From NCBI GenBank assembly GCA_947451115.1, contig CANFXV010000006.1, forward strand, positions 1 through 64,000: a stretch of 64,000 bases of DNA, given 5' to 3'. The notes under the pieces were generated by a model. It made no database searches and was not told the origin of the DNA. It was given only the letters and a program-made list of their open reading frames with translations. Of the stretch, positions 1-64,000 are shown piece after piece (positions within the stretch are counted from its first letter, which is position 1; every line of letters starts with the position of its first letter). The position numbers and the translations under genes are program-made. The stretch is from Bacteroidota bacterium. Its GTDB lineage: Bacteria > Bacteroidota > Bacteroidia > Chitinophagales > Chitinophagaceae.

Positions 1-160
1 AACTCCGTAAATTCGGCGAACCCTTTAAAATGGGAATACCGAGCGAAGCCCGAAAGGGAACGTGTAGAGACTAGACACGGAGCACCTAAATCGAAAGATA
101 TGGTGAAGGCATAGTCCAGACTACAAACCAGAGTAGGGTGGTGAAAACCATAGTAGTAAG
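1..160 (+). ncRNA. Group I intron, 3' portion, inside tRNA-Leu(UAA)
   Basis: This is the 3' part of a self-splicing group I intron; its 5' end and the 5' tRNA exon lie outside the window. I can draw the catalytic core by eye. P3 is CTCCGT (3-8) with ACGGAG (77-82). P4 is TTCGG (12-16) with CCGAG (39-43). P5 is CCC (21-23) with GGG (32-34). P6 is CCC-GAAA-GGG (49-58), capped by a GNRA loop. P7 is GACTA (69-73) with TAGTC (112-116). P8 is CACC (83-86) with GGTG (102-105). A P9-type helix pairs ACTAC (120-124) with GTAGT (153-157). The order and the stretch 'AGAGACTAGAC...CATAGTCC' resemble the cyanobacterial tRNA-Leu intron as I remember it. The intron ends in the expected G, directly followed by AAAATCC of the exon. 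No homing endonuclease is visible in this part. Confidence 0.88.
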
Positions 161-211
161 AAAATCCTGTGGGCCGCAACGCCCGTGCGGGTTCGATTCC
201 CGCCTGAGGCA
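161..211 (+). tRNA. trnL(uaa): tRNA-Leu(UAA), 3' exon only
   Basis: The exon starts AAAATCC, the 3' side of a UAA anticodon loop and stem, so the splice site falls between anticodon bases 1 and 2 as in cyanobacterial tRNA-Leu(UAA). A long class II variable arm follows (GGGC 171-174 with GCCC 181-184). The T arm is GCGGG (187-191), loop TTCGATT, CCCGC (199-203). The 3' acceptor strand is CTGAGGC (204-210) with discriminator A at 211. CCA is not encoded (the next bases are CAA). The long variable arm fits Leu or Ser; the AAAATCC junction and the intron position favour Leu(UAA). The 5' exon is needed to confirm the anticodon. Confidence 0.85.
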
Positions 212-212
212 C

Positions 213-247
213 AATCCCTCTCGATTATTTCGAGAGGGATTTTTTTT
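213..247 (+). terminator. Rho-independent terminator of the tRNA transcript
   Basis: A perfect 11-bp inverted repeat (AATCCCTCTCG with CGAGAGGGATT) around a 7-nt loop runs into a T tract. It begins two bases after the tRNA discriminator base and so ends the tRNA transcript before the next gene. Confidence 0.9.
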
Positions 248-290
248 GTACATCAGTCAAGTGTAACTTAGCGCCAAGCATTCTATCCCT

Positions 291-1337
291 ATGTCTCATT
301 TAAAAGAAAGAAAAGAAAAAAACTGCCTAAACTGCGGTGAAACGGTAACTGGAAGGTTCTGCCATCAATGTGGGCAAGAGAATGTGGAGGTGAAGGAAAG
401 CTTTGGGCATTTAATCATGCATTTTATTGAAGACTTAACCCATTTTGATGGTAAGCTTTGGAAAACGTTGAAGCTACTTTTGTTTAAACCAGCAAAGCTT
501 ACCCAATTGTATATGGATGGCCAAAGAGCCAATTACATTCATCCCATTAGAATGTATTTATTTATTTCCGCGATATTCTTTTTCTTTATTTTTTCTGGAG
601 AACAAGTCAAAGGGCCAGAGGTGGCAAAGCCGCTTCCTGTTATAGCTTTACCAAATCCTCCATTGCCAAAACCTGCTTTACTAAATACAGTGGCCTCAAA
701 AAAGACAGATCTTAAAAAAACGGATGCTAAGAATGTAGAAGTTAAAAAAGAAGGGGGTTTAAATTTTCAAATTGGAAATGATGCTATACCCTATAAGACA
801 ATCGGGGCTTATGATTCCGCGCAGTCTAAGCTACCCGATACAAAAAAAGATAGTTGGTTTGAGTCATCCTTGGTTAAAAAAACAATTGAGTTGAATGATA
901 AATTCAAAGACGATAAATTTAAATTCGGAGAGGCTTTAATGGAGCAGTTTCAACATTATTTCTCTCGTATGTTGTATATATCCTTGCCCATGTTTGCATT
1001 GTTTTTATGGGTATTGTATCGTAGAAATAAAAATCATTATTTTGTCGACCATTTAATTTTCAGCATTCATATTTACTGTGCATTTTTTATTATTTTATTT
1101 GCCTTTAAGCTTGTGAATATTTCTACAGAGTTTATTTTTAAAAGACCCCCATTTGGAGCAGCAGCAATTATTACATCCATCTTAATGTTCTATTATTTAT
1201 ATAAAGCATTGCGCAATCATTTTAATCAATCAAGGTTTAAAACGGTCCTAAAATTTATTATTTTAAATTTTTTAACTGCCATTTTAATGGCCGGATTAAT
1301 GCTAGTGTTTATTTTGCTTTCTTTATTTAATTTATAA
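291..1337 (+). CDS. DUF3667-type zinc-ribbon membrane protein
   Basis: Membrane protein of 348 aa with an N-terminal zinc ribbon (C12, C15, C24 and C27 in CLNCG...CHQCG). A conserved block follows (roughly residues 35-85: HFIEDLTHFDGK, KPAKLTQLYMDGQRANYIHPIR) that I recognise as the DUF3667 signature of Bacteroidota. A membrane segment lies near residues 85-100. A Lys/Asp-rich soluble loop (about 105-225) comes next, followed by about four more hydrophobic segments to the C terminus. The molecular function of this family is unknown to me. The stop codon is one base before the mazG start, so the two are probably co-transcribed. The ATG start fits because the zinc ribbon begins at residue 12. 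Confidence 0.85.
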   Translation: MSHLKERKEKNCLNCGETVTGRFCHQCGQENVEVKESFGHLIMHFIEDLTHFDGKLWKTLKLLLFKPAKLTQLYMDGQRANYIHPIRMYLFISAIFFFFIFSGEQVKGPEVAKPLPVIALPNPPLPKPALLNTVASKKTDLKKTDAKNVEVKKEGGLNFQIGNDAIPYKTIGAYDSAQSKLPDTKKDSWFESSLVKKTIELNDKFKDDKFKFGEALMEQFQHYFSRMLYISLPMFALFLWVLYRRNKNHYFVDHLIFSIHIYCAFFIILFAFKLVNISTEFIFKRPPFGAAAIITSILMFYYLYKALRNHFNQSRFKTVLKFIILNFLTAILMAGLMLVFILLSLFNL

Positions 1338-1338
1338 T

Positions 1339-2118
1339 ATGTCTCAAGAAAATATTTCCAAAAACTTTTTAGAACTCGTCGCCATCATGGATCGTTTAAG
1401 AGCGGAATGCCCTTGGGATAAAAAGCAAACCATTCATAGTTTAAGAAGTAATACCATTGAAGAATTATATGAATTGGTAGATGCTATCATTGAAGAAGAT
1501 TGGCAAGGCATTAAAGAAGAGCTTGGCGATTTATTATTACATATTTTATTTTATACCAAAATTGCATCTGAGAAAAATGAATTCAATTTAGAAGAAGTGA
1601 TTGCAGGGATATCTAAAAAATTAATTCACAGGCATCCACATATATATGGCGATGTAAAAGCAGAGACGGAAGAACAAGTGAAATTAAACTGGGAGCAGTT
1701 AAAATTAAAGGAGGGGGATGGTAAAAAAACTATATTAAGCGGCGTGCCCAATAGTTTGCCTTCCATGGTGAAGGCTTTAAGAATTCAGGAAAAAGTAAAA
1801 CAAGTAGGATTTGAGTGGGAAAACAAAGAACAGGTTTGGGATAAAGTAAATGAGGAGATAGGGGAACTACAACATGAGGTTGCCCAAAATGACCAAGAGA
1901 AAATGGAGGACGAATTGGGGGATGTATTTTTTAGCCTAATCAATTATGCCCGCTTTTTAAAGATAGACCCAGAAACCGCCCTAGAAAAGACCAACAAGAA
2001 GTTTAAGAAGCGTTTCGAACTGATGGAAACCTATGCCAAAAGCCATGGTTTAGACTTAACTATGTTGAGTTTAACCGAGAAAGAGGAGATTTGGCAAAAG
2101 ATGAAGAAAGAGGCTTAA
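1339..2118 (+). CDS. mazG: Nucleoside triphosphate pyrophosphohydrolase MazG
   Basis: Cytoplasmic house-cleaning enzyme that hydrolyses (d)NTPs to the monophosphate and pyrophosphate. The 259-aa length is typical of full two-domain MazG. The first domain (about residues 10-120) opens with the family hallmark ECPWDKKQTIHSL and carries the Mg-binding acidic motifs EELYELVDAI and EELGDLLLHI. The second domain (about 145-245) repeats the pattern with EEIGELQHEV and DELGDVFFSL. It starts one base after the DUF3667 gene stop. Nothing unusual is seen. Confidence 0.96.
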   Translation: MSQENISKNFLELVAIMDRLRAECPWDKKQTIHSLRSNTIEELYELVDAIIEEDWQGIKEELGDLLLHILFYTKIASEKNEFNLEEVIAGISKKLIHRHPHIYGDVKAETEEQVKLNWEQLKLKEGDGKKTILSGVPNSLPSMVKALRIQEKVKQVGFEWENKEQVWDKVNEEIGELQHEVAQNDQEKMEDELGDVFFSLINYARFLKIDPETALEKTNKKFKKRFELMETYAKSHGLDLTMLSLTEKEEIWQKMKKEA

Positions 2119-2270
2119 AAAGCATTATTACTGGTACTTAGTTTATTTTTTCATAGTAATTATACTAATTTCTAAAAATCAAACATATTATAATTAATTA
2201 ATTTATAATATATTGTATAACAATGATTCAAGAATAGTATCCCCATTAATTATTGATTTTCTTGCATTTT

Positions 2271-2301
2271 TTTGAATCTAATAGAGATAAATCTATATTA
2301 C
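2271..2301 (+). promoter_or_regulatory. Candidate Bacteroidota-type promoter for the GldL/M-like operon
   Basis: TTTG (2271-2274) is followed after 19 nt by TATATTAC (2294-2301). This resembles the Bacteroidota primary sigma pattern TTTG-N19-TAnnTTTG, with mismatches in the last two bases. It lies about 45 bp before the start at 2348, in a 229-bp very AT-rich gap with no other gene. The AT richness makes chance matches likely. Confidence 0.35.
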
Positions 2302-2347
2302 AATGATTTTACATCCGTAAGTAAAATTCTATCTAAATAATCCACCT

Positions 2348-3895
2348 ATGAAACCAGATGTCGTAAAGACCAAAAAATTAGACATTTTCAACCTTTTTTA
2401 TAGCGGTGCAGCCGTTGTAATTTTAATTGGGGTTATTGCCAAGTTATTGGAGTGGCCTGCCCAAGATCTGCTCATCACTGGCGGTTTAGCCATTGAGGCA
2501 ATCGTGTTTGGGGTATCTGCTGTTAAATTTGTAGATGTCGAAGTGAAGCAGGAAGTGGCCACAGAAGCAACCTTATCCAAAGTAGCAGAAGGATTGGGGA
2601 CAATTGCAGCTAATGCTAAAGCCGCAGCTGGCGAAACCTACATCAATATCCAAACCGGGGATGGATCTGGGTCTGATACGGACATTGCATTAGATGGAAC
2701 GGAAGGTGTAAATGCGGTGGTAAGAATTAACAATCAGGAGTTAATCAATGGTACTGAAGAAAATAATTTAAAAATTGATATCAATGGCGATATTGCGAAT
2801 GCGTCTCTAGCTCAGAAAAATGCAGCACATTCCTTGTGGCAATTGGAGCAAATGGATATCCTTAGTCTTGCAAAGGACTTGTTCTTCCAACCTGCTTGGG
2901 ATAAATTAAGTACCGACGATTACACACAAGTCAGTCAAATTTTTAAAAGAATTTTCGATAAGAAATTACCGAATAAAGAAGCCTTGCCTTTCTTAATACA
3001 GTTCCCAGTGAAATTACCAATTCCAGAAATGAGCAAATTGGTTTTAGACAAGGCGCATACGATGCAAGCAATAGAAGTAGAATTGTTATGTAAAGCTTTT
3101 TCCATCATAAAGTTCAATACTTTTTTTGAAAATTTTATATTATCTGGTCAAGGAGAATCTATTGAAATTAGGCCAAGAAAATCTAAAGAGCAGCAAGTAT
3201 TTGGCGGTGAAGAGGAAGTGGTATTAAGTCATGTACAAAACTATTTCACTAAGGAGCTTATAATTAGCCCTAATATAGAATGCTTAAAGAGTTTGGTTAA
3301 GTTGAAGGATCAAAATTTGCTTGAATACTTTATACAAAAAATTGATATTAAGCAAGAGGCTGAATTATTTTCATTGACCAATATTTTAAATTCAGAGTCT
3401 GACGAATTGAAGAAAAAACTATTGTCTAAATTTAAGAAGGTAAGATATAATGTTGATACTGCTGCTGGGTATGCTTATTTGAAAAACTTAGTACAAACCA
3501 CTTTGTCCTTCTCAGATTCATCCCTTGGGCAACAATATTTCAATAAAATCATTGAATTTCAAATTGCAGAAAATAAGACTATTGTGTTAGACGATGTGGT
3601 TAATTGCTATGCAGATACCATCTACTTCGGGTCTAAAAATGAGTACAGTGTTGCATTGAATGAATTATTTGTCAACGGAGAATTGACTTATTTAAATTAT
3701 ATCAATACCATCATTGAAAAGTTAGTTACAGACAACGTAAGTAAAAAATCTAAGTTATTAGAGTTGTTTAATTTGAATGAACAAGATACGAAGAAAGATG
3801 TGTTCACTAAATTGAATTACCATTTAGCTAAAACAAATACAGTGCCTGCAGGTTCACAGTTGGCGTTTATATTATTATACAAACAATACAGCTAA
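2348..3895 (+). CDS. Divergent GldL-like inner-membrane motor protein with long cytoplasmic tail
   Basis: Protein of 515 aa whose first ~65 residues match the membrane domain of GldL/PorL, the stator-like ring of the T9SS and gliding motor. Two hydrophobic helices (about 17-34 and 41-60) are joined by a short turn KLLEWPAQD. Glu50 in 'LAIEAIVFGVSA' aligns with the essential intramembrane Glu of GldL (E49 in Flavobacterium), and the K32-to-E50 spacing equals the K-to-E spacing I recall for PorL. The conserved His of that turn is Glu35 here. Canonical GldL is about 200-310 aa. Here a Gly/Asp/Asn-rich linker (about 95-150) leads into some 360 residues of mostly helical sequence I do not recognise, predicted cytoplasmic. 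It is the first gene of a four-gene operon, 18 bp before the GldM-like gene. Motor homology is well supported; the role of the tail is unknown. Confidence 0.82.
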   Translation: MKPDVVKTKKLDIFNLFYSGAAVVILIGVIAKLLEWPAQDLLITGGLAIEAIVFGVSAVKFVDVEVKQEVATEATLSKVAEGLGTIAANAKAAAGETYINIQTGDGSGSDTDIALDGTEGVNAVVRINNQELINGTEENNLKIDINGDIANASLAQKNAAHSLWQLEQMDILSLAKDLFFQPAWDKLSTDDYTQVSQIFKRIFDKKLPNKEALPFLIQFPVKLPIPEMSKLVLDKAHTMQAIEVELLCKAFSIIKFNTFFENFILSGQGESIEIRPRKSKEQQVFGGEEEVVLSHVQNYFTKELIISPNIECLKSLVKLKDQNLLEYFIQKIDIKQEAELFSLTNILNSESDELKKKLLSKFKKVRYNVDTAAGYAYLKNLVQTTLSFSDSSLGQQYFNKIIEFQIAENKTIVLDDVVNCYADTIYFGSKNEYSVALNELFVNGELTYLNYINTIIEKLVTDNVSKKSKLLELFNLNEQDTKKDVFTKLNYHLAKTNTVPAGSQLAFILLYKQYS

Positions 3896-3913
3896 TAAAT
3901 TAAAATCTAGGAT

Positions 3914-5287
3914 ATGGCCGAAGGTCACGTAGATGTCAAAAGATACCAGATTATTAGTCTTTTGTATATCGTGTTTATTTGTTTTTCTGTGATCAATATC
4001 AAATTATCGGTATTGGACTCTAATATTTTTACTATTAAGTCATTCCAATCATTGATTGTGGAGGAAGTAAAAAAAGTAGAAATTAGCAACAATATTATTC
4101 AAGACAATATAGACTTATTAAGCAGAAGTGAAAAGGCCAATAGTTATTTAAAGATTAGAACCAGACTTGCTAAAAGTTATGTGGTCATTAGCGGCGTAAT
4201 AAATTATGTAGACAGTGAATTTGCTGCAAAAAAAACAACCTTACTTAAGCAGTTTAATGGTAGAAATTTAATTGAAGAAATATTAAAGAGTGATAGAGGG
4301 GTAAAGCAATTAAGTGTTGATTTATTTGACCTTTCTGATTTTATTAAAAAGGCGCCATTTAAATTGCAAACTTCATTGGATTCTTTAATTCCTATACAAA
4401 AACAGGTAACTACCATCAAAGGAAAAGTGGATGAGTGGGATTATTACATGTTTATGCATAAACCTTCTGCCATTAGTTATATGCAATTGCAGCGTATTAA
4501 GTTATTGGTAGCAAAGGCGCAATTATTATATCAAGAAGCCGCGTTGGCAGAAATTGGGTATCAACCTACCTATTTCTCTAAGTTCAATCCTAAATTGTAT
4601 GTTTTAAAATCTACTGTTAAAGAATACAAGCCAGAGGAGATTATTCAACCTGATCAAAAAGTAATCAAAAAAACAGACGAGGTTTTTGATGATTTGTTTA
4701 GAAATGTTATTAATTCTTTACATACAGAAAATATTTTTACTGGCTTAACTACTTCTTTTATTTCGGACTTTAAATTTGATTTTGACAAAGACTTTACTTT
4801 TGAAGTAATCCCTAAAACAAAAATCACCCAAGTAGGAAAAGATTTCAAAATTACATTTTCAAAAAATGGAGAGTATTTATTAAAATTTTATGATTTAAGA
4901 AAGCAAGAGAAAAAATTACTGTTTGATAAGAAGATTATGGTGAACCCATTGCCTGATCCATTGGTGCGAGTAAAAGGGGATAATTTGAATACTTATAACA
5001 TTAGTGTGAAAGATTTATTAGCGGCTGAAAGATTAGAAGCAAATTTGGAAATTAATAATTTAAAATATTTTCCAGGAAGAATTAACAGTTATAAAGTAGT
5101 AAAAATCCACAATGGGAAAGAGGAAGAATCGGTGTCCAACTATGGCGAGTTGTTCCAATCCACTACCCAAAAAATATTAGGCAGTCTTAAGAAAAACGAT
5201 TTAGTAATATTTGATAACATCAACATGTCATTGGTAGACGGATCAACTAGAACCTCTCCACCAATTATATATAAAATAATAGATTAA
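3914..5287 (+). CDS. Divergent GldM-like periplasmic motor partner
   Basis: Protein of 457 aa with one N-terminal membrane helix (about residues 11-33) preceded by K9-R10, as in GldM/PorM where Arg9 pairs with the GldL glutamate. The rest should be periplasmic. Residues ~40-225 are helical with coiled-coil character and include a GldM-like stretch 'KPSAISYMQLQRIKLLVAKA'. Beta-rich segments follow (about 280-360). The last ~110 residues (IMVNPLPDPLVRVKG ... TSPPIIYKIID) resemble the C-terminal GldM domain, where PDP is typical. Canonical GldM is about 515 aa. The gene follows the GldL-like gene and overlaps the next start by one base (TAATG). No GldK or GldN gene is adjacent, unlike standard gldKLMN loci, so this is more likely a specialised paralogue than the housekeeping T9SS motor. 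Confidence 0.8.
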   Translation: MAEGHVDVKRYQIISLLYIVFICFSVINIKLSVLDSNIFTIKSFQSLIVEEVKKVEISNNIIQDNIDLLSRSEKANSYLKIRTRLAKSYVVISGVINYVDSEFAAKKTTLLKQFNGRNLIEEILKSDRGVKQLSVDLFDLSDFIKKAPFKLQTSLDSLIPIQKQVTTIKGKVDEWDYYMFMHKPSAISYMQLQRIKLLVAKAQLLYQEAALAEIGYQPTYFSKFNPKLYVLKSTVKEYKPEEIIQPDQKVIKKTDEVFDDLFRNVINSLHTENIFTGLTTSFISDFKFDFDKDFTFEVIPKTKITQVGKDFKITFSKNGEYLLKFYDLRKQEKKLLFDKKIMVNPLPDPLVRVKGDNLNTYNISVKDLLAAERLEANLEINNLKYFPGRINSYKVVKIHNGKEEESVSNYGELFQSTTQKILGSLKKNDLVIFDNINMSLVDGSTRTSPPIIYKIID

Positions 5288-7425
5288 TGAGAAAGTTGGC
5301 CCCCTTATTCCTATTCATTTTTCTTTTTATTTCAAACTATGCTCATGCACAGGATACTTTAGCGGGTAATTATCCTAACTTAAATATTCCTTCAGGTAAT
5401 CATGTGATTAAGGATGTGGTTCGTGTTACAGGTGCTTTGGAAGTGGCTGCGGGGGCAAAGATAGAGATGATAGAGGCTGGGCTTATTGTCTGCGAGGGGA
5501 GTGTAACAATGACAGGGGTATCCAATAATATTGAATTTTTCGGGAAGAAAAATTTAGAAGGGGTGGGGCTACTTATAAAAAATAATGATTCTAGTAAAGT
5601 AGTAATAAGCAATACAGTTTTTAGAGGTTTACAGTTGCCATTAATGTTTGATTTTGGATGGAATAGATTGGAAGTTAATATTTCTGATAACGTTTTTATA
5701 AATAATGTGGGAAAGATTTCTGTATTGCAAGTGTTAAATCCACCATTTAATTTTAATACGGATTCTATTTTCACACATTTCAAAGTAAACAACAACCTTT
5801 TTACAGGCAACAATGCTGGTATTTATTTTGAGGATTTGAAAAGCGACCATGTAGATATTGAAATTATAAATAACACATTTGCTAATAATTTTGTGTATGG
5901 GTTCAAAAATTACAATATTTCAACTAATTATATTTATGGAAGAACAGATCAGATTAATACTATTTACAGTGCTAAAATTGAAAAAAATAGTTTTGTAAAA
6001 AACTTTTTAATAGACAATATCTCTGATACCGTAGTTCATGCTGCGAATTTTGGTATTTACGGCACAGAGAAAACCTACAAAATTAATAACAATTACTGGG
6101 GATCAGTGGTGAAAGATGATATTGAAAAAGGAATTTATGATCAAAATTTAAATTATAGCTCCCCTAAGCTAGAATACAATCCATTTTTACAAACACCTGC
6201 CGAATCAAATCCATTGCATGTGTACTCCATAAAAAATGGGGAAACAAATACCGAGTTTCAGGACACATTGACAGTTAAAAGTCAATTAAAAAGTATTGTT
6301 TTAGAAGCAAACAAAAAAGCAAATTATAGTAATGCTAAATTAATATACAGTTACTTTAAATCAGATAGTTCTTTAAAAATTACAGATACGATTTTGACCT
6401 TTAATCCACAAGACATTAGTGGTAATACCACAAAATTAGACATTACTAAAACTATTGCTGTTCCAAAGCAAAGAATTGGTTATTACAATATCAAAGGGAT
6501 TACAGGGGGGAATAATGAATATGTTCCTGATGTTAAAATTGGGTATCAAGCTTATTTATTGCAATTTAGAAAACAAAAAATATTTGTAGATTCTTTAAAA
6601 TCAAAAAAAGATACGGTGGCACCCAAGCCTAAAGAGCTTGATTCTGTGAAAAATCAGTTTCAGAAATTAGAAACACCTCAAAAAAGTAGAATTGAAATTT
6701 CATTATTGGCAGGAGAGACTATTTTCCAGGGAACAATTAGTAATCCTAATTTGTTCAGTAATGAAATGAATATATTGTTTGGAGCTAATATAGGCTATAC
6801 CTTGTATTCCAATTTGAGTGCTAGTTTAGCCATCACTAGTTCAAAACTAAGTAACTCTGATTTTAATTCTACCAACAATGAACAAATTTCAAGAGGAATG
6901 AGTTTTAGTACTTCCATTCTTGGTATTTCTCCAGGTTTGAATTACGATTTTGTAGACAATAGGTTGTATACAAAGGCCAAAAGATTTAGACCTTCTATTG
7001 GAATTGGTTTTGATTTTGTTTCATTTAATCCAACTGGTTTATACAAGAGTAAAGTTTATAATTTACAACCATTGGGTACAGGCGGTCAATTTATAGATAG
7101 TTTAAAAAAACCTTATTCATTAATGGCAATGGGTTATTTTTTCAATTTTAAATTAAAATATCAAATTAATAGATTCAACGGTGTAGGTGTATTTCTAACA
7201 TTGCATCAAAGCTTTTCTGACTATTTAGATGATGTTGGACCAGATGAATATCCTAATGTAGCTAAAATGATTTCAAAAATTAAAACAGATCCGGAGGCGG
7301 CAGTTTATTTTTCTAATCCTTCTGGCAAATCTTTTAGTATTGGACAATTAAGAAGTAGTCCGAATAAGTCTAAAGATAGTTTCGTTAATTTTGGATTCTT
7401 TTATTCAAGAAAATTATTTAAATAA
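5287..7425 (+). CDS. Exported beta-helix protein with C-terminal outer-membrane barrel-like domain
   Basis: Protein of 712 aa with a clear signal peptide (LFLFIFLFISNYAHAQ). Residues ~25-300 have short repeating strands with Asn ladders typical of a right-handed parallel beta-helix (for example 'INNTFANNFVYGF' and 'KINNNYWGS'). A middle region (about 310-440) looks like an Ig-like linker, ending in a Lys/Pro/Ser-rich stretch. Residues ~460-712 alternate amphipathic strands separated by polar turns and end 'FVNFGFFYSRKLFK', as in Bacteroidota outer-membrane barrels. I cannot name a family. Its position right after the GldL/M-like pair suggests the outer-membrane part of the same machine, a job done by PorP/SprF-like barrels in T9SS. 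That role is inference. Confidence 0.7.
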   Translation: MRKLAPLFLFIFLFISNYAHAQDTLAGNYPNLNIPSGNHVIKDVVRVTGALEVAAGAKIEMIEAGLIVCEGSVTMTGVSNNIEFFGKKNLEGVGLLIKNNDSSKVVISNTVFRGLQLPLMFDFGWNRLEVNISDNVFINNVGKISVLQVLNPPFNFNTDSIFTHFKVNNNLFTGNNAGIYFEDLKSDHVDIEIINNTFANNFVYGFKNYNISTNYIYGRTDQINTIYSAKIEKNSFVKNFLIDNISDTVVHAANFGIYGTEKTYKINNNYWGSVVKDDIEKGIYDQNLNYSSPKLEYNPFLQTPAESNPLHVYSIKNGETNTEFQDTLTVKSQLKSIVLEANKKANYSNAKLIYSYFKSDSSLKITDTILTFNPQDISGNTTKLDITKTIAVPKQRIGYYNIKGITGGNNEYVPDVKIGYQAYLLQFRKQKIFVDSLKSKKDTVAPKPKELDSVKNQFQKLETPQKSRIEISLLAGETIFQGTISNPNLFSNEMNILFGANIGYTLYSNLSASLAITSSKLSNSDFNSTNNEQISRGMSFSTSILGISPGLNYDFVDNRLYTKAKRFRPSIGIGFDFVSFNPTGLYKSKVYNLQPLGTGGQFIDSLKKPYSLMAMGYFFNFKLKYQINRFNGVGVFLTLHQSFSDYLDDVGPDEYPNVAKMISKIKTDPEAAVYFSNPSGKSFSIGQLRSSPNKSKDSFVNFGFFYSRKLFK

Positions 7426-7433
7426 TTATACTG

Positions 7434-7889
7434 ATGCTTAGTATTAATAATTATAAGAAAAATTTTATTTCATTTATTATTTTTTCGCTGATTGCATTTT
7501 CATTCATTTCATGTGTGAAAACACAAGCAGTATCGCCATTAGATTTTCAAAAAAATTTATTAGCAGGCACTGGTGCTTACCAAAATACTAAACATACTTG
7601 GAAAATTGATTCCTTGTCGGTGAATGGCACAGTGTATAAATTGAATGCAGCTCAAAAAAAATATACCAAAACCTTTAGTAGGGATGGTTCCTATACAGAT
7701 AGTGATGGGGTAATTGGTACTTGGTCAATGCCTACCATTACTGATTTAATTCTAAATTTTCAGGCTGGATTGGCTGGAATAAAAATTACCAACAAGTTTC
7801 AGGTGGTTGATATCAATGCTGTTCAACTTCATTTAAAGTATGATAGTGCCAATGTTAAACAAGATATTATATTTATTTTTAATAATTAA
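7434..7889 (+). CDS. Small lipoprotein, lipocalin-like fold suspected
   Basis: Protein of 151 aa with a lipoprotein signal: a basic N-region (NYKKN), a hydrophobic core and the lipobox FISC with Cys27. The mature part, with 'KHTWKIDSLSVNG' followed by 'SRDGSYTDSDGVIGTWSM', looks like the small lipocalin-type lipoproteins common in Bacteroidota, in which a WxxDS... strand and a 'G.W' strand recur. The function is unknown. It starts 8 bp after the beta-helix/barrel gene and is the last gene of that operon, so it may be an outer-membrane accessory of the motor complex. Confidence 0.7.
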   Translation: MLSINNYKKNFISFIIFSLIAFSFISCVKTQAVSPLDFQKNLLAGTGAYQNTKHTWKIDSLSVNGTVYKLNAAQKKYTKTFSRDGSYTDSDGVIGTWSMPTITDLILNFQAGLAGIKITNKFQVVDINAVQLHLKYDSANVKQDIIFIFNN

Positions 7890-7928
7890 TATAATTAATA
7901 TAACCATAGATTATACTAGATTTTTGTC

Positions 7929-7936
7929 TATTTTCG
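7929..7936 (+). promoter_or_regulatory. Candidate -7 box before the membrane AraC gene
   Basis: TATTTTCG resembles the Bacteroidota TAnnTTTG element and lies 24 bp before the ATG at 7961. No good TTTG partner is seen about 19 nt upstream, so the call is weak. Confidence 0.22.
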
Positions 7937-7960
7937 TTATTAAGAAATATAGCTGAATAA

Positions 7961-9040
7961 ATGACCCCCTTATTAGAAAAAGTTTTTTTTGCAATCTTTG
8001 CTTTATCCATATTGGTCTTTTTTGACGTACTTATTAAATTCAAACGTCCATTTATTTTAAAATACAATTTTTTATTAATTGTTACAGGAATTGGTTTTGC
8101 TTCTTATGTACATAGTTTGGATTTGTATTCTACTCAATATGCATTATATATTATATTATGTAAAGCATTTGTTTCTTCCGCTTTTTTAAATGTTTTTAGT
8201 ATTTTATATTTCCCTAAGTTTAGAAAATGGGTAATAGGTATATCTATATTATTGATATCTTTTTCTATCTATTCCTTTTATTATAATGAGACTTTTAACC
8301 CTGGATATAATTCCTCTTTAAAAGCGCAAACCATTGTGGTTGTTAGAGCTGAGAACTTAAAACTACCACTATTGTTTATGATTTTAAGGGTGATGTTAAT
8401 TGCCTCTTTTGCTTCCACCTTTATTTATTTTTTATATAAAATAATCAATAAATTCGGGATGAATAATATTTACTTTGATAAAATAAAAGCATGGACTATT
8501 ACGATATTTATCATGATGGTTTTACTCATTTTAATGTATTTGCCTATTCCAATTATACAAAATAATTATACAGTAGGTTATTCTATTTCTGTATTGTATT
8601 ATGTTTATATTTTATTTGTCATTTTATATAGACCTGCCTTTCTAAATAAATCATCCATGAAAATTGCATTCGGGGATAGTTTTAAAAAGAATGCAGACCT
8701 TTTGATCAAGGACATAGATTTCATCAATCATTTCTTTACCTACTTTTATTTTACAAAACCTGACGCTTCCTTAGATAATTTTGCTGCTGTTTTAAATGTG
8801 GGCAGTAATGATCTTTATAAGTATGTATATTACAAGTACAATCTAACTTTCAACGATTTAGTGAATAAACAAAGGGTAGAGTATTTCATTGATATTATAC
8901 ACAATCCTAAGTATTTAAACTATACCATTGATGCTCTAGCAAAGGAGGCGGGTTTCTCCTCCAGACAGCATCTATATAAGCCCTTTAAGAAATTTCATGG
9001 AGGCAACCCCTCAGACCTAATAGATTCGATTGTGGTCTAA
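7961..9040 (+). CDS. Multi-TM membrane protein with C-terminal AraC-type HTH
   Basis: Regulator of 359 aa. Residues 1-225 contain about six or seven hydrophobic helices (for example 'VFFAIFALSILVFFDVLI' and 'TITIFIMMVLLILMYLPI'). Residues ~250-355 form an AraC/XylS-type DNA-binding domain, with the first HTH around 'DNFAAVLNVGSNDLYKYV' and the second around 'IDALAKEAGFSSRQHLYKPF'. TM-AraC proteins of this design are common in Bacteroidota and probably couple an envelope signal to transcription. It lies between the motor operon and the giant-protein operon, so it is a plausible regulator of one or both. The ATG start is supported because the first TM helix begins within 10 residues. Confidence 0.88.
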   Translation: MTPLLEKVFFAIFALSILVFFDVLIKFKRPFILKYNFLLIVTGIGFASYVHSLDLYSTQYALYIILCKAFVSSAFLNVFSILYFPKFRKWVIGISILLISFSIYSFYYNETFNPGYNSSLKAQTIVVVRAENLKLPLLFMILRVMLIASFASTFIYFLYKIINKFGMNNIYFDKIKAWTITIFIMMVLLILMYLPIPIIQNNYTVGYSISVLYYVYILFVILYRPAFLNKSSMKIAFGDSFKKNADLLIKDIDFINHFFTYFYFTKPDASLDNFAAVLNVGSNDLYKYVYYKYNLTFNDLVNKQRVEYFIDIIHNPKYLNYTIDALAKEAGFSSRQHLYKPFKKFHGGNPSDLIDSIVV

Positions 9041-9061
9041 GAATTATACTGTTTTTTAGCC

Positions 9062-9076
9062 TAATTCGTCATTTTT
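9062..9076 (+). repeat. 15-bp direct repeat copy 1 (TAATTCGTCATTTTT)
   Basis: An identical 15-mer lies at 56340-56354. Both copies sit in short intergenic gaps just after a stop codon, and together they bracket the giant-protein genes. The rest of the 189-bp gap 9041-9229 is AT-rich. It holds a weak inverted repeat (TGGAGGA 9083-9089 with TCCTCCA 9146-9152) before seven Ts, too long-looped to call a terminator. Confidence 0.4.
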
Positions 9077-9229
9077 TTGGTATGGAGGAAGGGTACTTAG
9101 ACTGCCATTGTCTCACTCATTTTATCCTAGATTATTTATAATTTCTCCTCCATTTTTTTATTATTGATTTTAATAGCCAAATTTTGGTTATAGTATTAAT
9201 TATATTCATATATATATTATTGTTTTACA

Positions 9230-9724
9230 ATGATTCATATCTGTTTTCTAAGATTTTTTTCTAGTATCACGCTGAATTTGTTAAATATAGAAGAAAATCG
9301 AAAATTGTATATTAGAAGTAATCCGTTTTTTATGAAATTTTTCAAAGCATTAAAATTATTTTATATACGTAATTTGATTAAAAATGAGAATAAAATCAAG
9401 GTTTTATTTGATCATCATTTTTTCACTAATCAATACTATTTACATAAATCTGCCACAGAAACACATATGGCAAATATTTTAAATATAAAAACTACCTTTT
9501 TAAACGAGATCACCCAAAAGAACTACAATCTAGAATTTAATGAATTATGTGAAAAATACAGGTTTGCACATTTTTGGAATGAATTTACGAATCCATTAAA
9601 TGCTGAATTACCAATTAATTCTTTAATCAATGCCTCTGGTTTCAAATCGGAAGAAGACTTCTCCAATTTAATTTCAAGCCATAAAGAGGAAAGTAAAAAA
9701 ATCATATCTGGACAATTCCTTTGA
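9230..9724 (+). CDS. Small AraC-like HTH protein, paralogue of the upstream regulator
   Basis: Protein of 164 aa with no membrane helices. Residues ~60-155 align by eye with the DNA-binding domain of the preceding AraC protein: both have a HFFT motif, 'ANILNIKTTFLNEI' aligns with 'AAVLNVGSNDLYKYV', then 'NLEFNELCEKYR' and 'SLINASGFKSEEDFSNLI'. The second HTH looks less conserved, so DNA binding is uncertain. The N-terminal sensor part is absent. The start could instead be the ATG at 9332 (MKFFKALK). The next gene starts inside the stop codon region, so this is the head of the giant-protein operon and may be its local regulator. Confidence 0.68.
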   Translation: MIHICFLRFFSSITLNLLNIEENRKLYIRSNPFFMKFFKALKLFYIRNLIKNENKIKVLFDHHFFTNQYYLHKSATETHMANILNIKTTFLNEITQKNYNLEFNELCEKYRFAHFWNEFTNPLNAELPINSLINASGFKSEEDFSNLISSHKEESKKIISGQFL

Positions 9725-10212
9725 GAAATATAATAACCATATTATTCTTATTCATTACGATGAATGTTCATTCCCAAATTGGGTTAAGCTATTCTATTGG
9801 CTCTATTGGCGGTATGTCCAATGCCTCAGCATCCAGTGGGTCGATTTCGATTTATAAAAAAAATTGTTTCATCGTTGCAAATAATGTCTCAAAATTTTGG
9901 CCTACTAAAAAAGGTGAATTTTTTGCTTCTTGCTTGGTGGATTTAGATTACATAAAATTGAGTATTAAAATCACCCCCAATCCTGTAAACACTTACGCCA
10001 ATATTAAATTTTTAAACATGATTCAAAGTGATAATCAGTTTAAATTGATTGTCTATAACAATACTGGCCAGCCTTCCATTTCGAAAGAAGTAACGCAGGA
10101 TGCATTTTTGGCTGGTTATAAATTGGATATGTCAACATTGTCTTCTGGGTATTATTTTATTCAAATAGCCTCTAATTCAATTTTGCAAACTTTTAAAATT
10201 TTGAAGAATTAA
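9721..10212 (+). CDS. Mini T9SS cargo: signal peptide plus type A sorting domain
   Basis: Protein of 163 aa with signal peptide 'IITILFLFITMNVHSQ', a short middle part of about 60 residues, and a C-terminal ~80-residue domain that reads as the T9SS type A sorting domain. That domain contains 'ITPNPVNTYANIKF', a central 'LIVYNNTGQ', 'MSTLSSGYYFIQIA' and a final 'FKILKN'. The start must be TTG at 9721, because the first internal ATG (9760) would remove the signal core. This TTG overlaps the TGA stop of the AraC-like gene by four bases, suggesting translational coupling. The mature protein is hardly more than a sorting domain, so it may be an anchor or subunit rather than an enzyme. Confidence 0.8.
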   Translation: MRNIITILFLFITMNVHSQIGLSYSIGSIGGMSNASASSGSISIYKKNCFIVANNVSKFWPTKKGEFFASCLVDLDYIKLSIKITPNPVNTYANIKFLNMIQSDNQFKLIVYNNTGQPSISKEVTQDAFLAGYKLDMSTLSSGYYFIQIASNSILQTFKILKN

Positions 10213-10219
10213 TAATACA

Positions 10220-13200
10220 ATGAATAAAATAACTAAAATATTATTATTTATAGTTTTATTATTTTCTTTTGAGAATTTGATAGCACAGACGCAGCCTAGT
10301 GGAATTTTATTTCAGGCAGTTGCTAGGGATGTGAGTGGAAATGCCGCTGCAGCAAGAACCATTTATGCGATCGTTGATATTCACGAAGCAACGGCCACAG
10401 GATCGACTGTTTATTCTGAAAGTCATCAAGTAACTTCTAATGATGATGGTATTTTCAATTTAATTATAGGCAATGGAGTTCGTTTGGCCGGCGTAACAAA
10501 ATTTGATAATCTAAATTGGAGATCACAAATTTATTTTATTAGTTTAAAAATAGCCATTGCGCCTTCTATTCCCACACCAGGTTGGGACCTTACAAAAGAA
10601 TATGTGGATATGGGTACCTCTCAGATTTGGGCGGTGCCTTATGCATTCAGTGCTTTTAAAGCAGTAATCGCAGATTCTGCTACAAAATTTGGTGGGGTAT
10701 TGGCAGGTGAAAGTGGAGGTACTGGAATTAATAACACTGGCAAAACGATTACTTTAGGTAAGAATTTTGAAATTCAAGGATTGGGGAATTTAAAGTTCAA
10801 TACGATTGGAACGACTAGCCTTAATTTACCAATGACAGGAACCCTGGTGACCAGAGAGAATTTAGATACTCTAAGTAATAAGTATTTGGTTTCACCTGTT
10901 TTTATTGGCAAGCCTAAAACACCCAATCCTGATAGTTTAAGCAATGACAGCACTGTAGCCAATACTTATTTTGTAAAATCTAATCTTAAGAATCAAATAG
11001 CAAATTTAAAGAATGAACTTACAAGCAATATTGATTCTTCCTCAGGTTTAAATTTAAGAATTGCAGATACTGCAGCCATGTTAACCAAAAGAATAAAAAA
11101 GGATACCTCCTTTTTATTACAGAAAAAAGATACGATTACTTTGTCTAATAGGATTGATAATCTGGCTTCAGCCACAGCCACCGGTACTAATTTAAAAGTT
11201 AATATTTCAGACACATCGGTCATGTTGTCCAAAAGGTTTGAAAGAGATACGGTGTCTTTGTCTAATAGAATTAATTTAAAAGTAAATACTTTAAATGCTA
11301 CAATAGATTCAAGTTTATATGTAAATGGAAAAGTCAGAATTGATTCTGTGCTAACATTGAATGATTCGTTGAGGGTCGTTGGTAATACTTTGATTGATTC
11401 TAATTTAACAATTGGCCAAGATTTATTTGTGGGAGGGAAGTTGACTGTTGCCTCTGGTTTTGATTTTAAAGATTCATTGACAGTTAGTCGAGGAGCTAGA
11501 ATAGATTCAAGTTTGTTGTTGAAGGGAAAGCTTTTATTGAATGATTCCTTATTGGCAAAAGGTAACGTGAAGGTTGATTCAAATTTGTATGTCAATCAAA
11601 TAGCAATTATTAATGATTCTTTATTAGCGAAAAGTGCTGTGAAAGTTGATGGTAATTTGCAAGTAAATCAAAAGACCAGATTAATTGACTCGTTAACTGT
11701 AATGGGAGCAACAATATTAAATAATGGCTTGACTGTAATAGGTAATACAAATACAGGAACCTTATCATCCACAAGAACTGATGCAGGAATATTAGCTGCA
11801 GGCAACACTACAATCACTGGAACCTTAAGCACAACTGGTGTTGCTACAATCGGCAATAATTTAGTAGTTACGGGCAATACGAAAACAGGAACTTTGTCAG
11901 TGACTGGAGCTACAGATTTAAAAAATACGAATATTACAGGGGCCTTAGGTGTAACAACTACAGTTACAGCGAATGCGTTATCAGCAAACAGTGCGAGTGT
12001 AAGTAGTAATTTAGTAGTTGCGGGTAATACGAAGTCAGGAACATTGTCAGTGACGGGAGCTACAGATTTAAAAAATACGAATATTACAGGGGCCTTAGGT
12101 GTAACAGCTACAGTTACAGCGAATGCCTTATCAGCAAACAGTGCAAGTGTAACAAACGATTTAGTAATTGCAGGTAATACGAAGACTGGGACTTTGTCAG
12201 TAACAGGAACTACTGATTTAAATAATACGAATGTTGCAGGGGATTTAGTTGTTACCAATACAGCTAAGGCGAATACCTTATCAGCTACAACTACGAATGC
12301 AGGAACCTTAACGGCAAACAGTGCGAGCGTAACAAACGATTTAGTAGTTACAGGCAATACAAATACAGGAACCTTAAGTACAACAGGTGTTGCTACAATC
12401 GGGGATAATTTAGTAGTCACCAACAACACAAATACAGGAACTTTAAGTATAACAGGTGTTGCTACAATCGGAGATAATTTAGTAGTCACCAACAACACGA
12501 ATACAGGAACTTTAAGTACAACAAGTGATGCGAGTGTTGGTGGTAATTTAGTAGTTACAGGCAATACAAATACAGGCACTTTATCATCCACAAGAACTGA
12601 TGCAGGAATATTAGCTGCAGGCAATACCACAATCACTGGAACCTTAAGCACAACTGGTGTTGCTACAATCGGGAATAATTTAGTAGTTACGGGCAATACG
12701 AAAACAGGAACTTTGTCAGTGACAGGAACTACAGATTTAAAGAATACGAATATCACAGGGGCCTTAGGTGTAACAACTACAGTGACGGCGAATACCTTAT
12801 CAGCAACCACTGCGAGTGTAAGTGGTAATTTAGTAGTTGCGGGTAATACGAAGACAGGAACATTGTCAGTGACGGGAGTTACGGATTTAAAAAATACGAA
12901 TATTACAGGGGCCTTAGGTGTAACCACTACAGTTACAGCGAATGCCTTATCTACAAACAGTGCAAGTGTAACAAACAATTTAGTAGTTGCTGGTAATACG
13001 AGAACAGGAACTTTGTCAGTAACAGGAACAACTGATTTAAATAATACGAATGTTGCAGGTGACTTAGTTGTTACCAATACAGCTACAGCGAATACCTTAT
13101 CAGCTACAACTACAAATGCAGGAACCTTAACAGCAAACAGTGCGAGCGTAACAAACGATTTAGTAGTTACAGGCAATACAACTACAGGAACCTTAATTAC

Positions 13201-15556
13201 AGTAGGTGTTGCTACGATCGGAGATAATTTAGTAGTCACCAACAACACGAATACAGGAACTTTAAGTACAACAAGTGATGCAAGTGTTGGTGGTAATTTA
13301 GTAGTTACAGGCAATACAAATACAGGTACATTGTCATCCACAAGAACTGATGCAGGAATATTAGCAGCAGGCAATACCACGATCACAGGAACCTTTAGTA
13401 CAACAGGTGTTGCTACAATCGGGAATAACTTAGTAGTTACAGGTAATACGAAAACAGGGACTTTGTCAGTGACAGGAACTACAGATTTAAAAAATACGAA
13501 TATCACAGGGGCCTTAGGTGTAACCACTACAGTTACAGCGAATACCTTATCAGCTACAACTACAAATGCAGGAACCTTATCAGCAACCAGTGCAAGTGTA
13601 AGTAGTAATTTAGTAGTTGCGGGTAATACGAAGACAGGAACATTGTCAGTGACGGGAGTTACGGATTTAAAAAATACGAATATTACAGGGGCCTTAGGTG
13701 TAACAACTACAGTTACAGCGAATGCCTTATCTACAAACAGTGCAAGTGTAACAAACGATTTAGTAGTTGCAGGTAATACGAGAACAGGAACTTTGTCAGT
13801 AACAGGAACAACTGATTTAAATAATACGAATGTTGCAGGGGACTTAGTTGTTACCAATACAGCTACAGCGAATACCTTATCAGCTACAACTACAAATGCA
13901 GGAACCTTAACAGCAAACAGTGCGAGCGTAACAAACGATTTAGTAGTTACAGGCAATACGAAAACAGGAACCTTAAGTACAACAGGTGTTGCTACAATCG
14001 GGGATAATTTAGTAGTCACCAACAACACGAATACAGGAACCTTAAGTACAACAGGTGTTGCTACAATCGGAGATAATTTAGTAGTCACCAACAACACGAA
14101 TACAGGAACCTTAAGTACAACAGGCGTTGCTACAATCGGAGATAATTTAGTAGTCACCAACAACACGAATACAGGAACCTTAAGTACAACAGGTGTTGCT
14201 ACAATCGGAGATAATTTAGTAGTCACCAACAACACGAATACAGGAACCTTAAGTACAACAGGTGTTGCTACAATCGGAGATAATTTAGTAGTCACCAACA
14301 ACACGAATACAGGCACTTTGTCAGTTACTGGAGCGACAATATTAACAGGAGCTGCAACAATAAGTAGTACATTATCAGTGGCAGACGCTACCACATTAAA
14401 TAATGGATTGACTGTTACAGGTAATACTAAAACAGGAACCTTAAGTACAACAGGTGTTGCTACAATCGGAGATAATTTAGTAGTCACCAACAACACGAAT
14501 ACAGGAACTTTAAGTACAACAAGCGATGCGAGTGTGGGAGGAAATTTAGTAGTTACAGGTAATACTAAAACTGGAACTTTATCGGTAACGGGTGCAGTGA
14601 AAGTAGACGGAAATATTTTAGTAAAAGGCTTAAATGTTTCAGATAGTCTTACAAAATTTTCTACTAAAAAATTAAATGCAACAGATACTGCATCTTTATC
14701 TACAAGAATTGATGCTTTGTCTTCAGGTTCTAATAAATTCACTGCCGACTTAAAAGTAAATTTTGGTGGTGGTAGTTTTGGTAAATATACCGATAGGCAA
14801 ATCATTCCTGCTGCAGGCAAAACAATTGATGAGGTATTTGCCGATATCTTAACCACCATCATTCATCCTTCTTATCAGGCCCCAACTGCAAGTTTATCTA
14901 TCACCTCAAGTAATAGCATCGCTAGTGGTTACGTAGAAATTGGAGCTAATTTAGGTACCCTTACTTTAGTTCCTACATTTACTCAAAATAGAGGAGGAGC
15001 TTCTACCGGTATTGTATACAAGAAAGATGGTGTAACCATAGCTTCTACAAATGTGCCTGCAGCTTTAACTTCGGCAATTAGTTATTCAGTTACTTATACT
15101 TATGCAGCTGGAACAACCGTGCAACAGAATAACATTGGTCAGGACGATGTGGTCAATCAAGTAACAGCGGGCTCTGTTACAACCAACACTGTAACTTATA
15201 CCCCAGCATCCTATAAATATTGGGGAGTATCAACCAATCCTTCGGCAAGTATCACTGATGCTGATATTCGTGCCATGTCAGGGGGTGGCCAAGAATTTGC
15301 AAATTCAAAATCAAAATCATCCTTTACTATTACTGGATCTGGAGGTGCAGGCCCTGTGAAATATGCATTTTATGCATTTCCAACATCAACACCAGGTGCT
15401 ACCATTACAAGTATTTTGGCTGGAGGATTTGAAAGTATTGCAGCCTTTGATCATATAACTAGAACATTTAGAAATGCATCAGGATATGATTTAAGTTATG
15501 AGATCTATGTTCAAAAAAATAGCGGAACAGATAATGTAACACTAATAATAAATTAA
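10220..15556 (+). CDS. 1778-aa exported fibre-like repeat protein
   Basis: The signal peptide (LLFIVLLFSFENLIAQ) is followed by an N-terminal domain of about 130 residues, 'GILFQAVARDVSGN' to 'QIWAVPYAFSAFKA'. I know this domain from many Bacteroidota surface or tail-fibre-like proteins. Residues ~160-500 repeat 'DSLLAKGNVKVDSN'-type units. Residues ~500-1470 are dense Thr/Asn/Gly repeats of the form 'NTGTLSxTGxATIGDNLVVT', likely a beta-helical stalk. The C-terminal ~260 residues begin 'NFGGGSFGKYTDRQIIPAAGKT', a module I associate with phage-like fibre tips. There is no T9SS sorting domain at the end. It starts 7 bp after the mini-cargo gene and overlaps the next start by one base. Surface localisation is inferred; export route and partner are unknown. 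Confidence 0.82.
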   Translation: MNKITKILLFIVLLFSFENLIAQTQPSGILFQAVARDVSGNAAAARTIYAIVDIHEATATGSTVYSESHQVTSNDDGIFNLIIGNGVRLAGVTKFDNLNWRSQIYFISLKIAIAPSIPTPGWDLTKEYVDMGTSQIWAVPYAFSAFKAVIADSATKFGGVLAGESGGTGINNTGKTITLGKNFEIQGLGNLKFNTIGTTSLNLPMTGTLVTRENLDTLSNKYLVSPVFIGKPKTPNPDSLSNDSTVANTYFVKSNLKNQIANLKNELTSNIDSSSGLNLRIADTAAMLTKRIKKDTSFLLQKKDTITLSNRIDNLASATATGTNLKVNISDTSVMLSKRFERDTVSLSNRINLKVNTLNATIDSSLYVNGKVRIDSVLTLNDSLRVVGNTLIDSNLTIGQDLFVGGKLTVASGFDFKDSLTVSRGARIDSSLLLKGKLLLNDSLLAKGNVKVDSNLYVNQIAIINDSLLAKSAVKVDGNLQVNQKTRLIDSLTVMGATILNNGLTVIGNTNTGTLSSTRTDAGILAAGNTTITGTLSTTGVATIGNNLVVTGNTKTGTLSVTGATDLKNTNITGALGVTTTVTANALSANSASVSSNLVVAGNTKSGTLSVTGATDLKNTNITGALGVTATVTANALSANSASVTNDLVIAGNTKTGTLSVTGTTDLNNTNVAGDLVVTNTAKANTLSATTTNAGTLTANSASVTNDLVVTGNTNTGTLSTTGVATIGDNLVVTNNTNTGTLSITGVATIGDNLVVTNNTNTGTLSTTSDASVGGNLVVTGNTNTGTLSSTRTDAGILAAGNTTITGTLSTTGVATIGNNLVVTGNTKTGTLSVTGTTDLKNTNITGALGVTTTVTANTLSATTASVSGNLVVAGNTKTGTLSVTGVTDLKNTNITGALGVTTTVTANALSTNSASVTNNLVVAGNTRTGTLSVTGTTDLNNTNVAGDLVVTNTATANTLSATTTNAGTLTANSASVTNDLVVTGNTTTGTLITVGVATIGDNLVVTNNTNTGTLSTTSDASVGGNLVVTGNTNTGTLSSTRTDAGILAAGNTTITGTFSTTGVATIGNNLVVTGNTKTGTLSVTGTTDLKNTNITGALGVTTTVTANTLSATTTNAGTLSATSASVSSNLVVAGNTKTGTLSVTGVTDLKNTNITGALGVTTTVTANALSTNSASVTNDLVVAGNTRTGTLSVTGTTDLNNTNVAGDLVVTNTATANTLSATTTNAGTLTANSASVTNDLVVTGNTKTGTLSTTGVATIGDNLVVTNNTNTGTLSTTGVATIGDNLVVTNNTNTGTLSTTGVATIGDNLVVTNNTNTGTLSTTGVATIGDNLVVTNNTNTGTLSTTGVATIGDNLVVTNNTNTGTLSVTGATILTGAATISSTLSVADATTLNNGLTVTGNTKTGTLSTTGVATIGDNLVVTNNTNTGTLSTTSDASVGGNLVVTGNTKTGTLSVTGAVKVDGNILVKGLNVSDSLTKFSTKKLNATDTASLSTRIDALSSGSNKFTADLKVNFGGGSFGKYTDRQIIPAAGKTIDEVFADILTTIIHPSYQAPTASLSITSSNSIASGYVEIGANLGTLTLVPTFTQNRGGASTGIVYKKDGVTIASTNVPAALTSAISYSVTYTYAAGTTVQQNNIGQDDVVNQVTAGSVTTNTVTYTPASYKYWGVSTNPSASITDADIRAMSGGGQEFANSKSKSSFTITGSGGAGPVKYAFYAFPTSTPGATITSILAGGFESIAAFDHITRTFRNASGYDLSYEIYVQKNSGTDNVTLIIN
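11741..14090 (+). repeat. Long-period internal repeats of the 1778-aa gene (819 and 750 bp)
   Basis: The marker 'TCATCCACAAGAACTGATGC' (protein SSTRTDAG) occurs at 11765, 12584 and 13334, giving periods of 819 and 750 bp. The 69-bp difference is exactly one 23-residue unit, so copies differ by whole-unit gain or loss. Each period holds several 'LKNTNITGALGVTTTVTAN' blocks. Nucleotide identity between copies is high by eye. Confidence 0.88.
13955..14299 (+). repeat. 69-bp tandem repeat array, five units
   Basis: Five near-identical 69-bp units encode NTNTGTLSTTGVATIGDNLVVTN (23 aa). Unit starts are 13955, 14024, 14093, 14162 and 14231, and a partial sixth starts at 14300. Units differ at only a few bases, which favours slippage or recombination in frame. 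Single or paired relatives occur near 12356-12493, 13225 and 14457. Confidence 0.93.
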
Positions 15557-18500
15557 TGAAAAAAATAATTTTACTATATGTGTTTTTTCAATTGATTTAT
15601 TCTGTGACCAATGCACAGATTAAGTTATTGGATTTTATTTCTCCTGCCAACGGAGCTACCAACCCTACGCATATAGATAGCTTGGGTAAGGGGGGATATA
15701 TGGTAGTTCCTTCAATTAGTAATCGTAATGCCATTCCTATCACAAGAAGAAAATATGGAATGTTGGTTTATGTTCAGGCTGTTGATTCATTGTATAAATT
15801 AAATTCAGTAAATTTAGATGATTTAAATTGGGTGGCACTGGGTTTATATTCAGCAGAAAAAGTAAAAGCCGATGCGGCTGCAGCCAATGGTTCTTTAGCT
15901 GATACAGCAAGAGTTTTAAGGGCAAAAATATTAACAGATTCCACAAATATTACTACTGCAACACAAACTGCATTAGACTTAAAAGCAAATCTAGCATCAC
16001 CAACTTTAACAGGAATACCTACAGCACCTACACCTGCTGATGGCACTAGTACAACACAAATAGCAACTACAGCTTTTGTTAAATCAAGCATAACGGCTTC
16101 ATCAAATAGTATTGGAGGAGTAAGTTCGTCAACAATTGCGTCAATAGCGCAAGATATTGCTGCTGCTACTCCAAACAATACACCTAATACTTTAGTTAAA
16201 AGAGATGGTAGTGGAAATTTTAGTGCGGGAATAATTACAGCTAATTTAGCAGGTAATGCAAGTACTACCACACAATTAGCGACTACAAGATCTATCTATG
16301 GCAATTCATTTAATGGGGGTGCTGATTTAGCACAAGCTATTGCTGGTACTTATGGAGGTACAGGCGTAGATAATGGAACCAAAACAATCACCTTAGGTGG
16401 TAATATATCCACTGCAAATAGTTTTACAACAGTTGGAAATTTCAATACCACTTTAACAAGTACCGGAGCAACCAATATTACCTTACCCACCACGGGTACA
16501 ATTGCAACTTTAGCAGGAACGGAAACTTTGACTAATAAGACTATAACCTCACCAACTATTTCATCCCCTTCATTAACTGGAAGCCCTACTGCACCTACAC
16601 CAGTGGCTAATGCAAATAGTACAGAGGTAGCAACAGCAGCCTTTGTTAAATCTCAAATATCAAGTGCAGCTACACCAGCAACATTAACAGCGAAGGGAAT
16701 CATAATGTTAGCGAACGATTTAGGAGGCACAGCGGACTTGCCCACTGTAAATAGTGTAGGAGGTGTAAGTTCTGCAACAGTAGGTACAATTAATACTACG
16801 ATCAATGCAGCCACCTCAAATAATACTCCTAATACCTTAGTTAAAAGAGATGGTAGTGGAAATTTTAGTGCAGGTAATGTAACAGCCTCCTTAACGGGTA
16901 ATGTTACAGGTAATGTAGTAGGTAATGTGACGGGAAATTTAGCAGGTAATGCAAGTACTACCACACAATTAGCGACCGCTAGATCTATCTATGGCAATTC
17001 ATTTAATGGGGGTGCTGATTTAGCGCAAGCTATTGCAGGTACTTATGGAGGTACAGGCGTAGATAATGGAACCAAAACAATCACCTTAGGTGGTAATATA
17101 TCCACTGCAAATAGTTTTACAACAGTTGGAAATTTCAATACCACTTTAACAAGTACCGGAGCAACCAACATTACTTTGCCAACCACAGGTACAGTTGCGA
17201 CATTAACAGGTTCGGAAACTTTTACTAATAAAACTATCGTATCACCAACTATTTCATCACCTTCTTTAACAGGAAGCCCTACAGCACCTACACCAGCTGT
17301 TAATGCAAATAGTACAGAGGTAGCGACAGCAGCCTTTGTTAAATCTCAGATATCATCTGCAGCAACAGATGCAACAACTACAGCAAAGGGCATCCTACAA
17401 CTAGCTAATGATTTAGGCGGTACTGCAGCCTTGCCTACAGTAAATAGTGTAGGGGGTGTAAGTTCTGCAACAGTAGGTACTATTAATACTACGATCAATG
17501 CAGCAACATCCACTAATACTGCTAGTACCTTAGTTAAAAGAGATGCGAGCGGTAATTTTATAGCAGGGAATGTAACAGCATCATTAACAGGTAATGTAAC
17601 AGGTAATTTAACAGGTAATGTGGTAGGTAATGTGACTGGAAATTTAGCAGGTAATGCAAGTACTACTACACAATTAGCAACACCAAGAACAATCTACGGT
17701 AATTCATTTGATGGTACGGCTAATTTAGCGCAAGCTATTGCAGGTACCTATGGAGGTACAGGCGTAGATAATGGAAATAAAACAATCACCTTAGGTGGAA
17801 ATATAACCACCGCAAGTGCTTTTATAACAGCTGGTAATTTCAGTACCACTTTAACAAGTACCGGCGCAACCAATATTACACTTCCAACAACAGGCACCAT
17901 TGCAACTTTAGCAGGTACAGAAACTTTAACCAATAAAACGCTTGTTTCTGCCAATTTAACTGGAAGTCCAACAGCTTCAACTCCCTCAGATGCTGCAACC
18001 AATACTGAGGTAGCTACAGCCTCCTTTGTTCTTTCAAAGATTACTGCATCATCCAATAGTATAGGTGGGGTAAGTTCGTCAACAATAGCTTCCATTGCTT
18101 CTGATATAGCTGCTGCTACTTCAAGTAATACAGCTAATACTTTGGTGAAGAGAGATGGAAGTGGAAATTTTTATGCAGGAACTGTTATTGCCAACTTATC
18201 GGGTAATGCAAGTACAGCTACAAAATTAGCAGCAACTAAAACTATTTATGGAAATGCATTTGATGGTAGTGTAGATTTAGGACAAGCTATAGCAGGTACT
18301 TATGGAGGTACCGGTGTTGATAATGGATCTAAGACAATTACCTTAGGCGGCAATGTTTTAACTGCAAGTGATTTCACCACTTCTGGTAATTTTAGTACAA
18401 CTTTAGTAAGTACAGCACCAACCAATATCACTTTGCCAACCACCGGTACGATTGCAACTTTAGCAGGTACAGAAACGTTGACCAATAAAACTATTGTATC

Positions 18501-21500
18501 ACCAACCATTTCCTCACCTTCCTTAACTGGAAGCCCAACAGCCCCTACACCGGTTGCTAATGCAAATGGAACAGAGGTGGCTACAGCAGCATTTGTTAAA
18601 GCGCAAATATCAAGTGCAGCAACAGATGCTACAAACACTGCGAAGGGGATTATAAAATTAGCCAATGATTTAGGGGGTACAGCAGACTTGCCAACAGTGA
18701 ATATAGTAGGAGGTGTTAGTTCTTCTACCATCGCTAATATTAATACAACAATTAATGCAGCTACATCAACTAATACAGTCAGCACCTTAGTTAAAAGAGA
18801 TGCAAGTGGTAATTTTAATGCTGGGATTGTAAAAGCCTCATTGATTGGAAGTGTGACTGGAGATGTAACAGGAAACTTAACTGGTAATGCAAGTACAGCT
18901 ACAAAATTAGCTGCAACAAAAAATATTTACGGTAATCCTTTTGATGGCAGTGCCGATTTAGGTCAAGCCATTGGAGGCACCTATGGAGGAACAGGCATAG
19001 ATAATGGAAACAAAACAATAAGATTGGGCGGCAATATTTTAACAGCAAGTGATTTCACCACTTCGGGTAATTTTAGTACAACTTTAGTAAGTACAGGACC
19101 TACTAATATTACTTTACCAACTACCGGTACCATTGCTACGTTATCAGGCACAGAAACTTTAACTAGTAAAACGATTGTATCCCCATCGATTCTAACGCCA
19201 ACTATTTCATCACCTTCTTTAACAGGGACACCAACTGCACCAACACCTGCTTCAGAAGCTAATAATACACAAGTAGCAACTACAGCATTTGTTAAAGCTC
19301 AGATATCAAGTTCAGCAACAGGTGCAACAGCAACTGAAAGAGGGATCATTAAATTAACAAATGACTTAGGGGGCACTGCAGATTTACCAACTGTGAATAG
19401 TGTAGGTGGAGTAAATTCTTCAACAATTGGGTCTATCAACACAACTATAAATGCAGCTACTTCTAGTAATACAGTTAATACATTAGTTAAAAGAGATGCG
19501 AGTGGTAATTTTAGTGCAGGAACTGTAACAGCAGCATTAACAGGAAATGTAACTGGTAATGTGGTAGGTAATTTAACAGGTAATGTAGTAGGAAATTTAA
19601 CTGGTAATGTGTTAGGTAATGTAACAGGTAACTTAGCAGGAAATGCTAGTACAACTACGCAATTACAAACACCAAGAACGATATATGGTAACTCTTTTGA
19701 CGGCACCACTAACTTAGCACAAGCTATTGGAGGTGCTTATGGAGGAACTGGTATAGACAATGGATCTAAGACGATCACCTTAGGCGGAAATATTTTAACC
19801 GCAAGTGATTTCACCACTTCGGGTAATTTTAGTACAACTTTAGTAAGTACAGGACCTACTAATATTACTTTACCAACCACTGGTACAATTGCTACTTTAG
19901 CAGGAACAGAAACTTTGACAAATAAAACAATTATATCCCCTGATATTTTAACGCCAACTATTTCATCACCTTCTTTAACAGGGACACCAACGGCCCCAAC
20001 TCCTGCTTCAGATGCGAATAGCACACAAGTTGCTACTACCGCTTTTGTTCGTTCTCAAATATCAAGTTCAGCCACAGGTGCAACATCTACTGAAAAAGGT
20101 ATTATATTATTAGCAGGTGATTTAGGTGGTACAGCAGATGTACCAAGAGTAAATACTGTAGGTGGAGTTAGTTCTTCAACAATTACTACCATTGCAAGCA
20201 CTACCGCGTCTGCAACTTCAACTAATTCGGCGAATACCTTAGTTAAAAGAGATGGTAGTGGAAATTTTAGTGCAGGCACCATTACTGCAAGTTTAGCAGG
20301 TAATGCAAGTACTACTACTCAATTAGCTACAGCAAGAACTATCTATGGAAATTCTTTCGATGGTACTGCCGATTTAGGTCAAGCTATTGCAGGAACTTAT
20401 GGTGGTACTGGTGTAAGTAATGTGGGTAAAACAATCACTTTAGGAGGAAATATTACAACTGCTAATAATTTTACCACTGCAGGTAATTATAGTACAACCT
20501 TAACTAGTATAGGTGCAACAAATGTCACCTTACCAACTACTGGTACCATTGCAACTTTAGCAGGTAATGAAACTTTGACCAATAAAACCATTGAAAATGT
20601 AACGCTTACTGGAGTACCAAATGCACCTACTGCACTTAATAGTAGTAATGATTCACAGATTGCAACCACCAAGTTCGTAAATAATTTACTTACATCCTCA
20701 TCAATATCTGGTGATAAAATAGTGGGTGTTATACCAGTAATTAATGGCGGTACAGGTCAGTCTACCTATACTGATGGACAAGTATTAATTGGAACTACAT
20801 CTGGCACATTAAGTAAGACCACTTTGACAGCAGGTAGTGGTGTTACTATCACTAATGGGAATGGTTCAATCACTGTTTCAGCAACAGGTAGTGGCGGAAC
20901 TGTTACAAGTGTAAATCCAATTACTGTAAATGCGAGTGGAAGTTCATTTACCTCAACTGTAGCTAATGCTAATTCAGTTCCAGCCATTTCATTAACGATA
21001 CCACTTGCTTCTGTTTCAGGAACAAATGCAGGCTTGTTAAGTAATACAGACTATGATATTTTTAATGCTAAGCAAGTAGCCTTAACTGCAGGTTCGGGAA
21101 TTTCATTAGTAGCAGGTACGATTTCTGCCACTGGCTTAACTACTAGTAATTTATCAAGTTCTGCTGGTATCACCAATGGACAATTGGCCTATAGTAAAAC
21201 AACCTTAGGGTCCACAGATTTAATTTTAGGAGGAACAGTTAATTCAGTAACAGGATTGACTGCACTCGCTGCTACAAATATTACAGGGGCATTAACTGGA
21301 GATGTTACAGGTAATTTAACTGGTAATGTAACTGGAAATTTAGCAGGGAATGCAAGTACCACTACACAATTGGCTACAGCAAGAACAATCTATGGTAATT
21401 CATTTGATGGTACGGCTAATTTAGCACAAGTGATTGGAGGTACTTATGGAGGTACAGGAGTAGATAATGGAAATAAAACAATAAGATTGGGCGGTAATAT

Positions 21501-24500
21501 TTTAACAGCAAGTGATTTCACCACTGCTGGTAATTTCAGTACTACTTTAACAAGTACAGGAGCTACCAATATTACTTTGCCAACAACTGGTACCATAGCA
21601 ACTTTAGCTGGTACAGAAACATTAACGAATAAAACAATTGTTAATGCTACCCTAACTGGAAATCCAACAGCGACTACACCTGCTGATGTTGCCAATAGTA
21701 CACAGATTGCAACCGCAGCCTTTGTACTATCTAGAATTGCAGCTGCATCTAATACAGTGGGAGGAGTAAGCTCTGCAACAATTGGAACAGTAGCAGATGT
21801 CGTAAATGCGGCAACATCAAGTAATACCGCTAATACTTTAGTGAAGAGAGATGGCAGTGGTAATTTTAGTGCAGGTAATATTACAGCATCTTTAACAGGC
21901 GATGTGGTGGGTAATGTAACCGGTAATGTGACTGGTAATTTAGCAGGTAATGCAAGTACCACTTCACAATTGGCTACAGCAAGAACTATCTATGGTAATT
22001 CATTTGATGGTACTGCAGATTTAGGTCAAGCCATTGGAGGTACTTATGGAGGTACTGGAATAAATAATGGAAGTAAAACAATTACTTTAGGTGGAAATAT
22101 TTTAACGGCAAGCGATTTCGCCACAGCAGGAAATTATAGTACTACTTTAACAAGTACAGGTGCCACTAATATTACTTTACCAACCACCGGTACGATTGCA
22201 ACATTAGCTGGTACAGAGACATTGACGAATAAAACGATTCTATCGCCAACTATTTCTTCGCCTTCTTTAACTGGAACACCTACCGCACCAACAGCTGCGT
22301 CTGATGCCAATAGCACTCAAGTAGCAACCACCGCCTTTGTTGTTTCTAAAATAACATCTTCCTCTAATAGTATTGGAGGAGTAAGTTCATCCACCATTAC
22401 CACTATTGCTGCTGATATTGCTGCAGCTACATCTAGTAATACCGCAAATACTTTAGTGAAAAGAGATGGCAGTGGTAATTTTAGTGCAGGTATAATTACA
22501 GCTAGTTTAGCGGGTAATGCAAGTACAACAACACAATTAGCAACCGCTAGAAATATCTATGGTAATTCATTTAATGGTGGTGCAGATTTAACCCAAGCGA
22601 TTACAGGTGCTTATGGAGGTACAGGAGTAGATAATGGAAGTAATACAATTACTTTAGGTGGAAATATTTTAACTGCGAGTGACTTCACTACCTCCGGTAG
22701 TTTTAGTACCACTTTAGTAAGTACAGGAGTAACTAATATTACTTTACCAACCACCGGTACGATTGCAACATTAGCAGGTACGGAGACATTGACTAATAAA
22801 ACGATTTCATCACCAACTATTTCATCTCCTTCTTTAACAGGAACACCTACCGCACCAACAGCTGTCACTAGTGATAAAAGCACACAAATAGCCACTACGG
22901 CGTATGTTAATAATTTATTTGCAACTACTAGCATAAATAGTAGTCAAATCTCAGGTACCATTGCTACTGATATTGCTGCAGCTACATCTAGTAATACCGC
23001 AAATACTTTAGTGAAAAGAGATGGTAGTGGTAATTTTAGCGCAGGTACTATTACAGCTAGTTTAGCGGGTAATGCAAGTACATCAACACAATTAGCAACA
23101 GCAAGAAGCATTTACGGTAATAATTTTGATGGCAGTGCACCATTAACCTCTGCTATCTTAGGCACTTATGGTGGAACAGGGGTTAATAATGGAACTAAAA
23201 CTATAAGCTTAGGAGGTAATATTTCCACCACAGCCGATTTTATTACTGCGGGAAATTATAGTACTACATTAACAAGTACAGGTGCTACTAATATTACTTT
23301 ACCAACCACCGGTACGATTGCAACATTAGCAGGTACGGAAACATTGACGAATAAAACAATTGTTGATGCATCGCTTACTGGGGTACCAACTGCACCAACA
23401 GCTGCCCTTACTATTAAGAATTCACAAATAGCTACGACAGAATATGTAAATAATTTATTTGCCACAACCAGTGTAAATAGTAGTCAAATTTCAGGTACCA
23501 TTGCTACTGATATTGCTGCAGCTACATCTAGTAATACAGCAAATACTTTAGTGAAAAGAGATGGCAGTGGTAATTTTAGCGCAGGTACTATTACAGCTAG
23601 CTTAGCGGGTAATGCAAGTACAACAACGCAATTAGCAACCGCTAGAAATATCTATGGAAATTCATTTAATGGTGGTGCAGATTTAACCCAAGCGATTGCA
23701 GGACAGTTTGGAGGTACAGGTATAAATAATTCAGGTAAAACAATCACCTTGGGGGGTAATATTACAACTGCTAGTGATTTTATCACATCAGGCAATTATA
23801 GCACTACCTTAGTTAGTACAGATGTAACTAACATTACCTTGCCAACATCAGGAACTATTGCCACTTTAGCTGGTACAGAGTCTTTGACCAATAAAACTAT
23901 TGTAACCCCAACCATTACTTCACCTTCTTTAACAGGCACTCCAACATCCACTACGGCGGATGTTAATGCGAATAGTACACAAGTTGCTACGACAGCCTTT
24001 GTAAGATCAAGAATATCGATTGATACCTCCTACTTATTTCAGAAGACGGATTTGGGCGCAATTACTACTTCTATTGCTACCTCTTTATCTTCAAGTAAAA
24101 CATATTTAAAAATTGTAGATACTGCTAAATGGATGAATGATCGATTTGAAAAAGATACTGCAGCTTTATCTCGAAGAATAGATGCCATTAATACGAATCT
24201 AACTAGTAGCCAAATTACATTAGGTGCTACTTCTATGGCATTAGGAGGAACCTTCACTTCAGTTACTGGCTTAAGCTCATTAACTTCAACCAATTTGGTG
24301 GGTACATTATCTGGTACGGCAAGTACTGCAAATAAACTTACTAGTTCAAAAAATATTAATGGAGTTGCTTTTGATGGCAGCGCTGATATTACAGTGGCAG
24401 CAGCAGCTGGTACATTAACTGGAACAACTTTGGCAAGCAATATTACTGCCTCTAGTTTAACAAGTGTTGGAACTATCACCAGCGGTATTTGGAGTGGAAC

Positions 24501-25944
24501 TGCCATCGCAGTCGCCAATGGCGGAACAGGTTTAACAGTTACTCCATCCAATGGGCAAATAGATATTGGCAATGGTACAGGTTTTACCAGAGCTGCTTTA
24601 ACTCCAAGCTCAGGAATTTCCATAACCAATGGATCTGGCAGCATTACAATTGCTGCTTCCGGAATAACATCAGCGAATTTATCTAGTACGGCAGGTATTA
24701 CCAATGCTCAATTGGCTAATAGTAAAACAACCTTAGGTCTGACAGATTTGATTTTAGGAGGAACAGTTACTTCTGTGACAGGATTAAGTTCTTTGACCTC
24801 TACCAATTTAATTGGTGCTTTAACAGGAAATGCGAGCACAGCAACAAAATTAGCGGCGACAAAAAATATTAATGGAGTTGCTTTTGATGGCAGTGCAGAT
24901 ATAACAGTAGCTGCTGCAGCCAATACATTAACTGGAACAACTTTAGCAAGCAATATTACTGCCTCAAGTTTAACAAGTGTTGGAACAATCACCAGTGGGG
25001 TATGGAGTGGGACAACCATCGCAGTAGCCAATGGGGGAACAGGGTTAACCGCAACGCCAACCAATGGTCAATTAGATATTGGTAATGGTACAGGTTTTAC
25101 AAGGGCTGCTTTAACACAAGGCTCAGGTATTACTATTACAAATGCATCAGGTGGTATTACAGTTGCTGCTTCCGGAATAACATCCTCAAATTTATCAAGT
25201 ACAGCAGGTATCACCAATGCTCAATTGGCCAATAGTAAAACAACATTAGGTACTACTGATTTGATTTTAGGTGGAACTATTACTACTGTCACTGGATTAA
25301 GTTCAATCACTTCTACCAATTTAATTGGGGCATTAACAGGAAATGCTAGCACAGCAACAAAATTGGCGGCGACAAAAAATATTAATGGAGTTGCTTTTGA
25401 TGGCAGTGCTGATATTACTATAACTGCTGCATCAAATACATTAACTGGAACCACTTTAGCAAGTAATGTGGTAAGTTCCAGCTTAACAAGTGTTGGAACT
25501 ATTACTAGTGGGGTATGGAGTGGAACCACTGTTGCTGTAGCCAATGGTGGAACAGGTGCAACAACCTTATCTGGGGTATTATTAGGTAATGGGACTAGTG
25601 CAATTTCTACAGCAACAGAAGGCACCAATTATAGTTTAGTAAGAGAAATGAATGAAGAATTTACAGTGGACGCTACACAGGCAACAACTTCTGCTGCATC
25701 ATCTGGGGCAGATGGAGTTGTTTCTGCATTATTTACACTCACTCAAGTTCCCAATACTAAGAGCTTAGTAAAAATTTATATTAACGGTGTTAGAATAAGT
25801 ACAACTGCATTCAGATTTAACACCAATGCAGTTCCGGGTACAGCTAATGGATCTCCTTCGAAATATATTGGCTATATACCTTTTAAAAATGGTACTTATA
25901 AGTTAACAACAGGGGATAGAGTACAGATAGATTATTATTACTAA
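15556..25944 (+). CDS. 3462-aa exported protein of phage-tail-fibre-type repeats
   Basis: The signal peptide (ILLYVFFQLIYSVTNAQ) and a unique N-terminal domain (about residues 22-120, 'ISPANGATNPTHIDSLGKGG') lead into repeats using classic phage tail-fibre phrases: 'SPTLTGIPTAPTPADG', 'TQIATTAFVKS', 'TGTIATLAGTETLTNKT', 'NTLVKRDGSGNFSAG', 'TIYGNSFDG' and 'GTYGGTGVDNG'. I count twelve LTNKT-type modules (about aa 230-2800), then three 171-residue modules with 'KNINGVAFDGS'. The last ~95 residues (FTVDATQATT to QIDYYY) resemble a fibre-tip beta domain. No capsid, tail, integrase or lysis gene is nearby, so this is a cell-encoded secreted protein and not a prophage piece. No T9SS sorting domain and no S74 chaperone domain are seen. 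It probably forms a long trimeric or helical filament at the cell surface. Confidence 0.82.
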   Translation: MKKIILLYVFFQLIYSVTNAQIKLLDFISPANGATNPTHIDSLGKGGYMVVPSISNRNAIPITRRKYGMLVYVQAVDSLYKLNSVNLDDLNWVALGLYSAEKVKADAAAANGSLADTARVLRAKILTDSTNITTATQTALDLKANLASPTLTGIPTAPTPADGTSTTQIATTAFVKSSITASSNSIGGVSSSTIASIAQDIAAATPNNTPNTLVKRDGSGNFSAGIITANLAGNASTTTQLATTRSIYGNSFNGGADLAQAIAGTYGGTGVDNGTKTITLGGNISTANSFTTVGNFNTTLTSTGATNITLPTTGTIATLAGTETLTNKTITSPTISSPSLTGSPTAPTPVANANSTEVATAAFVKSQISSAATPATLTAKGIIMLANDLGGTADLPTVNSVGGVSSATVGTINTTINAATSNNTPNTLVKRDGSGNFSAGNVTASLTGNVTGNVVGNVTGNLAGNASTTTQLATARSIYGNSFNGGADLAQAIAGTYGGTGVDNGTKTITLGGNISTANSFTTVGNFNTTLTSTGATNITLPTTGTVATLTGSETFTNKTIVSPTISSPSLTGSPTAPTPAVNANSTEVATAAFVKSQISSAATDATTTAKGILQLANDLGGTAALPTVNSVGGVSSATVGTINTTINAATSTNTASTLVKRDASGNFIAGNVTASLTGNVTGNLTGNVVGNVTGNLAGNASTTTQLATPRTIYGNSFDGTANLAQAIAGTYGGTGVDNGNKTITLGGNITTASAFITAGNFSTTLTSTGATNITLPTTGTIATLAGTETLTNKTLVSANLTGSPTASTPSDAATNTEVATASFVLSKITASSNSIGGVSSSTIASIASDIAAATSSNTANTLVKRDGSGNFYAGTVIANLSGNASTATKLAATKTIYGNAFDGSVDLGQAIAGTYGGTGVDNGSKTITLGGNVLTASDFTTSGNFSTTLVSTAPTNITLPTTGTIATLAGTETLTNKTIVSPTISSPSLTGSPTAPTPVANANGTEVATAAFVKAQISSAATDATNTAKGIIKLANDLGGTADLPTVNIVGGVSSSTIANINTTINAATSTNTVSTLVKRDASGNFNAGIVKASLIGSVTGDVTGNLTGNASTATKLAATKNIYGNPFDGSADLGQAIGGTYGGTGIDNGNKTIRLGGNILTASDFTTSGNFSTTLVSTGPTNITLPTTGTIATLSGTETLTSKTIVSPSILTPTISSPSLTGTPTAPTPASEANNTQVATTAFVKAQISSSATGATATERGIIKLTNDLGGTADLPTVNSVGGVNSSTIGSINTTINAATSSNTVNTLVKRDASGNFSAGTVTAALTGNVTGNVVGNLTGNVVGNLTGNVLGNVTGNLAGNASTTTQLQTPRTIYGNSFDGTTNLAQAIGGAYGGTGIDNGSKTITLGGNILTASDFTTSGNFSTTLVSTGPTNITLPTTGTIATLAGTETLTNKTIISPDILTPTISSPSLTGTPTAPTPASDANSTQVATTAFVRSQISSSATGATSTEKGIILLAGDLGGTADVPRVNTVGGVSSSTITTIASTTASATSTNSANTLVKRDGSGNFSAGTITASLAGNASTTTQLATARTIYGNSFDGTADLGQAIAGTYGGTGVSNVGKTITLGGNITTANNFTTAGNYSTTLTSIGATNVTLPTTGTIATLAGNETLTNKTIENVTLTGVPNAPTALNSSNDSQIATTKFVNNLLTSSSISGDKIVGVIPVINGGTGQSTYTDGQVLIGTTSGTLSKTTLTAGSGVTITNGNGSITVSATGSGGTVTSVNPITVNASGSSFTSTVANANSVPAISLTIPLASVSGTNAGLLSNTDYDIFNAKQVALTAGSGISLVAGTISATGLTTSNLSSSAGITNGQLAYSKTTLGSTDLILGGTVNSVTGLTALAATNITGALTGDVTGNLTGNVTGNLAGNASTTTQLATARTIYGNSFDGTANLAQVIGGTYGGTGVDNGNKTIRLGGNILTASDFTTAGNFSTTLTSTGATNITLPTTGTIATLAGTETLTNKTIVNATLTGNPTATTPADVANSTQIATAAFVLSRIAAASNTVGGVSSATIGTVADVVNAATSSNTANTLVKRDGSGNFSAGNITASLTGDVVGNVTGNVTGNLAGNASTTSQLATARTIYGNSFDGTADLGQAIGGTYGGTGINNGSKTITLGGNILTASDFATAGNYSTTLTSTGATNITLPTTGTIATLAGTETLTNKTILSPTISSPSLTGTPTAPTAASDANSTQVATTAFVVSKITSSSNSIGGVSSSTITTIAADIAAATSSNTANTLVKRDGSGNFSAGIITASLAGNASTTTQLATARNIYGNSFNGGADLTQAITGAYGGTGVDNGSNTITLGGNILTASDFTTSGSFSTTLVSTGVTNITLPTTGTIATLAGTETLTNKTISSPTISSPSLTGTPTAPTAVTSDKSTQIATTAYVNNLFATTSINSSQISGTIATDIAAATSSNTANTLVKRDGSGNFSAGTITASLAGNASTSTQLATARSIYGNNFDGSAPLTSAILGTYGGTGVNNGTKTISLGGNISTTADFITAGNYSTTLTSTGATNITLPTTGTIATLAGTETLTNKTIVDASLTGVPTAPTAALTIKNSQIATTEYVNNLFATTSVNSSQISGTIATDIAAATSSNTANTLVKRDGSGNFSAGTITASLAGNASTTTQLATARNIYGNSFNGGADLTQAIAGQFGGTGINNSGKTITLGGNITTASDFITSGNYSTTLVSTDVTNITLPTSGTIATLAGTESLTNKTIVTPTITSPSLTGTPTSTTADVNANSTQVATTAFVRSRISIDTSYLFQKTDLGAITTSIATSLSSSKTYLKIVDTAKWMNDRFEKDTAALSRRIDAINTNLTSSQITLGATSMALGGTFTSVTGLSSLTSTNLVGTLSGTASTANKLTSSKNINGVAFDGSADITVAAAAGTLTGTTLASNITASSLTSVGTITSGIWSGTAIAVANGGTGLTVTPSNGQIDIGNGTGFTRAALTPSSGISITNGSGSITIAASGITSANLSSTAGITNAQLANSKTTLGLTDLILGGTVTSVTGLSSLTSTNLIGALTGNASTATKLAATKNINGVAFDGSADITVAAAANTLTGTTLASNITASSLTSVGTITSGVWSGTTIAVANGGTGLTATPTNGQLDIGNGTGFTRAALTQGSGITITNASGGITVAASGITSSNLSSTAGITNAQLANSKTTLGTTDLILGGTITTVTGLSSITSTNLIGALTGNASTATKLAATKNINGVAFDGSADITITAASNTLTGTTLASNVVSSSLTSVGTITSGVWSGTTVAVANGGTGATTLSGVLLGNGTSAISTATEGTNYSLVREMNEEFTVDATQATTSAASSGADGVVSALFTLTQVPNTKSLVKIYINGVRISTTAFRFNTNAVPGTANGSPSKYIGYIPFKNGTYKLTTGDRVQIDYYY
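16240..23960 (+). repeat. Twelve tail-fibre-type modules of roughly 540-760 bp
   Basis: The LTNKT motif recurs near 16530, 17222, 17919, 18478, 19162, 19919, 20578, 21625, 22226, 22790, 23348 and 23888. Spacing is mostly 540-760 bp. The one long interval (about 1047 bp, 20.58-21.63 kb) contains an inserted block starting 'INGGTGQSTYTDGQVLIG'. Confidence 0.88.
24190..25620 (+). repeat. Three 513-bp modules near the 3' end of the 3462-aa gene
   Basis: The sequence GGAGTTGCTTTTGATGGCAG recurs at 24361, 24874 and 25387, exactly 513 bp (171 aa) apart. Each module contains 'KNINGVAFDGSADIT' followed by 'ASNITASSLTSVGTITSG' or a close variant. Confidence 0.9.
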
Positions 25945-25967
25945 TAAAAAATGGTGCTTAAAAGTAA

Positions 25968-28900
25968 ATGAAGTATAAAGGGCTTTATAATTTTTGTCGA
26001 CTTTATTTAAGTAACGATTTTTTAGTAAAAAATCGTAGGGTAGATTTATTGCAAAAATTTAGTATCCCTAAAAAATATTTTGTTTTAATATTCCTACTAT
26101 TGGGTGCTGCAGTTCCTTCTTTTTCAAACACTCTTTTACCAAAAGCAACCATAACCAACCCTTCACTTCCTCCTTTTTTTGTTGCAGGTGCTAATGTTAA
26201 TATCGTAGTTTCTATAGCAGCGACATCAGGTGGTACTTGGTCTGGTACAGGAACTATTGGAGATCCTAGAACTTTTATCCCTACTAATGGCACGCTCACT
26301 GCAAACATCAATAGGACAGAATTAGGGACAGCCATTAGTACTTATCCCTATGTGCAATTAAGTACTACTATAGCAGGTACTTCTTCTGGAACGGGTACGG
26401 TAATTTTTCAAGATACAGTTTATTCAAGAAGTGCTTCAACTGCTACAAGAAAGTTTACCATCAATGCCAATAGCACTATTACAATTGCAAAGGAATTAAA
26501 ATTAACCACTGATTTCCTTACTAATAATCAAAATTTTACATCTGTTGCTATTGAATTAAATAGCACTACAGGAAATATTCTTGTACAGGATTCAATTACT
26601 ACTTCACCTACATTTACTTATTTAACTAATGTTCAAAGAGGGGCAAAGGGTGGAGATATAACCATCAATGCTAATGCAGGAACTATTTCAATAACCGGTG
26701 TTTTACATTCATTAGGACAACTCAACAGGTCTACCAATAGCCAGGTTGCGGCAGCTAGCAATGGTACAGATGCTTATGGTGGTGATGGTGGGAATATTGT
26801 TTTAAATGGCTCAACTGGTATTTCAATTTCAGGGCAAATAAATTCAGGGGCCAACCAAAGTGGTAACAATACATTAGCTGGTGCTATTCCTGGATCATTA
26901 ACAGTGAATACAAGTGCAACTAGTATAACTTCTAATGGCCTTAATGATGGGCAAACAGGAACGGCTCAATTTAATATTGGAAGTTTTACAAAGTTGGGTA
27001 CAGGCATATTTGCACTAAAGAGTTCAACTTGGGGAGGTTATGTTACCGATGGATATAGCAATAATAATCCTGTTTTTACAATTTCAGGTGGTACTTTAAG
27101 CTTAGCTGGAGCTTCAAGTATTTATAAAAATGGGGAACTTGACTTAAGTGCAGGTACAACCTTGGATTTAAATGGCAATTCTGTAACAATTAGTACCTTA
27201 ACTGGAGCCTCTTCTAGTATAATAAAAGGTACGGGAACAATCACATTAATCTACAATAATCCAACTAAACTTTTAACCAGTTTTGATGGTCAAATTACCG
27301 GTGCAGTTTCATTAATTAAATCATCCAATGCAGAAGTTGCGCATGGGGTTTTGGTCTTATCCAATTCGGGAACGGCAAGTGATTACACAGGAACAACTAC
27401 GATCAATTCAGGTTCCATAAGAATTAATAAAGCGAGTGCATTAGGCGCTTCGGGTGCAACTAATAATACAATCATAAAAAATGGGGGTAGTTTGCAAGTC
27501 TTGGGTGCAATTTCAGTTCCAGAACCTATTTCAATCAGAGGAATTGGAGATAATAATTTAACCAATGGTAATACTGACCCTGTTAATTTAAATTATATCG
27601 GCGCCATCTTTGATTCTACTGGAAATAACTCCTTTACTGGGACAATTACTTTAGATAGTGCTGCAACTATTTCCACCTTACTTACAACATCTTCAGCTTC
27701 TCATACTTTAACTTTAACTACAATTAGCTTATCGGGTTATGAATTAACGATTAACAATAACAAGTCAGCAGTGAATGTGTCAGGGATTATTTCTGGAACA
27801 GGGGGGATGCTTACAAAAACCGGAACTGATACGCTAACATTGTCGGGTGTGAATACTTTTACAGGAAGAACAAAAATTTCAAAGGGTACATTGAAGATAG
27901 GAATAGCTAACGCTATAAATAGTGCAAGTGATATCTATTTTGACGGTGGTAATTTAAGTACTGGAGGATTTTCGGACCTTGTAGGTAATGCCTATGTGAC
28001 CAATAGTGGATCTAATTTAATCTTAGGAACAGGGCTTCATACTTTTCAATTTTCTGGTTCAGATAATTCTTTTGCTAGTAATACACTATTAATCAAGGGT
28101 TGGGCAGGAACTTATGCCACACCCGGATCTACTGGAACAGGAGCTAAGCTACAGTTTACCAATAAACAGTTAAGCACACAAATTGATCGATTTAAATTTT
28201 ACAATTACGGTACTTCAGCTACACACAATGCCATCCAAATTAATGCAAGTACTCCTTTTGAATTAGTGCCTGGTAATGTGCCAACAGTTAGTGGCTTTAG
28301 TAATTTAAATATTTCTTCCTCTGCGACCAGTGGAGGTGCTTGGACAGGAGACGGATCTACTGGCACACCATTTACATTTACCATTAGTGCTGAAAATGCC
28401 AACGTCAATATTAATGAAGTATTGACTAAAGTGGTGGCCTCCAATGGTAATGTTAGTTTAAATACAACCTATGCTGCAGGTACACAAAATGGGGCAGTGT
28501 TTTTTAGTAGTGCAGGAACTGCTACTACTACTTCTTCCAATGCAAATACTTTTCAAGTAACAGCAAGCAATTCAATTGTTGTCAATCAGCCTTTTAGTTT
28601 ATCTACAGATGGTACTAGCACTAGTGCACTGGTTCCATCCATTAGTTTAACTGCAGACTCAATTTATATCAACGCAGCAGTAAAATTAAATGCTGCTGCC
28701 AATAGTTTTTCGGGTGGTACAGCTGCTAAAGGAGGAAACATCACACTTACAGCCAATAGCATTGTAAGTATTGCATCCACAGGATCATTAGAATCTAAAG
28801 GAGCAAACAATACCGCAACAGGAGCAACAAGTTTGGGGGGTAATGGGGGTTTGGTTTCCATAACAGGGCCTAATGGTATTTCAATACTTGGAAATATCAA

Positions 28901-31900
28901 TACAAGTAATGGGTACAGTAGTGCTTCAGCATCAACCTTAAATTTATCAAGACCAGGCAAGCTAATCGTAAGTACCAATAATTCCACCGTCAGTTCTAGT
29001 GGATACAATGATGGACAAACCACCAATACTTTAACCATTGGAGATTTGGATAAGAATGGAACTGGTAGTTTTAAAATCACTTCTAGTGTTTGGGGTGGTA
29101 GTGTATCAGGTACCACCAGTTCAACAACACCTATTATCACCGTGAATACAGGTTCCCTTAAATTAGGATCAAGTACAAGTATCAGTGATGTGGCCAATTT
29201 AGTGGTGGCTTCCGGAGCAAGTTTTGATTTGAATGGAAACAATGAAACAATTTCAACCATCTCAGGTGCAGGTACTATAACAAGTACATCAAGTGCCAAT
29301 ACTTTAACACTTTTAAGTGCTAATACAGATGTTACCTCTAGTACATTTTCTGGAACACTTGGTTCAGTATCAATCACCAAAAATGGTACAGGTACTTTAT
29401 TATTAAGTTCAGATAATTCTAATACCTATTCAGGACTAACAACTATTGGACAAGGGGTATTACAAATTTCAAATGCAGGGGCGCTCGGAACTGCCGCTAG
29501 TACTACATCAGTGAGTTCAACAGGAACACTACAGCTAGTAGGAAACAATTTAATAGTTGTTGAACCAATTACAATTAATGGAGATGGATACAATTCTATA
29601 GGTGCTATAAGTAATTTGACAGGATCAAATACATGGTCAGGTACAATCACACTAGGTGCTTCAAGTAAAATTACAAGTGGAACTTTGTCGGGCACAGCAT
29701 CTGATGCGCTAACAATTTCAGGAGGCATTAATATTGCTTCAGCCACTTATACTTTAACCACCGAAGCCATTAAGGCAATGAAAATAGATGGAGTCATAAG
29801 TGGAACTGGAGGATTAACAAAAACAGGCAATGACACTTTGGCTTTAACTGCGGCGAATACCTATACAGGTGTTACCACCGTTAGTACTGGTGCCATAAGC
29901 GTAAGAAATGCTGCGGCCTTAGGAGGTAGTACTACTGCGCAAAATACCATTGTAAGTGCAGGGGCCGCTGTGAATATTGTGGGTGATGGGTTTACTATTG
30001 CAGAACCTTTTACATTAAATGGCACTGGAATAAGTTCCAATGGTGCAATTTGGATACCAAGTACTAGTGGAGCTAGTACATTAACTGGTTTAATTACTAC
30101 AGCAACTGCATCAAGAATTAACAATGATGGAGCTAGTTTATTGACGATAAGCACAGGAGGAATTACCAATACTGGTGGATTAAGTTTAGGCGTTAAAGGG
30201 GCAGGTAATGTGACAGTTTCCTCTGCAATTTCTGGAGCAGGAGCTATTACTAAAGATGGAACAGGTACGGGTAAATTAATTTTAAATGCGACCAATTTAT
30301 ATACAGGTGCAACTAATATTACAGAAGGTATTTTGCAAATACAAAACAAAGATGCCTTAGGTAGCTCTCCTGCTGGAACAAGTGCATCATCCACAATAGT
30401 AAGTAACAATGCGGCTTTGGAAATTAATGGTTCACTTTTAATTCCAGAACCCATTACTATTACTGGTACTGGGTTAACTAGCACAGGAGCCATTAGAAAT
30501 ATTTTAGGAACCAGTTCTATTAGTGGTACCATTTCATTAACAGGCAATGCAAGAATAAATGTGGATGCGGGTACATTGTCTATGACCAATGCGGCCATGA
30601 CCTTAGGCACTTATAATTTAAATGCAGGAGTATTCACGGCTACAAATATGTCTATAAGCAGTGCCATTACAGGTAGTGGTACTCTAACAAAAGATAGTTT
30701 AGGTAGTTTATACTTAAGTGGAACAAGTAGTTCCTACACTGGAGCTATTTCCGTGTACAATGGTGTTTTGAATGTTCAAAATGCAAGTGCATTAGGGGCC
30801 ACTACCGGAATAACCACAGTAAATAGTGGTGCAAGTTTACAAATACAAAATAACATTAGCGCTGCAGAGCCAATTTCCATTGCTGGTAATGGTATTGCTA
30901 GTCAGGGGGCTATTAGAAGTATATCAGGTACAAATATTTTAAGTGGAACCATTAGTTTAACAGCAGACGCAAGAATCAATATAGACGCAGGTACCTTGTC
31001 CATGACAAGTACTGGAACAGCTTTGGCGCTAGATGTAAACAATTTAAATATTGGTGTGTACACATCAACAAGTATCTATGTGACTGGTGCGATAACAGGA
31101 TCGGGAACATTAACAAAAGACAGTACTGGTATTTTATATTTAAGTGGTAATAGTGCTACCTATGCTGGTGCCGTAAATATTTACAATGGTGCTATTAATA
31201 TTCAAACGCAGGCCAATGTATTAGGAACAGTAGCTGGAGCAACCAATGTTTACAATGGGGCTGCTTTACAAATCCAAGGTAATTTAACTACCGCAGAACC
31301 AGTCAATATTATAGGAACTGGTATTAGTGGTTTAGGCGCCATAAGAAGTATTTCAGGTACCAATACCTTTAGTGGTGCCATCAGTTTAAATGGAGCAGCA
31401 AGAATAAATGTGGATGCAGGTACTTTATCCACTACTGGGATTACCATGGGTAGTTATGCTTTAAATACGGGCGTGTATTCAGGAACAACCATGGCGGTCA
31501 ATGGATTAATGACAAGTGATGCAGGAAGTATTTTGACAAAAGATAGTACAGGAACTTTAATTTTAGCAGGAGCCAATACAGGACTTTTAGGAACGATAAA
31601 TGTTTACAATGGAGTTTTAAGAACGCAGCATGCTGATGCATTAGGAGCAGCATCTTCATCAACAAATATCATTTCAAGTGGAGCAGCTCTAGAAATTAGT
31701 GGAGCAACTGCCTTAACCATTGCCGAGCCTATTAATATCAATGGAACGGGTGTAAGTAGTGGAGGTGCCATTAGATTAATTGGAACATCTGCTGCAGCCA
31801 CCTTAACAGGAGGTTTGACTGCACAAACAGCTTCAAGGATAAATACAGATGCAACAACTGGAACTAGTACTTTAACTATTAGTACAACAGGCATTAGCAA

Positions 31901-34900
31901 TACGCCGGGATTAACCTTTGGTGTAACAAGTGCTGGATCAATTAATATTACAAGTGCCATTAGTGGTGCAAGTGCTTCTACTAGTAATATAATTAAAGAT
32001 GGAACGGGTGCAGGTAAATTAGTTTTAAGTTCGGCCAATACTTATGCAGGTACAACAACAGTTACTGCAGGAACCTTGCAAATAACTAATAATGATGCAT
32101 TGGCAGGGTCGCTTGCTACTACAGTAAGCAACGGAGCAACCTTAGAATTGAATGGGCCCACTGCAGTGACTGAAGCTTTAAATTTAAATGGTGTAGGGGT
32201 AAATAGTTTAGGTGCCTTAAGAATAGTAAGTGGAAATCCTTCTGCTACTTTATCTGGAATAATTACAGCACAAACAGCAACTAGAATTAATACAGATGTT
32301 ACATCAGGGACAAATACTATAACTATTAGTGGAGGTATTACGAATACTAGTGGGGTAACATTTGGTGGAGTAGGAGATGTTGCCATTACAAATACGATTA
32401 GTGGAACTGATGTATCTAATAGTAATTTAAATAAAGACGGCGCAGGTAGATTAACATTAAGCACCACTAATACGTATGCTGGTACAACATCTATCACTGC
32501 AGGTATTGTTCAAATAACCAATGCAGATGCATTAGGTAGTGCTTCATCAGGTGGTTCAGGTTTATCTACCACCACCATTGGTAATAATGCAGCCTTAGAA
32601 ATTAATGGAGCAACAGCTTTAACTATACCAGAAGTAATAACCATTAATGGATTGGGTTATAGTGGAGCAAATGGTGCCATTAGATTATTAGGTAGTTCAG
32701 CTGCGGCTACTTTATCTGGAGCAATCACAGTGCCAACTGCATCAAGAATTAATACCGACAATACAACAGCCGCCAATACCTTAACCTTTTCTGGTGGCAT
32801 TACAGACAATGCTAGTTTAACCTTTGGAACTGCAAGTGACGGAGGTATTACTGTTTCAAGTTTATTAACTGGAACAGGAGGAATTGCGAAAGATGGATCA
32901 GGCGCTGGTAAATTAATATTAACCACAGCCAATACTTATGCTGGAACCACAAGTATTACTGCAGGGGTTATACAAATACAAAATGCTACTGCATTAGGTG
33001 CTTCAGGATCTGCAGGAACCACCATATCGGCTACAGGGGCTGCATTAGAAATCTATGGTACAAGCGCATTAAGTATTCCAGAAACATTTACCATTAATGG
33101 AACAGGATTAAGTAGTGGTGGTGCGATAAAATTGGTGGGTGCTTCCTCGGCGGCCACTTTAACTGGGGCTATTACGGTAGCTTCAGCATCAAGAATAAAT
33201 ACAGATGTTACTGCTGGTACCAATACATTAACTATCAGCAGCGCTATAACTAATACAGGTGGATTAACATTTGGAATTACAAGTGCAGGAGCAATAACTG
33301 TATCTGGCGCCATTGGTGGTACAGATGCAACCAATAGTTATATCACCAAGGATGGAACAGGAACAGGTAAATTAATTTTAAGTTCGGCCAATACTTTTGC
33401 AGGACCAGCCACTGTTTCAGCAGGAGTGGTACAAATACAAAACAATACTGCATTAGGTGCGTCAGGATCAGTGGGAACAACAGTAAGTACAGGTGCAGCT
33501 TTAGAAATTAGTGGCGCATCACTTTCTATTCCAGAAGGAATTACCATAAACGGAACTGGTTTAAGCAGTACCGGTGCGATCCGAAATATTTTAGGAACCA
33601 ATATTTTAAGTGGGACTGTTAGTTTAACAGCAGATGCAAGAATCAATGTGGATGCAGGTACTTTGTCCATGACCAATACAAGTACGGCCATTTCATTAAG
33701 TAGTAATGCTTTAAATGTTGGTGTGTATACTAGTACAAGCATGTATATCAGTGGTCCATTAACAGGTACTGGTACATTTACTAAAGACAGTACAGGTAGT
33801 TTATATCTAAGTGGTAATAGCTCGGCTTATACTGGGGCTATCTCTGTTTTCAATGGAGTAATGAATGTTCAAAATGCCAATGCATTAGGTGCTATCACAG
33901 GATCAACAGCTGTTTATACTGGTGCTGCCTTGCAATTACAAGGAGGTATCGCATTCGCAGCAGAACCTATCTCAATTAATGGAAATGGTGTAAGCAATGA
34001 TGGTGCCTTAAGAAATATTTCAGGTGCTAATACTTTAGCAGGTGCTATATCATTAACTGGTGCTGCCAGAATAAATGTAGATGCAGGCACATTGTCTACC
34101 ACTGCTATTGCTTTAGGTGCCAATAATTTAAATACTGGGGTTTATAGTGGAACAAGTATGTATGCCACTGGAGAAATTACGGGATCGGGTATTTTAACAA
34201 AAGATAGTACAGGTACATTATATGTTAGTGGAAATAGTTCCACTTATTCAGGCGCTGTTAATATTTACAATGGCGTATTGAATCTTCAAAATAATAATGG
34301 TTTAGGAACTAATGCAGGAAATACCACGGTGTATAATAATGCTTCCTTACAAGTGCAGAATAATATTACAAGTCCAGAGCCCATTATTATTACAGGTGCG
34401 GGATTTGGTAGTTTAGGTGCTATTAGAAGTATCTCAGGAGCGAATGCACTTACTGGAAATATAAGCTTAACCAATAATGCAAGAATAAATATTGATGCAG
34501 GTACTTTATCCATAACTACAGGCACATTGGCGCTAAGTACATATGCCTTAAATACAGGAGTTTATTCTGGAACAAGTATGAGTATTACTAGTTTATTAAC
34601 GGGTGATGCAAGTAGTACCTTAACAAAAGATAGTACAGGAACTTTAAACTTAAGTGGAAACAATACTGGATATGCAGGAGCTATTAGTGTGTACAATGGA
34701 ATTTTAAATGCGCAAAGTAGTAATGCCTTAGGAGCAAATACTGGATCAACTACTGTAAGAGCAGGCGCTACAGTTCAAGTGCTTGGTAATAGTTTAAACA
34801 TTCCCGAGCCTATTACTATTAATGGGGATGGTGTAGCCACCAATCAAGGAGCCATCAGAAATCCTAGTGGAAACAATAGTTGGTCGGGTCTTATCACTTT

Positions 34901-37900
34901 AGGGGCGGATGCAAGAATTGTAACTACTGGTTCTGCATCAACCGATTCATTAATCATTATCACAGGCGGTATTAATACAGGTAATTATACTTTAACTGCA
35001 GATGCGACAAAAGGAATGCGAATTGATGGAGTCGTTACAGGTAATGGAGGAATTACAAAAATTGGAAATGATACTTTAGCCATTACTGGTACAAATAATT
35101 ATACAGGCGCAACCATCGTAAACAATGGAGCCATAAGCGTAAGAAATATTGCGGCATTTGGTGGAACCGGCGGGGCTACAACAGTCAACACAGGTGCTGC
35201 AGTTTATATTGTGGGAGCAGGATTTAATATAGCAGAGCCATTTGTGTTAAATAGTTTAGGTGTTAGTAATGCCAATGGAGCCATTTGGATTCCAAGTTCA
35301 AGTGGGGCCACAACTTTATCTGGATTAATTACCACTAGTGCAGCTTCTAGAATTAACAATGATGGTGCTAGTTTATTAACTATCGGAACAGCGGGTATCA
35401 CAAATACTGGTGGATTAACTTTAGGGGTGAATGGCACAGGAGGGATGACCGTAACAGGTATTATCGCTGGAACCAATGCTTCTACAAGTAATTTAACTAA
35501 AGACGGAACAGGAGCAGGTAAATTAATTTTAACTACGGCCAATACTTATGCAGGAACCACTTCTATTACTACTGGTATTGTTCAAATTACCAATCAAGAT
35601 GCATTAGGAAGTTCAAGTCCAGGCGTGACAGGCTATTCAACCACCACAATAAGTAATGGAGCAGCCTTAGAAATTAATGGAGCAAGTAGCTTTACTATAC
35701 CTGAGGTCATCTATACCAATGGATATGGTGTAAGTAGTACAGGAGCAATTAGATTAATAAGTGGTGCAGCTGCTGCCAATTTAATCGGAGGTATTACTGC
35801 TCAAACAGATTCAAGAATCAATACAGATGTTTCCGTTGGAACCAATACATTAACCATTAGCACCGCTAGTGTGACCAATACGGGCGGATTAAGTTTTGGT
35901 ATAGCAAGCAATGCAGGTATTACCATTTCAAGTGCGATTGCTGGAGCAGGTGGTATCACTAGAGATGGATCAGGAACTGGTAAATTAATTTTAGCTACGG
36001 CTAACAGCTATACAGGAACCACCACTATAACTTCAGGTATTATTCAAATACAAAATGGGGCTGCCTTAGGAAATGCTTCTGCCAATACGGTAGTAGCTGC
36101 TGGTGCAGCCTTAGAAATTAATGGAGCAACACTTGCCATTGCAGAGCCATTTGCATTAAGTGGCAATGGAATTAGCAATGATGGAGCTATAAGAAACTTA
36201 ACTGGTACAAATAGTATCAGCGGTACGGTAACATTAAATGCCAATGCAAGAATAAATGTAGATGCAGGAAGTTTATCTGCTACAAGTAGCACTTCCTTGG
36301 CTACAAATACTTTTTCATTAAACGCTGGGGTAAACACAGCAACAAGCATTGGCATTACGGGTGCCATAACTGGAAGTGGTACTTTAATTAAAGACAGTCT
36401 AGGTACCTTAGTATTAAGTGGAACCAGTACTTCTTATACTGGAGCAATAACAATATATAAAGGTGTTGTAAATATCCAAAGCGCTGATGCCTTGGGAGGA
36501 ACTGGAGCAGGAACCACGGTCTATTCAGGCGCTGCATTGCAAGTACAAACTTCATCCACCACAGTTTTTGCTGCAGAGCCCATTACTATTTCAGGAACAG
36601 GTATTAGCAATGATGGTGTTATTAGAAATATTACAGGAACCAATACTTTGGCAGGCCCAATTACCTTGGCAGCCATTTCAAGAATTAATTCAGATGCAGG
36701 TACATTGGCATTTAGTAATACCAATTCTATCGCATTAGCTACTTATGGTTTAACCATGGGAGGAAATGGAAACAATACGGTGACTGGTGTATTAGCAAGT
36801 ACTGCTTCTTCTGCCACAGCAACATTAACTAAAGAGGGCTCAGGAACTTTAATATTAAATGGAGCCAATACATACACAGGGGCAACTAATATTACAGCTG
36901 GTATTGTACAAGTACAAAACAATGATGCATTGGGAAGTCAAACAGCAGGCACAGGTTCAAGCAATACAATTGTGTCCGATGGCGCTGCTATACAAATTTA
37001 TGGAACTAGTTTAACCATCCCAGAAGCCATTAGTATTTATGGAACGGGAATAAGTAGTGGAGGCGCAATAAGAAACTTCACAGGATCTGGTGGAACAAAT
37101 ATTTTATCCAATACCATTACTTTAAATAGCAATGCAAGAATCAATGTAGATGCTTCTACATTAACCATGAATAATGCCACTGCGGCTATTGCACTAGGAG
37201 GCTATACCTTAAATACTGGTGTAAATACAGCTACCAATTTTAATATCAGTGGACTATTAACAGGTAGCGGCGCATTCACAAAAGATAGTTTAGGTACTAT
37301 TACTTTAAGCGGAACCAATACAGGTTATACTGGACCTATAACAGTTGCAAAGGGTGTAATGAATATACAAAATGCTAGTGCCTTAGGAAGCACAGATGTT
37401 TCAACTACGGTTGTAGCTGGCGCTGCCTTACAATTACAAAATAATATTACAGTAGCAGAACAAAATATTTACATCAATGGGACAGGAGTAGCATCGGATG
37501 GTGCCATCAGAAATATCTCTGGTGCGAATGCATTATCTGGAACTGTAAACTTAAGTACGAGTGCCAGGATCAATGTGGATGCAGGAACTTTATCCATGAC
37601 CAATGCAACAGCAGCGATTGCCATGGGTTCAAGTAATATCAACACAGGTATCGCAGCCTCCACAAGTTTGAGTGTAAGTGGTTTAATTACAGGAACTGGA
37701 AACTTTACAAAGGACAGTACAGGAACAATCTATTTAAGTGGTGCCAATACAGGTTATTCAGGGGCCATTGGTATTTACAAAGGGGTGATGAATATTCAAA
37801 ACAATGATGCCTTAGGAACTACCACAACAGGAACTACAGTTAGCACTGGTGCGGCATTGCAATTACAAAATGGCATTACAGTAGCAGAAGCCCTTATCAA

Positions 37901-40900
37901 TATTAATGGAGGAGGATTTAGCACGGATGGAGCCATTAGAAGTATTACTGGCACCAACACAATTAGTGGAAACATTAATTTACAATCAGACGCAAGAATA
38001 AATGTAGATGCGAATTATTTAATATTAAACAATGGAACAAGTGCAGTAAGCAACAATGCTTTTGCATTAACATTTGGAGGACTAGGTACGGATACTTTAT
38101 CTGGTAAAATAACTGGAAGTGGAACTGTGACCAAGGATGGCACCGGCACATTAGTATTGAATGCAGACAATGGAACAAGTTATACAGGAGCTGCAACTAT
38201 TAGTGCAGGTTTGGTAAATCTAATGAATAATAATTCATTAGGTAGTACCTCTGGGGCTACTTCAGTAACAGCAGGCGCTACGGTTCAAATAGTAAGTGCA
38301 ACTAGTTTAACTATTCCAGAACCCATTACCATTAATGGATCTGGTATTGCTACTAACCAAGGGGTCATCAGAAATCCAAGTGGTGTCAATAAATGGACAG
38401 GGGCTATCACATTAGGTTCATCATCTACTATTGTGAGTGGAACTTTATCAGGAACAAGTTCAGATTCATTATTAATAGAAACTGGCGGTATTAATTTATC
38501 AAGCTTTACTTTAACTACTGATGTTATTAAAGGAATGCGTATTGATGGCGTCATTAGTGGAACCGGAGGTTTAACAAAAATTAGTAATGATACTTTAATA
38601 TTAGGAGGAGCCAACTCCTATAGCGGTGCTACAACATTAACAAACGGAGTCATACAATTACAAAATCAGGATGGTCTAGGAAGTACCACTGCTGGTGTAA
38701 CAGGAGCGTCCAATACCTCAGTAGCGTCTGGCACTACCATTAAAATTGTGGGTACTGGATTTTTGATACCTGAAGTATTATCGCTTTCTGGACTTGGCGT
38801 AAATGCTCAAGGTGTATTAATAAATACAAGTGGCAAAAACAGTTGGCTTGGGGATATTACTATAAGCTCAGATGCAACTATAGTTTCAAATGGGCTTAAT
38901 GTCAATGATTCATTAATTGTTTTAGGTAGATTATTTATTGGGGATGGTTCAACAACCAATGGAATTGTAACAACTGGTTTAATGGTTAATTTGGATGCAA
39001 GTAATGTACTAAGTTATAATAGTTCAGTTGGTGGAACTGTTTGGAAAGATGTTTCTGGGAATAATAATAATTTCAATTTGTCAGGTACTACATTTAATTC
39101 AGAAAATGGAGGAAGTTTTGTTTTCAATGGTAGTAGTAACGGAAAGTCAGCAGGTTCGGTTCTTAATGTAGGGGAATCATCAAAATCTGTAACATGGTCT
39201 GCTTGGGTATATCCAACTACGGCTACTGGAACTATATTTTTCGCATCAAGTGATGCAGGTGGGGGTGGGTGGAATATGCCACCACTTTATTTTACTAATA
39301 AAAGGTTCATGGGCCAAATTTATAGTAATTCTGTTTTGTCAGATGTAGCAGACTTTACTTTAAATAATTGGTACAATGTTACTTTAGTTTATAATAAAGA
39401 TTCCTTATACCAAAAGCTATATGTAAATGGGAGCCTTGTAGCTTCTCAGACTAATATTTCATATGGTGGTCCTGGAGCTAACACCTACTTATTTTTAGGG
39501 ATGGTAAATGGAGGATGTTGTCAAAACGGCACCAATTTTACAGGAAGAATGGGGGCGTTCAATGCTTATGGTAATTATGCATTAACACCAGCTCAAGTTT
39601 TACAAAATTTTAATTACCAAAAGGGTAGATATTTAAATACAAGTTCCTCTGGTAATGGTAGTGTAACTTTTGTATCAAACAGAGCTATAAGATTAAGTGG
39701 AGTAATTAGTGGCAATGGTAATGTTTCCAAAAATGGTGCAGATACACTAGTATTAAATGCAACAAATACATATACTGGTTCAACAAATATTAATGCAGGT
39801 ACAGTTAAATTAGGCGCCACTAATGTCATTTATGACAGTGCGGATATTTATTTCAATGGAGGCAATTTAAGTACAGGATTTAATGAAACAATTAGAAAAA
39901 TGTATTTGACAGGTAATTCTTCTATCACATTGGGTCAAACAAGTCATACTATAACCTTCTTAAAAACAGATAGTTTATTAAACAATAAATCTTTACAAAT
40001 TAAAGGATGGGCTGGAGCTAGTTATACTGCTGGAAACGCTACAGGTACTGGTGGTAAAATTTTTACGAATGACTCGTTGTTGTCTTATCAGTTAGATCAA
40101 ATCAAATTCATCAATCCATCAGATAGTTATAATTATTATACTATTCAATTGGCTACAAAGGAATTGGTGCCAAAAGATAACACCACTTCAAATCCAACCA
40201 ATTATAGTAACGTTACTATATCTAATGCTGCAACAAGTGGTGGAGCATGGACAGGAAGTGGAACAGCAGGAAGCCCCTATGTATTTACCCCTAGTGCAGA
40301 TGATGCGATTGTTTCTTACACAGATATACAAACAAAATTAGCTGAGTCGGGGGGTAATGTACAAATCATAACTTCAAGAAGTGGAGGAACCAAGGCCGGA
40401 TCAATTATTGTAAATAGTAGTATATCTGCTACCAACAGTACGTCAACTAGTGCAAGAACTTTGAGTTTGTTAGCCAGAAACAATGTGGTGGTGTATAAGG
40501 ATATTGTATTAACAGGAAGTGGCTATAGTTCTCCTACAGCTTATCCTGTTCCTAATTTAGTCATGCAAGCAGATGTGAATGACATTGTGGTGCAAGCCGG
40601 ATTAAAATTAAATGGAACGGATCAATCTGTTACGAGTGATACAGTAGCCAATGGCGGTGATGTAACTTTAACAGCAGCGGGCAGGGTAAGAATTGCTGCA
40701 AATGGTTATATTGAATCAAAGGGGGCTAATAACACTGGAAGTGGAGTGGGAGGTAATGGTGGTAAAGTGACATTAAATGGAACCAATGGAGTATCTATAT
40801 TATCCTATATTAATACAAATGCTGGTGCTAAAGGAGGAACAACTGATTTTACTTTATCAAGACCAGGTACCTTAGTTATTGAAACAGCCAATACTAGCCC

Positions 40901-43900
40901 TGGCATTTTTGATGGACAATCGGGTTCGACTTTAGCTGTTGGAAATATTATTAAAAAAGGAACAGGTAAAATAGTTTTAACCTCGACAAGATGGGCAGGG
41001 TATTCATCTTCTGCAGATATTTTATATAAAGCGCAAGATACCATTTATGATGGAACCTTAAAATTAGGAACAGCTAGCACTTTAAGTGATAGTGCAAACA
41101 TATATGTAAACACGGGTACTTATTCAGGGACAGGTGTTTTTGATTTAGGTGGATTTGATGAAACTATTGGAACCATTGCAGGGGCGGGAACTATTACGAG
41201 TACGGCTGGTTCATTAACTTTAAATGGGGTAACAACTAAATCAAGTGCCGCCATACTTACCAGTTTTTCCGGAGGTTTAGTGGGGTCTTTTGGTTTAATA
41301 AAAAATGGTGTAGATAGTTTACAAATAAGTGGAGACAATTCAACAACCAATAATTATACAGGTGTTATTACAGTAACCAATGGGGTGGTTAAAGTAAGTA
41401 ACCAAAAAGCACTTGGTACGACAGCAGGTAATACCATCATCAATGGCACAGGAACAGTTTTAATAGATAGTAATAATTATACTATAGATGAACCATTTAC
41501 AATTAGTGCGGATGGTGTAGCCACTACTCAAGGCGCAATTAGAAACTTAGGAAAAGTAACCACATTAGCAGGAGCAATCACTTTAGGGGCGAGTGCCAGA
41601 ATCACATCGGCTGGGTATAATACTGTCCAACCACTAGATAGTTTAATTATTACAGGTGGTATCAATACAGCAAATGCTTCCTATGTATTAACCTTAGATG
41701 TGCAGGATGGTATGCGCATTTCAAGTGTGATTTCTGGAGCTGGAGGAATTACCAAAGTAGGTAATGATACTTTAAGATTAACAAATGCCAATACATATAC
41801 AGCAGCTACGGTAATAAGTAATGGGGTGGTACAGCTAGAAAACCAAGATGCATTAGGAAGTACCACAGCAGGTGTGACAGGAGCATCCACTACATCAGTT
41901 TCTGCTGCAAGTGCGAGTTTAGCTGCACTAAAAATAGTGGGGTCTAATTTTATTATACCAGAAGCAATATCAATTTATGGTACAGGAGTAAATGGTACCG
42001 GTGCTATTAAAAATATGGGGTCAAAAAATACCCTATTGGGAACAATCACCACAGCAAGTGCAGGGTCATTGATTAGTTCATTAGGAACAGCGATTAATGG
42101 TACAGATTCATTGGTGTTTAGAGGTGGAATCACCAATACAAATTCGCTAACAATAAATGTAGATCGTGCAGTGAGAATTGGTGATCAGGGCGTGGCTGGT
42201 AGTATTATCACAGGAGCAGGCGCAATTACAAAAACAGGATTAGATACATTGGTATTAAATAGTTCAAACACCTATACAGGAATCACGAATATAAATAATG
42301 GAGTTGTATTACTTAAAACAGCTGCAGGTTTAGGTTCTGGTTTAAATGGAACCTCGGAACATACTGCAGTTGCATCTGGTGCTGCTGTGGTATTTGATTT
42401 AAATACACTTACGGTACCAGAGTTCTTCACTATCAATGGTACGGGTATTAATTCAACCGGTGTATTAAGATGGCCAAGTACAAGTACGGGTAATACTTTA
42501 TCAGGTACCATCCTGGTGAATGCAACAGGTTCAAGAATTAATTCAGATGCTGCAGCACTTACCTTGAGCAATTCGACAGCAGCAATAAATACGAGTACCA
42601 ATAATGCATTATCGATAGGAGGGCAAGGTGCAATTACGGTAACAGGTTTATTAGCAGGCGGTGGTACCATCACTAAAGATGGTACTGGGTCGTCTAGTAT
42701 ACTTACATTAAAAGGAAATAGTACTGGATTTACTGGAAGCATTGTTGTTGCAGCAAATAGTAATATTTTAAAAGTATCTCCAACCGCGACAGCCAATACA
42801 AGCGTATTGGGAACCACTGCTGGATCTACCACTATTAATGAGGGAAGTGCGATGCAGATAGAAGGAAGTGTGGCATTAGTTGCAAAACCAATCACGATAT
42901 TTGGAACAGGTATTAATAATGATGGCGTAATTAGAAATTTAAGTGGTACCAACACATTGGCAGGTCCGATTACATTAGCAAATAATGCAAGAATCAATAA
43001 TGATGGAGGCACGCTTACCTTGTCTAATACAATGGCCATGGGGGCTAATACATTAAATACTGGAGTGAATGCATCTACCAGTATGAGTATAACAGGTGCC
43101 ATTACTGGTAGTGGTGCTTTTACCAAGGACAGTACAGGAACTTTAATTGTAAGTGGAACCAATACAAGTTATTCTGGCCCAATCAGTATTTACAAAGGAG
43201 TAATGAATATTCAAAGCAATGCGGCTTTGGGAACTACCGATGTGCCTACCACAGTAGTATCAGGTGCTGCATTGCAATTACAAAGTAGTATCACAGTGGC
43301 AGAAGCCATTATCAATATAAATGGAGCTGGTATAAGCAATGATGGAGCCATTAGGAGTATATCAGGAACGAATGTTTTCAGTGGAGTAGCAACATTGAAT
43401 AGTGATGCAAGAATCAATGTGGATGCAGGTACTTTGGCTATGAATAGTGCCACCAATGCAGTAAGCTTTGGCACTTATACTTTAACCTTTGGAGGAGCGG
43501 CCACCAATACCTTAACAGGAAAATTAAATGGTAGTGGAATTGTGGTAAAAGATGGCGCAGGCATTTTAGCATTGAATGCAGACAATAGTACTTCTTATAC
43601 AGGACCTACCAACATCAATGCTGGTTATTTAAACCTAATGCAAAACAATGCATTGGGAAATACAGCAGCAACAACAACAGTAGCAACTGGAGCTACCATA
43701 CAATTAACTGGAACTGCCATTAATACACCAGAACCAGTAACCATTAATGGAGATGGAATGGCCACCAATATAGGAGCCATCAGAAATCCAAGTGGAAGCA
43801 ATACTTGGTCTGGACCAATTACATTAGCATCTGCCTCAAGAATTGTAACGGCAGCAGGATCAGCTAATACAGATTCTTTAATTATTATCACTGGTGGAAT

Positions 43901-46900
43901 TAATACAGGGAATTATTTATTAACTACAGATGTAAGTAGAGGTTTACGCATTGATGCAGTGATTTCTGGAACTGGTGCATTAACCAAGGTCGGTACCGAT
44001 ACTTTATTATTAGGTGGTTCAAATACTTATTCAGGGGCTACTACTATTTCTATTGGAGTCATACAATTACAAAATCAAGATGGATTGGGTAGTACTACTC
44101 CAGGTGTAACTGGTGCATCCACTACCACTGTTGCCAATGCAGCAGCTTTAAAAATAAAAGGTAATTCATTTATTATACCAGAATCAATTACCATCAATGG
44201 TTCGGGTATTAATAGTTTTGGTGCTATCTACAATCCAAGTGGTATCAATACCATTATTGGACCTATTGCACTAGCTACCAGCTCCACCATCCGATCAAAT
44301 GGTACGGGTACTTCTGATTCTTTATTAATCACCACTGGAGGTATTAATTTATCCAACAATACTTTAACCACTGATGTAATTAAAGGGATGCGTATTGATG
44401 CCGTGATTACTGGAACTGGAGGTACACTTACAAAAATTAGTAATGATACTTTAATACTGGGTGGTGCAAATAATTATACTGGTTTAACAACATTAAGTGC
44501 AGGGGTAATTGAAGCAAAAAATAGTGCAGCCTTTGGAACCAATGCAGGAGCAACTACGATGACTGCGGGTACAACCATTCAATTAGAAGGTAGTGGATTA
44601 GTGATACCAGAACCTATTACTGTTAATGGAGATGGAGTAGTTGTTTCAACAAAGAATCAGGGGGCTATAAAAAATACAAGGAACATTAATAAATGGACAG
44701 GAGCAATCACCTTAGGTTCATCTACTACAATAGTAAGTGGAACATTATCTGGAACTACCTCAGATTCCTTATTAGTAGAAACAGACGGAATTAATTTATC
44801 CAGCTTTACTTTAACTACCGATGTGGTAAAAGGAATGCGTATAGATGGTGTAATAAGTGGTACTGGAGGTTTAACAAAAATCAGTAATGATACTTTAATA
44901 TTAGGTGGCGCAAACTCATATAGCGGAGCTACTACTTTAACCAATGGTATTATCCAATTACAAAATCAGGATGGACTAGGAAGCACCAACCCAGGGGCAA
45001 GCAGTACAGCTGCTTCTAATACCACAGTTGCATCAGGAACAGCAATTAAAATTGTGGGTAGTGGATTTGTAACTCCAGAAGCATTGGTATTAGCTGGTAC
45101 TGGTATTGCGAATAGAGGAGCCGTCTACAATCAAGCCAATAAAAATACTTTATCAGGTGCCATTACCTTTGGAGCTGATGCAAGTTTTTATTCAGATGGA
45201 ACTTCTACATTGGATTCTTTGATTATTACGGGAACAATCAATACTGGGATAGCTTATACTTATGCAACAAGCGGCTTGATATTAAATTTAGATGCTAGTA
45301 ATCCTAGCTCCTATCCATCTCCGTATAATGGTACCACTTGGACAGATTTAAGTAGTAGTGGTAAAAATGGAACTTTATCAAATCAAACTTATAGTAGCGC
45401 AAATGGAGGTTCAATTTATTTTCCTGGTTCAAATATGGTTACTGTCCCTGATTTAGGTTCAGTACCTAGATTTACAATAGAATCTTGGTTTAAACCTACC
45501 GCAATAAATTCTGGAGGTCAAGGTCAATTAATTGTTTCAACATATAATGGGAGTAATATAAACTTTAAGCTTGGTTATGATGGCTCTACAACAATGAGTG
45601 GTGGATTTTTTGATGGTGGATGGAGGAATTCTCCATCTGTAGCCACAACACTAAATACTTGGCAACATTTAGTAACTACCTATGATGGCACTAATATTTC
45701 TATTTATAGCAATGGTAGTTTTGTTGGTTCAACTGCATATACTGGCACACCAAGTAGTTCTGGAAATGGCATAAGACTTGGACAAAGATGGGACATAAGC
45801 TGTTGCTATGAATATTTTATTGGAAATATGGCAGTTGCTAGGATATATAATAAAGCATTATTAGCAACAGAGATTGCACAAAATTATAATGCTAATGCTG
45901 CTAAATATGGTTTAACAGGAGTAGGTGCTGGAGCAGGATCATCTATAGCAAACATCACCATCAATTCAAACAAAGGTATTCGTATCGCAGGTGTTATTTC
46001 CGGTGCAGGGCAAATAACAAAAGTGGGTTCAGATAGTTTAGTATTAACAGGAGTAAATACCACAACAGGGGCACTAAGCATTAATGCAGGTTCAGTAAAA
46101 TTAGGTGCGGCGAATGTAATTTATGATAGTGCTGATATTTATTTCAATGGAGGTAATTTAAGTACGGGTTACAATGAAACGATAAGAAGAATGTATTTGA
46201 CAGATAATTCTACTATTACTTTAGGACAAACCAATCATGCTTTAACTTTTATTTACACAGATAGTTTATTAAACAATAAAACTTTATTAATTAAGGGTTG
46301 GAATGGTTCAAGTTATACTGCAGGGAATGCTTCAGGTACAGGAGGTAAAATTTACACGACTGATTCATTATTGTCTTATCAATTAGATAGAATGAAGTTT
46401 GTGAATAGTAGTTTGAATTATTATGCTGTTCAGTTACCTTCTCAAGCTTTAGGATCGTTAACGAATGCAAAAGAGTTGGTGCCAAAAGACAATACAACAG
46501 ATGCTCCAACTGGCTATAGTAACGTAACTATATCTAGTGCGGCCACTAGTGGTGGTACTTGGTCCGGAACTGGTACTGTGGAAAACCCATATGTATTTAC
46601 ACCAAATGCAGATGATGCAGTAGTCTCTTATGCAGAAATTCAAAGTAAACTCGCATTGACGGATGGCAACGTACAAATTACTACTACAAGAGCAGGAGGT
46701 ATTAAAGCAGGATCAATTATTGTAAATAGTATTATAACAGGAACTAATAGCAGTTCAGTCAATACTAGAACTTTGAGTTTACTCGCAAGAAATAATGTGG
46801 TGGTGTACAAGGATATTATATTAACAGGCAGTGGTTATATTGCACCTACGGCTTATCCAGTTCCTAATTTAGTTATGCAGGCCGATGTGAATGATATTGT

Positions 46901-49900
46901 AGTGCAAGCGGGATTAAAATCAACAGCCACTGCACAAGGACAGGCAGATACAGTAGCCAATGGAGGAGACATTACATTAACAGCAGTTGGTAGAGTAAGA
47001 ATAGCTGCGAATGGATACATTGAAACCAATGGGGCAGCCAATACAAGTACAAGTGCTGCTGCGGTGGGAGGTAATGGAGGTAAAGTTACCTTGAATGGTT
47101 TAGGAGGCATATCCATACTTTCTTACATTAATTCCATCAATGGTAAACGAGGATCAGGTACCACCGATTCTACTTTATCAAGACCAGGAACCTTAGTCTT
47201 GAATACTAATAATGCTAGCCCTGGAATTTTTGATGGTCAATCTGGTTCCCTATTAGCCGTCGGGAATATTATCAAAAAAGGAACAGGTAAAATAGTATTA
47301 ACCGCTACAAGATGGGCAGGTTATACAAATTCTGCGGATATTTTATACAAAGCGGCAGATACTATTTATGATGGAACTTTAAAACTAGGCACGGCCACTA
47401 CCTTAAGTGATAGTGCCAATATTTATGTGAACTCTGGCACTTATTCAGGTACGGGTGTTTTAGACTTAGGTGGTTTCGCAGAAACCATTGGAACCATTGC
47501 AGGAGCAGGAACTATCTCAAGTACAGCAGGATCCTTAACATTAAGCGGCGTCACCACAGTTTCTTCAAGCACACCCATACTCACTAATTTCTCAGGAGGA
47601 CTATCTGGTTCTTTTGGGTTGATTAAAAATGGAGTGGATAGTTTACAATTAAGTGGAGACAATGCGGTAACGAGTGTATATACAGGTGTATTTACGATTA
47701 CGAATGGTGTAGTAAAAATCAGTAACCAAAATGCATTAGGTACCACGGCGGGAAATACTATTGTAAATAATACAGGAACCATTTTAATAGATAGTAATAA
47801 TTATACCATTGCAGAGCCATTCAATATTACAGGTACTGGTGTTGCAGGCAATCCTGGTGTAATAAGAAATTTAGGAAAAATAACCACTTTAACGGGTGCA
47901 ATTACATTGGGTGGTGCAGCAACTATTAGTTCTTTCGGATACAATGTGCCAGCAAATGGTATTGGCTATTTAGATAGTTTATTAATCACAGGCGGCATCA
48001 ATACTGTAAGTTATGCATTAACAACTGATGCAATTAAAGGCATGCGTATTGATGGGGTAATTAGTGGGACAGGAAGCTTAACAAAAATAAGCCCTGATAC
48101 ATTGGTGCTTGGCGGTGTAAATACTTATTCTGGTTTAACCAATATCAATGCAGGTGTGATTGAGGTAAAAAACAATGCTGCCTTTGGAGGTACTACGGCA
48201 ACTACAGGAATAACAACAGTGGCATCAGGAGCAGGTATTCAAATAGAAGGCAGTGGATTGATTATTCCAGAACCTATCACCATTATTGGAGATGGAATTG
48301 CCACAAATCAAGGAGCGATAAGAAATACAAGAAATGTCAATACTTGGTCAGGACCAATTACATTAAATAATACATCTAGTGCAAGAATAGTGTCTGCGGG
48401 AGGTACTGCTGCCGATTCATTATTGTTAACAGGCACTTTAAATACTGGTACCAGTGCGAGTTATAGTATCATTATTGATGGTATTGGAGCTTCCAGATCA
48501 AATAATATTATTGCTGGAACAGGGGGGCTTACTAAATTAGGTACAGCTACTTTAATATTGAGTGGTAACAATACTTATACTGGGGTCACAAATGTTGGAG
48601 CTACTGCTGCCTTTGGAGGTATCTTAAATATACAACATGCCAATGCATTGGGTGGTGTTGGCGCTGCAAACAATACAATTGTTTACAATAATGCTTCTTT
48701 ACAATTACAAGGAGGCATTACTACTGCCGCAGAAGCATTAAATATTAGAGGTACAGGAAATAGTGCTATTGGCGTATTGAGTAATTTAAGTGGAGTGAAT
48801 ACTTATGCGGGTGCTATTACTTTAGATAGTGCTGCAAGAATTAGAGCAGTAGGAGCTACTTCAACCGATTCATTAATAGTAACTGGTACAATCGCTTTAG
48901 TGAATGGAGCAACTTATTCTCCTTTGACTATTGAAACAACAGGTGGTATCCGTTCAAATGGTATTATTTCTGGTGCCAATAGTTTAAGTACCCTTACTAA
49001 AGAAGGGGCGGGCACACTTATTTTATTAGGGGCCAATTCATATGCTGGACAAACCAATATCAACACAGGCTTGGTAAGAATAGGACATGCCACTGCATTG
49101 GGTACTACTGCTGCAGGAACCGTGGTAGCTAATTTAGCAACATTGCAAGTAGATGGAAATATTACAGTGGGTGCTGAAGCATTAAGTTTAAATGGATATG
49201 GAGATGGTACCAATGGATCATTTAGAAGTTTAAGCGCTTCTAATACTTATGGTGGGCCAATTACTTTAACAGGGGCTTCAAGAATTAATTCAGATGCGGG
49301 TAATTTTAATTTAACTACCGCTGCAACCATCAATACTACGGCAAGTGCTTATTCCTTAACATTTGGAGGTGCTTACAATACCACAGCTTCTGGTATCATC
49401 ACAGGTGCGGCTAGTTTAAATAAGGATGGTTCAGGCACTTTGATTTTAAATGCTGCCAATACATATACTGGTGCCACGAATATTAATACCGGAATTGTAC
49501 AAGTACAAAACAATGATGCACTCGGTAGTCAAAATGCAGGAACAGGTTCAAGCAATACCATTGTGTCCGATGGCGCTGCCATACAAATTTATGGAACTAG
49601 TTTAACCATCCCAGAAGCCATTAGTATTTATGGAACGGGAATAAGTAGTGGAGGCGCAATAAGAAACTTCACAGGATCTGGCGGAACAAATATTTTATCC
49701 AATACCATTACTTTAAATAGCAATGCAAGAATCAATGTAGATGCTTCTTTATTAACCATGAACAATGCCACTGCGGCCATTGCACTTGGAGGCTATACCT
49801 TAAATACGGGTGTAAATACAGCTACTAATTTTAATATCAGTGGACTATTAACAGGAAGCGGCGCATTCACAAAAGATAGTTTAGGCACCATTACTTTAAG

Positions 49901-52900
49901 CGGAACCAATACTGGTTATACTGGACCTATAACAGTTGCAAAGGGTGTAATGAATATACAAAATGCGAGTGCCTTAGGAAGCACAGATGTTTCAACTACT
50001 GTTGTAGCTGGTGCTGCCTTGCAATTACAAAATAATATCACGGTTGCAGAACAAAATATTTACATCAATGGAACAGGAGTAGCATCGGATGGTGCCATCA
50101 GAAATATCTCTGGCGCGAATGCATTATCTGGAACTGTGAACTTAAGTACGAGTGCCAGGATCAATGTGGATGCAGGAACTTTATCCATGACCAATGCAAC
50201 TGCAGCAATTGCCATGGGCTCAAGTAATATCAACACAGGTATCGCAGCCTCCACAAGTTTGAGTGTAAGTGGTTTAATTACAGGAACAGGAAACTTCACA
50301 AAAGACAGTACAGGAACAATCTATTTAAGTGGTGCCAATACAGGTTATTCAGGTGCCATTGGTATTTACAAAGGGGTGATGAATATCCAAAACAATGATG
50401 CCTTAGGAACAACCACAACAGGAACTACAGTTAGCACTGGTGCTGCTTTGCAATTACAAAATGGCATTACTATAGCAGAAGCAATTATCAATATTAATGG
50501 AGGAGGATTTAGCACTGATGGAGCCATTAGAAGTATTTCTGGCACCAACACAATTAGTGGAAACATTAATTTACAATCAGACGCAAGAATAAATGTAGAT
50601 GCGAATTATTTAATATTAAATAATGGAACAAGTGCAGTAAGCAACAATGCTTTTGCATTAACATTTGGAGGACTAGGTACGGATACTTTATCTGGTAAAA
50701 TAACTGGAAGTGGAACAGTGACCAAGGATGGTACTGGTACATTAGTATTGAATGCAGACAATGGAACAAGTTATACAGGAGCTGCAACTATTAGTGCAGG
50801 CTTGGTAAATTTGATGAATAATAATTCATTAGGAAGCACCTCTGGGGCTACTTCAGTAACAGTCGGTGCTACAGTTCAAATTGTAAGTGCAAGTAGCTTA
50901 ACTATTCCAGAACCTATAACCATCAATGGGGATGGTATCGCTACCAATCAAGGAGCTTTGAGAAATCCTAGTGGAAATAATACATGGACAGGGGCCATTA
51001 CGGTAGGCTCGGCTGGTGCAAGAATTGTGAGTGGAACTTTATCAGGTACTACAACGGATTCTTTATTAATTACTACTGGAGGAATTAATACTGGTACTGC
51101 AAGTTCTACTTTAATATTGGATGTAGTGAAAGGAGTGCATATAAGAGGTGTTATATCTGGTGCGGGAGCATTAACCAAAATAAGTGCTGATACTTTATTA
51201 TTAAGTGGCGCCAACTCCTATACGGGTGCAACTACATTAAGTGCAGGAGTTATACAATTACAAAATCAGGATGGTTTAGGAAGTACCAGTCCAGGGCCTA
51301 GTAGCACTACTTCAACAACGACTACTGTGTCCACTGGGGCTGAAATAAAAATCATAGGCAACAATTTTATCATACCAGAATATTTGAATTTAGCAGGTAC
51401 CGGTGTGAATAGTTTTGGTGTGGTGTACAATCCTAGTGGAAAAAATACTTTAACTGGTGCTATTGTATTAAATGGTGATGCTACTTTGTTTTCTGATGGA
51501 AGTTCGACTTCTGACTCTTTAATTGTGACTGGTACTATCAATACAGGGGTAACGACATCTATTGTTACCAATGGTTTATTATTAAATTTGGACGCTGGTA
51601 ATGCGAGTTCTTACCCATCCCCATACAATGGAACAACATGGAATGATTTAAGTGGAAATAATAACCATGGTACTCTAACCAATGGACCAACTTATGATGC
51701 GGCAAATGGAGGAAGCATTTTAATGGATGGGGTTAATGATTATGTACAAACACCACTAGTAAGTTCTGCAATAACGAATGTTACGATGCAAGCATGGGTA
51801 TATGTAAATCTAAATTCTAAAGGTGCATTTATGAAGAATGGTACCAATTCAAACGGATATAGTTTTGGAATGGGAACTTCAGGCAATTATGATGGAGCAG
51901 GAAATGAATTTGTGATGCTTTATCCTGGTATTCGATGGATTCCTACTAGTTATACATTTTCAACAGCTGGATGGAATTTAATCACCATGACTCTAGATGG
52001 ATCTTCGCTTCCTTCTGCTTATATAAATACAACATCATTAGGGAGTTTTCTTGGGAATGGGAGTATTCCTGGTGCACCTACTGGAGGGACAATTTTAGGA
52101 GCAAATATTGGAGATGGTAATAGATTTTACAATGGAAAGTTTGCAGCCGCTTATTTTTACAATAGAGTCTTGAATTCAACAGAAATTGCACAAAACTATA
52201 ACGCACTATCAAGTAGGTTTGGTTTGGGTGGAACTTCTTCTGTTGCTTCAATTTTAACCATCAAATCTACAAAAGGAGTTCGTCTGTCTGGCGTCATTTC
52301 AGGCGGGGGTAATATCATTAAAACCGGAACAGATACTTTAATCTTGCAAGGAACCAATACCTTTTCTGGTACTGTAAGTATCACAACAGGTGCAGTAGAA
52401 ATAAAAAATGCGGCGGCCTTTGGAACCGCTTCGGGTACCACCAATGTGGCTACTGGTGCAACTGTGCAAATTGAAGGAGCCAACTTTATTATACCAGAAC
52501 CAATCACCATCAACGGAGATGGAGTAGTAGTGAGTGGCGTGAATCAAGGGGCCATTAAAAATATTAGAAATATCAATACTTGGACAGGGCCAATCACTTT
52601 AGCATCTGCATCAACTATTGTCAGTGGAACCTTATCAGGAACTACAACAGATTCTTTGTTAATCACTACCGGCGGAATTAATACAGGCAGTTATACTTTA
52701 ACAACTGATGTTGTGAAAGGTATGCGCATTGATGGCATAGTTTCAGGATCTGGTGCATTTACAAAAATTAGTGCGGATACATTAATAATGGGTGGTGCGA
52801 ATACTTATACTGGATTGACAAATATTACTAGTGGAGTAGTAAGTGTAAAAAATAACACAGCATTTGGAACAGCTTCTGGTACTACTTCGATAAGTGATGG

Positions 52901-55900
52901 AGCTGGCATCAAATTAGAGGCTGCTGCACTTACAGTGAATGAAGGATTTAATATTATAGGAACAGGTGTAAACAGTAAAGGGGTAATAAAAAATACGGCA
53001 GGTACCAATTCAATCACTGGTCCAATTGCATTAACAGGTAATGCAAGAATTAATGTGGATGCAGGTACTTTATCTATCACCAATACAACAGCAATTGCAT
53101 TAAGCAACTATAGTTTAAATACAGGGGTTTATTCTGGAACAGCAATGAGTATTACGAATCCTATTACTGGAAGTGGTTCATTAACCAAGGACAGTACAGG
53201 TACTTTGTATTTAATAGGAAACAGTGCTGCTTATACTGGTGCAATATCAATTTACAATGGGGTGATGAATGTGCAACATGCCAATGCGATGGGAACCGTG
53301 GATGGTGCTACTACTGTTAATACTGGAGCTGCCTTGCAATTGCAAGGAGGGGCTGGTATAACATATGCAGCTGAGCCCATTAGCCTTGCAGGAAACGGAA
53401 TTAGCAACAGCGGAAGTATCAGAAATATTTCCGGTGCGAATAGCTTAAGTGGAACAATAAGTTTAACAGCCAATGCAAGAATAAATGTGGATGCTGGTAC
53501 ATTGTCCTTGACTAATAATACCACTTCGATTGCATTAGATGTAAATACTTTAAATGCAGGAGTTTATTCTGGAACAAGTTTGTCTTTCAGCGGTCCATTA
53601 ACAGGAAGCGGTGCTTTAACAAAAGACAGTACTGGAACTTTATATGTAAGTGGAAATAATTCAAGTTTTGCTGGAGCCATCACTGTGTACAAAGGAGTGA
53701 TGAATATTCAAAATAGCAATGCATTAGGAACCACAGATGTTGCCACCACGGTATTAAGTAGTGGAGCCTTACAAATGCAAGGGGGCATTACGCTGGCAGA
53801 AGCAACAATTAATTTAGCAGGTACGGGAATCAGCAATGATGGTGCTTTAAGAAATATTTCAGGAATTAATAGCTTTAGCGGTACTTTAAATTTAACAGGC
53901 AATGCAAGAGTATATATAGATGCAGGTAGTTTAACCATGAACAGCAGTGGAACTGCGATAAGCATGGGAACGAATACTTTAAATATGGGCGGTCCAAGTG
54001 CAGGTATTATATCAGTTAGTGGGGTAGTGGCAAGTGCAGCTTCAGGAGCAGGTGCTTTAACCAAGGATGGTGCAAGTACTAGTTATTTATATTTAAGTGG
54101 AGACAATTCGTATACAGGTAATACAGTAGTAAGCAGTGGGGTATTAAATATTCAACATGCCAATGCATTAGGTACAACCGCTGGTACAACTTCTATTTCA
54201 AGTGGTGCAGCCTTAGAAATTCAAGGAGGAGTTACGCTTGCATCAGAAGCAATTTCTGTTTCAAGTACAGGTACCATTTCAAGTACGGGAGGCATTAGAA
54301 GTATTTCAGGAAACAATACCATTCCTGGTATAATCACTGTGGCTGCTGCTTCAAGAATTAATGCAGACCAAGATGTTTTAACCTTAAATAATACCACTAG
54401 TGCGATCATTTTAAATTCAACCAATATCATTGGAGGAGCGGGCAATATTGATATTCCAGGAAAATTAACAGGCGCCACTTATACCAACACTTTAACTAAG
54501 GATGGCGCTGGTACATTAATATTAAGTGCGAGTAACAATGATTATGCAGGGCAAACCTTGATCACTGCGGGTATGGTTAAAATAAACAATCCGAATTCTT
54601 TAGGCGCTTATGCCAATACTACGCAAAACAATACATTAATTAGCGGAACAGGAACTGTCTATATAGATGGAACTAATCAAAACATTGCAGAAGCATTTAG
54701 TATTAGTGGTACTGGTACAACAGTAGGCGGCCTAAGTCAGGGGGCTATCAGAAATCCTAGTGGGTACAATACCCTTTCTGGTCCAATGACCTTAACAGGC
54801 AATGCAACCATAGTGGCTACTGGAACAGTTACTACAGATTCCTTATTAATTACTGGAAATATTGCTACAGGAACATCTACCAGCAGCTCTAATATTTTAA
54901 CTATCGATGTTACTAAAGGTGTGCGTTTAACTGGTATTATTTCAGGAACTGGTGGTTTAACTAAATCAAGTGCAGATACTTTATTATTATATAATACAGG
55001 CGCCAATACTTATTCCGGCATAACAACTATCAATGGTGGAGTAGTAAGGATTAATAGTAGTACAGCCTTTGGAAATGCTTCAAACACAAGTACTGCACAT
55101 ACGATTATCAATGCAGGAACTTTATTAATTGATATCAATGCATTTACCATTGCAGAACCGTTCACGATTGCAAGTGATGGAATTACTATATCAGGAGTTG
55201 CACAAGGGGCCATCAAAACTTTGTATGGAAAAAATACTTTAAGTGGTCAAATCACATTAGGTGGTGATGCTAGAATTAATGCAGGTGTTGGCGGCATTAC
55301 TACAGACTCATTATTATTGGGAACCATTGTCACAGCTTCCCCTTACACTTTAACTTTATTCACCAATGTAGGGACAAGAACTACAGGGGTAATCTCTGGC
55401 GCAGGATCCATCACTAAAGAGGGTACTGATACTTTAATATTAAGTTCAGTTAATACTTATTCTGGTGCTACAAAAATCACAGCGGGTTGTTTAATGCCAG
55501 GGGCTAGCAATGTAATGCCAACGAACGCAAGCAATCAATTCATATTTAATGGAGGAACTTTTAGTTCAGGTGGTTTTACCAATAGTTTAGGGATATTAAG
55601 TGTGTTAGACAATTCAAAAATAAATATTAAATTCTTACCTATTCATGGTATTACTTTTACAGGAAAAGGTTCCTTTGTTTCTGGTAAAAATGTGGTCATT
55701 TATGGATGGTCAGGTTTAACCGCACCAGGCATTTCTAAAACGGGTGCGCTTATTGCGAGTAACCCTACTCAAATTGCCATTTATTTAAGACCAACTGGTA
55801 AAACAGATCTTTCTAAATCAGGTGGTTTAACTAAATACGGACAAATAGTTTCTGCATCAATTGGTGCCGATTTTAATGGTAGAATTTATTTCTCAAATTC

Positions 55901-56339
55901 TACTTCTCTAACTCAGTTCCAATTAAACAGATTAAGGTTCTATGTAGATCCATCTGTTGATTATACAAGTCCATATAATTATTTCACTTCTACACAGGCT
56001 GCAAGTTTTGAATTATTGGCCAATGATACTTTGAAAGTAGAACCTGTAGATCCAATTACAACCACAGCGGTTAGTTCAATTACAGCAACAACAGCATCTA
56101 GCGGTGCTACAATAAGTTCAACCTTGGTGGATGCGGTTACTGCAAGTGGGGTAGTTTGGTCAACTTCTTCTAACCCAACTGTCGATTTAACAACCAAAAC
56201 AAGCAACGGTGCAGGATTCACCACGTTTACAAGTAATATTACTGGGTTAGTTTCTGGTACCACTTATTATGTAAGGGCCTATGCTACTTATGCTACGGGC
56301 ACCAACTATGGCCAGGTCATCAGCTTTACAACCCCATAG
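25968..56339 (+). CDS. Giant 10,123-aa exported autotransporter-repeat adhesin-like protein
   Basis: A single uninterrupted reading frame of 30.4 kb, predicted to encode about 1 MDa. The hydrophobic signal core 'YFVLIFLLLGAAVPSFSN' lies at residues ~38-55 behind an unusually long N-region. A TTG at codon 28 would give a normal-length signal. The body is mostly autotransporter-associated beta-strand repeats ('GTLTKDSTGTLYLSGN', 'YTGATTINAG'-type), suggesting a very long beta-helix. Filamentous-haemagglutinin-like stretches lie near aa 895-1010, 4825-4995 and 6925-7100. Three LamG-like sandwiches lie near aa 4335-4558, 6433-6655 and 8533-8755. The last ~100 residues are FN3-like ('TYYVRAYATYATGTNYGQV'). 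No T9SS sorting domain, autotransporter barrel or anchor follows. It starts 23 bp after the 3462-aa gene. A surface adhesin or fibre role is inferred. Confidence 0.85.
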   Translation: MKYKGLYNFCRLYLSNDFLVKNRRVDLLQKFSIPKKYFVLIFLLLGAAVPSFSNTLLPKATITNPSLPPFFVAGANVNIVVSIAATSGGTWSGTGTIGDPRTFIPTNGTLTANINRTELGTAISTYPYVQLSTTIAGTSSGTGTVIFQDTVYSRSASTATRKFTINANSTITIAKELKLTTDFLTNNQNFTSVAIELNSTTGNILVQDSITTSPTFTYLTNVQRGAKGGDITINANAGTISITGVLHSLGQLNRSTNSQVAAASNGTDAYGGDGGNIVLNGSTGISISGQINSGANQSGNNTLAGAIPGSLTVNTSATSITSNGLNDGQTGTAQFNIGSFTKLGTGIFALKSSTWGGYVTDGYSNNNPVFTISGGTLSLAGASSIYKNGELDLSAGTTLDLNGNSVTISTLTGASSSIIKGTGTITLIYNNPTKLLTSFDGQITGAVSLIKSSNAEVAHGVLVLSNSGTASDYTGTTTINSGSIRINKASALGASGATNNTIIKNGGSLQVLGAISVPEPISIRGIGDNNLTNGNTDPVNLNYIGAIFDSTGNNSFTGTITLDSAATISTLLTTSSASHTLTLTTISLSGYELTINNNKSAVNVSGIISGTGGMLTKTGTDTLTLSGVNTFTGRTKISKGTLKIGIANAINSASDIYFDGGNLSTGGFSDLVGNAYVTNSGSNLILGTGLHTFQFSGSDNSFASNTLLIKGWAGTYATPGSTGTGAKLQFTNKQLSTQIDRFKFYNYGTSATHNAIQINASTPFELVPGNVPTVSGFSNLNISSSATSGGAWTGDGSTGTPFTFTISAENANVNINEVLTKVVASNGNVSLNTTYAAGTQNGAVFFSSAGTATTTSSNANTFQVTASNSIVVNQPFSLSTDGTSTSALVPSISLTADSIYINAAVKLNAAANSFSGGTAAKGGNITLTANSIVSIASTGSLESKGANNTATGATSLGGNGGLVSITGPNGISILGNINTSNGYSSASASTLNLSRPGKLIVSTNNSTVSSSGYNDGQTTNTLTIGDLDKNGTGSFKITSSVWGGSVSGTTSSTTPIITVNTGSLKLGSSTSISDVANLVVASGASFDLNGNNETISTISGAGTITSTSSANTLTLLSANTDVTSSTFSGTLGSVSITKNGTGTLLLSSDNSNTYSGLTTIGQGVLQISNAGALGTAASTTSVSSTGTLQLVGNNLIVVEPITINGDGYNSIGAISNLTGSNTWSGTITLGASSKITSGTLSGTASDALTISGGINIASATYTLTTEAIKAMKIDGVISGTGGLTKTGNDTLALTAANTYTGVTTVSTGAISVRNAAALGGSTTAQNTIVSAGAAVNIVGDGFTIAEPFTLNGTGISSNGAIWIPSTSGASTLTGLITTATASRINNDGASLLTISTGGITNTGGLSLGVKGAGNVTVSSAISGAGAITKDGTGTGKLILNATNLYTGATNITEGILQIQNKDALGSSPAGTSASSTIVSNNAALEINGSLLIPEPITITGTGLTSTGAIRNILGTSSISGTISLTGNARINVDAGTLSMTNAAMTLGTYNLNAGVFTATNMSISSAITGSGTLTKDSLGSLYLSGTSSSYTGAISVYNGVLNVQNASALGATTGITTVNSGASLQIQNNISAAEPISIAGNGIASQGAIRSISGTNILSGTISLTADARINIDAGTLSMTSTGTALALDVNNLNIGVYTSTSIYVTGAITGSGTLTKDSTGILYLSGNSATYAGAVNIYNGAINIQTQANVLGTVAGATNVYNGAALQIQGNLTTAEPVNIIGTGISGLGAIRSISGTNTFSGAISLNGAARINVDAGTLSTTGITMGSYALNTGVYSGTTMAVNGLMTSDAGSILTKDSTGTLILAGANTGLLGTINVYNGVLRTQHADALGAASSSTNIISSGAALEISGATALTIAEPININGTGVSSGGAIRLIGTSAAATLTGGLTAQTASRINTDATTGTSTLTISTTGISNTPGLTFGVTSAGSINITSAISGASASTSNIIKDGTGAGKLVLSSANTYAGTTTVTAGTLQITNNDALAGSLATTVSNGATLELNGPTAVTEALNLNGVGVNSLGALRIVSGNPSATLSGIITAQTATRINTDVTSGTNTITISGGITNTSGVTFGGVGDVAITNTISGTDVSNSNLNKDGAGRLTLSTTNTYAGTTSITAGIVQITNADALGSASSGGSGLSTTTIGNNAALEINGATALTIPEVITINGLGYSGANGAIRLLGSSAAATLSGAITVPTASRINTDNTTAANTLTFSGGITDNASLTFGTASDGGITVSSLLTGTGGIAKDGSGAGKLILTTANTYAGTTSITAGVIQIQNATALGASGSAGTTISATGAALEIYGTSALSIPETFTINGTGLSSGGAIKLVGASSAATLTGAITVASASRINTDVTAGTNTLTISSAITNTGGLTFGITSAGAITVSGAIGGTDATNSYITKDGTGTGKLILSSANTFAGPATVSAGVVQIQNNTALGASGSVGTTVSTGAALEISGASLSIPEGITINGTGLSSTGAIRNILGTNILSGTVSLTADARINVDAGTLSMTNTSTAISLSSNALNVGVYTSTSMYISGPLTGTGTFTKDSTGSLYLSGNSSAYTGAISVFNGVMNVQNANALGAITGSTAVYTGAALQLQGGIAFAAEPISINGNGVSNDGALRNISGANTLAGAISLTGAARINVDAGTLSTTAIALGANNLNTGVYSGTSMYATGEITGSGILTKDSTGTLYVSGNSSTYSGAVNIYNGVLNLQNNNGLGTNAGNTTVYNNASLQVQNNITSPEPIIITGAGFGSLGAIRSISGANALTGNISLTNNARINIDAGTLSITTGTLALSTYALNTGVYSGTSMSITSLLTGDASSTLTKDSTGTLNLSGNNTGYAGAISVYNGILNAQSSNALGANTGSTTVRAGATVQVLGNSLNIPEPITINGDGVATNQGAIRNPSGNNSWSGLITLGADARIVTTGSASTDSLIIITGGINTGNYTLTADATKGMRIDGVVTGNGGITKIGNDTLAITGTNNYTGATIVNNGAISVRNIAAFGGTGGATTVNTGAAVYIVGAGFNIAEPFVLNSLGVSNANGAIWIPSSSGATTLSGLITTSAASRINNDGASLLTIGTAGITNTGGLTLGVNGTGGMTVTGIIAGTNASTSNLTKDGTGAGKLILTTANTYAGTTSITTGIVQITNQDALGSSSPGVTGYSTTTISNGAALEINGASSFTIPEVIYTNGYGVSSTGAIRLISGAAAANLIGGITAQTDSRINTDVSVGTNTLTISTASVTNTGGLSFGIASNAGITISSAIAGAGGITRDGSGTGKLILATANSYTGTTTITSGIIQIQNGAALGNASANTVVAAGAALEINGATLAIAEPFALSGNGISNDGAIRNLTGTNSISGTVTLNANARINVDAGSLSATSSTSLATNTFSLNAGVNTATSIGITGAITGSGTLIKDSLGTLVLSGTSTSYTGAITIYKGVVNIQSADALGGTGAGTTVYSGAALQVQTSSTTVFAAEPITISGTGISNDGVIRNITGTNTLAGPITLAAISRINSDAGTLAFSNTNSIALATYGLTMGGNGNNTVTGVLASTASSATATLTKEGSGTLILNGANTYTGATNITAGIVQVQNNDALGSQTAGTGSSNTIVSDGAAIQIYGTSLTIPEAISIYGTGISSGGAIRNFTGSGGTNILSNTITLNSNARINVDASTLTMNNATAAIALGGYTLNTGVNTATNFNISGLLTGSGAFTKDSLGTITLSGTNTGYTGPITVAKGVMNIQNASALGSTDVSTTVVAGAALQLQNNITVAEQNIYINGTGVASDGAIRNISGANALSGTVNLSTSARINVDAGTLSMTNATAAIAMGSSNINTGIAASTSLSVSGLITGTGNFTKDSTGTIYLSGANTGYSGAIGIYKGVMNIQNNDALGTTTTGTTVSTGAALQLQNGITVAEALININGGGFSTDGAIRSITGTNTISGNINLQSDARINVDANYLILNNGTSAVSNNAFALTFGGLGTDTLSGKITGSGTVTKDGTGTLVLNADNGTSYTGAATISAGLVNLMNNNSLGSTSGATSVTAGATVQIVSATSLTIPEPITINGSGIATNQGVIRNPSGVNKWTGAITLGSSSTIVSGTLSGTSSDSLLIETGGINLSSFTLTTDVIKGMRIDGVISGTGGLTKISNDTLILGGANSYSGATTLTNGVIQLQNQDGLGSTTAGVTGASNTSVASGTTIKIVGTGFLIPEVLSLSGLGVNAQGVLINTSGKNSWLGDITISSDATIVSNGLNVNDSLIVLGRLFIGDGSTTNGIVTTGLMVNLDASNVLSYNSSVGGTVWKDVSGNNNNFNLSGTTFNSENGGSFVFNGSSNGKSAGSVLNVGESSKSVTWSAWVYPTTATGTIFFASSDAGGGGWNMPPLYFTNKRFMGQIYSNSVLSDVADFTLNNWYNVTLVYNKDSLYQKLYVNGSLVASQTNISYGGPGANTYLFLGMVNGGCCQNGTNFTGRMGAFNAYGNYALTPAQVLQNFNYQKGRYLNTSSSGNGSVTFVSNRAIRLSGVISGNGNVSKNGADTLVLNATNTYTGSTNINAGTVKLGATNVIYDSADIYFNGGNLSTGFNETIRKMYLTGNSSITLGQTSHTITFLKTDSLLNNKSLQIKGWAGASYTAGNATGTGGKIFTNDSLLSYQLDQIKFINPSDSYNYYTIQLATKELVPKDNTTSNPTNYSNVTISNAATSGGAWTGSGTAGSPYVFTPSADDAIVSYTDIQTKLAESGGNVQIITSRSGGTKAGSIIVNSSISATNSTSTSARTLSLLARNNVVVYKDIVLTGSGYSSPTAYPVPNLVMQADVNDIVVQAGLKLNGTDQSVTSDTVANGGDVTLTAAGRVRIAANGYIESKGANNTGSGVGGNGGKVTLNGTNGVSILSYINTNAGAKGGTTDFTLSRPGTLVIETANTSPGIFDGQSGSTLAVGNIIKKGTGKIVLTSTRWAGYSSSADILYKAQDTIYDGTLKLGTASTLSDSANIYVNTGTYSGTGVFDLGGFDETIGTIAGAGTITSTAGSLTLNGVTTKSSAAILTSFSGGLVGSFGLIKNGVDSLQISGDNSTTNNYTGVITVTNGVVKVSNQKALGTTAGNTIINGTGTVLIDSNNYTIDEPFTISADGVATTQGAIRNLGKVTTLAGAITLGASARITSAGYNTVQPLDSLIITGGINTANASYVLTLDVQDGMRISSVISGAGGITKVGNDTLRLTNANTYTAATVISNGVVQLENQDALGSTTAGVTGASTTSVSAASASLAALKIVGSNFIIPEAISIYGTGVNGTGAIKNMGSKNTLLGTITTASAGSLISSLGTAINGTDSLVFRGGITNTNSLTINVDRAVRIGDQGVAGSIITGAGAITKTGLDTLVLNSSNTYTGITNINNGVVLLKTAAGLGSGLNGTSEHTAVASGAAVVFDLNTLTVPEFFTINGTGINSTGVLRWPSTSTGNTLSGTILVNATGSRINSDAAALTLSNSTAAINTSTNNALSIGGQGAITVTGLLAGGGTITKDGTGSSSILTLKGNSTGFTGSIVVAANSNILKVSPTATANTSVLGTTAGSTTINEGSAMQIEGSVALVAKPITIFGTGINNDGVIRNLSGTNTLAGPITLANNARINNDGGTLTLSNTMAMGANTLNTGVNASTSMSITGAITGSGAFTKDSTGTLIVSGTNTSYSGPISIYKGVMNIQSNAALGTTDVPTTVVSGAALQLQSSITVAEAIININGAGISNDGAIRSISGTNVFSGVATLNSDARINVDAGTLAMNSATNAVSFGTYTLTFGGAATNTLTGKLNGSGIVVKDGAGILALNADNSTSYTGPTNINAGYLNLMQNNALGNTAATTTVATGATIQLTGTAINTPEPVTINGDGMATNIGAIRNPSGSNTWSGPITLASASRIVTAAGSANTDSLIIITGGINTGNYLLTTDVSRGLRIDAVISGTGALTKVGTDTLLLGGSNTYSGATTISIGVIQLQNQDGLGSTTPGVTGASTTTVANAAALKIKGNSFIIPESITINGSGINSFGAIYNPSGINTIIGPIALATSSTIRSNGTGTSDSLLITTGGINLSNNTLTTDVIKGMRIDAVITGTGGTLTKISNDTLILGGANNYTGLTTLSAGVIEAKNSAAFGTNAGATTMTAGTTIQLEGSGLVIPEPITVNGDGVVVSTKNQGAIKNTRNINKWTGAITLGSSTTIVSGTLSGTTSDSLLVETDGINLSSFTLTTDVVKGMRIDGVISGTGGLTKISNDTLILGGANSYSGATTLTNGIIQLQNQDGLGSTNPGASSTAASNTTVASGTAIKIVGSGFVTPEALVLAGTGIANRGAVYNQANKNTLSGAITFGADASFYSDGTSTLDSLIITGTINTGIAYTYATSGLILNLDASNPSSYPSPYNGTTWTDLSSSGKNGTLSNQTYSSANGGSIYFPGSNMVTVPDLGSVPRFTIESWFKPTAINSGGQGQLIVSTYNGSNINFKLGYDGSTTMSGGFFDGGWRNSPSVATTLNTWQHLVTTYDGTNISIYSNGSFVGSTAYTGTPSSSGNGIRLGQRWDISCCYEYFIGNMAVARIYNKALLATEIAQNYNANAAKYGLTGVGAGAGSSIANITINSNKGIRIAGVISGAGQITKVGSDSLVLTGVNTTTGALSINAGSVKLGAANVIYDSADIYFNGGNLSTGYNETIRRMYLTDNSTITLGQTNHALTFIYTDSLLNNKTLLIKGWNGSSYTAGNASGTGGKIYTTDSLLSYQLDRMKFVNSSLNYYAVQLPSQALGSLTNAKELVPKDNTTDAPTGYSNVTISSAATSGGTWSGTGTVENPYVFTPNADDAVVSYAEIQSKLALTDGNVQITTTRAGGIKAGSIIVNSIITGTNSSSVNTRTLSLLARNNVVVYKDIILTGSGYIAPTAYPVPNLVMQADVNDIVVQAGLKSTATAQGQADTVANGGDITLTAVGRVRIAANGYIETNGAANTSTSAAAVGGNGGKVTLNGLGGISILSYINSINGKRGSGTTDSTLSRPGTLVLNTNNASPGIFDGQSGSLLAVGNIIKKGTGKIVLTATRWAGYTNSADILYKAADTIYDGTLKLGTATTLSDSANIYVNSGTYSGTGVLDLGGFAETIGTIAGAGTISSTAGSLTLSGVTTVSSSTPILTNFSGGLSGSFGLIKNGVDSLQLSGDNAVTSVYTGVFTITNGVVKISNQNALGTTAGNTIVNNTGTILIDSNNYTIAEPFNITGTGVAGNPGVIRNLGKITTLTGAITLGGAATISSFGYNVPANGIGYLDSLLITGGINTVSYALTTDAIKGMRIDGVISGTGSLTKISPDTLVLGGVNTYSGLTNINAGVIEVKNNAAFGGTTATTGITTVASGAGIQIEGSGLIIPEPITIIGDGIATNQGAIRNTRNVNTWSGPITLNNTSSARIVSAGGTAADSLLLTGTLNTGTSASYSIIIDGIGASRSNNIIAGTGGLTKLGTATLILSGNNTYTGVTNVGATAAFGGILNIQHANALGGVGAANNTIVYNNASLQLQGGITTAAEALNIRGTGNSAIGVLSNLSGVNTYAGAITLDSAARIRAVGATSTDSLIVTGTIALVNGATYSPLTIETTGGIRSNGIISGANSLSTLTKEGAGTLILLGANSYAGQTNINTGLVRIGHATALGTTAAGTVVANLATLQVDGNITVGAEALSLNGYGDGTNGSFRSLSASNTYGGPITLTGASRINSDAGNFNLTTAATINTTASAYSLTFGGAYNTTASGIITGAASLNKDGSGTLILNAANTYTGATNINTGIVQVQNNDALGSQNAGTGSSNTIVSDGAAIQIYGTSLTIPEAISIYGTGISSGGAIRNFTGSGGTNILSNTITLNSNARINVDASLLTMNNATAAIALGGYTLNTGVNTATNFNISGLLTGSGAFTKDSLGTITLSGTNTGYTGPITVAKGVMNIQNASALGSTDVSTTVVAGAALQLQNNITVAEQNIYINGTGVASDGAIRNISGANALSGTVNLSTSARINVDAGTLSMTNATAAIAMGSSNINTGIAASTSLSVSGLITGTGNFTKDSTGTIYLSGANTGYSGAIGIYKGVMNIQNNDALGTTTTGTTVSTGAALQLQNGITIAEAIININGGGFSTDGAIRSISGTNTISGNINLQSDARINVDANYLILNNGTSAVSNNAFALTFGGLGTDTLSGKITGSGTVTKDGTGTLVLNADNGTSYTGAATISAGLVNLMNNNSLGSTSGATSVTVGATVQIVSASSLTIPEPITINGDGIATNQGALRNPSGNNTWTGAITVGSAGARIVSGTLSGTTTDSLLITTGGINTGTASSTLILDVVKGVHIRGVISGAGALTKISADTLLLSGANSYTGATTLSAGVIQLQNQDGLGSTSPGPSSTTSTTTTVSTGAEIKIIGNNFIIPEYLNLAGTGVNSFGVVYNPSGKNTLTGAIVLNGDATLFSDGSSTSDSLIVTGTINTGVTTSIVTNGLLLNLDAGNASSYPSPYNGTTWNDLSGNNNHGTLTNGPTYDAANGGSILMDGVNDYVQTPLVSSAITNVTMQAWVYVNLNSKGAFMKNGTNSNGYSFGMGTSGNYDGAGNEFVMLYPGIRWIPTSYTFSTAGWNLITMTLDGSSLPSAYINTTSLGSFLGNGSIPGAPTGGTILGANIGDGNRFYNGKFAAAYFYNRVLNSTEIAQNYNALSSRFGLGGTSSVASILTIKSTKGVRLSGVISGGGNIIKTGTDTLILQGTNTFSGTVSITTGAVEIKNAAAFGTASGTTNVATGATVQIEGANFIIPEPITINGDGVVVSGVNQGAIKNIRNINTWTGPITLASASTIVSGTLSGTTTDSLLITTGGINTGSYTLTTDVVKGMRIDGIVSGSGAFTKISADTLIMGGANTYTGLTNITSGVVSVKNNTAFGTASGTTSISDGAGIKLEAAALTVNEGFNIIGTGVNSKGVIKNTAGTNSITGPIALTGNARINVDAGTLSITNTTAIALSNYSLNTGVYSGTAMSITNPITGSGSLTKDSTGTLYLIGNSAAYTGAISIYNGVMNVQHANAMGTVDGATTVNTGAALQLQGGAGITYAAEPISLAGNGISNSGSIRNISGANSLSGTISLTANARINVDAGTLSLTNNTTSIALDVNTLNAGVYSGTSLSFSGPLTGSGALTKDSTGTLYVSGNNSSFAGAITVYKGVMNIQNSNALGTTDVATTVLSSGALQMQGGITLAEATINLAGTGISNDGALRNISGINSFSGTLNLTGNARVYIDAGSLTMNSSGTAISMGTNTLNMGGPSAGIISVSGVVASAASGAGALTKDGASTSYLYLSGDNSYTGNTVVSSGVLNIQHANALGTTAGTTSISSGAALEIQGGVTLASEAISVSSTGTISSTGGIRSISGNNTIPGIITVAAASRINADQDVLTLNNTTSAIILNSTNIIGGAGNIDIPGKLTGATYTNTLTKDGAGTLILSASNNDYAGQTLITAGMVKINNPNSLGAYANTTQNNTLISGTGTVYIDGTNQNIAEAFSISGTGTTVGGLSQGAIRNPSGYNTLSGPMTLTGNATIVATGTVTTDSLLITGNIATGTSTSSSNILTIDVTKGVRLTGIISGTGGLTKSSADTLLLYNTGANTYSGITTINGGVVRINSSTAFGNASNTSTAHTIINAGTLLIDINAFTIAEPFTIASDGITISGVAQGAIKTLYGKNTLSGQITLGGDARINAGVGGITTDSLLLGTIVTASPYTLTLFTNVGTRTTGVISGAGSITKEGTDTLILSSVNTYSGATKITAGCLMPGASNVMPTNASNQFIFNGGTFSSGGFTNSLGILSVLDNSKINIKFLPIHGITFTGKGSFVSGKNVVIYGWSGLTAPGISKTGALIASNPTQIAIYLRPTGKTDLSKSGGLTKYGQIVSASIGADFNGRIYFSNSTSLTQFQLNRLRFYVDPSVDYTSPYNYFTSTQAASFELLANDTLKVEPVDPITTTAVSSITATTASSGATISSTLVDAVTASGVVWSTSSNPTVDLTTKTSNGAGFTTFTSNITGLVSGTTYYVRAYATYATGTNYGQVISFTTP
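36860..38340 (+). repeat. 1.48-kb near-identical internal repeat, copy 1
   Basis: This matches 49451-50931 at a constant offset of 12,591 bp. In the stretches I compared, identity is roughly 95% and most differences are at third codon positions, with few residue changes (for example DASTLTM versus DASLLTM). Confidence 0.88.
38970..39640 (+). repeat. LamG-like domain 1 of the giant protein
   Basis: A concanavalin-like jelly-roll domain opening 'GLMVNLDASN' with 'WKDVSGNNNNFNL', 'SAWVYPTTATG', 'WYNVTLVYNKDS' and a closing 'LTPAQVLQNFNYQKGRY'. It includes a Cys pair (GGCCQNG). Such domains bind carbohydrates or proteins in other contexts. Here it interrupts the beta-strand repeats. Confidence 0.8.
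39790..41460 (+). repeat. Long repeat module A, middle copy
   Basis: The module runs from 'DIYFNGGNLSTG' through a haemagglutinin-like stretch ('SLLARNNVVVYKDIVL') to 'GTIAGAGTITST'. A related copy lies at about 46080-47760, offset 6,291 bp, and a more diverged copy begins near 27930. Confidence 0.8.
45265..45930 (+). repeat. LamG-like domain 2 of the giant protein
   Basis: Opens 'GLILNLDASNPSSYPSPYNG' and contains 'FTIESWFKPTAIN', 'WQHLVTTYDGTNISIYSNG' and 'YNKALLATEIAQNYNA'. The matching marker lies about 6,297 bp after that of domain 1. A CC pair is again present near the end. Confidence 0.85.
49451..50931 (+). repeat. 1.48-kb near-identical internal repeat, copy 2
   Basis: Second copy of the repeat at 36860-38340. 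As with copy 1, a LamG-like domain follows about 0.6 kb downstream, so the duplicated unit probably extends to about 2.7 kb with lower identity. Confidence 0.88.
51565..52230 (+). repeat. LamG-like domain 3 of the giant protein
   Basis: Opens 'GLLLNLDAGNASSYPSPYNG' and contains 'SILMDGVNDYVQTP', 'VTMQAWVYVNLN' and 'YNRVLNSTEIAQNYNA'. The marker lies 6,300 bp after that of domain 2. The CC pair of domains 1 and 2 is missing. Confidence 0.85.
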
Positions 56340-56354
56340 TAATTCGTCATTTTT
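56340..56354 (+). repeat. 15-bp direct repeat copy 2 (TAATTCGTCATTTTT)
   Basis: Identical to 9062-9076. It starts directly after the stop codon of the giant gene, in the 83-bp gap before the rhamnosidase gene. That gap must also hold any promoter for the rhamnose operon, but I could not place one with confidence. Confidence 0.4.
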
Positions 56355-56422
56355 GTCTCATTTCCCTCTCAAAAAAGCCTAAAATTCCTTAGATTGTAGT
56401 GTAAAAAACGATTGCCTACCTA

Positions 56423-59400
56423 ATGAAGAAATTTCTATTTTCCCTACTTACGATAAGTGTATTTTCTACAGCTGTATATGGCCAAAAATCTGACCCGATA
56501 AAAGCAGGGTTTTTAAATCCTCCAAAAACGGCTAAGCCAAGAGTTTGGTGGCATTGGATGAATGGAAATATCACTAAAGATGGGATAAAAAAAGATTTAT
56601 TGTGGATGCAAAAATCGGGCATTGGTGGATTTCAAAATTTTGATGCGGCCATGATGACGCCTCAAATTGTAAAGCAAAGATTGGTGTACATGACCCCAGC
56701 ATGGAAAGACGCTTTTAAGTATACCACTAAATTAGCAGACTCTTTAAAATTAGAAATGGCCATTGCTGGCTCTCCCGGATGGAGTGAAACAGGTGGCCCT
56801 TGGGTAAAGCCAGCAGACGGAATGAAAAAACCTGTGTGGACAGAACTTAGGGTCAGAGGCGGACAAGAAAATATAGTCATCGCAAAACCCAATGATATTA
56901 CAGGCCCTTTTCAGAGTATTCCCAAACAAGCCGATTTTGGCGCTGAAGTGAATCCAACGGATTTGCCTCATTTTTACAAAGACATTGCAGTGATTGCTTT
57001 TAAAGTACCAAATGCTGATAAATCTTTAGCAGAACTTGGTGCAACCATTAGTGCTAGTGGAGGAAATTTTACTTTAGCAGCATTAATAGATGGAGATTTA
57101 AGCAAAGGCATTTTATTGCCAAGAGATGATGTTAAAGGATTTGCATGGATTCAATTTGAATTTCCACAACCCACTACCATCAAGGCCATCACCATGGTGG
57201 GCGGAGGCAATCCCGGTGTATTTGGCCAAGGAGCAGATCCAGCCGATGCAAGAGCTTTAGAAATAAGTGATGATGGAATAAATTATCAATTCATCACGAC
57301 AATTTTTATTGGATCTACTTTACAAAACACTCTTTCCATTCCTGCCACTACTGCAAAATATTTTAGAATAAAAATTAAGAACCCACCGCCAAGTACGGGG
57401 GGTCTAGCTGCCTTACTTGGTGCCCCATCTGCACCAGTGATTCCTCCTGGGGTGATGATTCAAGAAATAAATTTATATCCAGCAGATCGACTTCACATGT
57501 TTGAAGAAAAAGCAGCCTTCACGCCTGTGATGGATTTAGAAGCTAAAAGAACCTGGATAGCAAATGATGTGATTGAGGCCAAGGACATTATTGATTTAAC
57601 AACCAAGATGGATGCCAATGGAAAATTAAATTGGAAAGTGCCTGCGGGGGATTGGAAAATTATGCGCTTTGGGTATTCCTTAATGGGCATTGAAAATCAT
57701 CCAGCCTCTCCAGAAGCCACAGGTTTGGAAGTAGACAAAATGAATCCAGCAGCCATCAATAGATATTTTACCAATTACTTAAATCAATACAAGTCTGCGA
57801 CGGGTGGTTTAATGGGGGCTAAAGGAGGCTTGCAATTTATGGTCACAGACAGTTGGGAGGCAGGGGCGCAAAACTGGACCGCCAATTTGCCTGAAGAATT
57901 TTTAAAAAGAAGAGGCTATAGTTTGATTCCATGGTTGCCTGCTTTAACAGGTCATATTATTAAATCAGCCACAGCAACAGAAGCATTTTTATTTGACTTT
58001 AGAAAAACCATTGGAGATTTAACCGTGGCTTATCATTATGATGGATTAACCAATATACTTGCACGCTATGGTATGAAAAGATATTCTGAATCGCATGAAG
58101 ATGAAAGAAGAATTATTGCCGATGGGATGGAAGTAAAAAGAACAGCAGCCATTCCTATGTCAGCCATGTGGACACCGAATCCATTCATTAATGGCAACGA
58201 TCAACACAAGTATACCGCAGACATTCGTGAGTCTGCTTCTGTGGCACATATCTACGGGCAAAATATTGTAGCGGCAGAATCATTCACTGCACTGGGATTG
58301 CCTGCAGCGGCTTGGTCTTATGCGCCAGAAAATTTAAAATCCACGGCCGACTTAGAATTGGCCAATGGATTGAATCGTTTTGTGATTCATTGTTCAACGC
58401 ATCAACCATTAGATGATAAAATTCCTGGTTTGGGCTTGGGCCCCTTTGGTCAATGGTTCAATAGACATGAAACCTGGGCCAACCATGCCGATGTATGGAT
58501 TAATTATTTGGCTAGATCATCCTATTTATTACAGCAAGGAAAATTTGTGGCAGATGTAGCAGTATTTTATGGAGAGGACAATAACATTACTTCTTTGTAT
58601 CGTTTTCGTTCACCCTCCATTCCAACAGGCTACAACTATGATTTTGTAAACTCGGATATTTTATTGCATGAGTTGACTTACGTGAACGGCTATTTTACGA
58701 CCAAAACAGGCATGAAGTACAAGGTGCTCTTCTTAGATTCCAATGCCAAGCAAATGTCTATAGATGTTTTAAAGAAAATAAAATCATTCGTAGATGCAGG
58801 GGCCATCGTTACCGGAATTAAACCAGAAAGGCCAACAGGCTTAAAAGACAACAATGCTTTATTTTATCAATTGGTAAATAAAATATGGTCGCCTGCGCAT
58901 CAAAATATTAGCACCGGCAAGACGGTACAGGAAGTGTTAACGCAGGCTGGTGTTAGCAGTGATTTTTCTTTCAATGATCCGAATGCCAAAATAATGTATG
59001 TGCATCGTAAATTAAAAGACAAAGATATCTATTGGGTGAACAACAGAAAAAATGAAGCACAAAAATTAGATATAGTATTTAGAGTTATCGGGAAAGAAGT
59101 GGAGCTATGGCATCCTGAAACCGGAAAAATTGAAAAAGCAAATTATGCCTTCGTAGGTAACAAAACCAAGGTGACGATAGATTTTACACCTAATGATGCG
59201 GTCTTTGTTGTCTTTGGTAAAAAAACAACACAAACCACTTATACAAAGCCCATTGAATTGGAGAACAGATTGATTAGATTAGCAGGAGGTTGGGAAGTGA
59301 ATTTTCAAAAAGATAGAGGGGCTCCTGAAAGCATTACCATGGATGAACTAAAATCGCTCACTGAAAATGAAAATACTGGCGTGAAGTATTTTTCTGGAAC

Positions 59401-59755
59401 AGCTACCTATACGCAGTATTTTGATGTACCACAGCATTGGTTAAACAATTACAAAGGCTTTACTCTAGACTTAGGCATTGTAAAAGAAATGGCAGAAGTC
59501 ATCATCAATGGACAATCTATTGGGGTGGCTTGGAAAACGCCTTATCAACTTGAAATAAGCAATGCATTAAGAGCAGGTAGTAATAAAATAGAAATTAAAG
59601 TGACCAATTTATGGGTAAATAGAATCATTGGTGATTTGCAAGTGGGAGAAAAAAATAAAATCACTTATACCACCATGCCTTTTTATCAAGCCAATTCTAC
59701 CTTGTTGCCATCGGGTTTGATCGGGCCTGTCATTTTAAATGCGGTAAAAAAATAA
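56423..59755 (+). CDS. GH106-type alpha-L-rhamnosidase, exported
   Basis: Exported glycosidase of 1110 aa that releases terminal alpha-L-rhamnose from plant or microbial polysaccharides. A signal peptide (FLFSLLTISVFSTAVYGQ) precedes the GH106 hallmark 'PRVWWHWMNGNITKDGIKKD' and 'GIGGFQNFDAAMM' (about residues 38-80). A discoidin-like insert lies around residues 205-355. Catalytic-domain signatures continue ('DSWEAGAQNWT', 'YSESHEDERRI', 'AAESFTALG'). A C-terminal galactose-binding-like sandwich ends 'SGLIGPVILNAVKK'. There is no T9SS sorting domain, so it is probably periplasmic. It is the first gene of the rhamnose operon, four bases before rhaT, which supports rhamnose as the product. Confidence 0.9.
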   Translation: MKKFLFSLLTISVFSTAVYGQKSDPIKAGFLNPPKTAKPRVWWHWMNGNITKDGIKKDLLWMQKSGIGGFQNFDAAMMTPQIVKQRLVYMTPAWKDAFKYTTKLADSLKLEMAIAGSPGWSETGGPWVKPADGMKKPVWTELRVRGGQENIVIAKPNDITGPFQSIPKQADFGAEVNPTDLPHFYKDIAVIAFKVPNADKSLAELGATISASGGNFTLAALIDGDLSKGILLPRDDVKGFAWIQFEFPQPTTIKAITMVGGGNPGVFGQGADPADARALEISDDGINYQFITTIFIGSTLQNTLSIPATTAKYFRIKIKNPPPSTGGLAALLGAPSAPVIPPGVMIQEINLYPADRLHMFEEKAAFTPVMDLEAKRTWIANDVIEAKDIIDLTTKMDANGKLNWKVPAGDWKIMRFGYSLMGIENHPASPEATGLEVDKMNPAAINRYFTNYLNQYKSATGGLMGAKGGLQFMVTDSWEAGAQNWTANLPEEFLKRRGYSLIPWLPALTGHIIKSATATEAFLFDFRKTIGDLTVAYHYDGLTNILARYGMKRYSESHEDERRIIADGMEVKRTAAIPMSAMWTPNPFINGNDQHKYTADIRESASVAHIYGQNIVAAESFTALGLPAAAWSYAPENLKSTADLELANGLNRFVIHCSTHQPLDDKIPGLGLGPFGQWFNRHETWANHADVWINYLARSSYLLQQGKFVADVAVFYGEDNNITSLYRFRSPSIPTGYNYDFVNSDILLHELTYVNGYFTTKTGMKYKVLFLDSNAKQMSIDVLKKIKSFVDAGAIVTGIKPERPTGLKDNNALFYQLVNKIWSPAHQNISTGKTVQEVLTQAGVSSDFSFNDPNAKIMYVHRKLKDKDIYWVNNRKNEAQKLDIVFRVIGKEVELWHPETGKIEKANYAFVGNKTKVTIDFTPNDAVFVVFGKKTTQTTYTKPIELENRLIRLAGGWEVNFQKDRGAPESITMDELKSLTENENTGVKYFSGTATYTQYFDVPQHWLNNYKGFTLDLGIVKEMAEVIINGQSIGVAWKTPYQLEISNALRAGSNKIEIKVTNLWVNRIIGDLQVGEKNKITYTTMPFYQANSTLLPSGLIGPVILNAVKK

Positions 59756-59759
59756 ATTT

Positions 59760-60839
59760 ATGAATGCATTATTAGGCGTTATTTTTCATTTTGTAGGAGG
59801 TTTTGCCTCGGGCAGTTTTTACATGCCCTATAAAAAAGTAAAAGGATGGAACTGGGAAAGTTTCTGGATCATAGGGGGTTTATTTTCTTGGTTAATTGTT
59901 CCGCCACTTGCTGCCTATTTAACCATCCCCGGTTTTGTAGAAATTATTAAAAGCACCGGTGGCGCGGTAATTGGAGTTACTTATTTCTTTGGTGTATTAT
60001 GGGGTATTGGTGGTTTAACCTATGGTTTAGGGGTACGATATTTAGGGGTTTCATTGGGCAGCAGTATTATCTTGGGTTTATGTATGGTATTTGGTGCCAT
60101 CATACCTGCTATCTATTATGACTTTCATCCAGTAATTGGTAAAGATACTTTTAGTGGGATGCTGCATTCAAGTTGGGGCATCACCGTATTGATTGGCTTA
60201 TTAATTTGCATTGTTGGAATAATCGTAAGTGGTAAAGCAGGGGTATTAAAAGAACGAGAATTAACTAAGGAAGCAAACAGCGCTTCTACTACAGAATATA
60301 AATTTGCTTTAGGAATGTTGGTGTCTATAGTATCAGGGGTACTAAGTGCTTGTTTTAATTTTGGATTAGAAGCAGGTCAGGTAATGGGCGCAGTGGCCAA
60401 TGATGCATGGAAATTGGCCAATCCAGGACAAGGTGAATTCTTGTACCGCAACAATGTTATTTATGTAGTCTTGTTATGGGGAGGCTTAACCACTAATTTT
60501 ATTTGGTGTATGATTTTAAATGCACGCAATAAAACTTTTGGAGATTATACCAATAAGCAAACTCCTTTATTAAAAAATTATATTTTTTCTGCATTAGCGG
60601 GCACTACTTGGTTTTTACAATTCTTTTTTTATGGCATGGGCGAAAGTAAATTAGGTAATGGGCCAAGTTCTTGGATATTGCATATGGCCTTTATTATTTT
60701 AGTGGCCAATATGTGGGGCTTGGTCTTGAAAGAGTGGAAGGGGGTGAGTAAAAAAACAAATACCACCATTATTGCTGGTATTGTCATTATAATTATTTCG
60801 GTATTGGTGGTGGGTTATGGCAATAACAATCATCATTAA
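59760..60839 (+). CDS. rhaT: L-rhamnose/H+ symporter RhaT
   Basis: Inner-membrane transporter of 359 aa with about ten hydrophobic helices, which imports L-rhamnose with a proton. It matches the RhaT family from the N terminus ('HFVGGFASGSFYMPYKKVKG') through 'GLTYGLGVRYLGVSLGSSI' and 'GPSSWILHMAFIILVANMWG'. It starts 4 bp after the rhamnosidase and 23 bp before the aldolase/dehydrogenase, so it links extracytoplasmic rhamnose release with cytoplasmic catabolism. Confidence 0.95.
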   Translation: MNALLGVIFHFVGGFASGSFYMPYKKVKGWNWESFWIIGGLFSWLIVPPLAAYLTIPGFVEIIKSTGGAVIGVTYFFGVLWGIGGLTYGLGVRYLGVSLGSSIILGLCMVFGAIIPAIYYDFHPVIGKDTFSGMLHSSWGITVLIGLLICIVGIIVSGKAGVLKERELTKEANSASTTEYKFALGMLVSIVSGVLSACFNFGLEAGQVMGAVANDAWKLANPGQGEFLYRNNVIYVVLLWGGLTTNFIWCMILNARNKTFGDYTNKQTPLLKNYIFSALAGTTWFLQFFFYGMGESKLGNGPSSWILHMAFIILVANMWGLVLKEWKGVSKKTNTTIIAGIVIIIISVLVVGYGNNNHH

Positions 60840-60862
60840 TATAAATCAAAACAATCGTTGGA

Positions 60863-62974
60863 ATGGAAAAGAAATTTAAGCAGGTGAGTTATTTATGGGA
60901 CGATAAAAAAGCGGAAACGTTAAAGGGAGATGAAGTAGCCTTACTCGTCTACCGCTCCAATTTATTAGGAGCCGATTTGCGTTTAACCAATTATGGTGGT
61001 GGCAATACTTCTTGTAAGGCCATGGCCAAGGATCCTTTGACGGGAAATGAGGTAGAAGTAATGTGGGTGAAAGGAAGTGGAGGAGATTTAGGCACGATGC
61101 AAAAAAATGGTTTAGCTGCTTTGTATGTAGATAGATTACGTAGTTTAAAAAATAGATACCGCGGTTTGGCACATGAAGATGAAATGGTAGAATTATTCAA
61201 TCATTGCATTTATGATTTAGCCTCTAAAGCGCCAAGTATTGATACTGCCTTACATGGATTTTTGCCTTTCAAACATATAGATCATTTGCATCCCGATGCA
61301 GCAATTGCTATTGCTGCTGCAAAGGATGGAGAAAAAATTACCAAGGAATTGTTTGGTGGAAAAATAGGTTGGGTGCCTTGGCAAAAGCCAGGCTTTGATT
61401 TAGGCTTACAATTGAAAGAATGTTTGGATAAAAATCCCGGCATCATTGGTATTATGTTGGGTTCACATGGTTTATTTACTTGGGGAGATACGGCTTATGA
61501 AAGTTATGTGAACACTTTAGAAGTAATTGAAAAATGTGCAGCATATATAAATGCAAGTATTGCCAAAAAACCAACGGTATTTGCTGGAGAAAAAATTAAA
61601 TCTGCATCGCCTGAACAGAGATTAAATCAAGCGGCAGCCTTAGCACCTATCTTAAGGGGTTTTTGTAGTTCGGCTACCAAAATGATTGGACATTTTACCG
61701 ACGATGAACGTGTATTGGAATTTATCAATTCAAATGATTTAGATAGATTAGCGCCTTTGGGTACCAGTTGTCCTGACCATTTTTTAAGAACTAAAATTTC
61801 TCCATTGGTATTAAATTTAAATGCTATGGAAGATTTGTCAGAGGTGAAATCGGTGAAAGAAAAACTAGCCCCTTTATTTGAAGCCTACAGAAAAATGTAT
61901 GGCGAATATTATACTAGTTGTAAGCATGCCAACAGCCCAGCGATGCGTGATGCCAATCCGGTAATTATTTTATATCCAGGCATTGGTTTATTTAGTTTTG
62001 CCAAAGACAAACAAACGGCAAGAGTTGCTTCTGAGTTTTATATCAATGCAATTAATGTAATGAAAGGGGCAGACGCCATTTCAAGCTATACCTCTTTGCC
62101 TCGACAAGAAGCCTTTAATATTGAATACTGGTTATTGGAAGAAGCCAAATTGCAGAGAATGCCTAAACCTAAAGCATTGAGCGGTCGCATTGCATTAGTA
62201 ACCGGAAGTGGCGGTGGAATAGGTAAGGCCATTGCAAAGAAATTTGCAAGCGAAGGGGCCTGTGTGGTATTATCGGACAATCATGCAGAAAGATTGCAAG
62301 AAGCCAAAGAAGAATTTATAGGCTTGTTTGGAAAAGATATGGTTTCTGCTTGTTTGTTGGATGTGACCAAGGCTACTACTATACAAGCAACTGCCAAGCA
62401 AGCAGCCTTAAGTTTTGGTGGCTTGGATTTGATTGTAAATAATGCTGGTTTATCAATCTCAAAAACCATTGAAGACCATACCGAAGCCGATTGGGATTTA
62501 TTATACGATGTACTAGTGAAAGGTCAAATGCTAGTAACGCAAGCTGCAGTAGGTATAATGAGAAAACAAAATATGGGTGGAGATGTTTTAAATATTGTAA
62601 GTAAGAATGCCTTAGTGAGTGGGCCAAACAATGCAGGCTATGGATCGGCAAAAGCAGCACAACTTCATTTAAGTCGTTTAAATGCAGCAGAATTAGGCAA
62701 GGATAAAATTAGAGTAAATGTGATTAACCCCGATGCGGTGATTGCAGGTTCTAATATATGGAGTGGAGGTTGGGCCGAAGGTCGTGCAAAAGCCTATGGC
62801 ATTAAAGTGGAAGAGCTACCTGCTTATTATGCAGGCAGAACTTTATTGAATGAAATTATTTTACCAGAAGATATTGCCAATGCTTGTTTTGCTTATGTGG
62901 GGGGCTTATTGAATAAATCTACAGGCAATGCGATGAATGTTGATGGAGGTATTGCCGCCTCATTTGTAAGATAG
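60863..62974 (+). CDS. rhaD: Bifunctional rhamnulose-1-phosphate aldolase / short-chain dehydrogenase
   Basis: Fused cytoplasmic enzyme of 703 aa. The N-terminal class II aldolase domain (about residues 20-400) carries likely zinc ligands in 'HIDHLHPDA' and 'GSHGLFTWG', and should split L-rhamnulose-1-phosphate into dihydroxyacetone phosphate and L-lactaldehyde. The C-terminal SDR domain (about 440-703) has the nucleotide motif TGSGGGIG, the NNAG motif and the catalytic YGSAK, and should oxidise or reduce the lactaldehyde. This fusion is the usual form in Bacteroidota and Bacillus rhamnose operons. It lies 12 bp before rhaM. The direction and cofactor of the SDR half cannot be read from sequence alone. 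Confidence 0.93.
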   Translation: MEKKFKQVSYLWDDKKAETLKGDEVALLVYRSNLLGADLRLTNYGGGNTSCKAMAKDPLTGNEVEVMWVKGSGGDLGTMQKNGLAALYVDRLRSLKNRYRGLAHEDEMVELFNHCIYDLASKAPSIDTALHGFLPFKHIDHLHPDAAIAIAAAKDGEKITKELFGGKIGWVPWQKPGFDLGLQLKECLDKNPGIIGIMLGSHGLFTWGDTAYESYVNTLEVIEKCAAYINASIAKKPTVFAGEKIKSASPEQRLNQAAALAPILRGFCSSATKMIGHFTDDERVLEFINSNDLDRLAPLGTSCPDHFLRTKISPLVLNLNAMEDLSEVKSVKEKLAPLFEAYRKMYGEYYTSCKHANSPAMRDANPVIILYPGIGLFSFAKDKQTARVASEFYINAINVMKGADAISSYTSLPRQEAFNIEYWLLEEAKLQRMPKPKALSGRIALVTGSGGGIGKAIAKKFASEGACVVLSDNHAERLQEAKEEFIGLFGKDMVSACLLDVTKATTIQATAKQAALSFGGLDLIVNNAGLSISKTIEDHTEADWDLLYDVLVKGQMLVTQAAVGIMRKQNMGGDVLNIVSKNALVSGPNNAGYGSAKAAQLHLSRLNAAELGKDKIRVNVINPDAVIAGSNIWSGGWAEGRAKAYGIKVEELPAYYAGRTLLNEIILPEDIANACFAYVGGLLNKSTGNAMNVDGGIAASFVR

Positions 62975-62986
62975 AAATTTAAAAAG

Positions 62987-63301
62987 ATGAAACAGATAGC
63001 ATTTGAAATGAAATTAATAGCAGGCAATGAAGCCGAATACAAAAAGCGTCATGATGCTATTTGGCCTGAACTAGCTACTTTATTAAAAACAACAGGCATT
63101 AGCGAGTATGCTATTTATTTAAATGAAGCAACGGGTGCTTTATTTGGCGTAATGAAAGTGCAAGATGAAATGGCCTTAGACGCTTTGCCAAAACAACCCA
63201 TTATGCAAAAATGGTGGGCTTATATGAAGGATATTATGTTAACCCATTCGAATGATTCACCTATTTCTATTCCCTTAACCCATGTATTTTATTTGCCCTA
63301 G
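62987..63301 (+). CDS. rhaM: L-rhamnose mutarotase RhaM
   Basis: Cytoplasmic enzyme of 104 aa that interconverts the alpha and beta anomers of L-rhamnose. It is full length for the family. His22 in 'YKKRHDAIWPEL' corresponds to the catalytic His of RhaM, and 'KWWAYMKDIM' is the conserved aromatic block. It sits between the aldolase fusion and rhaI. Confidence 0.94.
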   Translation: MKQIAFEMKLIAGNEAEYKKRHDAIWPELATLLKTTGISEYAIYLNEATGALFGVMKVQDEMALDALPKQPIMQKWWAYMKDIMLTHSNDSPISIPLTHVFYLP

Positions 63302-63333
63302 TATACGCTTTCGTAAAAGTTAAATTAACCAAA

Positions 63334-64000
63334 ATGAGAATTGACAAAAAACAAATAGACCAGCATAATTCTGATGTACAAAAAACGCATCAAAAAAGGT
63401 TTGATTTTGCAAAGTCTGAAATTCCTCATGCAGAAGCCATTATTCAAAAACTAATGGATTTTAATGTGGCCATACCTAGTTGGGCATTGGGTACAGGGGG
63501 TACGCGATTTGCTCGATTCTCGGGGGCAGGGGAGCCAGGCAACTTAGAACAAAAAATGGAAGACATAGGTTTATTGCATGCCTTAAATAATTCAAGTGGG
63601 GCCATCTCCTTGCATATTCCTTGGGATATCCCCTCAGATTATGCGGCCATTAAACAATTAGCCACCGATTTGAATTTGAAATTTGATGCCATGAACTCCA
63701 ATACTTTTCAGGATCAAAAAGACCAGGCATTGAGTTATAAGTTTGGATCCCTACAAAACACCAACAAAGCCATTCGAAGGCAAGCCATTGAACATAATAT
63801 AGAAGTCATTAAACATGGTATTGAACTTGGTTCTAAAGCATTGACCGTTTGGTTAAGTGATGGAAGTTGTTTTCCTGGACAATTAAATTTTAGAAAGGCC
63901 TTTCAAAATACTTTAGAAGGTTTACATGAAATATATGCAGCCCTTCCTTCGGATTGGAAAGTATTTGTGGAATATAAAGCTTTTGAACCTAATTTTTATT
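63334..64000 (+). CDS. rhaI: L-rhamnose isomerase, RhaI type, cut by the window end
   Basis: The ORF track misses this gene because it runs off the window. From ATG at 63334 an open frame of 222 complete codons reads 'MRIDKKQIDQHNSDVQKTH', 'FNVAIPSWALGTGGTRFARF', 'ISLHIPWDIP' and 'ALTVWLSDGSCFPGQ', which I recognise as the xylose-isomerase-like L-rhamnose isomerase (RhaI, Pseudomonas type) and not RhaA. It converts L-rhamnose to L-rhamnulose using divalent metal. It lies 32 bp after rhaM. A kinase is expected downstream but is not in the window. Confidence 0.9.
   Translation, partial: MRIDKKQIDQHNSDVQKTHQKRFDFAKSEIPHAEAIIQKLMDFNVAIPSWALGTGGTRFARFSGAGEPGNLEQKMEDIGLLHALNNSSGAISLHIPWDIPSDYAAIKQLATDLNLKFDAMNSNTFQDQKDQALSYKFGSLQNTNKAIRRQAIEHNIEVIKHGIELGSKALTVWLSDGSCFPGQLNFRKAFQNTLEGLHEIYAALPSDWKVFVEYKAFEPNFY

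Follow-up and report, generated by a model that had tools for sequence, protein, structure and literature searches.

The Locus

The window, i.e., the whole stretch of 64,000 nucleotides that was analysed, comes from a freshwater bacterium that carries a normal gliding/secretion motor and extra copies of the type described here. Its forward strand encodes a GldL-like protein, a GldM-like protein and an outer-membrane barrel protein, for which we coined the working names GldL*, GldM* and bhPorG, followed by regulators and giant secreted proteins:

2348-3895, + strand: GldL*, a GldL paralogue of 515 aa, whose open reading frame (ORF) reads ...VIAKLLEWPAQDLLITGGLAIEAIVFGVSAVKF
3914-5287, + strand: GldM*, with one transmembrane (TM) helix, a helical region and a C-terminal D4-like domain (residues 345-455)
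5287-7425, + strand: bhPorG, ~710 aa, with a signal peptide, a beta-helix (23-265), an Ig-like domain (312-418), a helix and a PorG-like eight-strand barrel (469-710)
7434-7889, + strand: small lipoprotein-like secreted protein, conserved in the operon
7961-9040, + strand: membrane protein with an AraC-type HTH (PF12833, E 6.5e-07), the probable operon regulator, in conserved context
9230-9724, + strand: small HTH (AraC-like) protein (PF12833, E 6e-4)
9721-10212, + strand: small secreted protein with a C-terminal type A T9SS sorting domain (PF18962, E 5.5e-09), in conserved context
10220-15556, + strand: giant secreted fibre-like protein of 1778 aa, T/N/G-rich, without Cys
15556-25944, + strand: giant secreted fibre-like protein of 3462 aa, without Cys
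25968-56339, + strand: secreted repeat protein of 10,123 aa, T/G/S-rich, in a single ORF

Homologues of the 1778-aa protein lie downstream of motor genes in other species. The gene for the 10,123-aa protein starts 23 bases past that for the 3462-aa protein, a spacing which suggests that it belongs to the same operon. No T9SS C-terminal domain (CTD) was recognised in the giant fibre proteins of the window, and the C-terminus of the 10,123-aa protein, read by eye, has no obvious T9SS sorting domain.

The window ends, past the giant genes (56423-63999), in a rhamnose-use cluster composed of a GH106 rhamnosidase, a RhaT-like transporter and an aldolase/dehydrogenase fusion. At its other end, positions 1-139 resemble the 3′ portion of a group I intron truncated by the edge of the window (RF00028, with a sub-gathering score of 30.8 bits and E 3.7e-06), and the stretch after it (~170-212) has the look of a tRNA 3′ half; ARAGORN reported no tRNA in the whole window.

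GldL* and Its Motor Residues

The protein of the 2348-3895 ORF, which includes MKPDVVKTKKLDIFNLFYSGAAVVILIGVIAKLLEWPAQDLLITGGLAIEAIVFGVSAVKF, consists of two TM helices (residues 13-33 and 39-57), a variable linker (59-159) and a C-terminal folded domain of 356 residues. It scores above the cut-off of PF22827 (GldL_N; 39.8 bits, cut-off 24) and below that of the NCBI GldL equivalog TIGR03513 (28.5 bits, cut-off 68.3), against which a short-form GldL* reaches 62.1 bits. The solved GldL/PorL chains 7sau and 7sat could be aligned to it by sequence, with 7sax matched too, and Foldseek returned the same three entries for its predicted two-helix part (probability 0.99-1.00). The codons considered below are the following:

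2441-2443, + strand: Lys32 of GldL*, equivalent of F. johnsoniae K27
2450-2452, + strand: Glu35 of GldL* (GAG), at the position of the canonical His
2495-2497, + strand: Glu50 of GldL* (GAG), equivalent of F. johnsoniae GldL Glu49
3941-3943, + strand: Arg10 of GldM*, equivalent of the TM Arg R9

In F. johnsoniae, GldL Glu49 is essential and the proton gradient is used through it (PMC8986121). Both E50 and K32 are invariant in 112 of 112 GldL N-termini and in 119 of 119 GldL-GldM pairs, and the GldM TM Arg is kept in all 119 pairs. An earlier note on this DNA had claimed that the motor residues are retained and had named the loss of Glu50 in close homologues as what would speak against it; the claim is borne out, and such a loss occurs in none of the 112 N-termini. 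Judged by sequence, then, GldL* of the window is a member of the GldL family with the motor residues kept.

Aligned with the second-copy GldL* of the same genome, the window gene has 23 synonymous differences and no non-synonymous one over codons 7-68, which indicates that the whole motor (TM) region is under strong purifying selection. The C-terminal domain differs at 135 synonymous and 122 non-synonymous sites. Residues 160-515 (window 2825-3892) are confidently predicted to form a cytoplasmic domain, with pLDDT mostly 85-94 over residues 180-515 of the AlphaFold model, and they are missing from the short-form GldL* of Sediminibacterium goheungense. A Pfam search with residues 160-515 gave no match, and a Foldseek search of the C-terminal domain against the PDB gave no convincing one. 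The loss of GldL Glu59 (K60 in GldL*) was entertained as a gliding-specific change and dropped, since canonical Chitinophagaceae GldLs are often without Glu59.

GldM* and Its Probable Outer-Membrane Partner

GldM* passes the cut-off of PF12080, the C-terminal/D4 domain of GldM (31.3 bits, cut-off 24.6), and remains far below that of the NCBI GldM equivalog TIGR03517 (19.9 bits of 180). Its profile matches the GldM/PorM structures 7sat, 7saz and 6ys8; comparison with the profile of one canonical GldM gave a low probability, over D4 only. A tree of the GldM N-terminal region separates the variant from the canonical proteins with support of 100/100.

The bhPorG layout, i.e., beta-helix, Ig-like domain, helix and eight-strand barrel, comes from an AlphaFold prediction. 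Foldseek relates the barrel to those of OmpA, OmpW and NspA, and in eight-strand barrel proteins the N-terminal domains lie in the periplasm. The PorG profile NF052316 matches the window protein at E 4e-14 (52.8 bits of 130, below the equivalog cut-off) and the proteins of the various cassettes at E 4e-14 to 6e-29. Resembling PorG of the T9SS, bhPorG of the window has a predicted eight-strand barrel that matches this profile below its cut-off; unlike PorG, it carries a beta-helix and an Ig-like domain, together ~450 residues, and it has no periplasmic C-tail. PorG is disulfide-linked to GldK in F. johnsoniae (PMC12635249). The window bhPorG has no tail cysteine, and the PorG candidates of the same genome (L184 and L185) have none either, so the missing cysteine is not usable as an argument for independence from GldK.

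Motor Sets and Distribution of the Cassette

The ordinary gldK-gldL-gldM-gldN set is intact on another contig of the genome (C16); its GldL reads KILHLG and thus has the His. Contig C19 carries a second GldL*-GldM* locus, with a GldL* 69 % identical to that of the window. Neither gldK nor gldN was found at the window locus, at the C19 locus or at the other long-form loci examined; the only gldK/gldN set found by own-genome searches is at the canonical locus. A weak GldM match on contig C33 turned out to be a malonyltransferase-like ORF and not GldM. Upstream of the second GldL* locus (L009:2927-4390), an ORF that by eye resembles a tyrosine recombinase could be the mark of a mobile or recently moved segment.

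The Glu form is present in 25 of the 101 genomes of the genus Sediminibacterium (E below 1e-13), which has been described as gliding (PMC9258536). It coexists with a separate, further GldL match in 24 of 26 variant-bearing genomes (the 25 of the genus plus one other), and the remaining two are incomplete assemblies, of 82 and 60 %. The order GldL*-GldM*-bhPorG-lipoprotein, then a T9SS-CTD protein and giant fibre proteins, is fixed in some 20 species. In part of the short-form loci, bhPorG is separated from GldL*-GldM*, or replaced, by a giant protein or by an SprF-like gene.

The cultured S. goheungense DSM 28323 shows the order giant adhesin, PorP/SprF protein, GldL*, GldM* and bhPorG. Its GldL* is of the short form (217 aa), and its adhesin has SprB repeats, PKD-like and Ig-like repeats and a type B CTD. 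Going by gene content, this locus links a gliding pair of the SprB/SprF type to motor genes of its own. No SprF stands beside the motor in the window or in its long-form relatives, where the giant proteins are of another, fibre-like type.

Beyond Sediminibacterium, related GldL-GldM-bhPorG cassettes exist in a different genus of the same family and in additional families of the order (L196, L199 and L226-L231, with L225 partial). Their bhPorG proteins match most of the search profile (E 1e-70 to 3e-92), and the GldL of one of them, L199, passes TIGR03513 (104.4 bits, cut-off 68.3). A single origin of all cassettes was not rejected in a tree test (p-AU 0.67). Several weak GldM-profile matches in the order were discarded as canonical GldM beside gldN/gldK or as lone D4 domains. 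One cassette has two tandem bhPorG genes behind a single GldL-GldM pair (L226:6989-13056), and the C-terminus of the first weakly matches the myxobacterial gliding/cohesion proteins CglD and MtsD.

The Residue at the Inter-Helix Turn

The earlier note had also read the turn His as replaced by Glu35 and had asked whether this Glu is fixed in the subfamily. In our alignment, E35 falls on the His of 7sau and 7sat (KILHW and KLLHL), and in the AlphaFold model of GldL* it sits in the turn between the two helices, as that note had proposed. Among GldL N-termini sampled from the genus, the family and the phylum, all 43 distinct variant sequences have Glu at site 35, while the 69 canonical ones have His in 65 cases and Asp in four. 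These alignments tell us that the His-to-Glu swap is real and fixed in the lineage. Within the variant clade, conservation is just as high at the neighbouring W36, Q39 and D40, and the fixation of E35 alone therefore proves no special role.

The four Asp cases indicate that the turn His is neither essential nor strictly defining in the family. They are otherwise canonical GldLs of one family (L157, L162, L168 and L170), with Gln at GldM position 31. In each of the four genomes, the Asp-bearing protein is the sole GldL match, so an acid at this site is compatible with what is apparently the only T9SS motor of the cell. In the eight other GldL-GldM-bhPorG cassettes, site 35 is Asn (5), His (2) or Asp (1), so that Glu marks the Sediminibacterium-type lineage and not the cassette as such.

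Ser32 of GldM* occupies the place of GldM Glu31, and the two sites were considered jointly in 119 GldL-GldM pairs (71 canonical, 40 variant and 8 from other cassettes), which are related by descent and are to be read as such. Written as GldL-35/GldM-31, the canonical pairs are H/E (54), H/A (6), H/S (4), D/Q (4), H/H (2) and H/T (1); the variant pairs are E/S (39) and E/T (1); and the other cassettes are N/E (5), D/N (1), H/E (1) and H/D (1). An acid at both sites occurs in none of the 45 pairs with an acid at GldL-35, whereas 61 of the 74 pairs with His or Asn there have an acid at GldM-31. The acid at GldL-35 arose three times, so that just three events count, and in one case the sister group had lost E31 beforehand.

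We infer that, most likely, one acidic group moved from GldM to GldL across the L-M interface, at the periplasmic mouth. The mutual exclusion of the two acids fits such a relocation of charge better, and more simply, than a new pH sensor. GldM E31A causes no gliding defect in F. johnsoniae (PMC8986121), and the relocated charge may therefore not matter. Two further proposals were abandoned: a coupled swap of His to Glu and of GldM Ser to Lys, because Lys30 is found in the long form only and the short form has Pro, and a shorter GldM arm as a sign of direct coupling, because the cassette GldMs of other families (539-551 aa) exceed the canonical ones.

Discussion

GldL* and GldM* resemble canonical GldLM in their gene order, in the two-TM architecture of GldL* with the motor Glu and Lys, and in the Arg and D4 domain of GldM*. 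They depart from it in the Glu that stands for the turn His, in a 356-residue extra domain that has no known relative, in a GldM* that has no acid at position 31, in scores under the TIGR03513 and TIGR03517 cut-offs, and in long-form loci that lack adjoining gldK/gldN. The general proton-motor architecture is shared with other 5:2 motors, i.e., MotAB, ExbBD and TolQR (PMC9389320), but sequence and structure place both proteins in GldLM.

The explanation towards which we lean, with a confidence slightly above even, is that 2348-7425 encodes an additional proton-driven motor of the 5:2 type, derived from the GldLM of secretion and gliding and serving giant adhesins. GldL* would provide the ring and the proton path via E50 and K32, and GldM* would be the axle (R10), ending in the D4-like domain. 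A GldL*5:GldM*2 complex would tap the proton gradient by way of E50, in the manner of E49 in canonical GldLM. The beta-helix and Ig-like domain of bhPorG would hang in the periplasm within reach of GldM*, which would pass force to bhPorG, and the giant surface proteins of the neighbouring genes would probably be placed or moved in this way. That no T9SS CTD is recognised in the giant fibre proteins of the window speaks against this. General secretion would be left to the ordinary gldKLMN elsewhere in the genome. Glu35 would supply from GldL the single acid that canonical motors carry on GldM (Glu31).

A bolder version, which we regard as tentative and fairly doubtful, takes GldL-GldM-bhPorG as a stand-alone envelope machine, in which the motor, independent of a GldK/GldN track, would drive the barrel directly via its periplasmic beta-helix and so position or move giant adhesins. 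GldM* has retained a D4-like domain, and in canonical systems the tip of D4 in PorM is predicted to touch PorN (PMC12635249), so that the ordinary GldKN track may still be what the extra motor feeds. This leads to the possibility, on the unlikely side in our judgement, of an auxiliary T9SS motor, i.e., that GldL*/GldM* drives the GldKN ring or track of the canonical motor, perhaps under other conditions, with bhPorG as an extra PorG. The retained D4 domain, the PorG-like barrel, the single gldK/gldN set found, at the canonical locus, and the GldK link of F. johnsoniae PorG (PMC12635249) all agree with it, and the nearby AraC-type regulators would suit a use under other conditions. It leaves the large beta-helix/Ig extension of bhPorG unexplained, however, and the absence of a C-tail and tail cysteine also counts against it, although not decisively given the PorG candidates of the same genome. 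A Zorya-like defence motor or a degenerate, non-functional duplicate is hardly credible. Zorya uses a MotAB-type 5:2 motor and the GldL* gene is a paralogue, but PADLOC gave no match for the four proteins submitted, strong purifying selection argues against decay, and the operon is conserved together with an outer-membrane barrel and secreted proteins.

Returning to Glu35, it is quite possible, if a little short of an even chance, that it is a neutral lineage marker, the His being dispensable and the clade having merely fixed Glu. The Asp of four canonical GldLs, the Asn, Asp and His of other cassettes and the equally invariant neighbours of E35 are what one would expect in that case, and a review of F. 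johnsoniae mutants reports effects on secretion for Y13 and K27 and, in the passages found, is silent on the His (PMC9127263). Neutrality sits less well with the three separate gains of an acid, all of them accompanied by a non-acidic GldM-31, and with conservation in 43 of 43 sequences while GAG (24) and GAA (18) both serve as the Glu codon. The reading of the earlier note, in which Glu35 alters how the motor responds to pH or couples to ions, seems improbable to us: a titratable group is indeed changed in the inter-helix turn of a proton motor, but related motors have Asp, Asn or His at the same site.

In the literature searched, we found no paper naming these GldL-like and GldM-like paralogues. 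Nor did we find there any description of the fixed Glu, of the large C-terminal domain of GldL*, of the fusion between beta-helix and PorG-like barrel or of the dedicated cassette; the motor itself is of a known kind. To our knowledge, current models give Bacteroidota one GldLM motor for both secretion and gliding. The natural series of His, Asn, Asp and Glu, with the matching absence of the GldM acid, offers ready substitutions to probe the periplasmic mouth of the motor. If our preferred explanation of a dedicated second motor of the GldLM type is true, it would allow secretion and gliding to be separated genetically, and the cultured S. goheungense is a place to test the idea.

Follow-up and report, generated by a model that had tools for sequence, protein, structure and literature searches.

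A predicted giant surface protein from a Chitinophagaceae genome is a patchwork of copied PATR-unit blocks with three inserted LamG domains

The giant predicted surface protein described here is a patchwork that has grown by the copying of blocks of three to five repeat units at several offsets. Its gene, at 25968 to 56339 of the window (the whole 64,000-nucleotide stretch of DNA analyzed; all features below lie on its forward strand), is a single uninterrupted frame of ~30 kb encoding 10,123 aa. The layout comprises an N-terminal signal region, four copies of a segment called module A, 52 PATR-type units, three LamG domains, and a C-terminal FN3-like domain. The basic repeat is a 147-aa PATR (PF12951) unit, and the unit map gives unit-to-unit spacings of 139 to 159 aa. 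PF12951/TIGR02601 matches occupy ~49 stretches at a density of 24 to 25 matches per 5,000 aa, and PF12951 scores of 178 and 188 bits, against a curated cut-off of 27, identify the giant as a PATR repeat protein, while sequence searches of the PATR units against the PDB returned no match. The giant is a new example of an already known kind of protein. It has its repeat unit in common with the PATR (autotransporter-associated beta-strand repeat) proteins of PF12951 and TIGR02601, autotransporters of the ShdA type among them, and its likeness to the ShdA model NF011847 is weak (E = 1.1e-16, 59 bits, far under the cut-off of 2249). Unlike these proteins, the giant has no detected C-terminal beta-domain, carries module A and LamG insertions, and belongs to a member of the Bacteroidota with a type IX secretion system (T9SS). 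No type V autotransporter beta-barrel was seen there, as Pfam matched nothing in the last 423 aa and NCBIfam gave only PATR and an FN3-like stretch.

The preliminary description had read positions 36860 to 52230 as a 6.3-kb super-repeat carrying three LamG domains, and the domains themselves are well founded. LamG1 (38967 to 39641; 58.4 bits), LamG2 (45261 to 45914; 76.4 bits), and LamG3 (51561 to 52226; 56.0 bits) all pass the curated cut-off of Laminin_G_3 (PF13385; ConA-like lectin/glucanase), 27.6 bits, and fold searches returned ConA-like, jelly-roll lectin-like domains. They are inserted at an identical point in three related units, U24, U34, and U44, respectively. They differ from plain PF13385 domains in this insertion into a repeat unit and in being only 32 to 43% identical to one another. 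The reported steps of 6,297 and 6,300 bp were recovered as well, with equivalent NLDA(S/G)N anchors 2,099 and 2,100 residues apart, as were an upstream sequence, IQLQNQDGLGST, common to all three LamGs and a module A after each of the first two. As a marker of LamG, IQLQNQDGLGST was rejected, since a fourth copy at 44061 (in U32) has no LamG.

The super-repeat did not survive closer comparison. Only patches of the sequence are homologous 6.3 kb apart, spanning ~3.3 kb from LamG1 to LamG2, module A included, and ~1.2 kb from LamG2 to LamG3. Positions 38313 to 41587 (part of U23, U24, LamG1, U25, module A, and U26) match 44604 to 47911 (part of U33, U34, LamG2, U35, module A, and U36) at 74.6 to 77.8% DNA identity and an offset of 6,290 to 6,291, LamG itself excepted. 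A partial third copy at 50904 to 52226 (part of U43, U44, and LamG3) is not followed by module A; its portion at 50904 to 51712 is 67.6% identical in DNA to 44604 to 45409, and the amino acid identity of U34 and U44 is 0.66. Counted in units, an offset of 10 matches only U23 to U26 (LamG and module A) with U33 to U36 and U33 to U34 (LamG) with U43 to U44. Scores of U27 to U32 against U37 to U42 fall at the 35th to 84th percentile of all unit pairs, which is background, so that collinear homology does not extend over the whole period. Nor does every marker module recur with it, since module A is irregular and absent after LamG3. Two of its four copies lie near the N terminus of the giant (26196 to 27290 and 27924 to 29354, with 34% and 44% amino acid identity, respectively, to the query at 39831 to 41280). 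The third copy, which served as that query, follows LamG1 (39831 to 41279), and the fourth follows LamG2 (46122 to 47603; 79% amino acid identity to the third). With copy-to-copy spacings of 1.7, 11.9, and 6.3 kb, a fixed period for module A was rejected. The unit tree and the scores of units 10 apart likewise led to rejection of the whole 6.3-kb period as the repeat.

An all-against-all comparison of units instead revealed homologous blocks at offsets of 7, 8, 10, 12, and 20 units. Units U22 to U24 pair with U30 to U32 (offset 8), and U30 to U33 pair with U42 to U45 (offset 12), a set of homologous blocks out of phase with the LamGs, which are 10 and 10 units apart. The block homology is not due to chance: there are nine collinear high-scoring unit pairs, whereas permuting the order of the units 2,000 times gave a mean of 0.49 and a maximum of 4. 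One might still suppose a true 6.3-kb super-repeat made by tandem triplication, with mid-copy homology later wiped out by unit-level conversion or reshuffling. The equal number of units between LamGs, the grouping of LamG-bearing units as a clade in the unit tree (support, 0.92), and the five high-scoring pairs at offset 10 (permutation P = 0.001 for offset 10 and 0.021 when the best of all offsets is taken) are all consistent with it. However, the offset-12 and offset-8 pairings would then need later insertions and deletions that cancel exactly, the middle units keep no residual preference for their offset-10 partners, and module A is absent both after LamG3 and at the point 6.3 kb upstream of its post-LamG1 copy. 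We consider triplication unlikely.

In the strongest internal duplicate, positions 36825 to 38688 (U20 to the start of U24) are 90.3% identical over ~1.9 kb to 49416 to 51288 (U40 to the start of U44), at an offset of 12,591 bp; both copies have sharp edges and hold no LamG, and their cores (36930 to 38310 and ~49521 to 50901) are ~96% identical over 1.4 kb. A relative, G007, has a recent block duplication at 99.8% identity in its gene of this type. The earlier proposal that the protein grew by duplication of a whole multi-domain block therefore stands as far as the copying of multi-unit blocks is concerned. It fails for one block present three times at 6.3 kb, given the nonhomologous middles of the intervals, the nearby blocks out of phase, and length differences that cancel. 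One old event carried LamG with module A (~3.3 kb), and an older or partial event carried the LamG unit only. A recent event moved a copy of a 1.4-kb tract, LamG not included, across 12.6 kb, in the manner of gene conversion between repeats.

The spacing of the LamGs is nearly equal because compensating differences in interval length (+11, −10, −2, and +2 residues) cancel, summing to the 1-residue match. Given these cancelling changes and the equal unit number, the 6.3-kb spacing is a by-product and not a conserved super-repeat. Selection for equal spacing, as a distance between binding heads, would fit the assembly of 2,099 and 2,100 aa from unlike, compensating pieces, but there are two intervals only, and with a unit length of 147 ± 4.6 aa, two 8-unit spans differ by ≤1 aa in 6% and by ≤3 aa in 15% of random draws. 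Furthermore, the LamGs have diverged so far from each other (43% identity at most, for LamG2 and LamG3) that a joint role as one equally spaced set is unlikely, and we regard such selection as quite improbable. Their flanks are better kept (59 to 64% identity), as is module A (77.5%), and the view that the same binding domain recurs at even distances along a fiber is therefore unsupported. The predicted binding domains of the protein diverge while the scaffold is kept. The giant shows how a bacterial surface protein of 10,000 residues is constructed, by many overlapping block copies and conversions and with no single regular super-repeat.

It seems very improbable that misassembly created the long frame or its repeats. 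The genome is metagenome assembled, in 59 contigs, and contigs of relatives stop inside such genes (G007, G041, and G047). However, the best internal copies differ, reaching no more than ~96% identity across 1.4 kb and 90% across 1.9 kb, and so cannot be collapsed or looped copies. The frame is uninterrupted along its 30 kb, and G041 has, at the same rhaT site, an orthologue that aligns collinearly at 71% identity over the last 884 aa.

The giant is probably a filament at the cell surface, with adhesion as its most likely role, and its patchwork PATR chain would form a long beta-helical stalk. A structure model of the PATR part is all-beta, with block pLDDT of 81 to 93 over most of residues 1 to 260. 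The LamGs would project from it as three heads ~30 to 40 nm apart, each binding a different carbohydrate or glycoprotein; this head geometry is a prediction, the LamG part of the model being poor (block pLDDT, 27 to 77). Export would be via the T9SS, which is present in the host genome (SprA, 2236 bits; gldKLMN operon on C16, away from the gene of the giant). SprB-type giant adhesins of Flavobacterium are exported and moved by the T9SS. Like these, the giant is very large and repetitive, occurs in T9SS-bearing Bacteroidota, is predicted to be at the surface, and has motor-type genes nearby. Its repeats are of the PATR and not the SprB type, and, unlike SprB-type adhesins, it has no recognized T9SS C-terminal domain (CTD) of type A or B in a TIGR04183 genome scan or in C-terminal NCBIfam and Pfam scans, which also found no other sorting domain. 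A literature search that covered few subscription journals returned nothing relevant on LamG in PATR proteins, on giants of Sediminibacterium, or on additional GldL/GldM sets.

The gene lies in an island of ~57 kb between mazG and rhaT, a site that is empty in relatives, and no tRNA was found in the window. The host is a freshwater, Sediminibacterium-like Chitinophagaceae bacterium. Also encoded in the island are divergent homologues of GldL, GldM, and PorG, a T9SS-tagged protein, and two further giants, and a second such cassette is found elsewhere in the same genome. The GldL-like protein (2348 to 3895; 515 aa) joins a GldL transmembrane hairpin to an extra cytoplasmic domain of ~350 aa. TIGR03513 matches its N-terminal part only (1.3e-6; 28.5 bits against an NCBIfam cut-off of 68.3), PDB GldL profiles and folds (7sat/7sau/7sax) match, and a close homologue in L148 scores 39.6 bits with PF22827 (cut-off, 24). 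Among the matches listed, none to a PDB fold had a probability above 0.1 outside the hairpin. Glutamate E49 of the second transmembrane helix is required in canonical GldL (PMC8986121); it corresponds to E50 here, which is invariant in 10 GldL-like homologues and aligns with both the host's own GldL and that of 7sau. The GldM-like protein (3914 to 5287; 457 aa) has the PF12080 GldM C-terminal domain (31.3 bits; cut-off, 24.6), as do 10/10 family members over the cut-off. This assignment came via Pfam: a sequence profile of the family found no GldM in the PDB, and full-length profile comparison with the host's GldM was weak (probability, 1.7%). A 712-aa protein (5287 to 7425) ends in a PorG-like outer-membrane barrel (PF19573, 26.5 bits against 23.2, and found in all 9 members; NF052316, 4.1e-14, under its full-length cut-off), and its family matched nothing in the PDB. 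PorG binds GldK through one or more cysteines in its periplasmic C-tail (PMC12635249); none occurs near the C terminus in 9 PorG-like homologues, which makes direct linkage to the canonical track uncertain.

These proteins match the GldL_N, GldM_4th, and PorG families of the type IX GldL/GldM (PorL/PorM) motor and PorG, and differ from the canonical set in the extra length of the GldL-like protein, the size and cysteine-free tail of the PorG-like one, and their location away from gldKLMN. The cassette looks like a new, genus-restricted variant of the T9SS. Wherever the contig runs far enough downstream, it is accompanied by a T9SS-CTD protein and/or tail-fiber-like giants, and the last giants of three cassettes have the FN3-like C-terminal domain in common. 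It is conceivable, though we hold it only tentatively, that this movable cassette is an accessory type IX system that drives export or surface movement of its CTD-less giants (tail-fiber-like and PATR-LamG) via an undescribed sorting signal, perhaps the FN3-like domain; the GldL/GldM/PorG-like proteins might then form an accessory proton-driven motor. The island is of more general interest than the giant itself: if its extra GldL/GldM/PorG set is a motor dedicated to giant CTD-less cargo, T9SS motors can be modular and cargo specific.

Between the PorG-like protein and the giant are encoded a 163-aa protein with a T9SS type A sorting domain (9721 to 10212; TIGR04183, 33.4 bits against 23) and two proteins with phage tail-fiber-like repeats, of 1,778 aa (10220 to 15556; tandem repeats of 69 and 150 bp) and 3,462 aa (15556 to 25944). 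A membrane protein with an AraC-type HTH (7961 to 9040; PF12833, 6.5e-7, 30.0 bits, under the curated cut-off of 33.6) is a candidate regulator, and a 164-aa AraC-HTH-like protein (9230 to 9724; PF12833, 5.9e-4) is also under that cut-off. The last gene of the island encodes a GH106 alpha-L-rhamnosidase with an F5/8 type C domain (56423 to 59755; PF17132, 1052 bits) and does not occur at the empty site of either L027 or L029. A lipoprotein-like cassette gene (7434 to 7889; 151 aa) has a similar small protein at the same position in other cassette loci.

Homology between blocks of neighboring repeat units in the giant, a predicted surface protein of 10,123 amino acids, far exceeds chance. The protein is encoded in a single open frame on the + strand (25968-56339) of contig C6 in a metagenome-assembled host genome (2.12 Mb, 59 contigs, 89% complete); relatives of a gene neighboring it, at 87 to 94% identity, are Chitinophagaceae or Bacteroidetes MAGs, one a Sediminibacterium sp. 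Repeat units were mapped with a profile made from the giant's own sequence. Except where LamG or module A intervenes, PATR motifs (PF12951/TIGR02601) recur at steps of 139 to 159 residues, for a total of 52 units (numbered with the prefix U). We compared these units all-versus-all at the protein and codon level and by tree. When unit order was also permuted 2,000 times, the observed 9 collinear high-scoring unit pairs stood against a permutation mean of 0.49 and a maximum of 4.

The three LamG domains, located in U24, U34, and U44, match PF13385 at 58.4, 76.4, and 56.0 bits (cutoff, 27.6). The steps of 6,297 and 6,300 bp between them, noted in a preliminary description, are exact, with equivalent anchors 2,099 and 2,100 residues apart. 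A super-repeat of about 6.3 kb carrying all three domains, in the form stated there, is nonetheless refuted. Between LamG1 and LamG2, alignment covers U23-U24-LamG-U25-module A-U26 (~3.3 kb; 75 to 78% DNA identity in blastn pieces outside LamG), while between LamG2 and LamG3 it is restricted to U33-U34-LamG. The remainder of each interval (U27-U32 versus U37-U42) falls at the 35th to 84th percentile of unit pairs at this offset and is no more alike than random unit pairs, and the four copies of module A, an N-terminal-type module, are irregularly spaced. Copies do follow LamG1 and LamG2, as had been described, and none follows LamG3. The marker IQLQNQDGLGST, proposed as shared upstream sequence, is indeed present upstream of the LamGs but also in U32, a unit without LamG.

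Growth by block duplication holds insofar as homologous multiunit blocks occur beyond chance, but not as one whole block with a 6.3-kb period. The unit tree groups U22/U30/U42 (0.95), U23/U31/U43 (0.92), and U33/U45 (0.80), and places the LamG units U24/U34/U44 together (0.92), adjoined by LamG-less U27 and U32 (1.00). Therefore, both U30-U32 and U42-U44 are counterparts of U22-U24, and U30-U33 pair with U42-U45, at offsets of 8 and 12 units, versus 10 and 10 for the LamGs. The near-identity of LamG spacing is the sum of residue differences of -2, +11, +2, -10, and 0 along the interval, and random pairs of 8-unit spans were within one residue of each other in 6% of draws. Given the equal unit number, we treat the equal spacing as coincidence.

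The strongest internal duplicate (36825-38688 versus 49416-51288; 90.3% identity, 12,591 bp apart) has a core (36930-38310) that is ~96% identical with sharp edges, beyond which identity is at background level. Agreement at 4-fold degenerate sites is 0.62 to 0.88 in units of this 12.6-kb duplicate versus a background of 0.36, while in the LamG and module A copies it is near background (0.29 to 0.42); therefore, the duplication over 12.6 kb is a recent event and that of the LamGs an old one. We infer conversion between repeats as the simplest reading of the 12.6-kb duplicate. In a relative, G007, a PATR protein (L025:9316-13593) carries a duplicated block including module A; the copies lie 2,448 bp apart, share 99.8% identity across 1,678 bp, and run to the contig end.

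Identity between LamG domains is 32% (1-2), 43% (2-3), and 34% (1-3), compared to 64%, 63%, and 59%, respectively, in the 130-residue stretch preceding them and 77.5% between the module A copies downstream of LamG1 and LamG2. On these identities, change in the LamG heads, by divergence or replacement, has outpaced that in the scaffold, and because of this, the three likely differ in ligand. Vicinal CC pairs occur only in the first two LamGs (38967-39641 and 45261-45914; amino acids 4517-4518 and 6612-6613), and the whole giant contains just 6 cysteines. In an AlphaFold2 model of U33-U34-LamG2-U35, the PATR part is all beta (block confidence, 81 to 93 for most of residues 1 to 260) and LamG is poorly modeled. 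A fold search gave ConA-like jelly rolls of a generic kind: pentraxins, a domain of an arabinanase, and domains of other proteins that resemble lectins. Query TM-scores were ≤0.18 among the matches listed; such matches indicate fold only, without bearing on function. Beta-helices have about 25 residues per turn and a rise of 0.48 nm; on these values, a stalk of the 1,870 residues between LamGs would be an estimated ~32 to 41 nm long.

The giant lies in an island of 57 kb between mazG and rhaT (2119-59759), genes that in our site alignment are adjacent in two relatives (L027 and L029, the latter with ~97 bp between them). Divergent GldL-like, GldM-like, and PorG-like genes head the island (2348-7425), followed by a lipoprotein-like small protein, proteins with an AraC-type HTH, and one with a T9SS type A CTD. 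Next are two tail-fiber-like giants, then the PATR-LamG giant, and lastly a GH106 rhamnosidase. The tail-fiber-like giants (1,778 and 3,462 amino acids; 10220-25944) contain tandem repeats of 12 to 150 bp, and no T9SS CTD was found on either; the shorter begins with a domain common to other cassettes (GILFQAVARD...). The rhamnosidase carries an F5/8 C domain and precedes a rhamnose utilization run (rhaT, aldolase-dehydrogenase, mutarotase, and isomerase); together they span 56423-64000. In another relative, G041, the C terminus of a PATR giant (71% identity over 884 amino acids) adjoins rhaT as in the host.

The giant is a new member of an already known kind of protein, and the accessory T9SS-type cassette is, as far as we know from a search of limited literature, a new variant. 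Its 515-amino-acid GldL-like protein matches TIGR03513 (1.3e-6), profiles of four solved GldLs (one significantly, at 2.6e-4), and the folds of 7sat, 7sau, and 7sax (probability, 0.96 to 1.00), while its extra ~350 residues have a confident predicted structure yet no PDB match. A 26% identical match to this extra domain lies within a 2,345-amino-acid ORF of a more distant relative (G130:C178:13249-14283). PF12080 was found in 10/10 homologues of the 457-amino-acid GldM-like protein, with the window's own copy over the cutoff, and a 712-amino-acid protein has a PorG-like barrel. Canonical gldKLMN and SprA are encoded elsewhere in the host genome (contigs C16 and C33), as is a second GldL/GldM/PorG cassette (C19; L148 and L149), with a GldL-like protein of 69% identity and a tail-fiber-like giant, near a tyrosine-recombinase-like gene (Arm-DNA-bind_5). 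The long-form GldL-like protein is strongly matched in a further 27 genomes of the genus. A search of 395 other genomes sampled from across the phylum, of which few belonged to this genus, found no member of the GldM-like family. Wherever contigs reach far enough, the same gene order runs into a T9SS-CTD protein and/or tail-fiber-like giants; in G007, the cassette is followed by a tail-fiber-like giant and then a PATR protein.

GldL requires the TMH2 glutamate E49 (PMC8986121), which in the GldL-like proteins is an invariant E50, suggesting that the accessory motor is probably active. PorG is joined to GldK by a C-tail cysteine (PMC12635249), whereas the PorG-like family lacks this cysteine, so that any coupling to the canonical track would require something other than the PorG-GldK link. 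Scans recognized no CTD on the giant. Its C-terminal FN3-like domain is a candidate sorting signal because of its similarity (34 to 37% identity; E values of 1e-12 to 1e-17) to the corresponding domain of the final large protein of two other cassettes.
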